This document shows positions 1-50,265 of a DNA stretch of 50,265 nucleotides, piece by piece; within the stretch, counting starts at the first letter, position 1, and each line of letters opens with the position of its first letter. Under the pieces are notes generated by a model that worked only from the letters and a program-made list of their open reading frames with translations, was not told the DNA's origin and ran no database searches. Origin of the DNA: a virus; IMG/VR virus record IMGVR_UViG_3300050821_001954, positions 1 through 50,265 of that record; one strand, given 5' to 3'. The position numbers and the translations under genes are program-made.

Positions 1-3000
1 TGCCGTCAGGGCCCTGGCACTCAAATCCTCGCCTTCTAGGTCTTGAATCTTGCCGCTGAGTAGTTGGTCCTGAAAGCCCGTCTTGTTTTCGATGAGCTGC
101 CAACTGTAGGCGTCGAACGTCTTGCCGACAACGTAGTAGTACACATGCACATACGGGTTGGTGTTCCCCTGCCGTATCCCGCGCCCGTTGCGCTGCTCGA
201 TCCCGGCTGGCGTCCACGGAATGTCGATGTGGTGCATGGCGATCAGCCGCTCTTGGACGTTTACGCCTTCGCCCAGTTTCTTCGTGGAACCCAGGACGAT
301 CCGCACATCTCCGGCGTTGACCTTCCTGAATAGTTCCTTCTTGGCCTCCGGCTTGTCGTAGTCGTGAATGAACGCAACCTGCTTCTCGGGAACCCCGCGA
401 GCAACGAGTTTCTTTCTTAGGTCTGCGTATGCCTTGAATCCCGCCGTGGTGGGAGTTCCGAGGTCGAGGAACCCCAACTGCGCCCCCTTGGTTCCCTCGG
501 TTTCGTGGAACACACGTGACATCTCGTCGGCTACCCGACTGAGTTTGTTGCCCGGAGTTTCCTTGGCGGTCGGGTCGATCATGCGATAGTCCAAAGCTAC
601 CTTGCGGCCCTTCCCTGTAATCGTCAGTGGGTTCTCGCCCATCGCCTCGAGCTGGCTAGTCGGCAGGTCAGCCAGTGCCGCTAGGTGGGCCACGTAATCC
701 GACTGCTCCTTGCTCGGCTCTATCTCTATCAGGTGCGGCCTCCCCCCAGCTATCTCGGGGGTCTTTATCCCCAACTCCGATTGTTCGTGGTACATGCCCG
801 TATTGCGGAACTGGGTAGACAGTCCCGGTAGATTCTGGAATTTGACGAACCGAGCCTTGATGCGCGGCACCGTTGGATTCTGCGGGCTTACTTCCCAGCT
901 CTCTCGAACGACACCGAACTGCGCTGCCCACGAATCAAAGTGCTGCATCCCCATTTCTTTCAGGTGTTCGTCGTCCAAATACCGCATCATGTTCCAGGCT
1001 TCGGCCATCGTGTTGTCCAGCGGCGTGGCTGTGGCGAACAACACATTGCGGTTGTTGTTCAACTTGGAGACATACTGCGTCTTGAGGTACATATCCAAAG
1101 CACGGTCAGACTGGCTGCGCGGCACGCCCGTTACCCGCGTCATCCTGGTCGGGAACCATAGGCTCTTGTAAGCATGGGCCTCGTCTGCGACTAACGCATC
1201 GAAACCCAGTTCCTCGAACTCAATCTGCTTGTCCTTGGCCGACTGGTCGAGTGCTTTTTGCATCCTCGCTTCAAGTGCCGCCCGAGATTTCTCAAGGTCT
1301 CTGACCGTTGGTCCTTTCTTCCCTTCGCTGCCCCTAAGTTGCTCGATGTAGGAATCCAGCGCCTCGAATTGCTCGTTGAAAAAGTTCTTCAGCGTTTGCT
1401 CATTGACGCCGATCAGCTTCCACTGACTGTGCGGAATGACAACAGCATCCCAATCCCCGGTAGCGATCCGCGAAACGAACTCCTTGCGCTTCTCTTTTGC
1501 GAAGTCCTCTTTCGTCGCCGCGAGAATGTTGGCCGCAGGGTAGTAGTCGAGGAACTGCCCTGGGAACTGCGGTGCCGTAGAGTTTGGTACCACATAGGGA
1601 ATCTTCTTGGCGAGTCCGAGACGCCGCCACTCCATGCCGGTAGCCACCATTACGAGACTCTTGCCGGCACCGACGCGCTCGTACAGTCCCATGTTCTTTC
1701 CGGTGATCCCCCGCCAAATGTCGTCGCGCTGCACCTTCGTGATCTTGGACAGCCACTCGCTAGACATTCCGGGGAACGTGAGGTGACTGCCATCCCACTC
1801 GCGGTCACGGAAGGCGTTGATCTTCTGGTTGTACTCTTGGGTTAGCTTCTTCCCGCGCTCAGGGTCTTGCAGCATGAACTTGCGGAACTCTTCCTGCATG
1901 TTCTCCAGTTTTTCCCGTGCTGCCGCAGTGGTGTCCTGATCCACTACGCGAGGGTCTTTGCTGCCGGGGACGTACAAAAGTGGCTGCACCTGCCGTAACC
2001 CGTACTCCAGAATGTCGGCTGGAGATAGTCTGCCCATGACTCCCCACTCGTTTGCCGCCGCTGGGGTAGTGCTGGCATTCGTTCGGATCGTCCACAACGC
2101 TTGTGACTCGATGTGTTGCACGGCCACTCGGGCCCGCTTATCTCCAGTGATGTGACGTACAAAGTCCTCGACATCATCGGTCGGCACCCACGGAGAGCCG
2201 ATCTGGATGCGAATGTTGCCCGGCTCCAAGTCTTTCGGCTGCACCGCTTCGAGTGCCTTTACGTTGTCCTTGAACTTCTCGTCCACCTTGGCGGCATCCT
2301 GCGCTTCGGCCAGTTTGCGGCGCACGTTGCCAGACAGGTAGGCGTCCTTCGTTTCCCATGTTCCATCGGGGCTGCCGAACACAAGGCCATCTCTTTGCAG
2401 GTCGTTCTGGATCTCTTCTGGCGATTTACCCGTCATCGACGCCATGCGGTCGAAGTCGAGGAACCCCTTCTCGTTCAGAACCGCCAGCATCGCATCCTTG
2501 GAACTTTCGGCAGTTTCCACTTGCTGCCGGCCCGGTATGACGCGCTTGCTGAACATCGCGGCTTTCGTTCCCTTGCCGCTGGTCGAGTCGTAGTTCTCAA
2601 GCGACAATACCCGCGGTAGGTCCGGGTCGTCGTACATCGAGTCACGGCTCGCCCTTCCATGCAGGGGCCCATACCGGGATACGTGATCGTCATACGCTCG
2701 GTTCAGTCGAGAGCGTAGGTCTTTCAGTGTTTCCAGAGGTCGATCATTGCGCTCGGCTACCATCAACTCGTTCATGGCATCCCGCAGGCGCAGCATGCTT
2801 TTCAGTACGCGCACCGCAGTCTTGGGGTAGCCCTCTTCGACCTTCATCGAGTTATCGACGCGGCGCCGAACCTGTCCGTCCACAATCTTTAGACCGTTTG
2901 GCTTGGTGTCACCGTGGGCCGGTATCTCGTCCGCAACCGCTTCGTGCGTCGTGGAAGCTGGCACTACGCGGGCACTCATAATGTTTTCAGACAGCCTGTT

Positions 3001-6000
3001 GATAGCCTCTGGCAAAGACTCATCGAGGGGGCGCTTGAGGTCAGGCATCAACTCCGGCATCCCTGCGGCGTACCGCGTGCCTGTCAATCCCATCGTGCCG
3101 AGCATCATCTCGGGGTGCTCGACGTAGTATTCGTTCAGCGGCAGAGTGTCCGCGTTCCCTTCCTCGTCCTTCACCTTCAAGTCTTTGGTATTTACGAATT
3201 TGATGCCGCTAGGCGACTCCCCAGGCAGGCGCTTTCGGAAGAACAGCATATCCGTGGTTACGTCGGTGCGGGCGTTCTTGAAGAACGTGTTCTTGGGAAG
3301 TCGGATCGCCCCAACCAGATCTGCCTTAGACCGGAAATACTCGCGCACCTTTGTGTTGGTGGGTGCATCCATTGTGCCCATGCTGGTAATGACCGACACC
3401 ACCCCGCCCGGGCGCACCTTGTCCAACGCCTTCGCTATGAAATAGTTGTGGATGACGAAGTTCGCAACTGGCGTGCCCTTGTACTTCGGGTCGAACACGG
3501 GAGACTCACCGAACGGCACGTTGCTGATCGCTAGGTCGTAGAAGTTGTCGGGGCCCCCTAACTTCTCGAAGCCCTGTATCCGCACGTCTCGCGTCTGATA
3601 GAGCTGCTTGAGGATTCGACCGGAAAGGCTGTCCAGTTCAATCGCCGTCAGTCGCACGTTGGCATTAGCCAGTTCATCGGGCATCAATCCGACGTAGTGG
3701 CCGATTCCCGCCGAGGTCTCCAGCCACCGTCCTTCGTGGAAGCCTAGCCTCTGGACGGCATCCCAGTGCGCTCGGATGATCGGCTCGGATGTGTAGTGGG
3801 CGTTCAGGATGGACGCGCGGGCGCTATTCCACTCGTCGGGACTGAGAAGGTCTTCGAGTTCTTCGTGTTCTGGAATCCAGTCTTTGTGGTAGGGCTCGAA
3901 GACTTGCTTCAGGCCGCCCCAGCCGACGTATCGGACCAAGACGGCTTGCTCTTCGGGGGTGGCGCGGCGGCCGGCGTCCTCGATCGCTCTTAGGGTTCTA
4001 ATGGCGGCGAGGTTATCGGCGTACTTCTGCTTTGGTCCTCCGGCTCCGAGCTGGTCGTCTCGGGTGATTCGGTAGTCGTATCCTGAAGCGTCGGTGCCTC
4101 GTTCGGGTCGTCGCCCTGCACCGCCTGGCTCTGGTTCTCGCTCTCCTCCTGCTCGCTCGGGAGGAACACGTACCTCGGGTTCACCAGTTCTTCCGCCCCC
4201 GCTTGGCTGTATCCGTTGTCCAGGGCCGCTTGTAGGTCGTGCCTGTGTTGCTGTGCCGCGTACTCCGCTTGGCTCTCCAGTGTCCCCGCCTTCTTCAGCC
4301 CCTCGTACAGCTTCGGGTTGAACTCCTTCCAGTGAGCCAGCGCCTTCTTCGCCAGTGGGCTCAGTTGCTTGCTCACCAGGGGGTCTACTCTCGCGCTCAT
4401 CGGCGGGTACCTCGCTTTCCTGTTCTGATGGGATTGTGCTCTCTTCGGGCTCGGTTTGTCCAGTGGGTTCCGCAGAAGGCATGTTGCGTGAGAATCCGCC
4501 TTCTGGAGTTATCTCTATCTTGTCGCTGGCTACGGCGCGAGCCCTGTCAACCACCTTGCGTAATTGTTCGTCATTCAGCTTTGCGGCGAAAGCCGGGTGT
4601 CTATCAAGGAGGCGTGCAGCCTCTTTGATTAGTTCTGGACGCGACATCTCTGTACTTGGCTTCTGTGCCGTTGCGGGCGCAGGGGGTTCGAACGTCACCT
4701 TACCCTTCTCGACGGTTGCAGTTGTCCCTTCCTCAAGCCCGAGATAGTTGTTTAGCAACTGTCGATCAGCCTGAGACACGCGATATGGCCACTTCTGAGA
4801 CTTATCGACCATTGCGGAAATCAACGTCTGCATGTGGTCGTTTTTATCGGTGGTGGCCTTGTCTATGGCGCGCCCGACCAATTCTTTATCGACGGACTTC
4901 AGTTTCTTTGTGATGGACCTGTCGGTGACGGGCTTCGCCGCTACTGGCGGTTCCGTCGGCACCCCAAACGGCGTAGCGCCAGCCGCCCCCTCGGTTAGCT
5001 GCGGGGTTACGGGCTTCTTGGCGGGAGGTGTTTTCTCTATCGGGCCGACACCAACAGAATCGAAGGGTGGTTTCTCTGTCGGGGTCAGCCCGAATTCATG
5101 CCTAACTACAGCCCGAGTTCCAGCGGGACGCCCGTCTTCATCCAGGACTTGTAATATGTACCTACCGCCCTCCGGGCCGAGATATTTTGCTGGCAGAACG
5201 GATTCTGATGGGTCGAATCCTGAATACTTTGTCTCGCTGTTAACGTAAACGGTAGCACCAACCGCCGGTTCCGCACGCTCCTCGGCAGGAGGTTGCTCGC
5301 GCACCGCGCGCCGCACTTCCTGCACCGTCTCGTCCTCTGTGGGTGCCTCTTCTGTCTCGGCCGCTAACCGTCGATTCCTGCTCTCTTCAATCTGCCGTTC
5401 CGCATTGGCGCGCATCTCCTCAGACGTTTGTGTAGGACCTACACTTTCTGGTTCCGGTGCTTCCTCAACCTCCTGTGAGGCTGGAGACGGCGGCGCAGGG
5501 GGCTTCTCAGGGACGCTGGACGGTGCTGGCGGACCTTCTTCTTCGGTTGGTCCTACTGGTAGCTGTGGTGGGGCTGTGGGCTTCGCTGGCGGGGCTTCGG
5601 GCGCTTCGGGCTCACCCTCCTTGACTTCCTGCACCCAATCGAACAACCGCTTTGGGTCCATGCCCATGAGCCGAGCAAAGTCCAGTTGCTTGACCTTATC
5701 GGCGTTCATCATCTTGGCCCAAACGCGGTTCTCGGCGTCCACCAGGGCCGCTTCTTGGCCGGCGGGGTGCATGTTGGCGAAATTGGGATTGGCCGCCGTC
5801 GCATCCTTGGCTGCTTCGTGCATGATGCCGATGGCAAAATCGCGCACTGGATCAGTAGGCGCCTCGATCCGGGCGGCGTGGAAGATGCCGGGGCCAAAGG
5901 CTAGTGCCAGATTCGTTACCGCTTCGGCGGGTCCGGGCTTCATCCCCGCCTTGGTTAGAACCTTCTGTGTGGCATCGGCTGCGGCTCCGTACAGTGGCAT

Positions 6001-6705
6001 AGCGCCGATCGCGGCGGGGTCAAGCATCGCCAGAGGTGCAAGGGTTTGAAATGCCCCGCCAGTGGCGTCGTTGATTCCCTGAATGACGGTATTGCGGTTT
6101 TTGGCAACCTGCTCAGGAGACATCGTTGGCTCTGCAAGTCGCGGCTCGCCAAGACGTGCAGCGGTAACGGGATCAACTGGTCCGGTGGACGTGCCGTACA
6201 GTTTGGCTAGACCCGATGCCGCCTTGATAGGACCGACGATTGGGCCCGCCATGATGTTGCCTATATTCGGAAGCGGCTTCCCCTCCTTGTCGAACTTCTG
6301 CGGTGATACGGCGTCCATGATGCGGGAGTACAGGTTGTCGAGATGGGCCGCGACCCCCGAGATAGGTCCGATGGTCGCACTGGGTTGTGTAGGAACTACA
6401 CTCGGGCGCGGCGGTCCCGCTGGGGGCGGCAGTAGCGACGGCACCTGTCCGGTCGGCAACGTCGGCAGCGGCGTCTTGCCCTGTGCCTGTTCGAGCGTAG
6501 GCCCGGGACCGCTTGGCGTTACATGGGCGCGAGCGGCGGTAGCTTGGGCTTGCGCTGCGGCCAATTCTGGAGCACGGGCAGCTTTACGGATTGCCGCAAC
6601 ATCGGGGTCTTCGTCTTCTGGTTCAGCGACCGCAGTTCCGCCACCGCCTAGCGACCGTGCGGCTTTCCGTATTGCGAGAACATCCTGATCTTCGCCATTC
6701 GCCAC
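1..6705 (-). CDS. Giant DarB-like DNA methyltransferase / SNF2-type helicase (C-terminus outside window)
   Basis: One uninterrupted frame of 2,235 codons runs from a GTG at 6705, three bases after the upstream stop, past base 1. Residues 1 to about 870 are Pro/Glu-rich and low in complexity. A YVGWGGLKQVF motif lies near residue 905. N6-adenine methyltransferase motifs follow: motif I-like ETSAGIGHYVG near 990 and catalytic NVPFG (NPPF-type) at about 1062. A superfamily-2 helicase follows, with VGAGKS (Walker A) near 1678, ADEAH near 1838, FATATP near 1890 and QRNGRGIRQG (motif VI) near 2172. This order matches phage P1 DarB-type anti-restriction proteins, which are packaged and injected to protect phage DNA. 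The position next to internal virion proteins fits an injected protein. That it acts here in anti-restriction is inferred. No in-frame ATG lies close to the chosen start, so GTG is preferred. Confidence 0.88.
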   Translation of the reverse strand, partial: MANGEDQDVLAIRKAARSLGGGGTAVAEPEDEDPDVAAIRKAARAPELAAAQAQATAARAHVTPSGPGPTLEQAQGKTPLPTLPTGQVPSLLPPPAGPPRPSVVPTQPSATIGPISGVAAHLDNLYSRIMDAVSPQKFDKEGKPLPNIGNIMAGPIVGPIKAASGLAKLYGTSTGPVDPVTAARLGEPRLAEPTMSPEQVAKNRNTVIQGINDATGGAFQTLAPLAMLDPAAIGAMPLYGAAADATQKVLTKAGMKPGPAEAVTNLALAFGPGIFHAARIEAPTDPVRDFAIGIMHEAAKDATAANPNFANMHPAGQEAALVDAENRVWAKMMNADKVKQLDFARLMGMDPKRLFDWVQEVKEGEPEAPEAPPAKPTAPPQLPVGPTEEEGPPAPSSVPEKPPAPPSPASQEVEEAPEPESVGPTQTSEEMRANAERQIEESRNRRLAAETEEAPTEDETVQEVRRAVREQPPAEERAEPAVGATVYVNSETKYSGFDPSESVLPAKYLGPEGGRYILQVLDEDGRPAGTRAVVRHEFGLTPTEKPPFDSVGVGPIEKTPPAKKPVTPQLTEGAAGATPFGVPTEPPVAAKPVTDRSITKKLKSVDKELVGRAIDKATTDKNDHMQTLISAMVDKSQKWPYRVSQADRQLLNNYLGLEEGTTATVEKGKVTFEPPAPATAQKPSTEMSRPELIKEAARLLDRHPAFAAKLNDEQLRKVVDRARAVASDKIEITPEGGFSRNMPSAEPTGQTEPEESTIPSEQESEVPADERESRPPGEQATEPTGEEGAGSLEGVQPEAVRGAEEGGDTGEPSGVRGTATQARPTSGPGQRIQPSGGGRTGEPEVRVPPERAGGEREPEPGGAGRRPERGTDASGYDYRITRDDQLGAGGPKQKYADNLAAIRTLRAIEDAGRRATPEEQAVLVRYVGWGGLKQVFEPYHKDWIPEHEELEDLLSPDEWNSARASILNAHYTSEPIIRAHWDAVQRLGFHEGRWLETSAGIGHYVGLMPDELANANVRLTAIELDSLSGRILKQLYQTRDVRIQGFEKLGGPDNFYDLAISNVPFGESPVFDPKYKGTPVANFVIHNYFIAKALDKVRPGGVVSVITSMGTMDAPTNTKVREYFRSKADLVGAIRLPKNTFFKNARTDVTTDMLFFRKRLPGESPSGIKFVNTKDLKVKDEEGNADTLPLNEYYVEHPEMMLGTMGLTGTRYAAGMPELMPDLKRPLDESLPEAINRLSENIMSARVVPASTTHEAVADEIPAHGDTKPNGLKIVDGQVRRRVDNSMKVEEGYPKTAVRVLKSMLRLRDAMNELMVAERNDRPLETLKDLRSRLNRAYDDHVSRYGPLHGRASRDSMYDDPDLPRVLSLENYDSTSGKGTKAAMFSKRVIPGRQQVETAESSKDAMLAVLNEKGFLDFDRMASMTGKSPEEIQNDLQRDGLVFGSPDGTWETKDAYLSGNVRRKLAEAQDAAKVDEKFKDNVKALEAVQPKDLEPGNIRIQIGSPWVPTDDVEDFVRHITGDKRARVAVQHIESQALWTIRTNASTTPAAANEWGVMGRLSPADILEYGLRQVQPLLYVPGSKDPRVVDQDTTAAAREKLENMQEEFRKFMLQDPERGKKLTQEYNQKINAFRDREWDGSHLTFPGMSSEWLSKITKVQRDDIWRGITGKNMGLYERVGAGKSLVMVATGMEWRRLGLAKKIPYVVPNSTAPQFPGQFLDYYPAANILAATKEDFAKEKRKEFVSRIATGDWDAVVIPHSQWKLIGVNEQTLKNFFNEQFEALDSYIEQLRGSEGKKGPTVRDLEKSRAALEARMQKALDQSAKDKQIEFEELGFDALVADEAHAYKSLWFPTRMTRVTGVPRSQSDRALDMYLKTQYVSKLNNNRNVLFATATPLDNTMAEAWNMMRYLDDEHLKEMGMQHFDSWAAQFGVVRESWEVSPQNPTVPRIKARFVKFQNLPGLSTQFRNTGMYHEQSELGIKTPEIAGGRPHLIEIEPSKEQSDYVAHLAALADLPTSQLEAMGENPLTITGKGRKVALDYRMIDPTAKETPGNKLSRVADEMSRVFHETEGTKGAQLGFLDLGTPTTAGFKAYADLRKKLVARGVPEKQVAFIHDYDKPEAKKELFRKVNAGDVRIVLGSTKKLGEGVNVQERLIAMHHIDIPWTPAGIEQRNGRGIRQGNTNPYVHVYYYVVGKTFDAYSWQLIENKTGFQDQLLSGKIQDLEGEDLSARALTA
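5428..5446. repeat. Interspersed palindrome copy 1 (inside DarB-like gene)
   Basis: TTGTGTAGGACCTACACTT. The 7-bp arms GTGTAGG/CCTACAC are perfect around a single A. It lies in the Pro/Glu-rich region of the DarB-like gene and encodes VGPTQ in the minus frame, the same peptide as copy 8. Confidence 0.75.
6385..6403. repeat. Interspersed palindrome copy 2 (inside DarB-like gene)
   Basis: TTGTGTAGGAACTACACTC, with arms GTGTAG/CTACAC around GAA. It lies in a Pro-rich linker of the DarB-like gene and is translated as VVPTQ, in the same reading phase as copy 1. Confidence 0.7.
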
Positions 6706-6708
6706 TGG

Positions 6709-7860
6709 TTATCTCGGTGCTGTCGGGAAAGCTTGTGCTGCTTTGGATGGGTCTATTCCAAGTCTATCGAACACGGACTTCTTGCCAGTTGCACCTGGCT
6801 TCTTGATCTCTCGAACACTGGCGCGTGCCGCAGCCTTTTTCTCTGGCGCTATTCCTGCTGCATTTATTATGGCTATGGCCTTATCGGGATCTCCTTTGGC
6901 TTCTTCTAGTGCTGCTTGGGCAATTTGTTCGATGTTGCCTTTATCTGGCTTGGCGGGGGCCTTAGCCGGAGCCCGCGGGCGTGGCTGTCGCGTAGCGATT
7001 GGCTTCTCGCTAATTTTCTTTCCGGTGTTGTCGTACTCGTAGTCACGCTCCACTCCTTGCGCATCGCGCTCGGTTCGGATGATGGGTCGGGTCGCAGCTT
7101 TCTTCGGGGGCATGAGCGGTACGCCCTCCTCGAAGTCGTTCAAACCTGGAGCATCGAATTGTTCTTTGGATATGCTGCGCGCGCCAACCTTCTGCGGTTG
7201 GGTGCTCCCTGGTACACCCTCTTCTGGTTGTCCACCTGGGGGTTGCTCGTAGGGAGGTGCGCCCGTCGCCAATGGAGTGTGCCCTTGCGTTCGGAGTTGA
7301 GTAACCTTTCCAGGTTCGGGGCCCTGCGTTTCAACGGCTACATCTCCTTGGTCTGTGGGTCTAACTGTGACCCTCGTAGGTTCTGGTGGCGCTTCCATGT
7401 CCGTCGCTTCGAGTGCGCCGGTTTGTGGATTGCGCTGTGCCCAATAAGTCTTCCCGTCTTTCTGGACTTTTTCTGCGGTGCCGGGAGTAAACTGCGGACG
7501 GTTCGCCTGCTCGTTTGCTCGAGCTGCTTCCGACTGTCGATACAGGTCGAGGTAATACTTGTCACTAGCCTCCTGCTGTAACTGCTGCTGGCGCTGCCTG
7601 AGTTCAGTTTGCTGGTTGTAGTAGTTCTGCGCCGTCGCCATCCCCGAACCGAACTGCCGAGGGTTCCCACCAAATCCTCCGACCAAGCCGCCTTGCACCA
7701 CTGGCATGATGACCTTGAGAAGTTTACTGAGCTTCGTCGGGGCCATCTTGGTAGGAGCTGCGGCGCCGGGAGCTCCTTGTTGGTTGCCCGAAGGGTCGTC
7801 ACCGTAGTCGGCTGGCGACTGAGCCGACGGATCGGGGACTGGATGGGAAAGGTTGCACAC
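6709..7860 (-). CDS. Putative internal virion (ejection) protein, 383 aa
   Basis: The GTG start directly follows the TAA of the upstream gene, and the stop lies three bases before the DarB-like GTG. The protein begins M-C-N-L, like its two upstream neighbours, which begin M-C-G. It has a Gly-rich segment (residues 55-75), then a Gln/Tyr-rich probable coiled coil (about 75-125) with NYYNQQTELRQRQQQLQQ, then a long polar Pro/Thr-rich region and a basic Ala/Lys C-terminus. No enzymatic motif is visible. Its place between a gp14-like protein and the DarB-like protein suggests a component of the podovirus internal core or ejectosome. I do not recognise a specific family. Confidence 0.7.
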   Translation of the reverse strand: MCNLSHPVPDPSAQSPADYGDDPSGNQQGAPGAAAPTKMAPTKLSKLLKVIMPVVQGGLVGGFGGNPRQFGSGMATAQNYYNQQTELRQRQQQLQQEASDKYYLDLYRQSEAARANEQANRPQFTPGTAEKVQKDGKTYWAQRNPQTGALEATDMEAPPEPTRVTVRPTDQGDVAVETQGPEPGKVTQLRTQGHTPLATGAPPYEQPPGGQPEEGVPGSTQPQKVGARSISKEQFDAPGLNDFEEGVPLMPPKKAATRPIIRTERDAQGVERDYEYDNTGKKISEKPIATRQPRPRAPAKAPAKPDKGNIEQIAQAALEEAKGDPDKAIAIINAAGIAPEKKAAARASVREIKKPGATGKKSVFDRLGIDPSKAAQAFPTAPR

Positions 7861-8109
7861 TTAATCTTCCTGTTGCGGATCTGCCGGTTGCGCCGTCGGT
7901 GCCGCTGGCTTCTTCTTGCCGAATATCACTTGCCTGAGAAGTTCTCCAAGATCTACCCCCGGTGTCAACGTAGGAGCGGGCGCTGCCGTTGTGGCAACCG
8001 CTGGCGGTGCTCCTGGCGCGGCGGGGGGCGGTGCAACCGAGGGCATTTGCATCCCCTTTCCGATTCCACCTATCCCGCCCTTCGCCATGTTTCCGATGTT
8101 TCCGCACAT
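7861..8109 (-). CDS. Small MCG-type virion protein, 82 aa
   Basis: It starts ATG TGC GGA and has a Gly/Met-rich N-terminus, a central Pro/Ala linker and a short C-terminal helix LGELLRQVIFGKKK. One base separates its ATG from palindrome copy 3, whose AGGAG acts as its Shine-Dalgarno nine bases upstream. The next gene starts immediately after its stop. The N-terminal Met-Cys recalls T7 gp14-like internal virion proteins, but the protein is too short and too low in complexity for a firm assignment. Confidence 0.65.
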   Translation of the reverse strand: MCGNIGNMAKGGIGGIGKGMQMPSVAPPPAAPGAPPAVATTAAPAPTLTPGVDLGELLRQVIFGKKKPAAPTAQPADPQQED

Positions 8110-8110
8110 T

Positions 8111-8129
8111 TTGTGTAGCTCCTACACAA
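8111..8129. repeat. Interspersed palindrome copy 3 (intergenic, carries RBS)
   Basis: TTGTGTAGCTCCTACACAA, with perfect 8-bp arms around CTC. On the coding strand it sits directly after the TAG of the 181-aa gene and one base before the ATG of the 82-aa gene. It contains AGGAG, so the ribosome binding site lies inside the potential hairpin. Confidence 0.85.
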
Positions 8130-8675
8130 CTAGGCGCCGACGGCCGCTGGTCGTGAAAATAGTTCAGTCAGTGCCCCGCCGATGGTGTTCGTCCAGAAAT
8201 TATTGTTCAGGTTTGGCAATGGCTGCTGCGCTGAAATGCCCGCGTTGGTTTGACTGGCCGTCTGTCCCGCTGCCAGAGGATTCAATCCGGCCGCGCCGGC
8301 CATCTTGGCCTGTTCCTGCTGCTGCAAGAGACTCAACTGATTCTGGTCGAACATCTCCGCGCCCTGCGTTGAAATGTCCCGACTCGCGGCATCGGCAAAG
8401 CCCGACGGCAGAGCCCCGCCGTAGCCAGCTTCTTTGGACTTCTGTGCAGCCTGAGCTTGGTTGATCTGTGGCGCAAGCGCGGAGGTCGAATACTGGCTCT
8501 GTGCGTTGAAGTAGGGAAGCCCTTGGTTAAGTAGGCTCGTGTAGAAGGGTTGGGTAGCCTGCTCGCCAGAAGTGAAGATGTCGCCAAGTTGCTTACTCAG
8601 CGCAGCGTTCTGGTTCGTCGCTGTCAGTTGAGCTTGTTGTTGCTGCTGTTGTGCTTGGCTAGGACCGCCGCACAT
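8130..8675 (-). CDS. T7 gp14-like internal virion protein, 181 aa
   Basis: It begins M-C-G-G and is very Gln/Ala-rich (SQAQQQQQQAQLTATNQNAA), with long predicted amphipathic helices (LSKQLGDIFTSGEQATQPFY; QNQLSLLQQQEQAKMAGAAG) and a short C-terminal NNNFWTNTIGGALTELF segment. Short Gln/Ala helical proteins starting Met-Cys next to tail-tube genes are typical of podovirus ejection proteins of the gp14 kind, which form part of the channel across the envelope after infection. The match is by composition and context, not a catalytic motif. The upstream spacer carries a GGAG-like ribosome binding site (AAGGAAGGAGTTC). Confidence 0.7.
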   Translation of the reverse strand: MCGGPSQAQQQQQQAQLTATNQNAALSKQLGDIFTSGEQATQPFYTSLLNQGLPYFNAQSQYSTSALAPQINQAQAAQKSKEAGYGGALPSGFADAASRDISTQGAEMFDQNQLSLLQQQEQAKMAGAAGLNPLAAGQTASQTNAGISAQQPLPNLNNNFWTNTIGGALTELFSRPAAVGA

Positions 8676-8687
8676 GAACTCCTTCCT

Positions 8688-9122
8688 TTAGACAGTCGTT
8701 GTGTAACGGCTGGCCTTGGTAATTCCGTTACGAGCGAAGAACCTTTTCCACATCTTTTCGGCAATCTCAGAGACGTAAATCAGAACTCCGCTTCCGCGCA
8801 ACCCGAGATCCTCGTAATACGACCGCAGGCGGTACACGGCCAACTCTACACCAAGATGGGCAATCTTCAATCCCTCTCGATCTTGCGTTGGTGGCGTGAT
8901 GTGAAAAATGGGAACATCCGGTTCAAGTCGCGTAGCGATGGCACCCATCACGGTGTAACTGTCACCCTCACAGCCAAGAACTGCCCACACTCGCCTGTAA
9001 TAACCGATAACCAGTTCGGTGCCGAATGTTTTTTCGCAATACAGTTGAAGGGCGGCACACAACTTCTCATCCCGCGGAGTGCCATTTTGATTTAGGTCGA
9101 TCGGTACCATTCTAAGGTTCAT
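8688..9122 (-). CDS. Hypothetical protein, possibly GNAT-fold, 144 aa
   Basis: Its start overlaps the stop of the 141-aa membrane protein by ATGA. Features are a predicted N-terminal helix (ALQLYCEKTFG), a run of short strands (VWAVLGCEGDSYTVMGAIAT), a central helix before YYEDLGLRGSGVLIYV, and a C-terminal WKRFFARNGITKASRYTTT segment. That overall shape resembles Gcn5-type acetyltransferases, which often end in an aromatic, position-specific tail. The acetyl-CoA R/QxxGxG/A loop is not clear, so this is a weak suggestion only. Confidence 0.65.
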   Translation of the reverse strand: MNLRMVPIDLNQNGTPRDEKLCAALQLYCEKTFGTELVIGYYRRVWAVLGCEGDSYTVMGAIATRLEPDVPIFHITPPTQDREGLKIAHLGVELAVYRLRSYYEDLGLRGSGVLIYVSEIAEKMWKRFFARNGITKASRYTTTV

Positions 9123-9544
9123 TTAGTTGCTGGCACCTGTGGTACCGATGGCACGAACTTTCGCACGCTGGCGTTCCACACCGTGCCTGCGTTGATCTGC
9201 GAACCGAGTCGCTTATCAATTCCAGCAATCAGATCAGCCTCTAACTGAAACTCGTCTAGCGCCCGTTGCACTGGGTCTCGTTCTGACTCGATCTGCAACA
9301 CGTACTTTTGCACTGCCCCGACTTTGCGAGCTTGCAGATCAACGTTAAGCGCATCCAATTGGTCGTAAGTGGCTAACCATTGTGGACTAGGATCGATACT
9401 CCCCGGTGGTGCTGGAATGGGTACCGTGTGATTTTCTACAGTCTCCGCTTTAGCAACAGACCTAGAGCGTCCATCCAGAACAGCGCCGATAACGGCGCCA
9501 CCAATCAATAGAATGCTGAACAGTATCATCAAGTTCTTCTTCAT
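9119..9544 (-). CDS. Single-span membrane or exported protein, 141 aa
   Basis: An N-terminal signal or anchor MKKNLMILFSILLIGGAVIG is followed by a Pro-rich linker and about 90 residues of charged helices (LDALNVDLQARKVGAVQKYV, DPVQRALDEFQLEADLIAG). The topology suggests a membrane-anchored protein with a soluble helical domain outside the cytoplasm. Spanin i-subunits look similar (N-terminal anchor plus coiled coil), but no o-spanin partner overlaps it. It is the last gene in a run of exported proteins. Function unknown. Confidence 0.7.
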   Translation of the reverse strand: MKKNLMILFSILLIGGAVIGAVLDGRSRSVAKAETVENHTVPIPAPPGSIDPSPQWLATYDQLDALNVDLQARKVGAVQKYVLQIESERDPVQRALDEFQLEADLIAGIDKRLGSQINAGTVWNASVRKFVPSVPQVPATK

Positions 9545-9571
9545 TTGTTCGTGTTCCTCTCTTTCTCTGAT

Positions 9572-10174
9572 TTACTTCTGTACGGCACAGCTCCCCGTGT
9601 TATCGCAAACGGCAAAGAACAGTTCAGGCTGTTTGTTACCCTTCCAGGTGACCGTGCCGCCGCCTATCTTGTTGCCCCTCGCCAGAATCTGCGAGTTGTC
9701 GTAGATGAACCAAAAATCCTTTGCTGTACTGGCATCCACAAAGGATGCGGTCAACGTCTCCTGCGTGCCGATGATATTCAGGGCAACGCTGGTAATGCTC
9801 AACGTCGGCGGATTGGGATTCTGCGGCTCCGTGGCCGACACTTCATTGGATGGCTTGGACTGATTCCCTGTAGTGGACTGCTCATCCGCAACGTAATAGT
9901 AAAGAACTCCCGGCGTAGCGGTAGTGTCGTTATAGGCGCATGTGGACACAGGCGTGGTGCCGTTCAGCGCCGAGGTTCCCACTTCCGCTCCGGAGGTCGT
10001 AGCCCGATAGAAATTAAAGCCCGCTACCGTGACCCCAGCGACCGCCGTTCCCGGGGTACAGCCTAAATTTATAGAGTGCAGCGTTCCGTTGGCTTTCAGT
10101 GTTGGTGCAGTCTGCGCGTGCGCTCCTACGGTAAAGACAAGCAAAACAAAAAGTGCCAAACCATATTTTCTCAT
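9572..10174 (-). CDS. Secreted Fn3/Ig-like protein, 200 aa
   Basis: There is a clear Sec signal peptide (MRKYGLALFVLLVFTVGAHA, cleavage after A-H-A). It is followed by a fibronectin-III-like domain: GFNFYRATTSG, CAYNDTTATPGVLYYYVADE and SKPSNEV have the spacing of Fn3 strands. A second beta domain ends with four clustered Cys residues that could form disulfides outside the cell. The start overlaps the stop of the LuxR-type gene by ATGA. A role in binding host surface polymers is inferred from fold and export only. Confidence 0.75.
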   Translation of the reverse strand: MRKYGLALFVLLVFTVGAHAQTAPTLKANGTLHSINLGCTPGTAVAGVTVAGFNFYRATTSGAEVGTSALNGTTPVSTCAYNDTTATPGVLYYYVADEQSTTGNQSKPSNEVSATEPQNPNPPTLSITSVALNIIGTQETLTASFVDASTAKDFWFIYDNSQILARGNKIGGGTVTWKGNKQPELFFAVCDNTGSCAVQK

Positions 10175-10446
10175 CCGCCTAACTCCCTTCGATTGGTCAG
10201 ATTGAACTTCTTGAGCATTCTTCCAACGTGGAATTTCACAGTACGCTCAGCGATGCCGAGTTCTATCGCGATGACCTTATTCGGCATCCTGATCCGTTCA
10301 AGAACTTGTCGCTGTCTGTCTGTCACCGTAACTCTGGGCATGACACTTGTATTTATTTCGCGCTCAATCTCCTCGATCTTTTGTGGTAGAGCGGCGAGCA
10401 GTGCAATCAGCCGATTCCGGCGCCGAACTAGGTGATCAATACTCAT
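10171..10446 (-). CDS. LuxR/GerE-type helix-turn-helix regulator, 91 aa
   Basis: A basic coiled segment (residues 1-35, IDHLVRRRNRLIALLAALPQ) precedes a complete LuxR C-terminal HTH (about 38-90). The family signature is present: VTDRQRQVLERI, then NKVIAIELGIAERTVKFHVG and MLKKFNLTNRRE. No receiver or autoinducer domain is present, so it resembles short GerE-like DNA-binding proteins. It overlaps both neighbours by ATGA and so is co-translated with the secreted genes. LuxR-type proteins bind roughly 20-bp dyads, which makes it a candidate binder of the 19-bp palindromes in this window (inference). Confidence 0.88.
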   Translation of the reverse strand: MSIDHLVRRRNRLIALLAALPQKIEEIEREINTSVMPRVTVTDRQRQVLERIRMPNKVIAIELGIAERTVKFHVGRMLKKFNLTNRRELGG

Positions 10447-12524
10447 TGTACTACGCTCGCGCCTCCCATTGTCGCCGTGCCGCCGACAGTACCGCTAGGA
10501 CCGCTGCTGCACGATGCCTGCGTGTTCGTATTCTGCACGATGCCGAACGAGGAAATCGCCTCCATTCCGCCGTCGTCGTACATTTGCTCATCGAAGGTCA
10601 ATAAGTTGTTGCATGTGACAGTGAGAGAGGCAGTGCGGGTATAGGGCCCGTATTGGCCCACGCCGCTTGCGGCAAAGTCCACATTGGATGCCAGGGTCGA
10701 ACCTTGCGCCACGAAGTTGACGTTGCTCGCATTGGCTCCCACGACATCTTTAGCAATCGAGTGGAACGTGAGCGTATACGTACCGGCGGGCACAATCCAG
10801 TAAATGTGATTATCCACCTCACTGTTTAGGGAGCCAGTGAAAGCGTGATTCCACAACTTTGCGTCAGTTGCACTGCCGGTGTAATTTCCTGTGTAATCAG
10901 CACAGCAGCCGAGTTGTCCTTGCTGACTGTTCATTCCGATGCCGGCGCCGGACTTCCAAACGTGTCCACCTTGCCCAGTGTCCGTGTAATCGTTGCCAGC
11001 CGCGAAGCTGGGCAAAGCATAGGCCCCTCCGCTGGGCCAAATCCGCAGGATGATACTGTTGGACACACCGGAGTTCGCAGAGCTGGTAACGGTGGCGATG
11101 ATGGTCGATTCGCTCGATGCCGTCGCTGGCGGTGTGTAGAGGCCCGAGGATGACCCGATGCTGCCGACTGCTGAAGATAGCGTCCAGGTTACCGCGGTGT
11201 TGCTGGAGCCGTTGACGACGGCGTTCAGTTGTACCGCTGGAGTCCCAGCCATGATGTCGTAGGCATCTTGCGTCACTCCGACCGTGACACCCAAAAGGTC
11301 CACGTCCGTGCAGGCCGTTCCGCCGCTACTATTGAAGCACACCGTCTCGCGGTTCACAGAGGCTTCCCATGACCCAGAGGTGATCTCAAACGAGGCATCC
11401 GGCACGTACTCAAAATTGGTGGAAGCAACGTTGGCGTTGTTTATCTCGTTGAAGTAGCCGACATCGGCTTCGGACCAAGGAGCGTATTCAATGTTAGTCT
11501 GTCCGTTCGTCCCAATATCAGCAAGGATAAGGCCGTAGTTCTTAAGTTCCGTGAGAATGAGTTGGGCACACGCGGAAAATGTGGATTGGTTGAAAGCGCT
11601 CTTTAGCCGATACCTGCGACCGTAAGGCTGATTACCGCTACTGGCAGCTACGTTCGTCGCAGGCCAGACAAATGTGTTGCCGATATTTCCATTATTTAGT
11701 GTCAATCGCAGAGCGTGATTGATGGCCCCGGTTCCCGCGCCGCTGGCACACGCGGTATCGAACTCTTGCCGCCGCAGTATTAATGGCTGGAGAATCAAAC
11801 CGGCGGCATCAATACCCTGACTCGTCGTTGAGAAATCGGTCGAACTGTATTTCGCGCCCGACTGCGAGTTACAAAGTGAACAACTCTCGTACATCGTTCC
11901 GTTTCCGACCGGATAATAGCCATACTGGTCTTCAAAGTGACCGTTTTGGTAGTTGGCCTTCAAATAGTGGTGGTCTGTTGTAGTGTGCATCGGAACTTCC
12001 GTGCGTGTCTGGTACCACCCAGACTCGGCTAACCCGCTCAGAAAAGTATTGGACGATGGGTTGAAGTATGTACCGTTGCTGGTGCCGGGAGCATAGTAAA
12101 AAACCATGCTATCCGTGGATGTGGAGTTATTCACATAGTTTATGGGGAAGGAAGGAAGGATGTTCAGATTCCAAGCGAAGCCGCCGTTGAAAGTCGTGCC
12201 CGTCAGGCCGGATGTAGCGTTGTCGATGCGCGTATTGAAGATATTGTTGTTCGGATACAGTTGCCAGCCTGCGAGCTGCTGTTTGGCATTGACTGTGGAC
12301 GGAGCTGTGTAGACTCCACCTACTGTGATGCTGCCCAGGCCGGATGTCGCCCCGCCCGTGGCGTTGGTCCCCGACACTGACCACCCAGTTCCACCTGTGC
12401 AGGTGCCCGTGCAAGTAAAGGTCTGTGTCCCGCCCTGGTTGATTGCTGGATTGAGCGGAGATATCGTCTGCGCAGATAATGAACCGCTAAGGGCAAAAAA
12501 CAGTCCGATGGCTATGCGCTTCAC
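10443..12524 (-). CDS. Large secreted multidomain Ig-like protein, 693 aa
   Basis: A signal peptide (MKRIAIGLFFALSGSLSA) is followed by a bacterial Ig-like domain containing TISPLNPAINQGGTQTFTC and GSITVGGVYTAPST. Next comes a unique Asn/Tyr-rich region (about 80-400) with TTDHHYLKANYQNGHFEDQY. A second Ig-like repeat (about 405-490) contains VTWTLSSAVGSIGSSSGLYT. A C-terminal beta-rich domain (about 500-660) resembles carbohydrate-binding modules in its aromatic and Gly pattern (GTYTLTFHSIAKDV). The GxIxxxGxYTxP pattern is common in secreted proteins of Acidobacteriota. It could be a tail-spike-like adhesin or a secreted glycan-binding protein. No catalytic residues could be assigned. Confidence 0.8.
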   Translation of the reverse strand: MKRIAIGLFFALSGSLSAQTISPLNPAINQGGTQTFTCTGTCTGGTGWSVSGTNATGGATSGLGSITVGGVYTAPSTVNAKQQLAGWQLYPNNNIFNTRIDNATSGLTGTTFNGGFAWNLNILPSFPINYVNNSTSTDSMVFYYAPGTSNGTYFNPSSNTFLSGLAESGWYQTRTEVPMHTTTDHHYLKANYQNGHFEDQYGYYPVGNGTMYESCSLCNSQSGAKYSSTDFSTTSQGIDAAGLILQPLILRRQEFDTACASGAGTGAINHALRLTLNNGNIGNTFVWPATNVAASSGNQPYGRRYRLKSAFNQSTFSACAQLILTELKNYGLILADIGTNGQTNIEYAPWSEADVGYFNEINNANVASTNFEYVPDASFEITSGSWEASVNRETVCFNSSGGTACTDVDLLGVTVGVTQDAYDIMAGTPAVQLNAVVNGSSNTAVTWTLSSAVGSIGSSSGLYTPPATASSESTIIATVTSSANSGVSNSIILRIWPSGGAYALPSFAAGNDYTDTGQGGHVWKSGAGIGMNSQQGQLGCCADYTGNYTGSATDAKLWNHAFTGSLNSEVDNHIYWIVPAGTYTLTFHSIAKDVVGANASNVNFVAQGSTLASNVDFAASGVGQYGPYTRTASLTVTCNNLLTFDEQMYDDGGMEAISSFGIVQNTNTQASCSSGPSGTVGGTATMGGASVVQ

Positions 12525-13288
12525 AGCCCACTTTTACCGCCTAGTCCAGATTTACCGCCCATACCGCCGCCGGCGACACTAGGTGTTTGCGTAGCGTTTT
12601 TAAGCGCAACCGTGAAAATCGTCCATTGGCCGGTCGTATTCGTCGTTGCGGTCCCGGTATAGGTTCCCGTCGACGTGACGTTCTGGTCCTCCAGAAACCC
12701 GGAATGCCCTGTGCCGCCGTTCTGCTTCTCAATGGTGTAACTCGTTCCGGCTGTGAAGGTCGCGCCGCTGACTGGCTGAAACCCCACAGCTACGAGGGTG
12801 TCTACAGCCGTCCCTGTTACGCAGTTTCCAGTCGCCAAACTTGTAGAGTTACCAGACCCACTACATTCCGTATCCACGACAGCCGATGTCGCCATATTGT
12901 TGTACTCAGCGCTGAAGCCATTGGATGCTACGCTGGCCGACAGCGTGAATACAACGCTCATGCATCCGCCCGCAGTCAGCGCCGTATAAATCGCAATAGA
13001 ATTGCCGGTGCCGCGGAATGGAGAGCCAGGGACCGCCGTAAAGCTGTCGCTGCAACCGTCGCTTATGGTTGTGACTGTAGATGTTGCGTCGGCCCAACCG
13101 CAAGCTATGACGATCGTGTTGTTCGCTGTCGTATTTGAGGGGAACCCTGTGGAGCAATCAGTCCCAGAACCGTTTCCACTTTCATTGCTTTGAACGGGAG
13201 GCGCGCCGCCAGTAGCATGGACCGGAGCGCACCACGCCAGCGTGGCGAGCAATAGAACAAACGGTAGGAGCAATCGTCGTTGTGTCAT
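12521..13288 (-). CDS. Secreted jelly-roll-like protein with Gly tail, 255 aa
   Basis: The start is placed at ATG 13288 (MTQRRLLLPFVLLLATLAWC) because this gives a proper signal peptide and avoids overlapping the upstream stop at 13297. An upstream in-frame ATG at 13318 exists. The mature part is Ser/Thr/Gly-rich and beta-predicted, with six or more Cys residues (IVIACGWADATSTVTTISDG, GGCMSVVFTLS) and a closing VALKNATQ strand. It ends in a Gly/Lys/Ser tail (GGGMGGKSGLGGKSGL). The pattern of spaced Cys and 'TVALK' ending is seen in phage and soil-bacterial surface proteins of unknown role. Confidence 0.72.
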   Translation of the reverse strand: MTQRRLLLPFVLLLATLAWCAPVHATGGAPPVQSNESGNGSGTDCSTGFPSNTTANNTIVIACGWADATSTVTTISDGCSDSFTAVPGSPFRGTGNSIAIYTALTAGGCMSVVFTLSASVASNGFSAEYNNMATSAVVDTECSGSGNSTSLATGNCVTGTAVDTLVAVGFQPVSGATFTAGTSYTIEKQNGGTGHSGFLEDQNVTSTGTYTGTATTNTTGQWTIFTVALKNATQTPSVAGGGMGGKSGLGGKSGL

Positions 13289-13296
13289 TGGAGACT

Positions 13297-16200
13297 CTAC
13301 TGGTACCACACCGAACAATAACTCCCGCGCTTCACGATGAAGTTGTCCGTCCCGGTCGTCGTGGCTACATAAACACCAAAGACGCCGGGCGTAGCGTTGG
13401 ATGGCTGCTCAACCGTTCCATCCAGTTCCGCCTTCCATATCGTCGTGATCGCACTGGGCGTGAACGTGACCACGGCAGTAGGCGTCGTAGAGGCCAAGGC
13501 TGTAAGCGTTCCGGTTACTAAAACGCTCGTTGACGTAAACGCGGTTCCGCTGGCGTTCGCCTGCGTTGGCGCGGTTCCGGTTATCCCGATTCCGAAACTG
13601 TCGGATACAGCCGATGTTCCCTGGTCGTATATGATGCCGCAGTGAAAGCTGATGACCACAGCCTTACTGACCGGCAGGGTTGTACTGAGGCCGGTAATCA
13701 ACTGGAGCGTAGTGCTCGTCGAATCGGTGAAATCGGAGGCGACGGTGAGAAGCACCGGAACGGGATGGTAGCTCTCTGTGCAAATAGCTGAAGCGCAACC
13801 GTCGGTCTGCTTGTAAGAGGCAATGTTTGGAGCGGCACCTGGCCTCGTAATCGTGTATGCCGTCACGGCGGTAGGCGCTTGGTCGATGATGCTGTTCGCC
13901 GGAATGTTCGTGTTGGCGGTCGTGTTCGTCGCACCCTGAGCCAAGTAGACAAACCCCGCGTTGGCTCCGGCGACCTGAACGACGCCGGCGAGACCTGCGG
14001 TTCCAGATCCGCCCGTGCCCGCCGCGCCGGGCGTCAGAACGATGCTTCCGCCGTTGGCGTTGGTGCCCGTTCCGGCGCCTGCCCCTCCTGGGCCAGCCGT
14101 CAGATTGAGCGCGCCGCCCGCACCACCCGGAGCGTTACCGCTTGCACCGCCTCCGGTTCCAGTCGTCAGCGTGACCGTGCCGCCAGCGCCTCCGGTCCCT
14201 GCGGTCGCACCGGTTGCCGCGCCACCGTTACCAGCTACAAGCGAAAGGAGCGAGCCAACACCCGCAGTACCCGTTGCGGTTGAGTTGCCGCCACCCGTCA
14301 AACCAGTGATAGAAAAAAGCGTTCCCGCCGACAAGCCCGGGCTAGTAGCGGAGGACGCGATAGCCGTGCCCTGCACCAGCATCTCGCCAGTCACACCCGC
14401 CGTGCCTGAGCCGCCAATACCGGCTTTGCCGAGCGTAAAGACCACGTTGCCGCCGTTGGCGTTCGCTCCGGTGCCCAGCGACGCGCCGCCGTTGCCCGTC
14501 GTCAGATTGAGCGCACCGCCAGCGCCTCCGACCGCGTTCGTGCCCGTGCCTGCGCCGCCAGTGCCTGAGTTAAGAGAAACGACCGAACCGACGCCCCCTG
14601 TGCCCGCCGCATTGGACGAAGCACCGCCCGCGATACCGACTACGTTGAATAGTGTCCCGGTAGCGATCCCCGCCGTACCGGCCACGGACGCTGGAGCCGT
14701 ACTGGTGATTAGGAATTGACCATTGACGCCGGGGGTTCCTGTCGTTCCTCCCACGCCAAGCGTCACGCTGAAATTTCCGCCGTTGCCGCTGGTGCCCGTC
14801 GCTCCGGCATTGCCACCGTTTCCGGTTATTCCGAAGTGTCCCCCGCCGTTGCCGCCGTTATTGGTTGTCGTGCCACCGCCCGCACCTCCGTTGCCTTCCG
14901 TGATTGTCCACGAACCACCCGCCCCGCCGTTTCCGGTCGTGGCACCGCCAGCCGACCCATTGCCACCCAGTAGCACGTAACCCGCGCCGATGCTGCCGGC
15001 ATTGGAAGCTCCGGCCAAACCACCAGCAGCGGCGGCGGTGACGTTGATGATGTTGGGGGCGGCAGCGTTCGCTGGACCATTGGCTCCCTGTGTGAGTTGT
15101 AGGGCTATGGAGGTCGAGGTCGTCAGCGTCGTAATCTGATGTTCCACGGCGCCCGCCGTGGTCGCAGCCGTCGTCTCTCCTGTGGTCAGGCAGGTTGTGC
15201 CGCTGGTCAGTGCGCAGTTGAAGATGAGCGGATTGTTCCCATCTGCAAAAGTAGCTATAGCTCCCGTAGGACTGACGACTTGGTTGAGCGGAATATTCGG
15301 AAGATCGCCAGTCGCTATAGCTCGGAAGGCTGGGGCGGTAGCTGTGGCGAACAGTGCATGGGTCGTAGTGGTGTCCGCCGCTGTGGACACAGGCGCTCCG
15401 CCAGCGCCGCCGCCGTAAACCACTCCGTAATGAGTCAAAGCGGCCGAGGATGCCCAACTCGTAGCGGTGTTGAAATATGGAATGCCGCCACTGGTTCCGG
15501 CTATGGTCAACGTGACCGCTCCGGTGGACGCGCTGTTGGTAATCACCGTCCCATCACCGCTAACACTTGTCACCGCACCGGAGGCGCCATTCCCAGTCTG
15601 CCCCTGCATCTGCCAGTTGGCACCGTCAAACTCAAGCAGGGTGTCCTGTCCCGCTAGGAAATCGTTGGCCGCAATAGCCGTTCCACCGCCTTGCTTCTTT
15701 ACCGGAGCCGCGGAAGTGCTATTCACATTGAGCGTCATCGCTCCGGTGCTGGCTACGTCAGCTTGGAACAGAATCACATCGCCATCGGCGGGCGTGAAGG
15801 AAGGCGACGTGGTACAGGTATAAGTGGTTCCCGAGCCCGATGCAGCCAAACAGGTCAACGGTGTTGATTCGTTGTGCGCCGTTGGATTTGTCGAGATTGC
15901 TCCGGCCGCCGAGATAGAGATGGGGAGCGTTCCGCTTAGACCGGAACTGCCAACATTCCCAATCGGGATCGCGTTCACAAAGGAGAGTGTGTTGACGTTC
16001 GCGGCGTTCGTTCCCAGCAAGTAACCCGTAGCGGATACGGCCGGCAGGATGAATTGGTAGTTTGTGATCCCGCTGGCTGGGCAGGATATTTGAATGTTCG
16101 CCGCTACTAGAGTCGGCGCGGTTCCCGCCGAACACTGGAAATAGCCGGCACCGGAGCCAGTTGCCGTGTAGCTCGCGCCGGTAGCGTTTCCAGAGACATC

Positions 16201-17766
16201 CACCTTAAACTGAGTCGAATTACCGACGCGTAGGTCCATGAGCACTGACGCGGCAGCGCTGCTCGTATTGGTGACGTTCTCAAGGATGCCTTCGCCGGTT
16301 AACCCAGAATTATTCCAGGTGCTTTCAAGTTGCAGAAGCGGCGTGGCAACAGTATTCGTGATGCTTCCCTGGGCAATCTCTAGAGGAGTCGCTGTCGAAT
16401 TGGTCGCCGTGCTGATCGAATGAACAGCTTGATTCGCTAGCCCATTTGTCAGTGTGCCGTTGGTCGCGGCAGATGTTTCTCCGAAGGCAATGCCGTCCTG
16501 AGCGTCTGTAGTCTGCGCCCAATTCCAGGTTTGAGGATTGTTACCGTTGGCGATGGTGTTGGCACCCGTAGCAACAGTGATCGCCGACAACGCTGTCGCT
16601 CCGCCTCCGCCGCAGTTTGTCGAGCCAGAGTCAGACAGCAGCACATTTCCGCTAGATACAGTGGCCTGAATACAATGCCCCGTAGTCGGCGCGGAAGCGA
16701 AGGGTGCCACAATAGCGTCGGCTGCGTTGGCCCAGACGTGTATGTTGTTGGCGGTCGTGTCTAGGCCGAGTGTACTGTTAACGTTCGCTGCGAAACCAAC
16801 TCCTTCGGGGACCTCCATCGTCGCGGATGTGAAGTCCTGTAGTCCAGCGGTGTAGACGTTCGTTTGATCAGTGTAGACCGTCGTTGCGAGTAATACTCCT
16901 TTCGCTGGCACTCCGGTCGCACTGGCTTGCAATCCACCACCGAGGACTACGGCGTTATTGGTGAGCGCGGCAGCACTGGTCACGCACGTCGCGCAGGCGA
17001 TGGTTCCGGTCGTGGTGATCGTTCCGCCGGTGATCGGAGAGGTCGTGGCAATACTGGTGACGCCAGCACCACTTCCGGTCGCAGCGGCCGTAATTCTTCC
17101 TTTGGCGTCTACCGTAATGTTCGCATTTGTGAAGGAGCCCACATTCGCGTTGACAGTAGCCAGCGTGGTAACACAGGAACTACCGGGTGTCGTTATGTCT
17201 CCGGTCAGTGTCGGCAATGCTCCGCAAGGTAAGCCGGTCGCATTGGTCAACACTAGGGCAGAAGGAGTACCAAGTGCCGGGGCCACCAAGGTTGGCGACG
17301 TCCCGAAAACTAGTGTCCCGGTTCCATTTTCATCTGTGACTGCGGCTGCTACTTGGGACGAAGTAAGAGAACCAGCCGCCAAGGCATTCGCGGTTACGGT
17401 TCCCGTTCCCGTGGGGCCAAGGGATGCGCCGGTTCCGACCAGCATCGCTGCCTGTGTATTTGTGGCGCTTGTCAAGGCGCTGAATGCGGTGGCCGCCGTA
17501 GCGGAAGCGGTTATCGTCAGCACTCCTCCAGAATTAGAGCAGGTAGTGTTCGTGCCGCAGTTGAAGATCGAAGCGACTCCTATTCCGCTTCCACCGTTCT
17601 GAAAAGTCAGGCCACCACTTGCGGCCGTGTCCAAGGTTCCATTTGTGGTTACGAAATGCCAAGTTCCAGTTGGCACATCGAATTGAACGATCCCAGGAGC
17701 TCTACTTTGTCCGTAAAGTGGCACCGTTGCCATCAGAAGCAATACGGTCAAAAATAGTTTTCGCAT
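13297..17766 (-). CDS. Giant tail-fibre-like protein with signal peptide, 1,489 aa
   Basis: It begins with a Sec-type signal (MRKLFLTVLLLMATVPLYGQ), unusual for a virion fibre. Residues about 60-340 hold fibre-like repeats such as ALGTPSALVLTNATGLP, known from long tail fibres. The central part is Thr/Ser/Gly-rich beta-helix-like sequence. From about residue 900 to 1260 there is a PGRS-like Gly/Ala region with at least two diverged tandem units of about 110-130 aa, each ending in a G-x-V-Q-V/A-G-type strand. The C-terminal 170 residues form a separate beta domain ending KRGSYCSVWYQ, suited to receptor binding or trimerisation. A strong Shine-Dalgarno (AAGGAAGGAG) and a candidate promoter precede it. 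Confidence 0.85.
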   Translation of the reverse strand: MRKLFLTVLLLMATVPLYGQSRAPGIVQFDVPTGTWHFVTTNGTLDTAASGGLTFQNGGSGIGVASIFNCGTNTTCSNSGGVLTITASATAATAFSALTSATNTQAAMLVGTGASLGPTGTGTVTANALAAGSLTSSQVAAAVTDENGTGTLVFGTSPTLVAPALGTPSALVLTNATGLPCGALPTLTGDITTPGSSCVTTLATVNANVGSFTNANITVDAKGRITAAATGSGAGVTSIATTSPITGGTITTTGTIACATCVTSAAALTNNAVVLGGGLQASATGVPAKGVLLATTVYTDQTNVYTAGLQDFTSATMEVPEGVGFAANVNSTLGLDTTANNIHVWANAADAIVAPFASAPTTGHCIQATVSSGNVLLSDSGSTNCGGGGATALSAITVATGANTIANGNNPQTWNWAQTTDAQDGIAFGETSAATNGTLTNGLANQAVHSISTATNSTATPLEIAQGSITNTVATPLLQLESTWNNSGLTGEGILENVTNTSSAAASVLMDLRVGNSTQFKVDVSGNATGASYTATGSGAGYFQCSAGTAPTLVAANIQISCPASGITNYQFILPAVSATGYLLGTNAANVNTLSFVNAIPIGNVGSSGLSGTLPISISAAGAISTNPTAHNESTPLTCLAASGSGTTYTCTTSPSFTPADGDVILFQADVASTGAMTLNVNSTSAAPVKKQGGGTAIAANDFLAGQDTLLEFDGANWQMQGQTGNGASGAVTSVSGDGTVITNSASTGAVTLTIAGTSGGIPYFNTATSWASSAALTHYGVVYGGGAGGAPVSTAADTTTTHALFATATAPAFRAIATGDLPNIPLNQVVSPTGAIATFADGNNPLIFNCALTSGTTCLTTGETTAATTAGAVEHQITTLTTSTSIALQLTQGANGPANAAAPNIINVTAAAAGGLAGASNAGSIGAGYVLLGGNGSAGGATTGNGGAGGSWTITEGNGGAGGGTTTNNGGNGGGHFGITGNGGNAGATGTSGNGGNFSVTLGVGGTTGTPGVNGQFLITSTAPASVAGTAGIATGTLFNVVGIAGGASSNAAGTGGVGSVVSLNSGTGGAGTGTNAVGGAGGALNLTTGNGGASLGTGANANGGNVVFTLGKAGIGGSGTAGVTGEMLVQGTAIASSATSPGLSAGTLFSITGLTGGGNSTATGTAGVGSLLSLVAGNGGAATGATAGTGGAGGTVTLTTGTGGGASGNAPGGAGGALNLTAGPGGAGAGTGTNANGGSIVLTPGAAGTGGSGTAGLAGVVQVAGANAGFVYLAQGATNTTANTNIPANSIIDQAPTAVTAYTITRPGAAPNIASYKQTDGCASAICTESYHPVPVLLTVASDFTDSTSTTLQLITGLSTTLPVSKAVVISFHCGIIYDQGTSAVSDSFGIGITGTAPTQANASGTAFTSTSVLVTGTLTALASTTPTAVVTFTPSAITTIWKAELDGTVEQPSNATPGVFGVYVATTTGTDNFIVKRGSYCSVWYQ

Positions 17767-17803
17767 GACTCCTTCCTTGGCCTTACGCCATCTTTCGTGC
17801 GCT

Positions 17804-17831
17804 ACTCTAGCCAGAACTGGCCACTTGTCAA
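17804..17831 (-). promoter_or_regulatory. Candidate sigma-70 promoter for fibre operon
   Basis: On the minus strand a perfect -35 TTGACA (17831-17826) is followed after 16 bp by TAGAGT (17809-17804, four of six consensus bases). The inferred start lies about 30 bases before the ATG at 17766, leaving room for the AAGGAAGGAG ribosome site. It occupies one of the few real gaps in the structural region. Confidence 0.45.
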
Positions 17832-17833
17832 CG

Positions 17834-18883
17834 TCAGTTCGACGGCATCAGCGTAAAGACCATCGTTGGTACAAATGGTGTCGTATTGACGATTTGCACC
17901 GCGTCGGCTCCGTTAGAAGTCTCGAATTGCAACTTTATAGTGTGCGATGCGCCATCGCCGGCAATTACCCAGTTAAGCGCGAATGGAGTAGGTAGGGCGA
18001 TTCCTCCACCGTAAGACTCCGTGCCGACAATCTGTGTAGCGGGAACTGAGTCGTACAGATAGACGCGCACGGTTGCAATGCCCGTCGCTGATAGTATTTC
18101 TCCAGAACAGGCGATACCCAAATTCCAGCCAGTCGGAATCGTCACGATGTATTGCAGATTGACGGTGTCTACATCGACGACGCTTGTATCACCAGAATGG
18201 CTATAATTCCCTCCGCTTGGCCCCTTTTTAAGTGTGCGAGTGTTGGTCTTATAGTCAACGAGCGTGCTGGTCGTGCTGGGAATCGTCTCGATGTGCGTTC
18301 CGTCCACGCTGATTCCGCCCGCAAAAGACTCCAAAGCAGCATGTGACTCAGTTCCAGTGAAGGCGTTGGCGCCGTTCAGTAGGGGCACGTTGTTTGCCGC
18401 TATTCCAGCATCTCCGGCAGTCGTTGCTGTCACGTATTCCACCAAATGCCCCGGCGTGCCAGAGTTCACGGGAGGTGGCGGACTTCCACTCAGGGGAGGT
18501 TGTGCATCGAGATTGAAGGAGGCTCCGGTGATAATGAATCCAAATTGCGTAACCGGTTGCCCGTTATACCAATACTCCGCAGTGTAATAGGTGTTCGTCG
18601 GAGCGATCACGTCGTTCCCACATATCGTCTGGCTCACTACGCCACCAGCGACAGGGAAAGAATCCACAACCGAAGGCACTATCGCTCCCGCTGCACACAC
18701 TCCCGTTCCGGTCCCGTTAAGGCGAGGAACATTACCGCCAAGATTCTGAAGGCGGAAGCGGATAAATACTTGGTTCGTAGCAACGCCGCCAGCGCTGATG
18801 ACGTGGCCGGTGACGGTCGTCTGCGCATGTGTGTAGGAGCTACACAAAAACACCAACAGTATTGCTAGAAGAGCTTTTCTCAT
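17834..18883 (-). CDS. Secreted tail-fibre-like protein, 349 aa
   Basis: The signal peptide MRKALLAILLVFLCSSYTHA is encoded partly by palindrome copy 4. The first 110 residues form a beta domain with an early TVTGHVISAGGVATNQVFIR strand resembling Fn3/CNA-type folds. A Pro-rich linker (PPLSGSPPPPVNSGTPGHLV) leads to a fibre-shaft-like segment (NVPLLNGANAFTGTESH) and a C-terminal beta sandwich. Fibre-shaft motifs plus a signal peptide make it a second member of the exported-fibre group. Its start overlaps the stop of the next gene by ATGA. The receptor is unknown. Confidence 0.78.
   Translation of the reverse strand: MRKALLAILLVFLCSSYTHAQTTVTGHVISAGGVATNQVFIRFRLQNLGGNVPRLNGTGTGVCAAGAIVPSVVDSFPVAGGVVSQTICGNDVIAPTNTYYTAEYWYNGQPVTQFGFIITGASFNLDAQPPLSGSPPPPVNSGTPGHLVEYVTATTAGDAGIAANNVPLLNGANAFTGTESHAALESFAGGISVDGTHIETIPSTTSTLVDYKTNTRTLKKGPSGGNYSHSGDTSVVDVDTVNLQYIVTIPTGWNLGIACSGEILSATGIATVRVYLYDSVPATQIVGTESYGGGIALPTPFALNWVIAGDGASHTIKLQFETSNGADAVQIVNTTPFVPTMVFTLMPSN
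18829..18847. repeat. Interspersed palindrome copy 4 (inside signal peptide)
   Basis: GTGTGTAGGAGCTACACAA, with arms TGTGTAG/CTACACA around GAG. It lies within codons for the signal peptide C-region (CSSYTH) of the 349-aa fibre-like gene, in a reading phase different from copies 1, 2, 7 and 8. Confidence 0.7.
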
Positions 18884-19272
18884 GTGTGGCCGACCCCCTG
18901 AACCCGGATACTTTCCAACCCTTGCGTGTAGCAGGACACCCAGAATGAGATAAAGCCGCTGTAGCCAGAAGGAACTGGAAGTTCAGCAAATAGGTTGTTC
19001 GGACTGTTCACGTCAAACACTCTATTGTTGTCCCCGCCGCCCGCTACGTTGTCCCACCGATAAATGTAGTAGCCGAGTATTCCGCTAAGGTTCGCCGGTG
19101 GTGCCCATGCCACGTTGAAATGGGTACTGTCGAATACGACCGAGACCCCGCGCGGCGGCTGAGGTCGGCGCCGCGTGCTGATCGTTCTCGTTTCAACGGC
19201 TAGGTTCTCTCTCATAAACCGCTGTAGAAGCGGCTGGGCTCGGGACATATCCTGTGGGAGTTGATAAAACAC
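18880..19272 (-). CDS. Fn3-like structural protein, 130 aa
   Basis: The GTG start shares its G with the TAG stop of the preceding 819-aa gene. The N-terminal 35 residues are helical and charged (DMSRAQPLLQRFMRENLAVE). The rest is one fibronectin-III-like domain: PQPPRGVSVVFDSTHFNVAW, GYYIYRW, NLFAELPVPSGYSGFISFWV. No signal peptide is present, unlike the downstream fibre-like proteins, so it is probably a virion component such as a tail-tip or decoration protein. Confidence 0.72.
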   Translation of the reverse strand: MFYQLPQDMSRAQPLLQRFMRENLAVETRTISTRRRPQPPRGVSVVFDSTHFNVAWAPPANLSGILGYYIYRWDNVAGGGDNNRVFDVNSPNNLFAELPVPSGYSGFISFWVSCYTQGLESIRVQGVGHT

Positions 19273-21731
19273 TATCTGCCCTCCGGTCGTTCGGCTCCGA
19301 GCTTCAAATCGACCATGTTGACGACGCCGTATGTCGGAAGGGGTAAGAAAACTGGATCCGTCAGTGCGAATGACCCGTCGGCAGGATGCGAAGTCAGTTG
19401 CAAGCGCGAATACAGCCAGCGCCCTTCTCCAAACATTTTAGCTGCCCACCGTGAAGGCTCGCCCGGAATCTGCTCAATCTCTGACTGGGTGAACTGTGCC
19501 AGCGTGTTGTTGTAGTCCTTTGTCCATGACACTTGTAGGTTCCCATCACCTTGCCATTCCAGTTCTACGAGTCCAGGCCGATTTGGCCCGAGGCCAACAA
19601 GTCCAATGTAGTCCCCTGAATACACCGTTCCGTTGTCGGAACTGCTGCCATCTTCAAGCTGCGCAATAACTCCCTCTTTCGCTCCCGCCCACAAGCGCAT
19701 CCTGCCGGAAGTGTCGTAGACGTTGAATCGCGGCGTGTATCCCGCGCCGGCGAAGGTGTTGACCGTCACACCGTTGTATTGGAAGTTGTACCCCTGTCCG
19801 TGCGGGCTGCGCTCGTCCTGCAATCGGAAGTCGTGGACTACGATCACCACATTGCCGTTCGCATCGAAGCCTCGCACCACTACTTCGTCCGTCAGATTGA
19901 TCGGGTCGCGCAGATAGGCCAACTCGACCATGTTGGAACTGGCCCGAGAAATCTTGCCAAGCAACGCAGCTTCGTACTCGTCGCTAACCGAAATCACGCC
20001 ATCGCTCATAAATGTGCAGAGTTCCCCTTCTGCGCTGAACCAGAAGGGACCATAGGGCGTCTCGACAAAGGCACGCTGTCCAGGGCACCCGCCTGGATAC
20101 GGACCACGCCAAGGATTTGCCCCTTGCTGCTGAAGGAATTGCGACCAAATGAACAGCGCGGTGCGGCTGTAGAACCATCCTTCGAGGCGGTACGCATGGA
20201 TCGCCGTCGGTTCCTCGCCGCTCGGCAGTATCTCCGTCTGATCCGGAGGCCAGCTTTCTTCCGGGTTCCCGACGTAGTTCGCGTTGGTGATGTCCGATAT
20301 GTCGTTCGAGTAGTACATCGTCGGACTGCCCGACAATGCCCCGAAGACGCGCGTGCCTACGCGAGCGAACTTGTCCAGCATCGGCGGAACGTAGTTTCGG
20401 GAAGGCATTTGCGAAAGCACATCGACCGGCCCAATCAGCAGCGTGGCCTGAGTCGCATTGTTCGCCGCAACGATGTGATTCCCGTTCCCGTCGGTCAGCC
20501 AGTAGGGTACTTGACCGCCATCGTTGGTTCGTCCGAATGCCTTTACCCACTCCGGATTGATCGCAGACAGGTTCGGCAGGCTCGTAAGAGACAGGGCGAC
20601 TGTGCTGTAACTGGTGTTGGTCAGCAAGCCGCCGATCGGAATGGCGTTCCCCATGTGCTGCGTGATCGGATTGTAGTAAGCCATCCAGAACTGATAGCCG
20701 GAAAGTTGCGTCAGCGTCCAATTACCGGCGGCGTTTGTCGTGAAGTTGACCGCAACCGGAAGTGGAGAACCTTGGCTATGAATTGAGACGTTTACTGCGT
20801 CCAAGCTAAGAATCACACCAGAACCGTTGTGACCAGATACCCACACCACCACATTAAAACTTGGATCGTTCAGATTCGTAGGGGTCCAACCTGAATCTCC
20901 CCATAAGTCACTGATGGAACCAAATATCAAGGGCACATCAGATGTCGAGCTAAATAGTTGTTGCTTGGGACTGCCTACGGCTACCCCCGCTCTGTACAGT
21001 TGCACATTCACATAAAGCTGGGTTCCCGGCGGAGATCCGCTTCCTTGGACATGTCCTGTGAGTGTCACCGTAATTCCCTGTGGCGTACTGGCTGGGACCG
21101 CTAAGGAGAATCCACTGAGCAAATTGTCCGATGTTCCATGCGCAATGTTCGAACCGGCTGTTGCGTAGACTCCATCCGGAGCGCCAAGAGCATTCCCAAT
21201 GTTATTCCATAGATTCCCACCGTTGGCGGCGGTCGAATTGGAGTTGGCATACGCAGTCGTGTCGTAAACAACTACCGATTCACCATTCGGATTCGGAGCG
21301 CGAATCCCCACCGGTCGAAGCGTAACTCCATCCCACTGCTTGAAGTCTGTCCCGTTCGATATGAACACTGAATTGCGGGCCCGGAAGTGTCCCCAGGGAT
21401 TCGAGTTTGACAGCGTGGCTATCTGCGTCGATACGCCGCTGCCCATGTTGAATTGATAGAGACCAGCGAGTTTCCCGTACAGAGCGAACTGAGGCCCGAG
21501 ATAGGAAGCAGAAAATTGTTCGTAGTACAGGAGCGAGTGGATCGTCGTCGCGCCGGCGCTGTCGTTCGTCGCCGGCATGGGCACCGAGTACCCGGAACGA
21601 AGTCGGAGTTGACCGCTGGCTATCGGCGAGAAGTTCAGGCAGCGGATTGCTCGGTTGATGGGAAAGTTTGCGGGGTTAGACCTGCTATCGACCCCGCCGA
21701 AGCTGAAGTTCTCTTCCTTTTTGACTGGCAT
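19272..21731 (-). CDS. Large tail-tube-like structural protein (gp12-type candidate), 819 aa
   Basis: It starts MPVKKEENFSFGGVDSRSNP, a Gly/Asn-rich opening with 'RCLNFSPIASGQLRLRSGY', resembling tail tubular protein B/gp12-like proteins (NFxxGVDxRxxP, then LRxRxGY). It is rich in beta repeats with evenly spaced aromatic-Asn motifs (QFALYGKLAGLYQFNMGSG; ARNSVFISNGTDFKQWDG), consistent with a propeller. It directly follows the adaptor-like gene, the gp11-gp12 order of T7-like podoviruses. Residues about 150-330 may be an inserted carbohydrate-binding-like domain. The family call is by architecture and synteny. Confidence 0.75.
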   Translation of the reverse strand: MPVKKEENFSFGGVDSRSNPANFPINRAIRCLNFSPIASGQLRLRSGYSVPMPATNDSAGATTIHSLLYYEQFSASYLGPQFALYGKLAGLYQFNMGSGVSTQIATLSNSNPWGHFRARNSVFISNGTDFKQWDGVTLRPVGIRAPNPNGESVVVYDTTAYANSNSTAANGGNLWNNIGNALGAPDGVYATAGSNIAHGTSDNLLSGFSLAVPASTPQGITVTLTGHVQGSGSPPGTQLYVNVQLYRAGVAVGSPKQQLFSSTSDVPLIFGSISDLWGDSGWTPTNLNDPSFNVVVWVSGHNGSGVILSLDAVNVSIHSQGSPLPVAVNFTTNAAGNWTLTQLSGYQFWMAYYNPITQHMGNAIPIGGLLTNTSYSTVALSLTSLPNLSAINPEWVKAFGRTNDGGQVPYWLTDGNGNHIVAANNATQATLLIGPVDVLSQMPSRNYVPPMLDKFARVGTRVFGALSGSPTMYYSNDISDITNANYVGNPEESWPPDQTEILPSGEEPTAIHAYRLEGWFYSRTALFIWSQFLQQQGANPWRGPYPGGCPGQRAFVETPYGPFWFSAEGELCTFMSDGVISVSDEYEAALLGKISRASSNMVELAYLRDPINLTDEVVVRGFDANGNVVIVVHDFRLQDERSPHGQGYNFQYNGVTVNTFAGAGYTPRFNVYDTSGRMRLWAGAKEGVIAQLEDGSSSDNGTVYSGDYIGLVGLGPNRPGLVELEWQGDGNLQVSWTKDYNNTLAQFTQSEIEQIPGEPSRWAAKMFGEGRWLYSRLQLTSHPADGSFALTDPVFLPLPTYGVVNMVDLKLGAERPEGR

Positions 21732-21734
21732 GGG

Positions 21735-22517
21735 CTAGTAGGGCGGGTTGCCGGTTCCTGATCCCGAGGAATAGCCCCCGTACCCGCGCCCTCCGCTAGC
21801 CGACACTCCCGGCCGAGTGGTTTTCATATGCTGGGCGAACTGCTGAGAGAAAGACTTGATGCGAGCCGCCGAGACTTTGAACTGCTCGTATCTGGCGTTG
21901 GCGGTTACAAACCGAGGATCATTCTGGCTGTAGAGGAACTCGTACACTCGACGTTCGAGCACGTAAACAAGTCCCCAATGTAATTGGCGCGGAATCAGCG
22001 GTATTACATCTGTGCCGAAATCGTTGACCATCGGCACGGCATAGTAGGTTCCTGCGACTGTGTAGACCGCATCGGGTGGAGCGCTCAGAGTCAACTGTTG
22101 AAAACTACCAGGAGTGAAGAAATAGCCGTTTTTCGGAATCATCCCTTGAACAGACTGGCCACCATAGATCGAGGCAATCTGCTGCGAGGCGTTGAAATTC
22201 GGATGAACCATGTACGGCCAGTTGACCGGAAGCGCATTGACTACGAACAGTTCCTCGATTTCAACGCAGTCAGGATTGCTGCAGCCGGCGGCGGTGCTAT
22301 TCGATGGAAGTCCGAGGTCGTAGTTCTGTACGCCGATTTGCGTCTGGAAGGATAGGGCCTTGCGGCGCCACCAATAGTGTTTTTCTTGGCAGAACTCGTC
22401 AATTCCAGTCCAGAACTCAAAGCGAGGATCGAACTGGCCCTTATTGGTCGCACGTCCTTCTGTGCGTCCCATGACCTGATTAATAATGGTCGTCGCTGTT
22501 AGCCCGGCTACCGGCAT
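21735..22517 (-). CDS. Head-tail adaptor / tail tubular A-like protein, 260 aa
   Basis: Helical N-terminal part with FWTGIDEFCQEKHYWWRRKA followed by LSFQTQIGVQNYDLGLP, the pattern of podovirus adaptor proteins (helical W-rich segment, then a beta hairpin with 'TxxGxxxYxL'). A central beta insert follows. Then comes a long helical hairpin (HWGLVYVLERRVYEFLYSQN; ARYEQFKVSAARIKSFSQQF) and a disordered Gly/Ser/Tyr tail (SGGRGYGGYSSGSGTGNPPY). Adaptors of this type sit beneath the portal and connect it to the tail tube. Confidence 0.77.
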   Translation of the reverse strand: MPVAGLTATTIINQVMGRTEGRATNKGQFDPRFEFWTGIDEFCQEKHYWWRRKALSFQTQIGVQNYDLGLPSNSTAAGCSNPDCVEIEELFVVNALPVNWPYMVHPNFNASQQIASIYGGQSVQGMIPKNGYFFTPGSFQQLTLSAPPDAVYTVAGTYYAVPMVNDFGTDVIPLIPRQLHWGLVYVLERRVYEFLYSQNDPRFVTANARYEQFKVSAARIKSFSQQFAQHMKTTRPGVSASGGRGYGGYSSGSGTGNPPY

Positions 22518-22523
22518 GAGTCC

Positions 22524-23462
22524 TCAAGCAGCTACGAGGCTTGGTTTGTTCTCGCGCTGCGGTATTTCCTCTCCGTTCTTCTTCGCTTCCTCGATGTAGG
22601 CCCGATAGTCGCGAATGCTGTACGCGTATGCGCCAATGTGCCCTGGCAGAATCTGCGGGTCGGCAAAGATGCGGAATCCAAGGCGCTTCGCCTTCCAGCA
22701 GAACGACAAGTCCTCTCCGAACTGGCCCACTTGGTTGTCAACGATGTCGTCCAGAAACTCGAACCACCAGCAGTCCGTGGCGCTCCAATTCCCTTCCTCT
22801 TTGGCCTTGTTTACGACAGACTTCCTCTTTTCCGACCGCTTGGCCCAGTAGGCGATAATCGGCCCAGGGTTGGCGCTATCAATCTTCCGCAGGTCGCGCT
22901 GGATCTCGAACTCGCAGTTCAAGTACGCCTCGGCCATTCGCTCGAACACCTTTCTGGTGACCAGCATGAACGCCGCTCCGGCACCGTCAATTTCCATGAG
23001 CTTCAGTGAATCCCAGTCCCACTCGATCGGTTCCTGGAAGCAATGTCTCTCTGCGTTCCAGAAGCGGATGTTTGGCCGCGGCGGGTCGCGTTTGACTGTG
23101 CAAATACCGGCCACGATGTCCTGCTTGTACGAAATGAGCCGTTGCAGGTAGTCGGTTTCGACCACCATATCATCGTCCATCAAAAGGAAGTAGTCCGCCG
23201 GTGGCCGGCCGTCCTGCGGCTGACCGTTCAAAGCCAATGCGAGCACTTGGTTGCGAGCCCAGTGGATTACCGAACTCAGATACGTTGGCGGCATGAGTCT
23301 GACGCTGTGCTTTCCGTTTGGACACTTCCAGGGCTCGTGGATCATTCCGCCGCGCTGATCGCGACACAGGCAATTCGCTTTCTGTAGCATCGCCATCAGC
23401 GGCCCATTAGCCTCGGCGTGCATCCCGCGGTAAGAAGGAATCACGATGTCTACTGTCGCCAT
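22524..23462 (-). CDS. GT-A family glycosyltransferase, 312 aa
   Basis: It opens with ATVDIVIPSYRGM, a typical nucleotide-sugar-binding first strand. The metal-binding motif is LLMDDDMVVE near residue 93. Further GT-A features are GICTVKRDPPRPNIRF, DGAGAAFMLVTRKVFERM and the C-terminal FGEDLSFCWKAKRLGFRI (ED motif region) with PGHIGAYAY. The enzyme should transfer a sugar from a nucleotide donor in the cytoplasm. The target is unknown. Its place in the tail/head cluster suggests modification of virion proteins, phage DNA or host glycans. ATG 23462 abuts the preceding stop. Confidence 0.85.
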   Translation of the reverse strand: MATVDIVIPSYRGMHAEANGPLMAMLQKANCLCRDQRGGMIHEPWKCPNGKHSVRLMPPTYLSSVIHWARNQVLALALNGQPQDGRPPADYFLLMDDDMVVETDYLQRLISYKQDIVAGICTVKRDPPRPNIRFWNAERHCFQEPIEWDWDSLKLMEIDGAGAAFMLVTRKVFERMAEAYLNCEFEIQRDLRKIDSANPGPIIAYWAKRSEKRKSVVNKAKEEGNWSATDCWWFEFLDDIVDNQVGQFGEDLSFCWKAKRLGFRIFADPQILPGHIGAYAYSIRDYRAYIEEAKKNGEEIPQRENKPSLVAA

Positions 23463-23708
23463 CTAGGTGGCCTCGACTTTCTCTCTGCCCGGGGCCAGTA
23501 GCCCGCGGTGGGTTATCTGCACTCCAAGATTGACGTTGTGGGCGCTCTCGCCTTCGTCCGGCGCTGGGACCGGTATGAGCCGAAACGCTTCGTCTGGACT
23601 CTGGCCCACTACCAAGGTGGTGTTCGGGCTGGTGTGGCGCGATTCGAGGTTGGTGCCGAGCTTCATAAAGACCGTGTTGTACGTGACTCGGTAGAGGTTC
23701 GTCTTCAC
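23463..23708 (-). CDS. Small hypothetical protein, 81 aa (relative of 76-aa gene at 37.5 kb)
   Basis: A basic beta-rich start (TNLYRVTYNTVFMKLGTN) is followed by TTLVVGQSPDEAFRLI and a hydrophilic C-terminus. Its N-terminus and central motif (NLYRxxYxxV, then LVxGxxxxxA) match the 76-aa gene product at 37474-37704, so the two may be paralogues. It overlaps the upstream gene by ATGA. Function unknown. Confidence 0.6.
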   Translation of the reverse strand: MKTNLYRVTYNTVFMKLGTNLESRHTSPNTTLVVGQSPDEAFRLIPVPAPDEGESAHNVNLGVQITHRGLLAPGREKVEAT

Positions 23709-24031
23709 TGGAATTGCCCTATCGGCGGTCTCTTACCCAACACTACTTCGGCGGCCTCTGGCGAGATGTAGGCCGTGTCCCGCCGGTTGCGTGCGGCCCG
23801 CTCGCTGGCCTTGTCGATCCAGTCCATGTTCATCTGGTGGGTTTTGGCCTTGCCGTAGGCTTCCTCGCCCACCCAAATCTTCCGGCCTGTGTAAAGGGCT
23901 GGGTTCTTCAGGTAGTCGTAGCAGGCGGGACACCCCTGAATCTTCGTCAGCTTTCCGGTCGTGCGGTTCGACCGGAAGCCAGTGATGATCTTCGAGGTTT
24001 CCAGCTTGCATCTTTTGTTTGGGCAGCGCAT
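23705..24031 (-). CDS. Zinc-finger-like protein, 108 aa
   Basis: The N-terminus MRCPNKRCKLE and a later GCPACYDYL give four Cys residues with zinc-ribbon spacing (C-x4-C, about 24 residues, C-x2-C). The C-terminal half is helical and basic (KTHQMNMDWIDKASERAARN). The ATG directly adjoins palindrome copy 5, which supplies the only Shine-Dalgarno-like sequence (AGGAC). The role is unknown; small zinc-ribbon proteins are frequent in phage head regions. Confidence 0.7.
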   Translation of the reverse strand: MRCPNKRCKLETSKIITGFRSNRTTGKLTKIQGCPACYDYLKNPALYTGRKIWVGEEAYGKAKTHQMNMDWIDKASERAARNRRDTAYISPEAAEVVLGKRPPIGQFQ

Positions 24032-24050
24032 TTGTGTAGGTCCTACACAA
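24032..24050. repeat. Interspersed palindrome copy 5 (exactly fills an intergenic gap)
   Basis: TTGTGTAGGTCCTACACAA, with perfect 8-bp arms around GTC. On the coding strand the order is TAG stop, 19-bp palindrome, ATG start, with no other intergenic base. Confidence 0.88.
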
Positions 24051-24422
24051 CTACAGTTTCTTAGCCAATCCTCGCCGTTGCGAACCTGACAATCTTCGCC
24101 TGTTTAGCGGCTGAAACTGGCGATTCTCTGGATACTCTGCTTCAGGTTCGGCATCGTGCTGCGGTGAAGGACCATGTTCTCGCTCGTAGGAGCGTTCCAC
24201 GGATTCAGAATACTCATCGTCCGGTGAACCGGCGGTGTATATCTTTCCAGTTCCTTCAGGATGAGTGGCAATATTTGCTCTATCCCTTGCAATTACCTTC
24301 GAGCGGTCATTCTCGGCTTTTAGGTTGGCGTCCATATACGCCTTGTCGGTGAGCGGTGCGTGTGTAGAACTTATGTCAGCACCACAATGCGGACACCGCT
24401 GGTCGCTGTTTCCGTTGGCCAT
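24051..24422 (-). CDS. Zinc-ribbon protein with basic tail, 123 aa
   Basis: An N-terminal single zinc knuckle (QRCPHCGADIS) is followed by a highly charged disordered middle with acidic EHGPSPQHDAEPEAEYP. The C-terminus is RRRLSGSQRRGLAKKL, nearly identical in pattern to the C-terminus of the 62-aa protein at 41338 (LSASRRRSLAKKI). This shared tail suggests a common docking, packaging or nucleic-acid-binding signal. Otherwise unrecognised. Confidence 0.65.
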   Translation of the reverse strand: MANGNSDQRCPHCGADISSTHAPLTDKAYMDANLKAENDRSKVIARDRANIATHPEGTGKIYTAGSPDDEYSESVERSYEREHGPSPQHDAEPEAEYPENRQFQPLNRRRLSGSQRRGLAKKL

Positions 24423-24434
24423 CGTTGGCCTCCG

Positions 24435-24902
24435 TTAATCCGGTGAAATGCCAGCCGCTTCGAGCTTCGCGCGCAGCCGACCTTCTTCCTTCTTCCGTTC
24501 CTCGAGCTGCTGGTTCATGGCGGTAACTTGCCCCGCCTGGCGCCGCAGTCGTTCGTTCGCGCTCAAGACGTGGGAGTAATACTCTTCCCGGTCGCGCGTG
24601 ATGCCCCAGGCTGGACCGCGCAGGTCCATCAAAGCAATTTCTTCCGGGTCGCTGGTCGTGTACATCCCGTTGTGGAAGTGGATGGCCTTTTCTGGCAGAA
24701 GAATCGCCTGTCCGTCGGCAGAGATGCGCTTCTCCCCGCCCGATACGTGGATGATCTCCGAGGACGGATACTTGTCGATCCAGTGATAGAAGGTCACCGG
24801 TCCCTGCGAAACTTGCGGTTCGTCAATGACCGCGACGGGCGGTTGATCGGACGCCCCCGGCCCTTGCACCCGACTGCCAACTCCTGCGAATGCCTTGCTC
24901 AT
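24435..24902 (-). CDS. Hypothetical protein near capsid gene, 155 aa
   Basis: ATG 24902 (MSKAFAGVGSRVQGPGAS) is preferred over an upstream TTG because GGAGGA lies four bases before it. The product has a Gly/Pro-rich start and a beta domain with PVTFYHWIDKYPSSEIIHVS and HFHNGMYTT. It ends with a coiled coil (ERLRRQAGQVTAMNQQLEER). Position just downstream of the major capsid gene fits a minor head protein. No family recognised. Confidence 0.68.
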   Translation of the reverse strand: MSKAFAGVGSRVQGPGASDQPPVAVIDEPQVSQGPVTFYHWIDKYPSSEIIHVSGGEKRISADGQAILLPEKAIHFHNGMYTTSDPEEIALMDLRGPAWGITRDREEYYSHVLSANERLRRQAGQVTAMNQQLEERKKEEGRLRAKLEAAGISPD

Positions 24903-24925
24903 ACATTCCTCCAATCAGGTTGGTT

Positions 24926-24952
24926 GCCGCTGTAGGCTACCCGCACAGCGGC
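24926..24952 (-). terminator. Hairpin between capsid gene and the 155-aa gene
   Basis: Inverted repeat GCCGCTG/CAGCGGC (7 bp, 13-nt loop) in the gap after the major capsid stop. There is no U-run, so it is at best an attenuator or mRNA-stabilising structure that could keep capsid transcript abundant. Confidence 0.3.
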
Positions 24953-24978
24953 AGAAGCGGGCTGTTTGGTGAAACTTT

Positions 24979-26196
24979 CTACTGGTACGTGTTTACGCCA
25001 TACATTCTTGCATGACGTTTCTCAAACCTGACCACCCAAGCCCCTTCAGTAAGATACTCGTCACGGTACAAATCTGCCCCGTCTTTTACCACATCGATCA
25101 GCAGTTGCGTGTCGCGGTTCTCGCCGTTTCCGACAAGAGGAGCGAACTCGATGCTGTCGATGTCCAGGGCGTAAGCCTCAGAGCCCCAGCCAGCGCCGCT
25201 CGACGTGATCGGCGAGTTCTGGAGGTTGAGGTCGCGGGTGACCATCAGGTCGCCGTGGTTGGTTGCGTAGCGAGTCAACTTGACCCCGTACACATCATCC
25301 CCAGGCGCGAGGCGCAGTTTGTTGTTGGCGTATGTGTCCAGCGCGGATATTACGGTCGGGGCGGCGACGAACAGCTTTTCGCTACCCTCGTAATATTGGC
25401 TGAACGCCGTCTGGATGAAGGTTAGGAACCCGCCCTCAGTCAGTGTGGTGTTGGCGTTGTAGACGTTCGTGACCAACCGGTTCTTGAGGCCCATCGTGGT
25501 TCGGACGGTTCCCGGCAGAGCCAGGTTCTCCGAAGGATGGGACCACAGGCCGGCCGATTCGATGTCTCGGCGATGCTCTTCGAGTATCTTCCGGCGCTGG
25601 AATAGCCGGTCATTCGACGGCCCGAAGAGTGCTTGCGCCACTTCCGACTTCGTGACGCTTACCGGACGGCGGAAAATCTGCGTGTAGGACACCAGCACAG
25701 ACTTCGCCGTTGTTCGCGGAGTTCCGAACGCCGCGCCTTCAGGAAACGCAGGGGCGAGGATACGCAGGTCAGCAGTTGCGCCGATGGTGTTGGCACCGGA
25801 ACCGCCGATACCGCGGGTGACAGTCAACGTGCCGCCGGCGATGGCAGTGACCTGGACGACTTCCTCGACCACGGTGGCCGCATACGTGCCCGGTATCGCT
25901 ACCAGGTCGTTGACGGCAAAGATGGTCGGGTCAACTACGAAAACGCCAGTGGCGACGGAACTGTAGTTCGTGGTGCCGTTCGAGACTTGGCCCCACACTT
26001 GGAGGTAATCGTCTTCGATCCACTCGACGCGGGCTGCGTTGGTTGGTTTCTTGCGGTTGCCGATCTTTGTAACCAGCGTGAGGATCGGGGTGAGACTCGG
26101 GTTGAGGAGTACGTCGTCCTCTCCGATAAATTGTCGCTTCTGAACCGTTTCTACATACGCCTGGTCAATGGACCGGGCAACAGTGATAGCGGCCAT
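24979..26196 (-). CDS. Major capsid protein, SU10/DUF5309-like, 405 aa
   Basis: Length and features fit the SU10-type HK97-fold capsid family: an N-terminal AYVETVQKRQFIGEDDVLLN region, an inserted beta module with FAVNDLVAIPG, EEVVQVTAIAGGTLTVTRGI and PEGAAFGTPRT, then the conserved SYTQIFRRPVSVTKSEVAQA. The A-domain follows with GLKNRLVTNV, GGFLTFIQTAF and LFVAAPTVISALDTYANNKL. The C-terminal part (KDGADLYRDEYLTEGAWVVR) closes the P/A strands. The neighbours (scaffold-like upstream, connector genes downstream) support the call. Confidence 0.9.
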   Translation of the reverse strand: MAAITVARSIDQAYVETVQKRQFIGEDDVLLNPSLTPILTLVTKIGNRKKPTNAARVEWIEDDYLQVWGQVSNGTTNYSSVATGVFVVDPTIFAVNDLVAIPGTYAATVVEEVVQVTAIAGGTLTVTRGIGGSGANTIGATADLRILAPAFPEGAAFGTPRTTAKSVLVSYTQIFRRPVSVTKSEVAQALFGPSNDRLFQRRKILEEHRRDIESAGLWSHPSENLALPGTVRTTMGLKNRLVTNVYNANTTLTEGGFLTFIQTAFSQYYEGSEKLFVAAPTVISALDTYANNKLRLAPGDDVYGVKLTRYATNHGDLMVTRDLNLQNSPITSSGAGWGSEAYALDIDSIEFAPLVGNGENRDTQLLIDVVKDGADLYRDEYLTEGAWVVRFEKRHARMYGVNTYQ

Positions 26197-26221
26197 GAAC
26201 TACGAACACCCTGCGAATCGA

Positions 26222-33538: not shown

Positions 33539-34557
33539 TTTACGGTCTGCTTCACGCGCAGCTTCTCCAGGATCTCGGTCAACCGCATCTCCAGCGAGTG
33601 GTTCTTGTGGACAATCTCGCATCCCGCTCTCGCAATCTCGCGCCGTTCCGCGTCCTTATCAGGTGAAGACCACTCTCGAAGCGCCTGCACCACCGCTGGT
33701 AAGTTCCCCGCCCGATAGTAGACGAGGTGCTTGCCCGTTTCAAAGAGAGAAAGGTTATTGTTGGCTCCGCGCTCGGTTGGCAACAGCGGCGTTACTAAGA
33801 ACGTACCGCAGGCCATTACCTCATAGACCTTCGACACCAGCAGTTGACTCATCGCCGGAAGATTGAAGAACACCTTGATGCGCCGATACTGAGACGCCAA
33901 CAGCTTCGCGGCGCCGGGGTAGTCGTAGCCCATCAGGTCTGTCAGCCCGCGGACGTTGCCGATGCGGATGGGCGGTATCTCATACTTCGAGAGTGCCTGA
34001 GCGTATATCTGGCGCTTGGGATACATGAGGCCGATAAAGCCAACATCAAAAAGTGTAACTCCTACACAAACCGAGTCGGCGTCCGCTGGCTTGAACACGG
34101 TCGTATCCACGCCGAACGGCATCCAGTGCGACCGCTCCTTGGCGAACATCTCCTGATCGTGGAACTCCGCGTCCTGAATCGCCGGAAAGAACCACTCGTC
34201 GGCCGCCCACGCCAGCGCGCTGAAGTCGATGCTGCGGTCCTCGCGCTCACAGGACTCGTGCAGCCATCCCGCCTTCGGCACACCCATCTGCTTCCATTCC
34301 AGCATCCCGTAGACGTGCTCGAACCAGGGCGCAAGATACTCGGGGCCGCTGATTAGGATGGCGTCCTGCTTCTGGAGTATCTCCATCGGGGGCAATCCGG
34401 CTTTGACCATTTCGATGGAGATGTGGTCTGCCTCGCCGGCGGTGGGAGTTACTACGGGCATTACGTCATGGCCCATGCGCTTGAGTGTGGTTACGAGGCC
34501 GCGGGACATACTCCAAGAAACAAACTGGTTTTCTACGAAGAATACGCTGATCTTCAT
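33535..34557 (-). CDS. GT-B family glycosyltransferase, 340 aa
   Basis: It starts MKISVFFVENQFVSWSMSRG, a GT-B first strand. The C-terminal Rossmann domain contains VKVYEVMACGTFLVTPLLPT-type sequence (residues around 250-275: SKVYEVMACG), LFETGKHLVYYR, and the family E-x7-E-like acceptor region. It ends with helices ERREIARAGCEIVHKNHS, as in CgeB-like and GT4 proteins. Palindrome copy 7 lies in the middle and encodes VCVGVTL. Cytoplasmic transfer of a sugar is expected; the acceptor is unknown. Confidence 0.8.
   Translation of the reverse strand: MKISVFFVENQFVSWSMSRGLVTTLKRMGHDVMPVVTPTAGEADHISIEMVKAGLPPMEILQKQDAILISGPEYLAPWFEHVYGMLEWKQMGVPKAGWLHESCEREDRSIDFSALAWAADEWFFPAIQDAEFHDQEMFAKERSHWMPFGVDTTVFKPADADSVCVGVTLFDVGFIGLMYPKRQIYAQALSKYEIPPIRIGNVRGLTDLMGYDYPGAAKLLASQYRRIKVFFNLPAMSQLLVSKVYEVMACGTFLVTPLLPTERGANNNLSLFETGKHLVYYRAGNLPAVVQALREWSSPDKDAERREIARAGCEIVHKNHSLEMRLTEILEKLRVKQTVN
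34051..34069. repeat. Interspersed palindrome copy 7 (inside glycosyltransferase gene)
   Basis: AAGTGTAACTCCTACACAA, a slightly decayed copy (three differences from copy 3). It is translated in the same phase as copies 1, 2 and 8 (VGVT). Confidence 0.6.
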
Positions 34558-34682
34558 TGGTGCGCTTCTTTCTTGCGATAATAAGCATCCAAACTCCGCT
34601 TGTTAGTACACGTTTTGCAGTGCCGATGTCCCGGATACGAATATAGGTTAAATCTGACGCCAGTAAAGTCCAGCGCTCTCAC
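34554..34682 (-). CDS. Small Cys/Tyr-rich protein, 42 aa
   Basis: The GTG start overlaps the previous stop (GTGA), and the stop overlaps the glycosyltransferase ATG (ATGA). The product MRALDFTGVRFNLYSYPGHR ends with HCKTCTNKRSLDAYYRKKEA, a CxxC knuckle with an HNH-like following helix. Double stop-start overlap and the metal-site pattern support it despite its size. Confidence 0.5.
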   Translation of the reverse strand: MRALDFTGVRFNLYSYPGHRHCKTCTNKRSLDAYYRKKEAHQ

Positions 34683-34951
34683 GTTCGAGTCACGTTTGCC
34701 GCGATCAGGTTCGCAGCCCTTTCTTTGATGAGTACCAACAGTTGGGAGAAGACCCGGCCGCGAGCTGCGTAGTGAGCTACTACTGCTGTGCGGGCGGCAT
34801 CGAGACCTTCGTTGCGGCACTGCTCGTCCGCGAACCGCATCTCGTAGTCGAAGATTTTACTGAGGCCGCTTACCAGTTGTGGGTTTTGCAGTGCGTCCAG
34901 GACGGCTTGCTGCTCCGCTCCCGTTAGGACGTCCTTGAGCTGGACTTTCAT
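34679..34951 (-). CDS. Hypothetical protein overlapping portal 3' end, 90 aa
   Basis: ATG 34951 (MKVQLKDVLTGAEQQAVLDA) lies 94 bases inside the portal gene's end in another frame. It is helical throughout (SKIFDYEMRFADEQCRNEGL; AARGRVFSQLLVLIKERAAN). Long overlaps are unusual here. The good codon structure and conserved-looking helices suggest it is real. Function unknown. Confidence 0.55.
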   Translation of the reverse strand: MKVQLKDVLTGAEQQAVLDALQNPQLVSGLSKIFDYEMRFADEQCRNEGLDAARTAVVAHYAARGRVFSQLLVLIKERAANLIAANVTRT

Positions 34952-37106
34952 ACTCAACAGGCCTTTCTAACTCCGAGGCATTATCTGCTGCTTCACGTAC
35001 TTTGCCAAGTAGTTTCCCTACGCCTTCAACGTGAGTCATTTCTGTCGGTAGAGCTTCATGTTGAAGAATGGCCGCCTTGACGTCTGGCTCTAGCTTATCC
35101 CAAGGAATCGAGACTGTAATCGACATCTTCACAGGCGGGACCGGAGGCTGCGGAGGTGGGGGCGGCAGGATTACGTCCTCGGGGTTCACCCCTGGGGTAG
35201 CCTGCGCCAACTTGGTGATGACGTTCCGGATGTTCACAATGTCCGGATGGCGCTCACCGAGTACAAGGAACTGCTGCAGGGCCCCTACGCGGAACTGGTC
35301 ATCCGAGGCCAGCGTCGAGCCCGCTTCCGGCAGGATCTCGTAGTCCTCCTGAATATCCATCGGGGAGACCTTGATGTATCGAGCCTGCGCCCCCTGCGTC
35401 CGTAGGCTCACCGCCTCGATGCGCTCGAAGTACTTCCGCGGCACGTCGACGTCCTCGTCCATCGCCTGTTGGTCCATCCAGAGCTGCAATTCAACCGAGT
35501 CCCGGATGAACATATTCACTTGGTCGAGCGTGTCGGCTGTTACCGAATCGGACGCCTTGGCTTGCAGCGCTGCGGTCGTGGCAAACTTGCCGGCTTGAGG
35601 ATTATCGGAGGTTCCTGGGGCGTAATCCGAAATCGATGGGTCCGTCGACTGCATCTGCTGGCCGTACTGTGCCTGATCCTGCCAAGCCTCGCTCGGGAAT
35701 ATCGGGTCTTGCCACGGCTTCATCTCGTTCAGGTTGTCCACGTCCACGATGCGAGCAAAGTCGGTGCGAACTAGGTCGTAGGCCGTCTGATCGCCGCCGC
35801 GGAGCCGCAGCACCAGCGGCAGGAGCTTGTTATTGATGAAGTCGGTCGTCTGGTTCAGGCGGGTGTTTCTCAGCATCATCAGGAACCGCGTGACGCGCAG
35901 CGTGCTCATCCCGATCCCGCCCAGCCAGTCGGGTATTAACACCATTTCGCTGTACTGATACCGCCCGTAGGTGTCCCAGGGATACCACAGGCGACCGAGA
36001 TAGTCGGACTCTTCCCCGATGAAGTCGATCGCCAAGTGGCCGTTGATGAATGTGTGGCGCTCATCACACATGAACCGCTTCTTGGGCGCCTTGATGGGCT
36101 TGCCGGCGGTGATCGGGTCGGCTATCTCGATCTCTTCCCGCATCCGGCGCCGGAGGGATAGCTCCTGCTCATCGAGGTACGTGCGCTGGCCGGCCTTCTT
36201 CATTACGCTGTCGCACGCCTTTTCATCGAATACGGGCTTTTCTTCCCCCGTTTCGGGGTCAATTGTCGTCTGTGACAGCCAGTATTCCAGCCATTCGGCA
36301 TCCCGCTGACTGTTCTCGATGATATAGCCCGACTCGTTGAGTGACCGGAAGCCGGGCTCGGGGAACACATCGCCGTTGAAGACTCCAGCCAGCACCGGCC
36401 CCTTGTACTTGATGGTCTCTTTCGGGAGGCTCACGTCGTCGCCTAGTGTGGCGACCATCTGCGACATTTCGTCTGGGTTCAACGGTGTTGGGTCGAGCAA
36501 CCGAGGTCCGAACTGTTGCACCGCCTTAGCGATCTGCGGGTCTTTCGACTTGGCGAGTTGCTTGAAGTCCTGGGGTTGCAAAGTAGTTGTCAGCTTGCGG
36601 AGCCTGCGCAGTACAGGCACCTCGTCGTAGTAGTTCTTCCCGACGCCCCAGCCCATCCCATACGCCCAGGAGACTATCTTCTTGAATTCCTTCTGGGATT
36701 CTGCGCGATCCCAGTTGAACATGAGCTTGGCCGAAGTCTTCTCGCGGAGTTTGTCGCCAGCATCTGAGTCAGGGCCGCCGCGGACGCGAAGGTTCGGGGG
36801 GTTTCGAGTAAGGCGCGCCGTACCTCGTCGGAGCATGACAAAGTGGTCGGGCACGCATACGTTGGTTCGGCCGGAGTTGTCTTCTTTGGTCTCATCGGTC
36901 TTCCTGTCGTAGTAGCGGTAGGGCTTCGTGCGGGCGTTGATGTTGCGGTAGATCTCGGCGAACTCCGTATAGTAGTTCTCGTTGAAGTACCGCATCGAGG
37001 CTTTGCGCTGCTCGATGACGTTGGCAACGATGTCCTTCGGGCTCTTCTCGTCCTCGATGTGACCTTTGAACTTGCGGGTTGGCTGCTGAGGTGGCTTAGG
37101 CGCCAT
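34857..37106 (-). CDS. Portal protein, 749 aa
   Basis: Size, position and sequence fit a podovirus/P22-like portal: an N-terminal helical stem region (FNENYYTEFAEIYRNINART), the conserved VCVPDHFVMLRRGTARL, WDRAESQKEFKKIVSWAYGM and the wing region (YPWDTYGRYQYSEMVLIPDW). Then come TTDFINNKLLPLVLRLRGGD and the crown/barrel-like C-terminal helices with SVELQLWMDQQAMDEDVDVP. The end is disordered, basic and Pro-rich. It forms the 12-subunit ring through which DNA enters and leaves the capsid. It is followed downstream by the accessory island and only then by the head genes. Confidence 0.87.
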   Translation of the reverse strand: MAPKPPQQPTRKFKGHIEDEKSPKDIVANVIEQRKASMRYFNENYYTEFAEIYRNINARTKPYRYYDRKTDETKEDNSGRTNVCVPDHFVMLRRGTARLTRNPPNLRVRGGPDSDAGDKLREKTSAKLMFNWDRAESQKEFKKIVSWAYGMGWGVGKNYYDEVPVLRRLRKLTTTLQPQDFKQLAKSKDPQIAKAVQQFGPRLLDPTPLNPDEMSQMVATLGDDVSLPKETIKYKGPVLAGVFNGDVFPEPGFRSLNESGYIIENSQRDAEWLEYWLSQTTIDPETGEEKPVFDEKACDSVMKKAGQRTYLDEQELSLRRRMREEIEIADPITAGKPIKAPKKRFMCDERHTFINGHLAIDFIGEESDYLGRLWYPWDTYGRYQYSEMVLIPDWLGGIGMSTLRVTRFLMMLRNTRLNQTTDFINNKLLPLVLRLRGGDQTAYDLVRTDFARIVDVDNLNEMKPWQDPIFPSEAWQDQAQYGQQMQSTDPSISDYAPGTSDNPQAGKFATTAALQAKASDSVTADTLDQVNMFIRDSVELQLWMDQQAMDEDVDVPRKYFERIEAVSLRTQGAQARYIKVSPMDIQEDYEILPEAGSTLASDDQFRVGALQQFLVLGERHPDIVNIRNVITKLAQATPGVNPEDVILPPPPPQPPVPPVKMSITVSIPWDKLEPDVKAAILQHEALPTEMTHVEGVGKLLGKVREAADNASELERPVEYESPAQGRPNGSGAASRPGRTAKPTTGKRPQ

Positions 37107-37464
37107 TTGGGCTCTCTACGAAGAAACAGCAAGGCGTCGGGCAGCGGAAGATGCCGTTGTGGACCTTCCAGCCGCGCTTGCCGAGCCCGAATATCTCATT
37201 GAGACTTAGCGTGCGTGTGGTCTTGTGCCAACCCATTCCGACTTCACCAAGAAGAGCCATCTCAACTCGATGCACTGGACACCGCGGGGCGTTGACTCCG
37301 TTGCGTTGCTGCTCTCGCATGAATTGCCCGACCAAGTGCCACAGGAGGTCCGGTTCCGTGCTTCCGTTCGGCAGATACCGATGCTGCACCACCCAGCGCT
37401 GCATTACTTGCTGCGCCGTCAGGCCGTTTGGGTCTTGCTCAAACCTCACAGAAAGGCCGAGCAT
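37096..37464 (-). CDS. Hypothetical protein upstream of portal, 122 aa
   Basis: Its end overlaps the portal start by 11 bases. Predicted helices (NGLTAQQVMQRWVVQHRYLP; LLWHLVGQFMREQQRNGVNA) are followed by CPVHRVEMALLGE and a C-terminal beta hairpin with GIFRCPTPCCFFV. Four Cys residues suggest a metal or structural role. It is probably a minor packaging or head-completion protein, by position only. Confidence 0.6.
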   Translation of the reverse strand: MLGLSVRFEQDPNGLTAQQVMQRWVVQHRYLPNGSTEPDLLWHLVGQFMREQQRNGVNAPRCPVHRVEMALLGEVGMGWHKTTRTLSLNEIFGLGKRGWKVHNGIFRCPTPCCFFVESPNGA

Positions 37465-37473
37465 TGCGCTCCA

Positions 37474-37704
37474 CTACTGCTGGACGACGATGTGGCTGTC
37501 TACCTCGGTGGCGCTGAAAATCTTCAACCGTTGGCTGCCGCTGATCCCTAGGTTGGCAAGCAAAGCCGCCACAGCCGCTTTATCGGTCGCTCCAAATACT
37601 AGAGCCTCAGTAAATACTGGCACTATCGCTGGCGGGTCTGTGTTCGCGCTGTTCGTCACGATCGTGTATTTGATTCGGTAAAGGTTGCCACTAATGGTTG
37701 CCAT
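37474..37704 (-). CDS. Small hypothetical protein, 76 aa
   Basis: The beta start NLYRIKYTIVTNSANTDPPA is followed by ALVFGATDKAAVAALLANLG and ends FSATEVDSHIVVQQ. The N-terminal NLYRIKY and the spacing to the central V-F-G motif parallel the 81-aa product at 23463, which starts NLYRVTY. A small head-decoration or neck protein is plausible by context only. Confidence 0.6.
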   Translation of the reverse strand: MATISGNLYRIKYTIVTNSANTDPPAIVPVFTEALVFGATDKAAVAALLANLGISGSQRLKIFSATEVDSHIVVQQ

Positions 37705-37745
37705 TCAGAGCACCTCCTGCCCAACGTCGCGGATAGTAGCACGAC

Positions 37746-38684
37746 TCACCAGCCAGTCGCCTCGCAAATCGGAATGCGCTGCTCTCTCTGCGGTCGTAGC
37801 TCTATGAACCCCGGGCGCGCCGTCTCGATGTAAGCGAGACAATCGAGAGCATGTTTCTGGTACGAAATCGGTTTCTCGTCTCTCGCTGATTCCGCCTCGC
37901 CCTCAGGGAACCGCACGTTCTCAAACTCGTCGATCGTTTCGATACAGGTCTCGAACACGCGCATCCGCGGCGGTCCGTCTCCCTGTGACGGCATAAGCTT
38001 CCTAGCTATTGAATCGTAAGCTTTACCGAGATTGTCGCTACCCTTCAGTGCCGGCCGGAAGTTCAGATTGATCTTCAGTTCATTCCCAAGGCGCAAGTAG
38101 CTGTCGAAGTAGTCCTCGCCTTGGCCTTCGTCTGAATACGTTGCCTTGCCGAAGGTGTCCATGAACCGTCTGCCGGCGACCGATAGCTTGCGCCCCCGTG
38201 CCCACTCGAACGGCACAGGCTTGTTCTTGCTGTCCGACTCGAATAGCTGGATAGCCTCGGCGTAGTCGCGCGTCAGATACCTTGCGCCATCGGTGGGACC
38301 GTACTTGGTTCCAAACTCCGGCCAGAACTCTCCGCATACTATGCAGTCTCCATATTTGTTGAAAGCCTCGTAGGCCATCGCGTGAGCCGTTCGAGGGTGT
38401 GGGTCCAGCGCCATCCACAGCGTCCAGTAGTTCGGGTCTGATAGGTTGGCCGGCGGGCAGACGTTGCGGGAGGCGTGGAACTGCGGGTATAGGAGCTCGC
38501 CTTCCAAAGCCTCGTATTCGATCTCGAGCTCACGGCGCCGGCGGGCTTCGGAGGTGTAGCGCGCACTGAGCACCGCAAGCCTCTCGGGCGTCATATCCGG
38601 GTCGGCTGAGTAGTGGAGTCTGACGACGGGTATCCCGGCGCTGGGATGGCCGGGAGGGATGCGACGTAGGGTTAGACCTTGCAT
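37746..38684 (-). CDS. Terminase large subunit, nuclease half, 312 aa
   Basis: The N-terminus VVRLHYSADPDMTPERLAVL and ELEIEYEALEGELLYPQF correspond to the linker between ATPase and nuclease in phage large terminases. A RNase-H-like nuclease core follows: YWTLWMALDPHPRTAHAMAY (first catalytic Asp region), FGKATYSDEGQGEDYFDSYL and FENVRFPEGEAESA. The region HALDCLAYIE carries the last acidic residues. It lacks any Walker motif because the ATPase domain is encoded separately by 38859-39659. Both ORFs are in the same frame. Confidence 0.83.
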   Translation of the reverse strand: MQGLTLRRIPPGHPSAGIPVVRLHYSADPDMTPERLAVLSARYTSEARRRRELEIEYEALEGELLYPQFHASRNVCPPANLSDPNYWTLWMALDPHPRTAHAMAYEAFNKYGDCIVCGEFWPEFGTKYGPTDGARYLTRDYAEAIQLFESDSKNKPVPFEWARGRKLSVAGRRFMDTFGKATYSDEGQGEDYFDSYLRLGNELKINLNFRPALKGSDNLGKAYDSIARKLMPSQGDGPPRMRVFETCIETIDEFENVRFPEGEAESARDEKPISYQKHALDCLAYIETARPGFIELRPQREQRIPICEATGW

Positions 38685-38685
38685 G

Positions 38686-38862
38686 TTACGCGAAAGCCTC
38701 TAACTGGCCGCAGCACCCGCCGCACCTCCCATCCCACTGTAGTTCCTGCTCGCCGGCGTACTTCCGCAATCCCCAATACGGCGGCGAGGTCACGCAGCAT
38801 TGGACGGAATCATCGGTCAATGGAATCCGTCGAGCGTTTGCACAAACAAGAAGCAGGCTCAT
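38686..38862 (-). CDS. Methyltransferase N-terminal fragment within terminase gene, 58 aa
   Basis: ATG 38862 overlaps the stop of the terminase ATPase ORF (ATGA), and the stop lies one base before the nuclease ATG. The peptide contains NARRIPLTDDSVQCCVTSPP followed by YWGLRKYAGE, the catalytic motif IV (S-P-P-Y) and target region of beta-class DNA N-methyltransferases, in which this motif is N-terminal. The rest of such an enzyme (motif I and target recognition) is missing. It is either a remnant or a small spliced-in module. It interrupts the terminase with stops in the terminase frame. Confidence 0.6.
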   Translation of the reverse strand: MSLLLVCANARRIPLTDDSVQCCVTSPPYWGLRKYAGEQELQWDGRCGGCCGQLEAFA

Positions 38863-39659
38863 ACGTTCAGTGCCTCCGGCACCGCCACCTTCGTTACCCT
38901 TCGAAACCAGCTTGGCGCCGCCGAGCTTATCACAAGTACCCGAGGCACCTTCGAGGAAATTGCCACGTCGAACGCTTCCCCGCCGTTCTCGATGAAGCAG
39001 GCTTCGTCCATGACCACGATCGTCGGGTGCTCCGACCGGATCTTGTCGGGGTCTTTGCCTGGCAAAGCCAGTAGTTGCCCGCCATCCTTCCACTCGAGCT
39101 GCCGGTACGATTGCCTCTCACGCGCTCGATCCAATGGGAAAAGTCCTCGGAGTGCTGCCGTCTGCTGCTCGTAGAGCGTCCATGAATAGTTCAGGAGCCC
39201 AAGAGACCGGTCTTCGTCCTGTGCCCAATAGATTGCCTTTGCCGGCTGATGCGTCTGAATGTAATGTGTCGTCTCGGCCGCTGCCCACCAGGAGCACATC
39301 ATGGTGCGGCTCTTCTCGATGAACAGAAACGGCTCACGCAGCCAGAGGTTATGTAGGACGTTGAGATACTTCTTCGGCGGGAATGGCTTATAGGCTCGGT
39401 ACTGGTCCTGATCGTCCCTCGTCCTTGTCGCCCTCCACATCCAGAATAGGCTGTCCAGGATTGCTCCGGCTGTGAAGTTCTCTGACCGCATTAAGAATTC
39501 GCGCTTCTGCGTCGAGTCCAAGGAAGCCCAGATTAACCGTAACTCCGCCGGATTCAGTACGAGCTGTGTTGGCTTCGTCGTCGTGGTGTCCGTTGCCGAC
39601 GATACCGAGGAATCGCGCGGATTCAACTGAGGCTCTGAGTTGAACGTCGTTGTCTGCAT
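38859..39659 (-). CDS. Terminase large subunit, ATPase half, 266 aa
   Basis: The Walker A-like motif is FIEKSRTMMCSWWAAAETTH, Walker B is TIVVMDEACFIENGG, and the coupling motif is LVISSAAPSWFRRV. The N-terminal adaptor region TRDDQDQYRAYKPFPPKKYL is typical. The ORF stops 22 residues after the coupling motif, where other terminases continue into the nuclease domain. Start ATG 39659 has GGAG ten bases upstream. Alternatives are 39707 and 39491. All overlap the small terminase gene, but the frame from about residue 50 is clearly terminase. Confidence 0.82.
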   Translation of the reverse strand: MQTTTFNSEPQLNPRDSSVSSATDTTTTKPTQLVLNPAELRLIWASLDSTQKREFLMRSENFTAGAILDSLFWMWRATRTRDDQDQYRAYKPFPPKKYLNVLHNLWLREPFLFIEKSRTMMCSWWAAAETTHYIQTHQPAKAIYWAQDEDRSLGLLNYSWTLYEQQTAALRGLFPLDRARERQSYRQLEWKDGGQLLALPGKDPDKIRSEHPTIVVMDEACFIENGGEAFDVAISSKVPRVLVISSAAPSWFRRVTKVAVPEALNV

Positions 39660-39963
39660 CGTAGTGCGTCTCCATTGTGATGCCCTGATGGGCCTGACGA
39701 TCGACAATCTTGGCTTCCCTGAGGGCCTGCATCTTTCCGTAGATAGAAACCAATTCCTTACCTATCTCGTATCCTGCTGCCTCTAGTGCAGGATGAAATC
39801 GTAACTTGATTGCTTTGTAGGCGTTATGTGCAGCCTTGTTCGGGTGGGCGTATCCTGCTTGGCGGCCTGCTTCCGTGACTGATAATCCCCGCTTGATACC
39901 TTGGACTAGCTTCTTCTGCTTTTCAGTGATGGGTGCTCGACGGCGTTTCTTCCGGGGCTTCAC
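39388..39963 (-). CDS. Terminase small subunit, 191 aa
   Basis: A basic start (MKPRKKRRRAPITEKQKKLV) is followed by a HTH DNA-binding domain (QGIKRGLSVTEAGRQAGYAH) and HNAYKAIKLRFHPALEAAG. Then comes an oligomerisation helix region (KELVSIYGKMQALREAKIVD) and a segment with VQLRASVESARFLGIVG, typical of phage small terminases that recognise packaging sites. The GTG start at 39963 has no Shine-Dalgarno and lies close to a candidate promoter. The C-terminal third overlaps the large-subunit start in another frame. Confidence 0.77.
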   Translation of the reverse strand: MKPRKKRRRAPITEKQKKLVQGIKRGLSVTEAGRQAGYAHPNKAAHNAYKAIKLRFHPALEAAGYEIGKELVSIYGKMQALREAKIVDRQAHQGITMETHYDADNDVQLRASVESARFLGIVGNGHHDDEANTARTESGGVTVNLGFLGLDAEARILNAVRELHSRSNPGQPILDVEGDKDEGRSGPVPSL

Positions 39964-39974
39964 AATGGCTGAAG

Positions 39975-40004
39975 TCTATCACTTTCTGCCGTGCTATGGG
40001 TCAA
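39975..40004 (-). promoter_or_regulatory. Candidate promoter with near-leaderless start
   Basis: TTGACC (40004-39999) and GATAGA (39980-39975) are separated by 18 bp on the minus strand. The inferred transcription start is about five bases before the GTG of the small terminase, which has no ribosome site. The late transcript would therefore start nearly leaderless. The -10 is weak (A-T-A of the consensus). Confidence 0.3.
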
Positions 40005-40086
40005 GGGAGTTTGATTGCTTCGGTCTGAGGGCTTCCTGAAAGGGGATTTTAGGTGATTCTACGTGACTGAGGGTGATTTGGTGGGC

Positions 40087-40260
40087 TTACGCACCCACCT
40101 GGGCGTTATCAGCGCCGCGCTCCACCCGTGTGGAGAACACGTACAGTGGAGGTCTATTGCAGTTGCAAGCCTCTACCCCGATGTTCGTAATCGGGAAGTG
40201 GGGATGGGTTCCCAGTCCATCCACTATCCAGCGACCCGCTCTGTTTCGCACTTCTCGCAT
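40087..40260 (-). CDS. Possible small protein, 57 aa
   Basis: ATG 40260, then MREVRNRAGRWIVDGLGTHP, with ACNCNRPPLYVF in the second half. It overlaps the 21-codon ORF at 40224-40289 in another frame. A single-base shift would join the strong ribosome site and CxxC start of that ORF to another frame, so this region may hold a frameshifted small zinc-binding gene. From 39964 to 40086 I see only the candidate promoter and no gene. Confidence 0.35.
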   Translation of the reverse strand: MREVRNRAGRWIVDGLGTHPHFPITNIGVEACNCNRPPLYVFSTRVERGADNAQVGA

Positions 40261-40289
40261 TGGAAAACAAGTCTTGCCGTTGTGTCCAT
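40224..40289 (-). CDS. Very short CxxC ORF, 21 aa
   Basis: An excellent ribosome site (AAAGGAGCGAAC-ATG) precedes MDTTARLVFQCEKCETERVA followed by G and stop. It is probably either a truncated zinc-knuckle protein or the first part of a frameshifted gene, since the ORF overlaps 40087-40260. Confidence 0.35.
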   Translation of the reverse strand: MDTTARLVFQCEKCETERVAG

Positions 40290-40316
40290 GTTCGCTCCTT
40301 TGTGATTGCCGTGAGT

Positions 40317-40502
40317 CTACTTGGCTCGCTTCGCCTTGACGCGTCGCAGGGAACGCTCGGGATACCACTTGTCCCCGATTTTATAGTCGTACTTATAGGG
40401 GCTGAGAATGAACTTCCCTCCACGTTTAATCGACTGGCGGGCTGCTTCTGTTATTTCGCCAGTGCTCGGGAATGTGACGGTTTGGCCAATAGTGAATTTC
40501 AT
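40317..40502 (-). CDS. Small basic protein, 61 aa
   Basis: ATG 40502 has AAAGGAGC upstream. The product begins MKFTIGQTVTFPSTGEITEA and continues with KRGGKFILSPYKYDYKIGDK and a very basic end (SLRRVKAKRAK). It looks like a small SH3-like or chromo-barrel-type fold with a nucleic-acid-binding tail. Function unknown. Confidence 0.6.
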   Translation of the reverse strand: MKFTIGQTVTFPSTGEITEAARQSIKRGGKFILSPYKYDYKIGDKWYPERSLRRVKAKRAK

Positions 40503-40513
40503 GGATTGCTCCT

Positions 40514-40693
40514 TTATTTGGCCGAGATGTAGGCGTTCAGGCCGATCGTCACGGGCTTGCCGTGCGCCATTAGGTCGGTCTTGATGTTTCCGTGCGTCGA
40601 GGCGATTACCTGGGTCTTGCCGCTCGCGCTCAACGTCGGCTCCTGCAGGGCGATGCGGATTACCAGTTCCTTGCCTTCGATTGCTGCTTTCAT
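40514..40693 (-). CDS. Conserved small phage protein, 59 aa
   Basis: MKAAIEGKELVIRIALQEPT, then SASGKTQVIASTHGNIKTDL and KPVTIGLNAYISAK. This strand-rich pattern with 'LSASGKTxVIAST' and 'VTIGLNAY' is widespread in small phage proteins of unknown function, often near replication or recombination genes. AGGAG lies upstream of the ATG. Confidence 0.72.
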   Translation of the reverse strand: MKAAIEGKELVIRIALQEPTLSASGKTQVIASTHGNIKTDLMAHGKPVTIGLNAYISAK

Positions 40694-40704
40694 GTGCTTC
40701 TCCT

Positions 40705-40724
40705 GCCCGGAGGATTGGCCGGGC
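40705..40724 (-). promoter_or_regulatory. Hairpin before the 59-aa gene
   Basis: GCCCGG/CCGGGC with an 8-nt loop lies 11 bases upstream of the ATG, immediately before its AGGAG. It is likely an mRNA secondary structure affecting translation or 5'-end stability, not a terminator, since no U-run follows. Confidence 0.35.
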
Positions 40725-40758
40725 CCGTTTGACGGCTTGCTTCTCTGTTGTAGGATCT

Positions 40759-41328
40759 CTAGATGTACCCCGCGAGGTCTCGGCCGACCTTGTGTGCCTT
40801 GCCGATCTTGGGCGTCCCCACGTTGTGGTGCGCGTCTCCGATATTGAACTTTGGCTTGTGGCCGTGGCGCCGCTTGCCGACTGGATGTGCTTTACCCCGC
40901 ATGTTCGCCGGCATCGAGCGGCGCTCGCGCGGTTCTTTCTTCCCACCGAACGGAAGGTCACTGCCCCTCTCGCCGTGCCCGGGAGGTTGGCCGTGGTTCC
41001 CCAAGCGCACGCTCTCAGAAATGTTGGCCGGCACACGCGAGGGGTGCGTCAGCCCGCGGCGCGTCTGCATGCTGCCGTGGCCCCGTGGAACTGGGTGACT
41101 CTTGCCGTCCATGTGCTTGCTCGATGGCGGGATCGTCTTGTGGCCTGGCACCGTCGAGGTCACGCCACCCGGGTTGTGGTGACCACCTTCAATGTCGTGC
41201 GCGGCACCAATGCCCGGGCCCTCGCCTACAGCCTTTGTGCCAGCGTGGCCGCTGCCCTTGATTCTGCGCGCGTTGCGCAATAGGTCACTGAAGGGGTGCC
41301 CACCTCGCGCTGAGTGAAAACGTGCCAT
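40759..41328 (-). CDS. His/Gly-rich basic protein, 189 aa
   Basis: A strong AGGAGG ribosome site precedes ATG 41328. The sequence is dominated by Gly, His, Lys, Arg and Pro with repeated short motifs (HDIEGGHHNPGGV; KKEPRERRSMPANMRGKAHP; GKRRHGHKPKFNIGDAHHNV). It is likely intrinsically disordered and strongly basic. It could bind DNA or RNA, or divalent metal through its His clusters. I do not recognise a family. Its abundance of dispersed G-K/R-H motifs suggests a virion- or nucleoid-associated protein. Confidence 0.55.
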   Translation of the reverse strand: MARFHSARGGHPFSDLLRNARRIKGSGHAGTKAVGEGPGIGAAHDIEGGHHNPGGVTSTVPGHKTIPPSSKHMDGKSHPVPRGHGSMQTRRGLTHPSRVPANISESVRLGNHGQPPGHGERGSDLPFGGKKEPRERRSMPANMRGKAHPVGKRRHGHKPKFNIGDAHHNVGTPKIGKAHKVGRDLAGYI

Positions 41329-41337
41329 CGTACCTCC

Positions 41338-41526
41338 TCAAATCTTCTTTGCTAGCGATCGGCGCCGTGATGCAGATAGCTTTGCGTTGTGCTTCCGCTC
41401 CATCGTCCGACCTTTTGCCGTGATTTTGTTCCCGTGCATTGCTCCGATTTTGTTCATGGTTCCAAAGATGGCCGAGGGATTATCGCCGTATTCAGATCGG
41501 AGTTTATCTTCAAGAAACTTCGGCAT
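41338..41526 (-). CDS. Small conserved protein with basic tail, 62 aa
   Basis: MPKFLEDKLRSEYGDNPSAI leads into GTMNKIGAMHGNKITAKGR, a conserved phage small-protein pattern. The C-terminus NAKLSASRRRSLAKKI matches the tail of the zinc-ribbon protein at 24051 (RLSGSQRRGLAKKL). AAAGGC precedes ATG. A DNA-associated or packaging-related role is possible but not shown. Confidence 0.65.
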   Translation of the reverse strand: MPKFLEDKLRSEYGDNPSAIFGTMNKIGAMHGNKITAKGRTMERKHNAKLSASRRRSLAKKI

Positions 41527-41559
41527 GGCCTTTATCTGTACTCTTAACCGCAGATGAAA

Positions 41560-42204
41560 TCAAGTGGTTTCCGCTCCCTCCCTCACGCTCGGGTCGGTGG
41601 CGAGTTGGCGAATGTACCGAGCATCACTTTCACATTCCGGCGTAAAGCTCCCTTCGCTTTCTAGAACCAGTTCCCAGGAAACACGACTGCCCCATCTACG
41701 GGTGAACCATGTCTTTGCCTCTTGGAGGGCCGTCGCAGCCTGAATCTTCGCCAGTTGGTCCAGCACAACATCGAGCCTTCCACCGATACGACAGCCAGCA
41801 TCGCGGTGTTCTGATGGTGGGTCAGTTGGTATACCAGCATCATCTAGTCGCTTGTGAACGTAATCCTTGAACGCTTGCAACGCAGCAACCCGCTCGCGCA
41901 CATAATCCTCTAGCGCCTGCGGCGATGGGTCGATGGCGAGGATGCGGCGGTGCATCTCGACAAGGGCGGTATATTCAGATGGCGGTCCGCTATAATGCCC
42001 ATCACTAATTTTGGAAGTAATAAAGTCGTCTAGTACATCTGCCGCCCGCTGCAACATCAGCGTATTGCTCGCGGCTAGTTTGGCGTCCACTTCGGCTTGC
42101 GAATATCGTTTCGGTGGAGGCTTGAGTGGTGAGCATTTGCCGCGATGGTCTGCTACCCATCTGCAAGGAAACTCACCAACTCTTTTTGAACATCGCTCAC
42201 TCAT
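41560..42204 (-). CDS. Hypothetical Cys-containing helical protein, 214 aa
   Basis: ATG 42204 (MSERCSKRVGEFPCRWVADH) is chosen for its perfect GGAGGCGAAACG upstream module. N-terminal Cys/His residues (CSKRVGEFPC, RGKCSP) suggest a small zinc site. The rest is helical (VDAKLAASNTLMLQRAADVL; YVRERVAALQAFKDYVHKRL), with a C-terminal segment rich in Trp and Arg (WFTRRWGSRVSWELVLESEG). Function unknown; typical accessory phage gene. Confidence 0.62.
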   Translation of the reverse strand: MSERCSKRVGEFPCRWVADHRGKCSPLKPPPKRYSQAEVDAKLAASNTLMLQRAADVLDDFITSKISDGHYSGPPSEYTALVEMHRRILAIDPSPQALEDYVRERVAALQAFKDYVHKRLDDAGIPTDPPSEHRDAGCRIGGRLDVVLDQLAKIQAATALQEAKTWFTRRWGSRVSWELVLESEGSFTPECESDARYIRQLATDPSVREGAETT

Positions 42205-42217
42205 CGTTTCGCCTCCT

Positions 42218-42304
42218 CTATGATAGAGAATAGAACAGCAAGGCTGTTCCATGCCCTGAATTAAGTGTAGCTCCATTTGCTTTCACTAGAACGTATCGGC
42301 TCAT
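42218..42304 (-). CDS. Possible 28-aa peptide
   Basis: It starts with ATGA overlapping the 108-aa gene stop and fills the gap to the next ribosome module. The sequence MSRYVLVKANGATLNSGHGT plus ALLFYSLS is plausible for a small soluble peptide. Its TAG stop lies just before GGAGGCGAAACG. Support is only by gap filling. Confidence 0.35.
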   Translation of the reverse strand: MSRYVLVKANGATLNSGHGTALLFYSLS

Positions 42305-42627
42305 TTGCGCTCCTTGGCCTCACGGACTTGGGACTCCAACTCGCTTCTTCGGTCGCACGGAACTTTATCGCATATAGGGCATGCCTTCTTGTGCTCCGCC
42401 AGCCGCGCCGTAGCCAGCAGCCGGTCAAGGAGATGCTGCGTGCCGGGGGCGAGAGGCAAGCTCCTCAATCGGTGAGAGACATTCGTGCCAATTAGACTCG
42501 TCCAATTGGGGTCATCAAACTCGTTGGCGTCCGCTTCCCGCTGCTCCAGCGCCGCTTCCACTTTGGCGCGTTCGAGGTCGGCGGCGGTGTAGAGAGCATT
42601 TAACATTTTGTTGAATGGATCACTCAT
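42301..42627 (-). CDS. Small zinc-knuckle protein, 108 aa
   Basis: ATG 42627 is preceded by GGAGGGAAC. Helical start (NALYTAADLERAKVEAALEQ), then a conserved-looking LIGTNVSHRLRSLPL, then a metal site at residues 80-95 (EHKKACPICDKVPCDRRSEL). It ends REAKERK, the same type of Glu-Ala-Lys end found at other junctions in this region. Function unknown. Confidence 0.6.
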   Translation of the reverse strand: MSDPFNKMLNALYTAADLERAKVEAALEQREADANEFDDPNWTSLIGTNVSHRLRSLPLAPGTQHLLDRLLATARLAEHKKACPICDKVPCDRRSELESQVREAKERK

Positions 42628-42682
42628 CTAGTTCCCTCCGAATGTCGGCGCAGAGGTCGGGGTTAGTAGGCTGCTGATTCAC
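42620..42682 (-). CDS. Short ORF resembling the start of the 121-aa protein, 20 aa
   Basis: GTG start after GAGGTGAAAA. The peptide contains PTNPDLCADIRRELDE, similar to KTNPDLAADSAKLERM of 44937-45302, and 15 bases (GAGGTCGGGGTTAGT) are identical between the two loci. It is most likely a truncated duplicate (gene remnant) of the larger gene's 5' end. Confidence 0.35.
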   Translation of the reverse strand: MNQQPTNPDLCADIRRELDE

Positions 42683-42785
42683 TTTTCACCTCTGAGAAAC
42701 CCCCGCGGCACAATGCCTCGATGCGCCTCACCTCTTGCCAATCGCGGGCAACGTCCTTCGCCCAAGATGGCAGTGGCTCATTCAT
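42663..42785 (-). CDS. Small protein, 40 aa
   Basis: ATG overlaps the upstream stop (ATGA) after the GGAGGCGAAACA module. The product MNEPLPSWAKDVARDWQEVR ends RGGFSEVKSESAAY. A Trp-containing helical segment makes a real peptide plausible. Unrecognised. Confidence 0.45.
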   Translation of the reverse strand: MNEPLPSWAKDVARDWQEVRRIEALCRGGFSEVKSESAAY

Positions 42786-42955
42786 TGTTTCGCCTCCTCA
42801 AGCAGCCGCCTCAATTCCAGCTGTGTAGATGGCAATAATTCTTGCCACTTAAGTTTCGCCTCATAATTGTGGATTTGATAAGGGCGTGATGGATACGCCT
42901 TTACTAGCAGCGCATACCGTTTCTGCCTGGTCAGACTATTCCACAGTTCTTTCAC
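42782..42955 (-). CDS. Small basic protein, 57 aa
   Basis: GTG 42955 overlaps the previous stop (GTGA) and follows GGAGGCGAAACGCTC. The frame is open upstream, but this start fits the local module. Sequence: MKELWNSLTRQKRYALLVKA, then NYEAKLKWQELLPSTQLELR, ending LLEEAKQ. The C-terminal LEEAKQ codons contain the next ribosome-binding module. Function unknown. Confidence 0.5.
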   Translation of the reverse strand: MKELWNSLTRQKRYALLVKAYPSRPYQIHNYEAKLKWQELLPSTQLELRRLLEEAKQ

Positions 42956-43158
42956 GAGCGTTTCGCCTCCTCCATCGATTCGCACATGGCCTTGAAACAG
43001 TTGTAGTCGAAACAGTATTCCTCTCTGCCGTCGATCTCGAAGCTGAGAATGTCCGACGTATTATGATGAACGGCCCGCAACGTGTGGCCGGGACATCCTT
43101 GCTGTCGGCAATCGTTGAAGCATGTGTACTTAACTTCCTTGCCGTAGGATGTGCTCAT
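42952..43158 (-). CDS. Small Cys-rich protein, 68 aa
   Basis: MSTSYGKEVKYTCFNDCRQQ, then GCPGHTLRAVHHN, then GREEYCFDYNCFKAMCESME. Seven Cys and three His residues suggest one or two zinc sites. It ends EEAKRS, whose codons form the ribosome site of the downstream gene. The ATGA overlap with the radical SAM gene indicates co-translation. Confidence 0.6.
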   Translation of the reverse strand: MSTSYGKEVKYTCFNDCRQQGCPGHTLRAVHHNTSDILSFEIDGREEYCFDYNCFKAMCESMEEAKRS

Positions 43159-44063
43159 CGCCGTTTCGCCTCCTCCCTCATGGCCGCGTCTCCGCTTGCT
43201 TCCTGGGTGGGGCGGGCGCGGTAGATTGCGGGTCTAGACCAGTATCGGTTCAGGGCTTTCCATTCTTGGCTGTACACTTTCGTTGGCATGTCGGCTGTTG
43301 GCGGCTGATACAGTTGCGAGAATGGTAGGAAGCCCATTGAGTAGACCGTTTCGCATCGGTGCTTGGCATCGGCTAGAGTTTCGTCATCGTAGCCAATCAT
43401 CGTGTAGCAGCGCATTTTGTTTACTGAAATCCCTTCGCATATTTCCTTGGCTCTCCGCAGCCAGTCAATGTCCTTGCCCCCTACATCGCAAGCGAACCAA
43501 AGCTCTCCAATCTTGATGGAGTCGAATAGTTCACGGTGCCACGGTTGCAAAAAGTGCTTGTCCAATCCGCCGTTGAAATAGATGGGGCGGTCCTGCTCTC
43601 GTAGCATGGCGAATACGGCCTCTAGGTGTTTACGCTCGCAGGCCAAGAGATTGTTGTCTTGCACGATGAATCCCGGCTTGATGGAGAGGTAGCGCAAATC
43701 GCCCTCTGAGAATGGCACCTTGCACCAGCCGCACTTTTTCGGGCAGCCTCGGCTTGTGATTACACAGCCATGCTTTAGGAATCGACCTGGCACAAACTCT
43801 CCGGCAGGGTCGTCGTAGGCTGGCCCTCCCACGCGCACGTCTCGGTAATACATTCGCCAACTATCGGCCAGCTTCTCAGCGTAGGACCGCTCCCAAGTGA
43901 ACGTGCAACTAACTCTAACAGAGGTATACTCAGTGCCCGGACGGTACAAAGGTGGCTGCCCTACGAAAGCCATTTCATCATCAGGAGTCCACTTGTTTCT
44001 AGTAGGAAACACGCGGATGACCTGAGAGTTAGGCAACAGTCCGTCCAATGGCACCGTGCTCAC
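43155..44063 (-). CDS. B12-type radical SAM protein, 302 aa
   Basis: The N-terminal part (PNSQVIRVFPTRNKWTPDDE; VGGPAYDDPAGEFVPGRFLK) resembles the cobalamin-type leader of such proteins but lacks an obvious DxHxxG. The cluster motif CVITSRGCPKKCGWCKVPFS (CxxxCxxC) and following EGDLRYLSIKPGFIVQDNNL, PIYFNGGLDKHF and MRCYTMIGYDDETLADA are the radical SAM TIM-barrel. Closely similar proteins are common in environmental phages, and their substrate is unknown. The GTG start overlaps the methyltransferase stop (GTGA). Confidence 0.78.
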   Translation of the reverse strand: MSTVPLDGLLPNSQVIRVFPTRNKWTPDDEMAFVGQPPLYRPGTEYTSVRVSCTFTWERSYAEKLADSWRMYYRDVRVGGPAYDDPAGEFVPGRFLKHGCVITSRGCPKKCGWCKVPFSEGDLRYLSIKPGFIVQDNNLLACERKHLEAVFAMLREQDRPIYFNGGLDKHFLQPWHRELFDSIKIGELWFACDVGGKDIDWLRRAKEICEGISVNKMRCYTMIGYDDETLADAKHRCETVYSMGFLPFSQLYQPPTADMPTKVYSQEWKALNRYWSRPAIYRARPTQEASGDAAMREEAKRR

Positions 44064-44734
44064 CGTTTCCCCTCCGCTTCTGTGGGCCGGGCCAACCGTT
44101 GCTCCAGGATGCGCTCGGCGTAATCCGCTACGCAGTTGGCTAGTTCGGGTGGAATGGTGGCGAGCAAAGGTTTACGAACACTCTTTGATAGGCGAAGTTC
44201 AGGCGCGAAATTGCCAGGTTTACCAGAACGCCCGTGCTGCTCGTTTGGTCGCCATTTTGCTTTACTGATTCCCTGACCCATGACTATCGGGACTCCACTC
44301 CCCCACAGATAGAACGGCCCGCAGTGATTAACCGCATTACCCACAAACTGCTGCGCCGCTCGCACGTTCTCCATGACATAGGGCACGCCTGATGCTTCAC
44401 ATAGCGCTCGCGTGTGCTCAAACATCTTGATGCCCAACTCTGGGTAGGGTGGATTGGGATGGAAGTGCTTCATGCCGTGAACCGAGAATTGCTCGCAGGG
44501 GCTAGAGGCGCAGATGAAGTCGAAGCGGTCAGCTATTGGCTTATTGCGCCCGTCATTGGTGCATAGGAAGCCATCCCGCTGCCACTCCAGTTTTAGAATG
44601 TCCCACTGAATGAAGTGACAGCCCTTAGGAATCTCTGGCGGCTCAACCAGGTCCACGCCCACACACTCCCAGCCACGGGCCGCAAAGGCCTTGCTCCAGC
44701 CCCATCTTCCGCAGAACAGGTCCAGCAGCCTCAC
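44060..44734 (-). CDS. DNA C5-cytosine methyltransferase, 224 aa
   Basis: Motif I is MRLLDLFCGRWGWSKAFAAR, and the catalytic motif IV is FICASSPCEQFSVHGMKHFH (Pro-Cys). Motif VI is PYVMENVRAAQQFVGNAVNH. The C-terminal motif region is KPLLATIPPELANCVADYAE. The protein is shorter than typical Dcm enzymes because the target-recognition region is small. It would methylate phage or host DNA, perhaps to evade restriction, in line with the DarB-like protein. It starts at GTG 44734, whose Shine-Dalgarno is inside a 38-bp direct repeat. Confidence 0.87.
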   Translation of the reverse strand: MRLLDLFCGRWGWSKAFAARGWECVGVDLVEPPEIPKGCHFIQWDILKLEWQRDGFLCTNDGRNKPIADRFDFICASSPCEQFSVHGMKHFHPNPPYPELGIKMFEHTRALCEASGVPYVMENVRAAQQFVGNAVNHCGPFYLWGSGVPIVMGQGISKAKWRPNEQHGRSGKPGNFAPELRLSKSVRKPLLATIPPELANCVADYAERILEQRLARPTEAEGKR

Positions 44735-44770
44735 TTTTCTCCTTTGGCTTCCGCGATCAGGGCCGCGACA
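44733..44770. repeat. 38-bp direct repeat, copy A
   Basis: A perfect direct repeat with 44939-44976. On the coding strand it carries codons VAALIAEAKGEK and an AAAGGAG ribosome site, followed here by the C5-methyltransferase start. It therefore looks like a duplicated gene end plus translation start signal. Confidence 0.85.
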
Positions 44771-44778
44771 GTTCTAGG

Positions 44779-44934
44779 TCATGGCTTAAACTCTCCGTAG
44801 GCTAACGGCTTATGCTCGTCTCTCGGTACTGGAGGACGTATCAAACTTTCTAAGTAAAGTGCCAAATTCGGCAGTCCGTTTGCTTGAGCTTCCAACGCAG
44901 CTTGACGCAATATTTCTACTTGTTTGCTATCCAT
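44779..44934 (-). CDS. Small helical protein, 51 aa
   Basis: Between the two 38-bp repeats. MDSKQVEILRQAALEAQANG continues with LPNLALYLESLIRPPVPR and ends LAYGEFKP. The ATG is preceded by GGAGAAAAGTAGCG, contributed by repeat copy B. A helical regulator or toxin-antitoxin-sized protein; not recognised. Confidence 0.5.
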   Translation of the reverse strand: MDSKQVEILRQAALEAQANGLPNLALYLESLIRPPVPRDEHKPLAYGEFKP

Positions 44935-44936
44935 CG

Positions 44937-45302
44937 CTACTTTTCTCCTTTGGCTTCCGCGATCAGGGCCGCGACATTTTCCGGCGAGGAGAGTTGGCGG
45001 ACTACTCCCGCTGCGCTATACACCGCTTGATGTGCAGCCGTTCCGTGCGGGCCATTTATATCGGCGAATTCCATTATTGCATGTGCCGCCCGCTCCACCA
45101 CCACCTGCACCAGCCGTTGCTCGCGGAGGCAGCCTAGACAGTAAGACGGTTCTGGATGTGACCCAAATGCAGAAGCTCGTCTGTTTGCAGACGTTCCTTG
45201 TCCGGCAACCCATTCCGCCCGCAAATGCCCGCATTCCATGCGCTCCAGCTTGGCGGAGTCGGCGGCGAGGTCGGGGTTAGTCTTTGGGATAGAGTGTTGC
45301 AT
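44937..45302 (-). CDS. Zinc-finger-like protein, 121 aa
   Basis: ATG 45302 is used because GGGAGGCGCG precedes it; the frame is open to 45326. N-terminus MQHSIPKTNPDLAADSAKLE, then a Cys/His site (RMECGHLRAEWVAGQGT, SYCLGCLREQRL), then a helical C-terminus. It ends IAEAKGEK, encoded by repeat copy B, and the same end is found as a relic in copy A. A 20-aa ORF at 42620 resembles its start. Function unknown. Confidence 0.62.
   Translation of the reverse strand: MQHSIPKTNPDLAADSAKLERMECGHLRAEWVAGQGTSANRRASAFGSHPEPSYCLGCLREQRLVQVVVERAAHAIMEFADINGPHGTAAHQAVYSAAGVVRQLSSPENVAALIAEAKGEK
44939..44976. repeat. 38-bp direct repeat, copy B
   Basis: Identical to copy A at 44733-44770. It forms the 3' end of the 121-aa gene and supplies the ribosome site of the 51-aa gene. 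Confidence 0.85.
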
Positions 45303-45387
45303 CGCGCCTCCCAATGACATAGCCACACCACACGCCTAGACACCAAACGATGACCAGCACCGTGCAAATTACGAACGCTTCACTCAT
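45277..45387 (-). CDS. Single-span membrane peptide, 36 aa
   Basis: GGAAGGCAGA precedes ATG 45387. MSEAFVICTVLVIVWCLGVW is a transmembrane helix, with CGYVIGRRDATLYPKD following. The basic residues after the helix place the C-terminus in the cytoplasm. It overlaps the start of the 121-aa gene by 26 bases. Possibly a holin-like or regulatory peptide. Confidence 0.5.
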   Translation of the reverse strand: MSEAFVICTVLVIVWCLGVWCGYVIGRRDATLYPKD

Positions 45388-45432
45388 TCTGCCTTCCCCT
45401 TCTCATGTACGCTACCTTGGTCGATTCGTTGT

Positions 45433-45660
45433 TTAATCTATTCCTAGAGGTCCGCGACTCCGCTCTGAGCCTATTGAGGGAGGAGTCCGTTCTTTGATGC
45501 AATGCTTTTCATTCGTGCAACAGCCGCACTTAATGCAGATAGGTTTATTATGGATGGTGCAGTATCCTAAATGCTTGGTTTTCATGTTCGGCTCACTCAT
45601 TCTGCCTCCTGTCCATTGTGGTTCTCTCGAATCGTCACCGATTTCTGCTCCAGGGCTCAT
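45433..45660 (-). CDS. Small zinc-binding protein, 75 aa
   Basis: ATG 45660 adjoins the TAG of the 38-aa gene (TAGATG) and has AAGGAG upstream. A second in-frame ATG at 45600 (MSEPNMKTKHL) has AGGAGGCAGA like the other local starts and may be the ancestral one. The C-terminal half has six Cys and two His residues (YCTIHNKPICIKCGCCTNEK, HC), a likely zinc site. Function unknown. Confidence 0.5.
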   Translation of the reverse strand: MSPGAEIGDDSREPQWTGGRMSEPNMKTKHLGYCTIHNKPICIKCGCCTNEKHCIKERTPPSIGSERSRGPLGID

Positions 45661-45777
45661 CTACGCATCTCCTTTTTCGCGGCGGGTCTTCATGTTTGCG
45701 ATACGCGATAGGTTAGCCCCAAGCCAATACAGTGGGCGAACTTTCTTCGTCTTCGGCTTCCCTCGCTTGCGCTTCAT
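45661..45777 (-). CDS. Short basic protein, 38 aa
   Basis: Start overlaps the previous stop (ATGA), and the TAG is followed directly by the next ATG. MKRKRGKPKTKKVRPLYWLG and the basic tail NMKTRREKGDA suggest an RNA- or DNA-binding peptide. No family known. Confidence 0.5.
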   Translation of the reverse strand: MKRKRGKPKTKKVRPLYWLGANLSRIANMKTRREKGDA

Positions 45778-46022
45778 GGGCGCTTCCCACTGAGACGCTT
45801 GTCCATTTCATCGGCAATGCGATAGCGAACCGCTTTCCCGCCAACAATGGAACGGAGGTGCTGGTCGGACCACCATTGCGCCTCTTCCTTGCGGGCCGCT
45901 CGGTCCACGCGCCGGAGGGCGGCGGCATAGAATTGTACAAGCACGAAATCCTCAGCGAATTTATGTTTCAACGCAATACGTACCGCCATCTTGTCGAATT
46001 TGTCGGTTGATTTATGCGACAT
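45774..46022 (-). CDS. Small helical protein, 82 aa
   Basis: ATG 46022 has AAGGAGTTGG upstream and overlaps the HTH gene stop by 11 bases. MSHKSTDKFDKMAVRIALKH, then FVLVQFYAAALRRVDRAARK, then WWSDQHLRSIVGGKAVR and a Lys/Arg end. A DNA-binding or HTH-adjacent accessory protein seems possible. Unrecognised. Confidence 0.55.
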   Translation of the reverse strand: MSHKSTDKFDKMAVRIALKHKFAEDFVLVQFYAAALRRVDRAARKEEAQWWSDQHLRSIVGGKAVRYRIADEMDKRLSGKRP

Positions 46023-46221
46023 GCGACCAACTCCTTCTTTGTACAATTCTGCGGATCGTTGTGGCACTGACCCCGTACTCATTTGCCAAAACATGAGTCA
46101 GCACCCCACCCGCTCGGCTTTTCCTGATCTGCACAACGTCTTTCTCCTCTAGCTTGATGCCGTGCCCGCGAAAATCGACGTGCTGGATTTTGCATCCAGA
46201 GCCGCTTCTTTTTGGAAGCAT
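46012..46221 (-). CDS. Helix-turn-helix (HNH-associated type) protein, 69 aa
   Basis: From ATG 46221 the frame has GIKLEEKDVVQIRKSRAGGV and THVLANEYGVSATTIRRIVQ-type recognition sequence, ending RRSWSHVA. This is the small HTH frequently fused to HNH endonucleases (pattern 'LTxxDVxxIRxxxxxGxxxxxLAxxYGVSxxTIxxIVxxxxWxHV'). Here no HNH core precedes it. Its 5' half lies in another frame inside the RuvC-like gene. Confidence 0.6.
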   Translation of the reverse strand: MLPKRSGSGCKIQHVDFRGHGIKLEEKDVVQIRKSRAGGVLTHVLANEYGVSATTIRRIVQRRSWSHVA

Positions 46222-46753
46222 CGATGGCCGCTTCCAGTTCGGCGCGGGCGTGTCGTAGGGTGCCACGGGTGTGCTCCTTTCTTAAGAATTCAGCCAATAA
46301 CAGTGCATCGGCTCGGCCGTGATCCTTCTTGCGGTTTAGCTCGACACTTGGAAACAACCGCTTCGCCACGATGATCGAAGAACCTTTCCCCTTAGGCATT
46401 CCGTCCATCATGGCTTGCTTCCACCTCTGTGGCGTAACTTTCTGATACGGAATACCCAAACCGACAAGCAAGCCTTCCCATAAACCGACGCCGCGACCGA
46501 AGCTGAAAGAAGAAGCCACGCCCTGTTTGGGCATAGAATGGACGTGCTCAATGACGGCAAACACTTCACCACGTGCAACAAGGGTATTCAGTGTTGATAA
46601 ATATGCTCGCATTTGGTTGATGTCGTAATCCCGTCGGCCCTTGGTTCCACCGACTAGCGTTGGCGTATCTAGGGCTCGCAGGGGCACACCTTCCGAGTTG
46701 CTAATGAAGGCGATGGCGCCCGCGAGTCCAGGGTCTATGCCGACGAAGATCAT
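46079..46753 (-). CDS. RuvC-like Holliday junction resolvase, 224 aa
   Basis: The N-terminus FVGIDPGLAGAIAFISNSEG carries the first catalytic Asp, AVIEHVHSMPKQGVASSFSF the Glu, and NRKKDHGRADALLLAEFLRK the final acidic pair, the four-acid RuvC/RNase-H-like site. WEGLLVGLGIPYQKVTPQRW is also family-typical. After about residue 165 the composition changes, and the frame overlaps the HTH ORF, so the true C-terminus may be near residue 170. It would resolve branched DNA before packaging. Confidence 0.83.
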   Translation of the reverse strand: MIFVGIDPGLAGAIAFISNSEGVPLRALDTPTLVGGTKGRRDYDINQMRAYLSTLNTLVARGEVFAVIEHVHSMPKQGVASSFSFGRGVGLWEGLLVGLGIPYQKVTPQRWKQAMMDGMPKGKGSSIIVAKRLFPSVELNRKKDHGRADALLLAEFLRKEHTRGTLRHARAELEAAIDASKKKRLWMQNPARRFSRARHQARGERRCADQEKPSGWGADSCFGK

Positions 46754-46914
46754 TTCGGAAGACCGTGGATAGCCAAGTCTTTCGCAAGAAGGTCGAGCAA
46801 GCAGTCCAGTTCAATCTTCCGTTCCGGTGTCAGCCCTTTCTCGAACTGCCGGAACCGCAATTCGAGGGCGGTGTACAGTGAGTGGGCGTTGTTGATTTGT
46901 TCTGCTGTCAGCAT
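46750..46914 (-). CDS. Small helical protein, 54 aa
   Basis: ATG 46914, stop overlapping the RuvC-like start by ATGA. MLTAEQINNAHSLYTALELR, then QFEKGLTPERKIELDCLLDL and ending KDLAIHGLPK. Consistent amphipathic helices. A translationally coupled partner of the resolvase by position only. Confidence 0.5.
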   Translation of the reverse strand: MLTAEQINNAHSLYTALELRFRQFEKGLTPERKIELDCLLDLLAKDLAIHGLPK

Positions 46915-46916
46915 GG

Positions 46917-47234
46917 CTATTCCTCTTCCTTTGCCACCTTTACTTTGACTTTTTCTTTTTCGTGGACCACGTTGATCGTGATGCCGTCGCAGTTGTAGGA
47001 GGTCTTCGAGTGCTTTTTCATTAACGTAAGAAGTTCGCTGTTGAGAGAGACTTCCTGCTTGGTCAACTCCATGCGGCGGTCCCGAACCGTAGCGTAGTCC
47101 TTCGCTATCTCGTCAAGATCCTCCAGTTTGTTGTCTTCCATGCCTGCCAGTTTGACTTGCTTCGGCCGGTCTACTCGAACGCTCTTGGCCCTTGGTGCCT
47201 TCGGTTTCTTTCCAGTCCAGTTCTTGACTGACAT
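46917..47234 (-). CDS. Hypothetical charged protein, 105 aa
   Basis: ATG 47234 has AAAGGAGCACC upstream. Basic N-terminus (MSVKNWTGKKPKAPRAKSVR), then a coiled coil (LEDLDEIAKDYATVRDRRME; QEVSLNSELLTLMKKHSKTS). A beta segment (YNCDGITINVVHEKEKVKVK) follows. This layout occurs in small phage coiled-coil proteins of unknown function near recombination genes. Confidence 0.62.
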   Translation of the reverse strand: MSVKNWTGKKPKAPRAKSVRVDRPKQVKLAGMEDNKLEDLDEIAKDYATVRDRRMELTKQEVSLNSELLTLMKKHSKTSYNCDGITINVVHEKEKVKVKVAKEEE

Positions 47235-47254
47235 CGGTGGTGCTCCTTTCAGAT

Positions 47255-47497
47255 TTAGAAATGCCCGGGACATCCATGCAAATCGTATTTTACGTGACAG
47301 GGCCAACACCTAGTCGCCACATTGTCAATCGTGTCCGACCCTCTCCTGCCTCTCGAAATAATGTGGCTCATCGTCAGCCACCACGTCGAGCCGCAATCCA
47401 CGCAGCGGTTCCCGTCCCGCTCGAAGCACTGTGCTCGCAGGGCGCTCATCGCTGTGCCCGTGAGCCTAACGGGCTGCGTTTTTGGAAAAGGGATCAT
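47255..47497 (-). CDS. HNH endonuclease, 80 aa
   Basis: Helical start SALRAQCFERDGNRCVDCGS, then LTMSHIISRGRRGSDTIDNV (first His of the motif), then ATRCWPCHVKYDLHGCPGHF (final N-like/H and zinc Cys residues). The minimal HNH fold is intact. It may be a free-standing homing nuclease or a packaging-associated HNH. It is one of three HNH proteins in this end of the genome. Confidence 0.83.
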   Translation of the reverse strand: MIPFPKTQPVRLTGTAMSALRAQCFERDGNRCVDCGSTWWLTMSHIISRGRRGSDTIDNVATRCWPCHVKYDLHGCPGHF

Positions 47498-47573
47498 CGT
47501 GCAGCCTCTTCTTCCAACTTGGATACCAAAAGAGAGTAACGAAATACCAGAGGCAGAACTTCACTTTCTTCAT
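47466..47573 (-). CDS. Small membrane peptide, 35 aa
   Basis: ATG overlaps the stop of the 215-aa gene (ATGA). MKKVKFCLWYFVTLFWYPSW is hydrophobic and aromatic, followed by KKRLHDDPFSKNAAR. It overlaps the HNH start by 32 bases. A possible membrane peptide or merely a leader; moderate support. Confidence 0.4.
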   Translation of the reverse strand: MKKVKFCLWYFVTLFWYPSWKKRLHDDPFSKNAAR

Positions 47574-48217
47574 GCGGCCTCCCCGCCTTCCATCTCGATA
47601 CGCAAATGCTCCGGCTCAGTTGTGTTTATCAACGCCGCGATCCGCGACCAGACCACGATGCGCAGCTTCCGGTCCTGCTCGATGTCCAGCCCCAGCAGAC
47701 CAGCGATCTTCTTCTCGGCGTCCATCAGTTCGTCGTAGATGGACTCTGGCAGAACCATGTGCCACGGCCGGCAAGCCTCATCTGGCGTTCCCCGGGCTAC
47801 GTTCACTTCCTTGCGGACGTCGGCCGCCTTGGGCGCCGCGAGGGCCCTATCTACCCACTGTTCGGCCAACGCAGGCGTTTTGCGGGCCTTCTCCGGTAAT
47901 CTGAGCAACTCGACCACCCGCTCCCTCGGAAGTCGCTCCAGCTTGGCCTGCGGCACGCCCTTGAGGACTTTAATAGCCCTCAGAGCTTGATAAATCCAAG
48001 TCAGGGAATTCGGAATGCAGTCCTGCATCCACGCCCGGGCGTTCGGGTAGTTCAGGGCCTCGTAGTCGTGGCGCTCTAGGCCCAAGGCGACCGTCTTGCC
48101 GATCTTGAGCCAAGTCCGGTCTTGCTTGCGTAGCCAGAGTTGACGGCCCTTGGCCTCTTTGACCGTGGCCGTTTGTGTAGGACCTACACAAGCCTTTTGC
48201 ATCTTGTTGACTACCAT
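47570..48217 (-). CDS. Hypothetical helical protein, 215 aa
   Basis: ATG 48217 overlaps the HNH stop region. Residues about 9-15 (CVGPTQT) come from palindrome copy 8. The rest is mainly helical: RQLWLRKQDRTWLKIGKTVA; LTWIYQALRAIKVLKGVPQA; LPRERVVELLRLPEKARKTP. A later segment PWHMVLPESIYDELMDAEKK is followed by an acidic end. The pattern resembles ParB-adjacent or replication accessory proteins of phages but is not diagnostic. Confidence 0.62.
   Translation of the reverse strand: MVVNKMQKACVGPTQTATVKEAKGRQLWLRKQDRTWLKIGKTVALGLERHDYEALNYPNARAWMQDCIPNSLTWIYQALRAIKVLKGVPQAKLERLPRERVVELLRLPEKARKTPALAEQWVDRALAAPKAADVRKEVNVARGTPDEACRPWHMVLPESIYDELMDAEKKIAGLLGLDIEQDRKLRIVVWSRIAALINTTEPEHLRIEMEGGEAA
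48173..48191. repeat. Interspersed palindrome copy 8 (inside 215-aa gene)
   Basis: TTGTGTAGGACCTACACAA, with perfect 8-bp arms around GAC. It encodes CVGPTQ near the N-terminus of the 215-aa protein, in the same phase as copy 1. Confidence 0.85.
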
Positions 48218-48552
48218 AGTGTTGCTTGCCCCACTTCCCGGCGCCACCGTTCGCGCCTATGTCGCGTGTGCAACTTCACATCGTACCGGAGGTGGCACCG
48301 CTGGCACATCGCCTTGAGGTGCTTCCGAAGCCGACAGCGCGTGTTGTGGCAGAGGTGCGCGACCGTGAGCACGATCTTACCTCGGGCCCACTGCGCCGGC
48401 TGCCCGTTATGTTCTTCGCAGCGCCGCGGGCCTCCGGTCGTTCGATGTAGTCCGCACTCGCCGGTACACTCACACTGGCCGCCCGATCGTTCACGAACCT
48501 CGCGGGAGATAGCCTTCCAGTTCGACGGGTAGTCTGAGAGTTTGGCCGGCAT
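48211..48552 (-). CDS. HNH endonuclease, 113 aa
   Basis: The start KLSDYPSNWKAISREVRERS is typical of HNH proteins. Metal Cys residues follow (GQCECTGECGL). The core is GKIVLTVAHLCHNTRCRLRK (the VAH/H-N motif) and HLKAMCQRCHLRYDVKLHTR. Its start lies inside the 160-aa ORF at 48276-48758 in another frame. The function is as for other phage HNH nucleases: homing or DNA processing. Confidence 0.82.
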   Translation of the reverse strand: MPAKLSDYPSNWKAISREVRERSGGQCECTGECGLHRTTGGPRRCEEHNGQPAQWARGKIVLTVAHLCHNTRCRLRKHLKAMCQRCHLRYDVKLHTRHRRERWRREVGQATLW

Positions 48553-48758
48553 GTTACTCTGTGCCTCTTAATACAATACTCCGACTCGAAGAGCCAGTAA
48601 CAGTCGGGGCAGATTCCCCAGTGAATGAGTTCGTCTTCCGTGGCCACGCCAAGAATCCGGGCGACGATGGCTTGAATATCGTGCCGCACCGTGAACACGA
48701 TACGGCGGCGGCCGTCCAATTCGCGGGGCACACCAGCGAAGCAGCACATCGTGGGCAT
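48276..48758 (-). CDS. Zinc-site protein with long HNH overlap, up to 160 aa
   Basis: ATG 48758 lies one base after the previous stop. Residues 1-70 look genuine: MPTMCCFAGVPRELDGRRRI, FTVRHDIQAIVARILGVATE, WGICPDCYWLFESEYCIKRH (CxxC plus C/H). From about residue 70 onward the frame runs inside the HNH gene and its composition turns shadow-like. Either the two genes truly overlap by 277 bases or the first has lost its stop by a frameshift. Confidence 0.5.
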   Translation of the reverse strand: MPTMCCFAGVPRELDGRRRIVFTVRHDIQAIVARILGVATEDELIHWGICPDCYWLFESEYCIKRHRVTCRPNSQTTRRTGRLSPARFVNDRAASVSVPASADYIERPEARGAAKNITGSRRSGPEVRSCSRSRTSATTRAVGFGSTSRRCASGATSGTM

Positions 48759-48759
48759 C

Positions 48760-49122
48760 TTACTTTGATGCCAGTTTGGTTTTTAGTGCTTGCCACTCCG
48801 GACTTTGCACGCATTGCTGGCGCTCCTGTTCTGGTAGTTGGGTCCACTTCTTCATTTCGTTCAGTGTCCGACCAGCTTCCCTTTCAGTTCTCATTCTCAC
48901 CACAATTTCAGAGATCATCGCCGCCGAAGGGACTTTCATTTCCTTGGCGTTAGTGGACATGGCCACATCGAAAACCCTGAACGCCTCATCCTCCGTGATG
49001 TGCATTGGCTTGAGCACCCGCAGGTACCCCTCGAAAGCCTCTTCATCTGGATACTTGCTGAATGCGGCGAATAGCACCGAGACGCGCTTGCTCAGAAAGT
49101 CCAGGCTTGCTATTTCTTTCAC
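48760..49122 (-). CDS. Helicase-loader-like replication protein, 120 aa
   Basis: GTG 49122 has AGGAGGCCCCAA upstream; the frame is open further up to 49215. The helical pattern ASLDFLSKRVSVLFAAFSKY, EEAFEGYLRVLKPMHITEDE and PSAAMISEIVVRMRTEREAG resembles small phage helicase-loading proteins (G39P/loader-type). It directly follows a winged-helix replication protein, the usual order. The assignment rests on pattern and synteny. Confidence 0.55.
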   Translation of the reverse strand: MKEIASLDFLSKRVSVLFAAFSKYPDEEAFEGYLRVLKPMHITEDEAFRVFDVAMSTNAKEMKVPSAAMISEIVVRMRTEREAGRTLNEMKKWTQLPEQERQQCVQSPEWQALKTKLASK

Positions 49123-49630
49123 TTGGGGCCTCCTGTTTCGCCGCAGGTCGGTGGTACACACCGCGCCTTGGTTTTTCTTTCTTCTGTGGTTTTGGGAATG
49201 CCAAACCAGAAGCACAAAGAGGCTCTTCTATCGTGTCTTTTAGTGGTTCTATAGGATGTGAGGAACGAGCTGGTTCCTCTAAAGTGTCTCCACGTTCCTC
49301 AATGATAGGGAACCCCTGTTCCTCAATGCCTTGTCCACTTTGAGGAACCCCATTCCTCATAAATGGAAGCAGGTATTGGTTGCCCAAACGTCCCCGGTGA
49401 ACGATCTGGAGCAACCCAAAGCGCTCCAATCGTTCGAGAATACCCCTCAGCCCTCGGGGGGTACACAGACAGCATTTCGCCATCAATTCCTGAGATGACC
49501 AGGCCATCTTCCGACCATCATTCCAATCCTCTGCGATCATAAGCAGGACAAACTTGTCCGCCATTCCCAGCCGTTCTCCGTGGGCACCGGCAGTCATGTA
49601 CTTAACGATCGCGGTTGCTTTCCAACTCAT
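49043..49630 (-). CDS. Winged-helix replication initiator-like protein, 195 aa
   Basis: The N-terminal wHTH starts SWKATAIVKYMTAGAHGERL, with ADKFVLLMIAEDWNDGRKMA, then AWSSQELMAKCCLCTPRGLR and GILERLERFGLLQIVHRGRL. This is the pattern of phage replication proteins O/helix-turn-helix origin binders. The C-terminal half is polar and disordered. It would bind an origin and recruit the helicase loader encoded immediately downstream. The upstream HNH stop overlaps its start by ATGA. Confidence 0.75.
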   Translation of the reverse strand: MSWKATAIVKYMTAGAHGERLGMADKFVLLMIAEDWNDGRKMAWSSQELMAKCCLCTPRGLRGILERLERFGLLQIVHRGRLGNQYLLPFMRNGVPQSGQGIEEQGFPIIEERGDTLEEPARSSHPIEPLKDTIEEPLCASGLAFPKPQKKEKPRRGVYHRPAAKQEAPSERNSKPGLSEQARLGAIRRIQQVSR

Positions 49631-50106
49631 TCTTCCAATCCTTGCAGTTTTTCGTATTCCAAGTATCTTTCGAGTCCGTATTCTTCAACGTCTGGGCAGT
49701 CTTCAAGTCCTCGATATTGGTGACTATCAGATTCGGCGGTTTTTATGTCACACGAAAGGGGTTCGGGGATGCTTACCAAGTCACCAATAATCCCCATGCA
49801 GAGCCAGAAATCGTTGCCTTTTCTGGCCTCAACGATCTGATGGCAGCGCTTGCACAACGCCTGCAGGTCGGAATCTAACTCACGGCCCAAGCGGTTGTAA
49901 TTCAGGTGATGCACCTGCTTCCATCGACCCAAGCGGTGACGGCAACGCTCGCATCTATCGTGAGTTTTTAGAAAAGAGGCTCGGCGGTGTCGCCACTGAG
50001 GAGATTCAATGTACGTTTGATAATCCACTACCCACCTCCCGCAAGGTGATGGGGACCAGAGTGCGGGCTCTGGTCCCCGATTGTCCCCTACCTGCTCGAT
50101 CACCAT
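49627..50106 (-). CDS. HNH endonuclease, 159 aa
   Basis: The HNH core spans residues 30-95: YIESPQWRHRRASFLKTHDR, CERCRHRLGRWKQVHHLNYN (double His), RLGRELDSDLQALCKRCHQI. A C-terminal acidic tail ends LERYLEYEKLQGLEE. The ATG at 50106 has GGGAGACG upstream within the end of the low-complexity region. It is a probable homing or junction-associated nuclease. Confidence 0.84.
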   Translation of the reverse strand: MVIEQVGDNRGPEPALWSPSPCGRWVVDYQTYIESPQWRHRRASFLKTHDRCERCRHRLGRWKQVHHLNYNRLGRELDSDLQALCKRCHQIVEARKGNDFWLCMGIIGDLVSIPEPLSCDIKTAESDSHQYRGLEDCPDVEEYGLERYLEYEKLQGLEE

Positions 50107-50141
50107 CTTACGTCTCCCGCGCTTTGGAAGTCAACTGCGCG

Positions 50142-50265
50142 TTACCCGGACCCGGACCCGGCCCCGGACCCGGACCCGTACCCGTACCCGTACCCGGCCC
50201 CGGACCCGGACCCGGCCCCGGACCCGGACCCGTACCCGTACCCGTACCCGGCCCCGGACCCGGAC
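50142..50265 (-). CDS. 3' end of a low-complexity Gly-rich gene running off the window
   Basis: On the minus strand the frame reading (S/A/Y)-G repeats runs from the window edge to a TAA at 50144-50142. It has about 40 codons of dipeptides (SG, AG, YG), similar to disordered Gly tails of phage proteins. A second frame (P-G/T-G repeats) instead reads on to a TAA at 50111-50109, one base before the next ATG, so the correct frame is uncertain. Confidence 0.35.
   Translation of the reverse strand, partial: SGSGAGYGYGYGSGSGAGSGSGAGYGYGYGSGSGAGSGSG
50144..50265. repeat. Hexamer array with 54-bp higher-order period
   Basis: Twenty 6-bp units of three types (ACCCGG, CCCCGG, ACCCGT) continue to the window end. 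From 50150 the nine-unit order A-A-B-A-C-C-C-A-B is repeated exactly (50150-50203 and 50204-50257) and a third copy begins. The array ends sharply at the stop codon region. Confidence 0.9.

What the first reader, a model, noticed from the sequence alone, without database searches (positions are those of the whole stretch)
9119..18883. Cassette of fibre-like and Ig-like proteins with Sec signal peptides
Five proteins (200, 693, 255, 1,489 and 349 aa) carry cleavable signal peptides, and the 141-aa protein has an anchor. Tail fibres normally lack signals because virions assemble in the cytoplasm. Export suggests that the phage places fibre-like proteins on the host surface, either to mask receptors (superinfection exclusion) or to attach host cells to each other or to substrates. 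They could also be added to virions after lysis.
Basis: partly seen in the sequence, partly recalled or inferred. Interest (0 to 1): 0.75.

Follow-up and report, generated by a model that had tools for sequence, protein, structure and literature searches.

The report
Phage tail-fibre genes bearing secretion signals
This soil phage, its relatives and a cultured phage of Acidobacteriota carry fibre and spike genes with signals for export from the cell, although phage tails are thought to be built inside the cell, which suggests an unusual way of making or using the parts that grip the host.

Summary
Between 9119 and 18883 (minus strand) five proteins (349, 1489, 255, 693, 200 aa) start with textbook cleavable Sec signals. 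None of the phage's other minus-strand ORFs does. The 141-aa protein has an N-terminal hydrophobic segment. The signals are conserved in homologues. Equivalent signal-bearing blocks recur in three related metagenomic phages, in an unrelated one (G405) that shares the C-terminal knob, and in the cultured Acidobacteriota podovirus Tunturi_1, whose annotated tail spike has a signal. Tunturi_3 (same host strain), Tunturi_4, T7, P22 and crAss001 lack them on tail proteins. Mature proteins have mostly even cysteine counts, as expected after export. None has a lipobox, cell-wall motif or convincing C-terminal membrane helix.

The cassette mixes fibre/tailspike-type proteins (conserved N-terminal domain, exchangeable C-terminus) with glycan-associated proteins. 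The 693-aa core belongs to a secreted family common in Acidobacteriota, found beside exopolysaccharide genes.

I favour exported receptor- and polysaccharide-binding fibres, held in the periplasm and joining virions at lysis, with the Ig/beta-sandwich proteins acting on exopolysaccharide. Export is strongly supported; virion loading is inferred. Surface masking is less likely because no surface anchor was found. Virion proteomics of Tunturi_1 would decide.

The parts
17834..18883 (-). 349-aa SP-bearing fibre-type protein: signal 1-20 (MRKALLAILLVFLCSSYTHA|Q), conserved beta-rich N-terminal domain of about 110 aa, linker, C-terminal beta-rich domain
   Evidence: N-terminal domain and signal shared with G5 1165 aa, G6 1209 aa, G3 542 aa, each with a different C-terminus. 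AF2 model low confidence (pLDDT 47).
13297..17766 (-). 1489-aa SP-bearing fibre-like protein, 64% G/S/T/N/A, C-terminal ~230-aa knob
   Evidence: knob 60% identical to G5 536 aa and 70% to a 454-aa SP-bearing protein of unrelated phage G405.
12521..13288 (-). 255-aa SP-bearing beta-sandwich-type protein with Gly-rich GGKSGLGGKSGL C-terminus
   Evidence: (weak TSP_Ig-like); slot filled by other SP-bearing beta-rich proteins in G5, G6, G3.
10443..12524 (-). 693-aa SP-bearing protein: Ig, ~310-aa conserved core of unknown fold, Big_2-like Ig, malectin/CBM-like C-terminus (last assignment by eye)
10171..10446 (-). 91-aa LuxR/GerE-type HTH protein, no signal, inside the cassette
   Evidence: PF00196 E=1.5e-13.
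9572..10174 (-). 200-aa SP-bearing protein, Fn3/Ig-like by eye, 4 Cys in the mature form
   Evidence: NCBIfam gives only a sub-threshold match to a stretch of CbhB.
9119..9544 (-). 141-aa protein with N-terminal hydrophobic anchor/signal, no Cys in the mature form
   Evidence: no family at significance.
18880..19272 (-). 130-aa fn3-like protein without signal, overlaps the 349-aa gene by 4 bases; candidate adaptor between tail and fibre
   Evidence: fn3 E=0.022, sub-threshold; conserved next to the nozzle-type gene in G5, G2, G3.
19272..21731 (-). 819-aa tail (nozzle/stabilisation-type) protein, no signal; landmark
   Evidence: 48-49% identity to relatives; function by position only, no PHROG hit.
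24979..26196 (-). Major capsid protein; landmark and search probe
   Evidence: phrog_1328 E=3e-19.

Best explanation
The cassette encodes phage fibre/tailspike-type proteins and accompanying glycan-associated proteins made as Sec precursors. The host translocon exports them and signal peptidase I cleaves them (strongly supported by sequence); they then fold and form disulfides in the periplasm (supported by cysteine pairing). The fibre-type proteins (349 and 1489 aa) are the phage's receptor-binding apparatus. They wait in the periplasm and bind the tails of cytoplasmically assembled virions through their conserved mature N-terminal domains once the holin opens the inner membrane at lysis (inferred). 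The 255-, 693- and 200-aa proteins more likely bind or modify host exopolysaccharide outside the cell (inferred from the cellular relatives of the 693-aa protein). The host is most likely an Acidobacteriota bacterium (inferred).
For: Signals present and confined to the cassette, conserved in homologues. Comparable SP-bearing blocks in relatives G5, G6, G3, sitting either after the tail genes or between terminase and portal. Unrelated phage G405 (MCP profile negative) has SP-bearing fibres including one with a pectate-lyase-like domain and shares the knob at 70%. Cultured Tunturi_1 has five SP-bearing proteins after its tail gene, including the annotated tail spike. Fibre-like proteins flagged with a signal: W 5/5, G5 5/6, G6 3/3, G3 7/9, G405 3/5, Tunturi_1 5/6, against 0/8 and 0/3 in Tunturi_3 and Tunturi_4, and no signal on tail proteins of T7, P22, crAss001 and CRP-810. 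Mature SP-bearing proteins with cysteine have even counts in 20 of 24 against 54 of 101 other proteins (Fisher p=0.006); the conserved VCIFYQGQQFRC pair in G3/G5/G6 is lost on both sides together in the window. No membrane anchor.
Against: No proteomics: nothing shows these proteins in virions. No known mechanism brings periplasmic fibres to virions; dilution at lysis would disfavour it. The signal caller is home-made. The G5 536-aa gene has a readable signal only upstream of its first standard start codon, so one search's flag for it is a false hit. In G3 the 1346-aa ORF's signal was seen by eye at an internal start. The 693-aa core has cellular relatives and no viral ones outside this group, so it need not be a virion part. 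Host assignment is indirect: no close relative of the phage was found in genome contigs or in 396 Acidobacteriota genomes.
Confidence: 0.45

Rival explanations
1. Secreted exopolysaccharide-active proteins: the whole cassette is exported before lysis to loosen, cleave or bind the host's matrix so that progeny escape or reach the next cell; none is a stable virion part.
For: The 693-aa core has 253 cellular relatives, mostly secreted-type and rich in Acidobacteriota; the best ones lie beside a NodB-type deacetylase, a glycosyltransferase or a flippase-type gene (families read by eye). Its Big_2 domain is closest to that of a beta-1,3-glucanase. G5 carries an SP-bearing glycosyl-hydrolase-type protein in its cassette.
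Against: It leaves these phages with no evident receptor-binding protein. The exchangeable knobs and conserved N-terminal domains look like those of virion fibres.
Confidence: 0.25
2. Host-surface display: exported fibres coat the infected cell and mask receptors (superinfection exclusion) or tether cells, working like the exported MAT fibres of Bdellovibrio.
For: The architecture signal + conserved ~110-130-aa beta-rich domain + variable fibre matches the published description of MATs (PMC10769870). Knobs shared between unrelated phages could block a common receptor.
Against: No lipobox, LPXTG or convincing C-terminal membrane helix. About 10 kb of a 50-kb record is large for exclusion. An outer-membrane secretion route would be needed.
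Confidence: 0.15
3. The N-termini are not used as secretion signals, or export is incidental, and the fibres act from the cytoplasm like ordinary ones.
For: No direct experiment exists. Ordinary tail fibres assemble in the cytoplasm (established knowledge).
Against: Conservation of signals in divergent homologues and unrelated phages, cleavage motifs AXA|Q, cysteine pairing; cellular relatives with the same arrangement have signals.
Confidence: 0.1

Closest known systems
Tunturiibacter phages Tunturi_1 and Tunturi_2 (PP887698, PP885685; PMC11924767)
   Same: Podoviruses with consecutive SP-bearing fibre/spike genes after the tail gene (Tunturi_2 homologues).
   Different: No sequence similarity of their cassette to that of the window by blastp; the isolation paper does not mention signal peptides.
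Tail fibres/tailspikes of T7, P22 and crAss001
   Same: Position among structural genes; modular conserved N-terminus with variable C-terminus (established knowledge for these phages).
   Different: None of their fibre or spike proteins has a signal.
Bdellovibrio MAT exported fibres (PMC10769870)
   Same: Signal, conserved ~130-aa beta-rich domain, phage-like fibre.
   Different: Encoded by the predatory bacterium, here by phages; homology of the N-terminal domains not tested.
Pantoea WceF, secreted tailspike-fold EPS enzyme (PMC7949094)
   Same: Exported tailspike-like protein in an EPS context.
   Different: Bacterial gene with a Tat signal; the window shows Sec-type signals.
Lambda Lom
   Same: Phage-encoded protein with a signal, encoded among tail genes (PMC12309495).
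   Different: Lom is a single outer-membrane beta-barrel; these are several soluble fibre-type proteins.

Membership tests
Phage tail fibre / tailspike | Encoded next to tail genes in a phage | tested here: met
   downstream of the nozzle-type gene in the window; between terminase and portal in G5.
Phage tail fibre / tailspike | Conserved N-terminal domain with exchangeable C-terminal modules | tested here: met
Phage tail fibre / tailspike | Recognisable fibre/spike domain by profile | tested here: inconclusive
   None for the window proteins; pectate-lyase-like domain in the G405 protein with weak PHROG tail-fibre hits.
Phage tail fibre / tailspike | Present in virions | not testable with these tools
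   Needs proteomics.
Phage tail fibre / tailspike | No secretion signal (usual, not definitional) | tested here: not met
   controls.
Superinfection-exclusion surface protein | Membrane or surface anchor | tested here: not met
   no lipobox, LPXTG or convincing late membrane helix in the cassette proteins; the 141-aa protein was not in that scan and may be anchored.
Superinfection-exclusion surface protein | Blocks adsorption or injection | not testable with these tools
   Needs culture.
Secreted family of the 693-aa core | Sequence homology with retained invariant residues | tested here: met
   invariant D239, G266, H270, R273, R306, Y330, D336 present in the window protein.
Secreted family of the 693-aa core | Enzymatic or binding activity | not testable with these tools
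   Core has no Pfam family; fold search dominated by Ig domains.
Bdellovibrio MAT-like exported fibre | Homology of the post-signal domain | not tested
   No full-length MAT sequence was fetched; a PDB profile search with A2 found nothing relevant.

The most novel reading that the evidence does not exclude
A phage assembly route in which receptor-binding fibres and tailspikes are exported through Sec, disulfide-bonded in the periplasm and loaded on virions only during lysis, evolved or spread among unrelated phages of Acidobacteriota.
Probability: 0.4. Interest if true: 0.9.

Novelty: new variant of a known kind. Interest (0 to 1): 0.72.

Why it matters
Tail fibres are taken to assemble in the cytoplasm. 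Exported fibres would mean a second assembly compartment, access to disulfide chemistry, and either a late loading step or a secreted arm of phage attack on biofilm polymers. Because Tunturi_1 is in culture, the question is directly testable. In practice, fibre genes with signals may be misannotated as bacterial or auxiliary genes in soil viromes.

Tried and rejected
Window tail protein, SP-fibre and 693-aa protein against the phage collection: no match. First pattern search with the 819-aa protein: none. The A2 domain in viral contigs: only the three known relatives; in 396 Acidobacteriota genomes: two marginal hits (E about 9e-4) in non-phage-looking contexts, not used. MCP profile in genome contigs: none. 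Knob profile in 396 Acidobacteriota genomes: one marginal hit with a stop inside, not used. AF2 of the 349-aa protein gave pLDDT 47, so no fold search was run. The 693-aa fold search was filled by Ig/cadherin hits; absence of a match for the core shows nothing. HutZ, nicotine blue oxidoreductase and CbhB profile hits are sub-threshold and ignored. Considered and rejected: host contamination of the contig (capsid gene and syntenic relatives).

Full report
What is there. The window is a 50,265-base IMG/VR virus record. Its main genes run on the minus strand and include a major capsid protein and a 2,234-aa DarB-like protein, and a terminase/portal region and tail genes syntenic with relatives. 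Between the tail genes and the 144/181/383/2,234-aa block lies the reported cassette: 349, 1489, 255, 91, 693, 200 and 141 aa, the 91-aa gene lying between the 693- and 200-aa genes. Most adjacent genes overlap or abut, which suggests translational coupling.

Signals. I had no SignalP and wrote a rule (positive n-region, uncharged hydrophobic core, AXA-like site). It flags all six claimed proteins and none of the other minus-strand ORFs of the window. On shuffled N-termini it fires in 1.8%. By eye the five main ones are textbook signals, several with mature N-terminus Q. They are conserved in homologues. The 91-aa protein is a LuxR-type HTH.

Relatives. A capsid search found six related viral contigs. 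In the three long ones (G003, G005, G006) the structural block is conserved while the fibre region varies, and SP-bearing proteins recur in each. The first ~140 aa of the 349-aa protein, signal included, are shared by proteins of 1165, 1209 and 542 aa with different C-termini. The run 1489-255-693 corresponds in order to 536-239-667 in G005, where it sits between terminase and portal: the outer two pairs are homologous by blastp, the middle pair only by position. G006 (958-337) and G003 (633-485-1054-218) have comparable runs of SP-bearing fibre, beta-rich and Ig-type proteins, matched partly by sequence and partly by position. Distant capsid relatives (G163, L023, L111) show no such signal-bearing tail cassette, and the tail fibres of Roseobacter phage CRP-810 have no signal.

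Unrelated phages. The C-terminal knob of the 1489-aa protein was found at 70% identity in an SP-bearing 454-aa protein just upstream of a portal-like gene (by eye) of another contig, G405, whose capsid does not match. G405 also has a ~1,740-aa SP-bearing protein with a pectate-lyase-type domain. The cultured Acidobacteriota podovirus Tunturi_1 has five SP-bearing proteins after its tail gene, one annotated tail spike. Tunturi_3, a podovirus of the same host strain, and the siphovirus Tunturi_4 have none on their fibre-like proteins. The Tunturi paper does not mention signal peptides. T7, P22 and crAss001 structural proteins are negative; the only hit there is a crAss001 lysis-type protein.

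Independent test of export. Cysteines in mature SP-bearing proteins are even in 20 of 24 proteins that have any, against 54 of 101 other proteins (p=0.006); density is 1.7% against 1.1%. Shared ancestry among the phages makes the p-value optimistic. A conserved cysteine pair in the N-terminal domain is lost on both sides together in the window protein.

The 693-aa protein. Its core belongs to a cellular family: 253 confirmed loci, many in Acidobacteriota, 64 of 74 with a signal, no Pfam entry. Two of the best relatives (L051, L024) also share the signal plus N-terminal Ig layout, and the best three sit next to polysaccharide genes, identified by reading the sequences. AF2 gave a moderate-confidence model, usable over about residues 20-500. 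The second Ig matches the Big_2-CBM56 domains of a beta-1,3-glucanase (Z 11.9, rmsd 1.4 over 78 residues). The core fold is unresolved.

Mechanism. Shown or strongly supported: signals, their recurrence, their association with fibre/spike-type genes, cysteine pairing, lack of anchors. Inferred: periplasmic folding, loading onto virions at lysis, EPS function of the Ig/beta-sandwich proteins, Acidobacteriota host. The main argument for virion loading is that these phages have almost no fibre candidate without a signal, so either their receptor-binding proteins are exported or they have none of the usual kind. The exceptions are, by eye, internal-virion-type proteins (MCGG-type starts) and small proteins of the head region, plus the G3 1346-aa ORF whose signal was seen at an internal start; the flag on the G5 536-aa ORF is a false hit although a signal is readable upstream. 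The closest exported analogue is the Bdellovibrio MAT family (PMC10769870), where a ~130-aa beta-rich domain follows the signal; this keeps surface display open, but no anchor was seen here.

Limits. IMG/VR contigs are fragments. Literature was searched only in open-access PMC papers; no report of a signal-bearing fibre cassette was found there, which does not prove novelty.

Noticed in passing
10171-10446: A 91-aa LuxR/GerE-type HTH protein without a signal sits inside the secreted cassette, as if it regulated it.
   Followed up: no
12521-13288 (C-terminus); L010 5395-6114; L124 1-1062: Beta-rich secreted proteins of three phages share a Gly-rich GGKxG-type motif.
   Followed up: partly
L114 (PP887698) 10371-23028: Cultured phage Tunturi_1 carries five signal-bearing fibre/spike proteins with many cysteines (up to 32); the isolation paper does not mention signal peptides.
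   Followed up: partly
L010 9843-10883 (G005): SP-bearing glycosyl-hydrolase-type protein (Glyco_hydro_cc E=4e-7) in the equivalent cassette of a related phage.
   Followed up: no
1-6705: DarB-like polyvalent protein (2,234 aa, running off the record's end) with methyltransferase and helicase parts.
   Followed up: no
L024-L103: A large secreted family without a Pfam entry, with invariant D, H, R and Y residues, widespread in Acidobacteriota and Chloroflexi; possibly an unrecognised polysaccharide-active enzyme.
   Followed up: partly
27774-27851: ARAGORN reports a tRNA-like gene with an odd four-base anticodon caat.
   Followed up: no

What the first reader, a model, noticed from the sequence alone, without database searches (positions are those of the whole stretch)
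37746..39659. Large terminase split into ATPase and nuclease ORFs by a methyltransferase fragment
The ATPase half (Walker A-like KSRTMMCSW, Walker B VVMDEA, coupling motif ISSA) stops at 38859, and the nuclease half restarts at 38684 in the same frame. The roughly 174 bp between them hold a 58-codon ORF with the SPPYWGLR motif of beta-class DNA methyltransferases, joined by ATGA to the first half and one base from the second. The spacer has stops in the terminase frame. So the phage either assembles a two-chain terminase, or an insertion was domesticated at the domain linker, or RNA-level processing restores one chain.
Basis: partly seen in the sequence, partly recalled or inferred. Interest (0 to 1): 0.82.

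Follow-up and report, generated by a model that had tools for sequence, protein, structure and literature searches.

The report
Two-piece DNA-packaging motor gene in phages
In a little-known group of soil and environmental phages, the large DNA-packaging motor protein (terminase) is made as two proteins from two genes instead of one, the break lies inside its ATP-burning domain, and unrelated genes have repeatedly been slotted between the two pieces.

Summary
An ATPase ORF (39659/39707-38859, - strand), a 58-codon methyltransferase-like ORF (38862-38686) and a nuclease ORF (38684-37746) follow one another. The spacer has stops in the terminase frame. It is neither an assembly error nor a fresh insertion. 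Of 58 related loci (56 viral contigs, the window, one Acidobacteriaceae MAG), 55 carry TerL as two ORFs broken at the same place and 3 as one ORF. Most split pairs abut or overlap, some by ATGA/GTGA. In the window's subclade the gap holds unrelated cargo: deoxyribosyltransferase, HNH endonuclease, a 3.8-kb sugar cassette. The window's insert is the N-terminal stub of a methyltransferase. Fused members nest twice among split ones, so one old split plus two re-fusions is simplest. The break is not at the domain linker. In a confident model of a fused relative it lies about 60 residues before the ATPase/nuclease boundary, just after the coupling motif, so the "nuclease" chain carries the last ATPase strand and the lid. 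The likeliest mechanism is a two-chain TerL reassembled non-covalently. Two-gene TerL is known in Arthrobacter cluster AY phages (at the linker), so this is a new variant of a known kind. Co-assembly is inferred, not shown.

The parts
38859..39659 (-). TerL ATPase chain (266 aa from ATG 39659; 282 aa from TTG 39707): deviant Walker A-like EKSRTMMxSW, Walker B VVMDEA, coupling motif SSA; ends about 20 residues after the coupling motif
   Evidence: phrog_2 TerL E=5e-5; K, S, R, D and E invariant in 24 relatives (the motif was also part of the search bait); fold of the fused relative matches the T4 gp17 ATPase domain Z 23.1
38686..38862 (-). 58-codon cargo ORF: N-terminal stub of a beta-class-like DNA methyltransferase (TSPPYWGLR), start overlapping the ATPase stop as ATGA
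   Evidence: phrog_67 E=1.6e-5; tblastn to phage methyltransferases, 70% over 27 aa and 48% over 42 aa; the homologous gene in Microcystis phage Mae-JY04 is about 478 aa long
37746..38684 (-). TerL 'nuclease' chain (312 aa): residues 1-62 are the C-terminal part of the ATPase fold (last strand and lid), residues 63-294 the RNase H-like nuclease domain; acids D94 and D281 invariant, D176 conserved in the window's subgroup
   Evidence: AlphaFold2 model pLDDT 84.9; residues 63-294 align with T4 gp17 361-562, 59-298 with P22 nuclease Z 17.0; column counts
39388..39963 (-). probable terminase small subunit (TerS), immediately upstream
   Evidence: phrog_51 E=3e-4, phrog_1595 E=2e-3
34857..37106 (-). 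749-aa ORF downstream in the packaging region, presumed portal by position only
   Evidence: no Pfam or PHROG hit; similar-looking ORF in the same place in L004

Best explanation
This is a genuinely two-gene large terminase. The ATPase chain (through the coupling motif) and the nuclease chain (last ATPase strand, lid and RNase H-like nuclease) are translated separately from one operon, helped by overlapping or near-abutting stop and start codons. They reassemble non-covalently into one functional TerL protomer, because the ATPase fold is incomplete without the start of the second chain. The split arose once in the ancestor of this 'EKSRTMM' phage clade. The stop/start junction then served as a tolerated landing site for cargo genes. 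In the window the cargo is the remaining 58-codon stub of a methyltransferase, too short to be an enzyme. Two lineages later re-fused the pieces. Shown: two conserved ORFs under purifying selection, the same break point across the clade, varied cargo, nested fused relatives, the predicted place of the break in the fold. Inferred: separate translation, co-assembly and packaging function.
For: 55 of 58 related loci have two ORFs and 3 are fused. Both halves map cleanly onto the fused protein L040, ATPase chains ending at about residue 235-238 and most nuclease chains starting at about 239. Relatives include 4-nt ATGA/GTGA overlaps with nothing between (L036, L038, L053, L065, L076). Among close-gap members the reading-frame relation is mixed (12/12/5), so no conserved frameshift or readthrough joins them. 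dN/dS is about 0.01-0.2 in nearly all close pairs where it could be computed, for both halves. Nuclease starts have SD-like sequence upstream in 26 of 45 loci against 17% of internal start codons, though the choice of start favoured SD. The fused L013 and L040 nest in different split subclades in both trees, a direct sign that the two products work as one protein. Cargo differs between relatives. Fold: L040 residues 31-298 match the T4 gp17 ATPase domain (Z 23.1, rmsd 2.4) and residues 297-525 the P22 nuclease (Z 17.3), so the break at about 238 is inside the ATPase domain.
Against: No protein or RNA data exist for any member. The structure is a prediction of a fused relative, not of the two-chain complex. 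Several nuclease starts, including the window's, have only weak SD-like sequence. The fused forms could instead be the ancestral state, with about 6-9 separate splits at the same place.
Confidence: 0.82

Rival explanations
1. The spacer is an intron, or the halves are joined in trans at RNA level, restoring one TerL chain, as in mirusviruses and as with the terL intron of phage ICP1.
For: Mirusvirus TerL is trans-spliced at a site in the ATPase domain near Walker B (PMC12768974); ICP1 splices terL (PMC10448857). Joining the window's halves without the spacer would leave no residues missing relative to L040.
Against: No Rfam group I or II intron in 11 sources tested. In many relatives the two ORFs overlap or abut, so nothing can be spliced out. 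The spacers are unrelated in sequence and hold complete genes. The window's spacer, 174 nt wholly filled by an ORF, is short for a group I intron (general knowledge).
Confidence: 0.05
2. Recoding (frameshift, stop readthrough or ribosome bypass) makes some fused TerL from the two ORFs.
For: In a few relatives the nuclease ORF follows the ATPase stop in the same frame (L049, L067, L073, L077).
Against: The frame relation is not conserved (12/12/5). The window's spacer has four stops in the terminase frame including the ATPase stop, and many relatives have 0.3-3.8 kb of cargo between the halves.
Confidence: 0.05
3. A recent methyltransferase-gene insertion split a single-chain TerL in this phage alone, as the finding's title implies; TerL may be broken here.
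For: The methyltransferase stub sits exactly between the halves, ATGA on one side and one base on the other.
Against: The closest relatives are split at the same place with other cargo or with none. Both chains keep invariant residues and are under purifying selection in the clade.
Confidence: 0.02
4. Fused TerL is ancestral within the clade and homing-endonuclease-type insertions split it many times at the same site (genes in pieces, as for nrdA in phage Aeh1). This concerns the history; the two chains could still work as in the best explanation.
For: One relative, L039, has a NUMOD4-HNH endonuclease between the halves. HNH insertion that splits an essential phage gene into a working two-chain enzyme is documented (PMC2988022).
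Against: It needs about 6-9 splits at the same position against one split plus two fusions. The HNH is found in one locus only, and the other main group (30 rows) is split with mostly no insert.
Confidence: 0.15

Closest known systems
Two-gene large terminase of Arthrobacter cluster AY phages (BillyTP; PMC11920828, PP978841)
   Same: ATPase and nuclease encoded by two consecutive genes of a tailed phage, after TerS and before the portal gene
   Different: BillyTP's chains (359 and 198 aa) map to single-chain family phrog_9 at positions 75-467 and 478-673, a split at the domain junction. Here the ATPase chain is about 240-280 aa and the nuclease chain carries about 60 residues of ATPase fold. 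Different TerL family (phrog_2-like), with cargo between the halves.
Trans-spliced terminase of mirusviruses and alloherpesviruses (PMC12768974)
   Same: TerL encoded in two separate pieces, broken within the ATPase domain near Walker B
   Different: There the pieces are joined as RNA by splicing. Here bacterial hosts are presumed, pieces often overlap and no intron is found.
Genes-in-pieces enzymes of T4-like phages: Aeh1 NrdA split by mobE, gene 43 of phage 25, T4 topoisomerase (PMC2988022)
   Same: An essential phage enzyme is encoded by two ORFs with foreign genes between and, for NrdA and gene 43, shown to work as two chains
   Different: Different protein; cargo here is mostly not endonucleases, and the split is clade-wide with two apparent re-fusions.
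Single-chain TerL: T4 gp17, D6E, Sf6 gp2, P22 gp2
   Same: Same ATPase and RNase H-like nuclease folds
   Different: One polypeptide.

Membership tests
Terminase large subunit (TerL) | P-loop-type ATPase domain with Walker A and B and coupling motif | tested here: met
   phrog_2 match; T4 gp17 ATPase-domain match Z 23.1 for the fused relative; Walker A is a deviant KSRTMMxS without the usual glycine
Terminase large subunit (TerL) | RNase H/RuvC-like nuclease domain with acidic active site | tested here: met
   window nuclease model vs P22, SPP1, G20c and T4 nuclease domains, Z 14-17; D94 in 38/38 and D281 in 37/38 rows, one gap
Terminase large subunit (TerL) | Both domains in one polypeptide | tested here: not met
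   Two ORFs with stops between; 55 of 58 relatives likewise. The claim is therefore that it works like TerL as a two-chain variant.
Terminase large subunit (TerL) | ATP-driven DNA packaging activity | not testable with these tools
   needs biochemistry
Two-gene TerL of cluster AY type | Split at the ATPase/nuclease domain junction | tested here: not met
   break at about L040 residue 238, domain boundary at about 297; BillyTP splits at the junction
Two-gene TerL of cluster AY type | Homologous chains | tested here: inconclusive
   Different PHROGs (phrog_9/19179/21277 vs phrog_2); no direct sequence comparison was made
Group I/II intron-interrupted terL | Recognisable intron RNA between exons | tested here: not met
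   no Rfam intron at gathering threshold in the window and 10 relatives
Homing-endonuclease 'genes in pieces' | Endonuclease gene between the halves | tested here: not met
   the window carries a methyltransferase stub; only L039 has NUMOD4-HNH
Beta-class DNA methyltransferase (spacer ORF) | Catalytic S/DPPY motif | tested here: met
   TSPPYWGLR, phrog_67 E=1.6e-5
Beta-class DNA methyltransferase (spacer ORF) | AdoMet-binding motif and full-length catalytic domain | tested here: not met
   58 codons only; the match in Mae-JY04 lies in a gene of about 478 aa

The most novel reading that the evidence does not exclude
A widespread phage lineage runs a packaging motor whose ATPase fold is permanently built from two chains. 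The nuclease subunit completes the ATPase through its last strand and lid, so ATPase activity would depend on, and could be controlled by, arrival of the nuclease subunit. The gene junction is also a recurrent cargo site.
Probability: 0.55. Interest if true: 0.72.

Novelty: new variant of a known kind. Interest (0 to 1): 0.56.

Why it matters
How the TerL ATPase talks to the nuclease (packaging versus cutting) is an open question, usually studied with engineered truncations. Here nature supplies a long-lived split inside the ATPase domain plus two apparent re-fusions, so the two chains can be mixed, mutated and titrated separately. Annotation pipelines that expect a single-chain TerL will miss or mis-call these phages: neither half hit Pfam and the nuclease half was barely recognised by PHROGs.

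Tried and rejected
Nucleotide and tblastn searches of 50,697 phage records with either half: no match, so the clade has no close member in that collection. Pfam: no hit for either half. Sequence profiles against PDB: no relevant hit; only fold comparison linked them to TerL structures. Intron reading rejected by Rfam and by overlapping relatives. Recoding rejected by the mixed frame relation. Promoter and terminator scan of the region no better than shuffles. The phrase 'split terminase' is in no paper of the library; the real precedent was found under other words (PMC11920828). Genome scan of GTDB contigs gave only one relative, in an Acidobacteriaceae MAG. Inteins were not searched for with a dedicated model; the ATPase chains end and the nuclease chains start without extra domains in the window and close relatives.

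Full report
What is there. On the - strand the order is TerS-like ORF (39963-39388), ATPase ORF (stop at 38859), a 58-codon ORF (38862-38686), nuclease ORF (38684-37746), then a 749-aa ORF presumed to be the portal gene by position. The ATPase stop and the small ORF's start overlap as ATGA. The small ORF's stop is one base before the nuclease ATG. The terminase frame through the spacer holds the ATPase stop and three more stops.

Identity of the pieces. The ATPase half matches TerL family phrog_2 (E=5e-5); the nuclease half matches TerL families only at E=0.02, and neither hits Pfam. A model of the window's nuclease half (pLDDT 84.9) matches D6E TerL (Z 19.5) and the P22, SPP1, G20c and T4 nuclease domains. 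Likely catalytic acids D94 and D281 are present in all rows that cover them; D176 is conserved in the window's subgroup but less cleanly aligned in the distant group. The small ORF matches DNA methyltransferases over its residues 14-44. Its match in Microcystis phage Mae-JY04 lies at the start of a gene of about 478 aa. At 58 codons it lacks the AdoMet-binding part and is most simply the leftover N-terminus of a methyltransferase gene.

The clade. Protein-based searches gave five relatives at first, all split, none with a methyltransferase. Alignment-based scans brought this to 58 loci with both halves: the window, 56 viral contigs and one Acidobacteriaceae MAG contig. A few contigs are near-duplicates. 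55 have two ORFs and three have one (L040 and L041, nearly identical, and L013). The search bait EKSRTMM is part of the Walker A-like motif, so that motif's invariance is partly by selection. In most split loci the two ORFs overlap or lie within a few tens of bases, and several share a 4-base ATGA or GTGA overlap.

Cargo. In the window's subclade and a few others the halves are separated by 114 to 3788 bp: a nucleoside deoxyribosyltransferase-like gene (L002), NUMOD4-HNH (L039), a PIG-L / DUF6625 / RmlD / glycosyltransferase cassette (L046), a Mom-family gene (L072, in the other main group), and others without Pfam hits. Cargo differs even between close relatives (L002 728 bp, L029 118 bp). 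Several cargo genes begin by overlapping the ATPase stop, as in the window. The insertion is therefore a repeated event at one junction, and the methyltransferase stub is one instance of it.

History. Trees of the two halves agree on the main groups. Fused L013 is sister to split L044/L045 and fused L040 is sister to split L037-L039, in separate places, while the other main group of 30 rows is wholly split. One old split with two re-fusions is the simplest account; ancestral fusion would need about nine splits on the ATPase tree and about six on the nuclease tree, counted by hand from the drawn trees. The trees are quick-mode, rooted at the midpoint, with some open forks. dN/dS is about 0.01-0.2 for both halves in nearly all close pairs where it could be computed.

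Where the break lies. A model of fused L040 made with 79 rows has mean pLDDT 87.9. ATPase halves map to residues 1 to about 238 and most nuclease halves start at about 239; the distant group's nuclease chains carry an extra N-terminal stretch. The T4 gp17 ATPase domain (2o0j) aligns with residues 31-298 (Z 23.1, rmsd 2.4, 237 aligned), and the P22 nuclease domain with 297-525 (Z 17.3). The break is thus about 60 residues before the domain boundary, about 20 residues after the coupling motif (SSA, 218-220), between predicted strands 233-239 and 242-246. The second chain carries strand 257-261 and helices 271-290, the end of the ATPase fold. In the window's nuclease chain the nuclease domain proper begins at residue 63. 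By established knowledge of T4 gp17, these C-terminal ATPase residues belong to the last part of the core and the lid.

Mechanism. The best reading is two chains translated in tandem and reassembled into one TerL protomer. Introns are not found and cannot apply where the ORFs overlap. Recoding is not supported, because the frame relation is mixed (12/12/5 in close-gap members) and the window and many relatives have stops or whole genes between the halves. The natural fusions support one functional unit. Separate translation and co-assembly remain inferred.

Compared with what is known. Arthrobacter cluster AY phages encode ATPase and nuclease of TerL in two consecutive genes (PMC11920828), split at the domain junction. 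Mirusvirus and alloherpesvirus TerL is encoded in two pieces broken in the ATPase domain near Walker B, but trans-spliced as RNA (PMC12768974). Phage enzymes in pieces that work as two chains are documented for NrdA of Aeh1 and gene 43 of phage 25 (PMC2988022). The new features are the clade-wide split inside the ATPase fold in phages, the variable cargo at the junction, and the re-fusions. I call it a new variant of a known kind.

Noticed in passing
window 27774-27851, - strand: A tRNA-like gene (Rfam RF00005, 54 bits) with an 8-base anticodon loop (TTCAATGA; ARAGORN reports the four-base anticodon 'caat') and an encoded CCA end; possibly a frameshift-type tRNA.
   Followed up: partly
window 32143-33348 and 43155-44063, - strand: Two radical-SAM-type proteins (phrog_21308 E=4e-12, with a weaker QueE-like match; phrog_9298 E=1e-17).
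   Followed up: no
window 44060-44734, - strand: DNA methyltransferase-like protein (phrog_363 E=5e-14), unrelated to the 58-codon stub as far as seen.
   Followed up: no
window 29616-30248 and 30586-31233, - strand: Two small methyltransferase-domain proteins in the structural gene region (Pfam Methyltransf_23 E=1.6e-7, Methyltransf_12 E=4e-8).
   Followed up: no
L017, L033, L056, L067, L073, L076, L077, L080 and relatives, nuclease ORF N-terminus: The distant half of the clade carries a conserved extension of about 30 residues before the nuclease chain's core (e.g. LEGVPAQTRVEVIRGVTVRRKK), a candidate docking element for the ATPase chain.
   Followed up: no
L046 6588-10458: A 3.8-kb cassette between the terminase halves with PIG-L, DUF6625, RmlD-like and glycosyltransferase genes.
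   Followed up: partly
L033 (PKVW01000024.1, Acidobacteriaceae MAG): The only relative found in a cellular genome scan, in a contig of an Acidobacteriaceae MAG with terminase genes; suggests Acidobacteriota hosts for at least part of the clade.
   Followed up: partly
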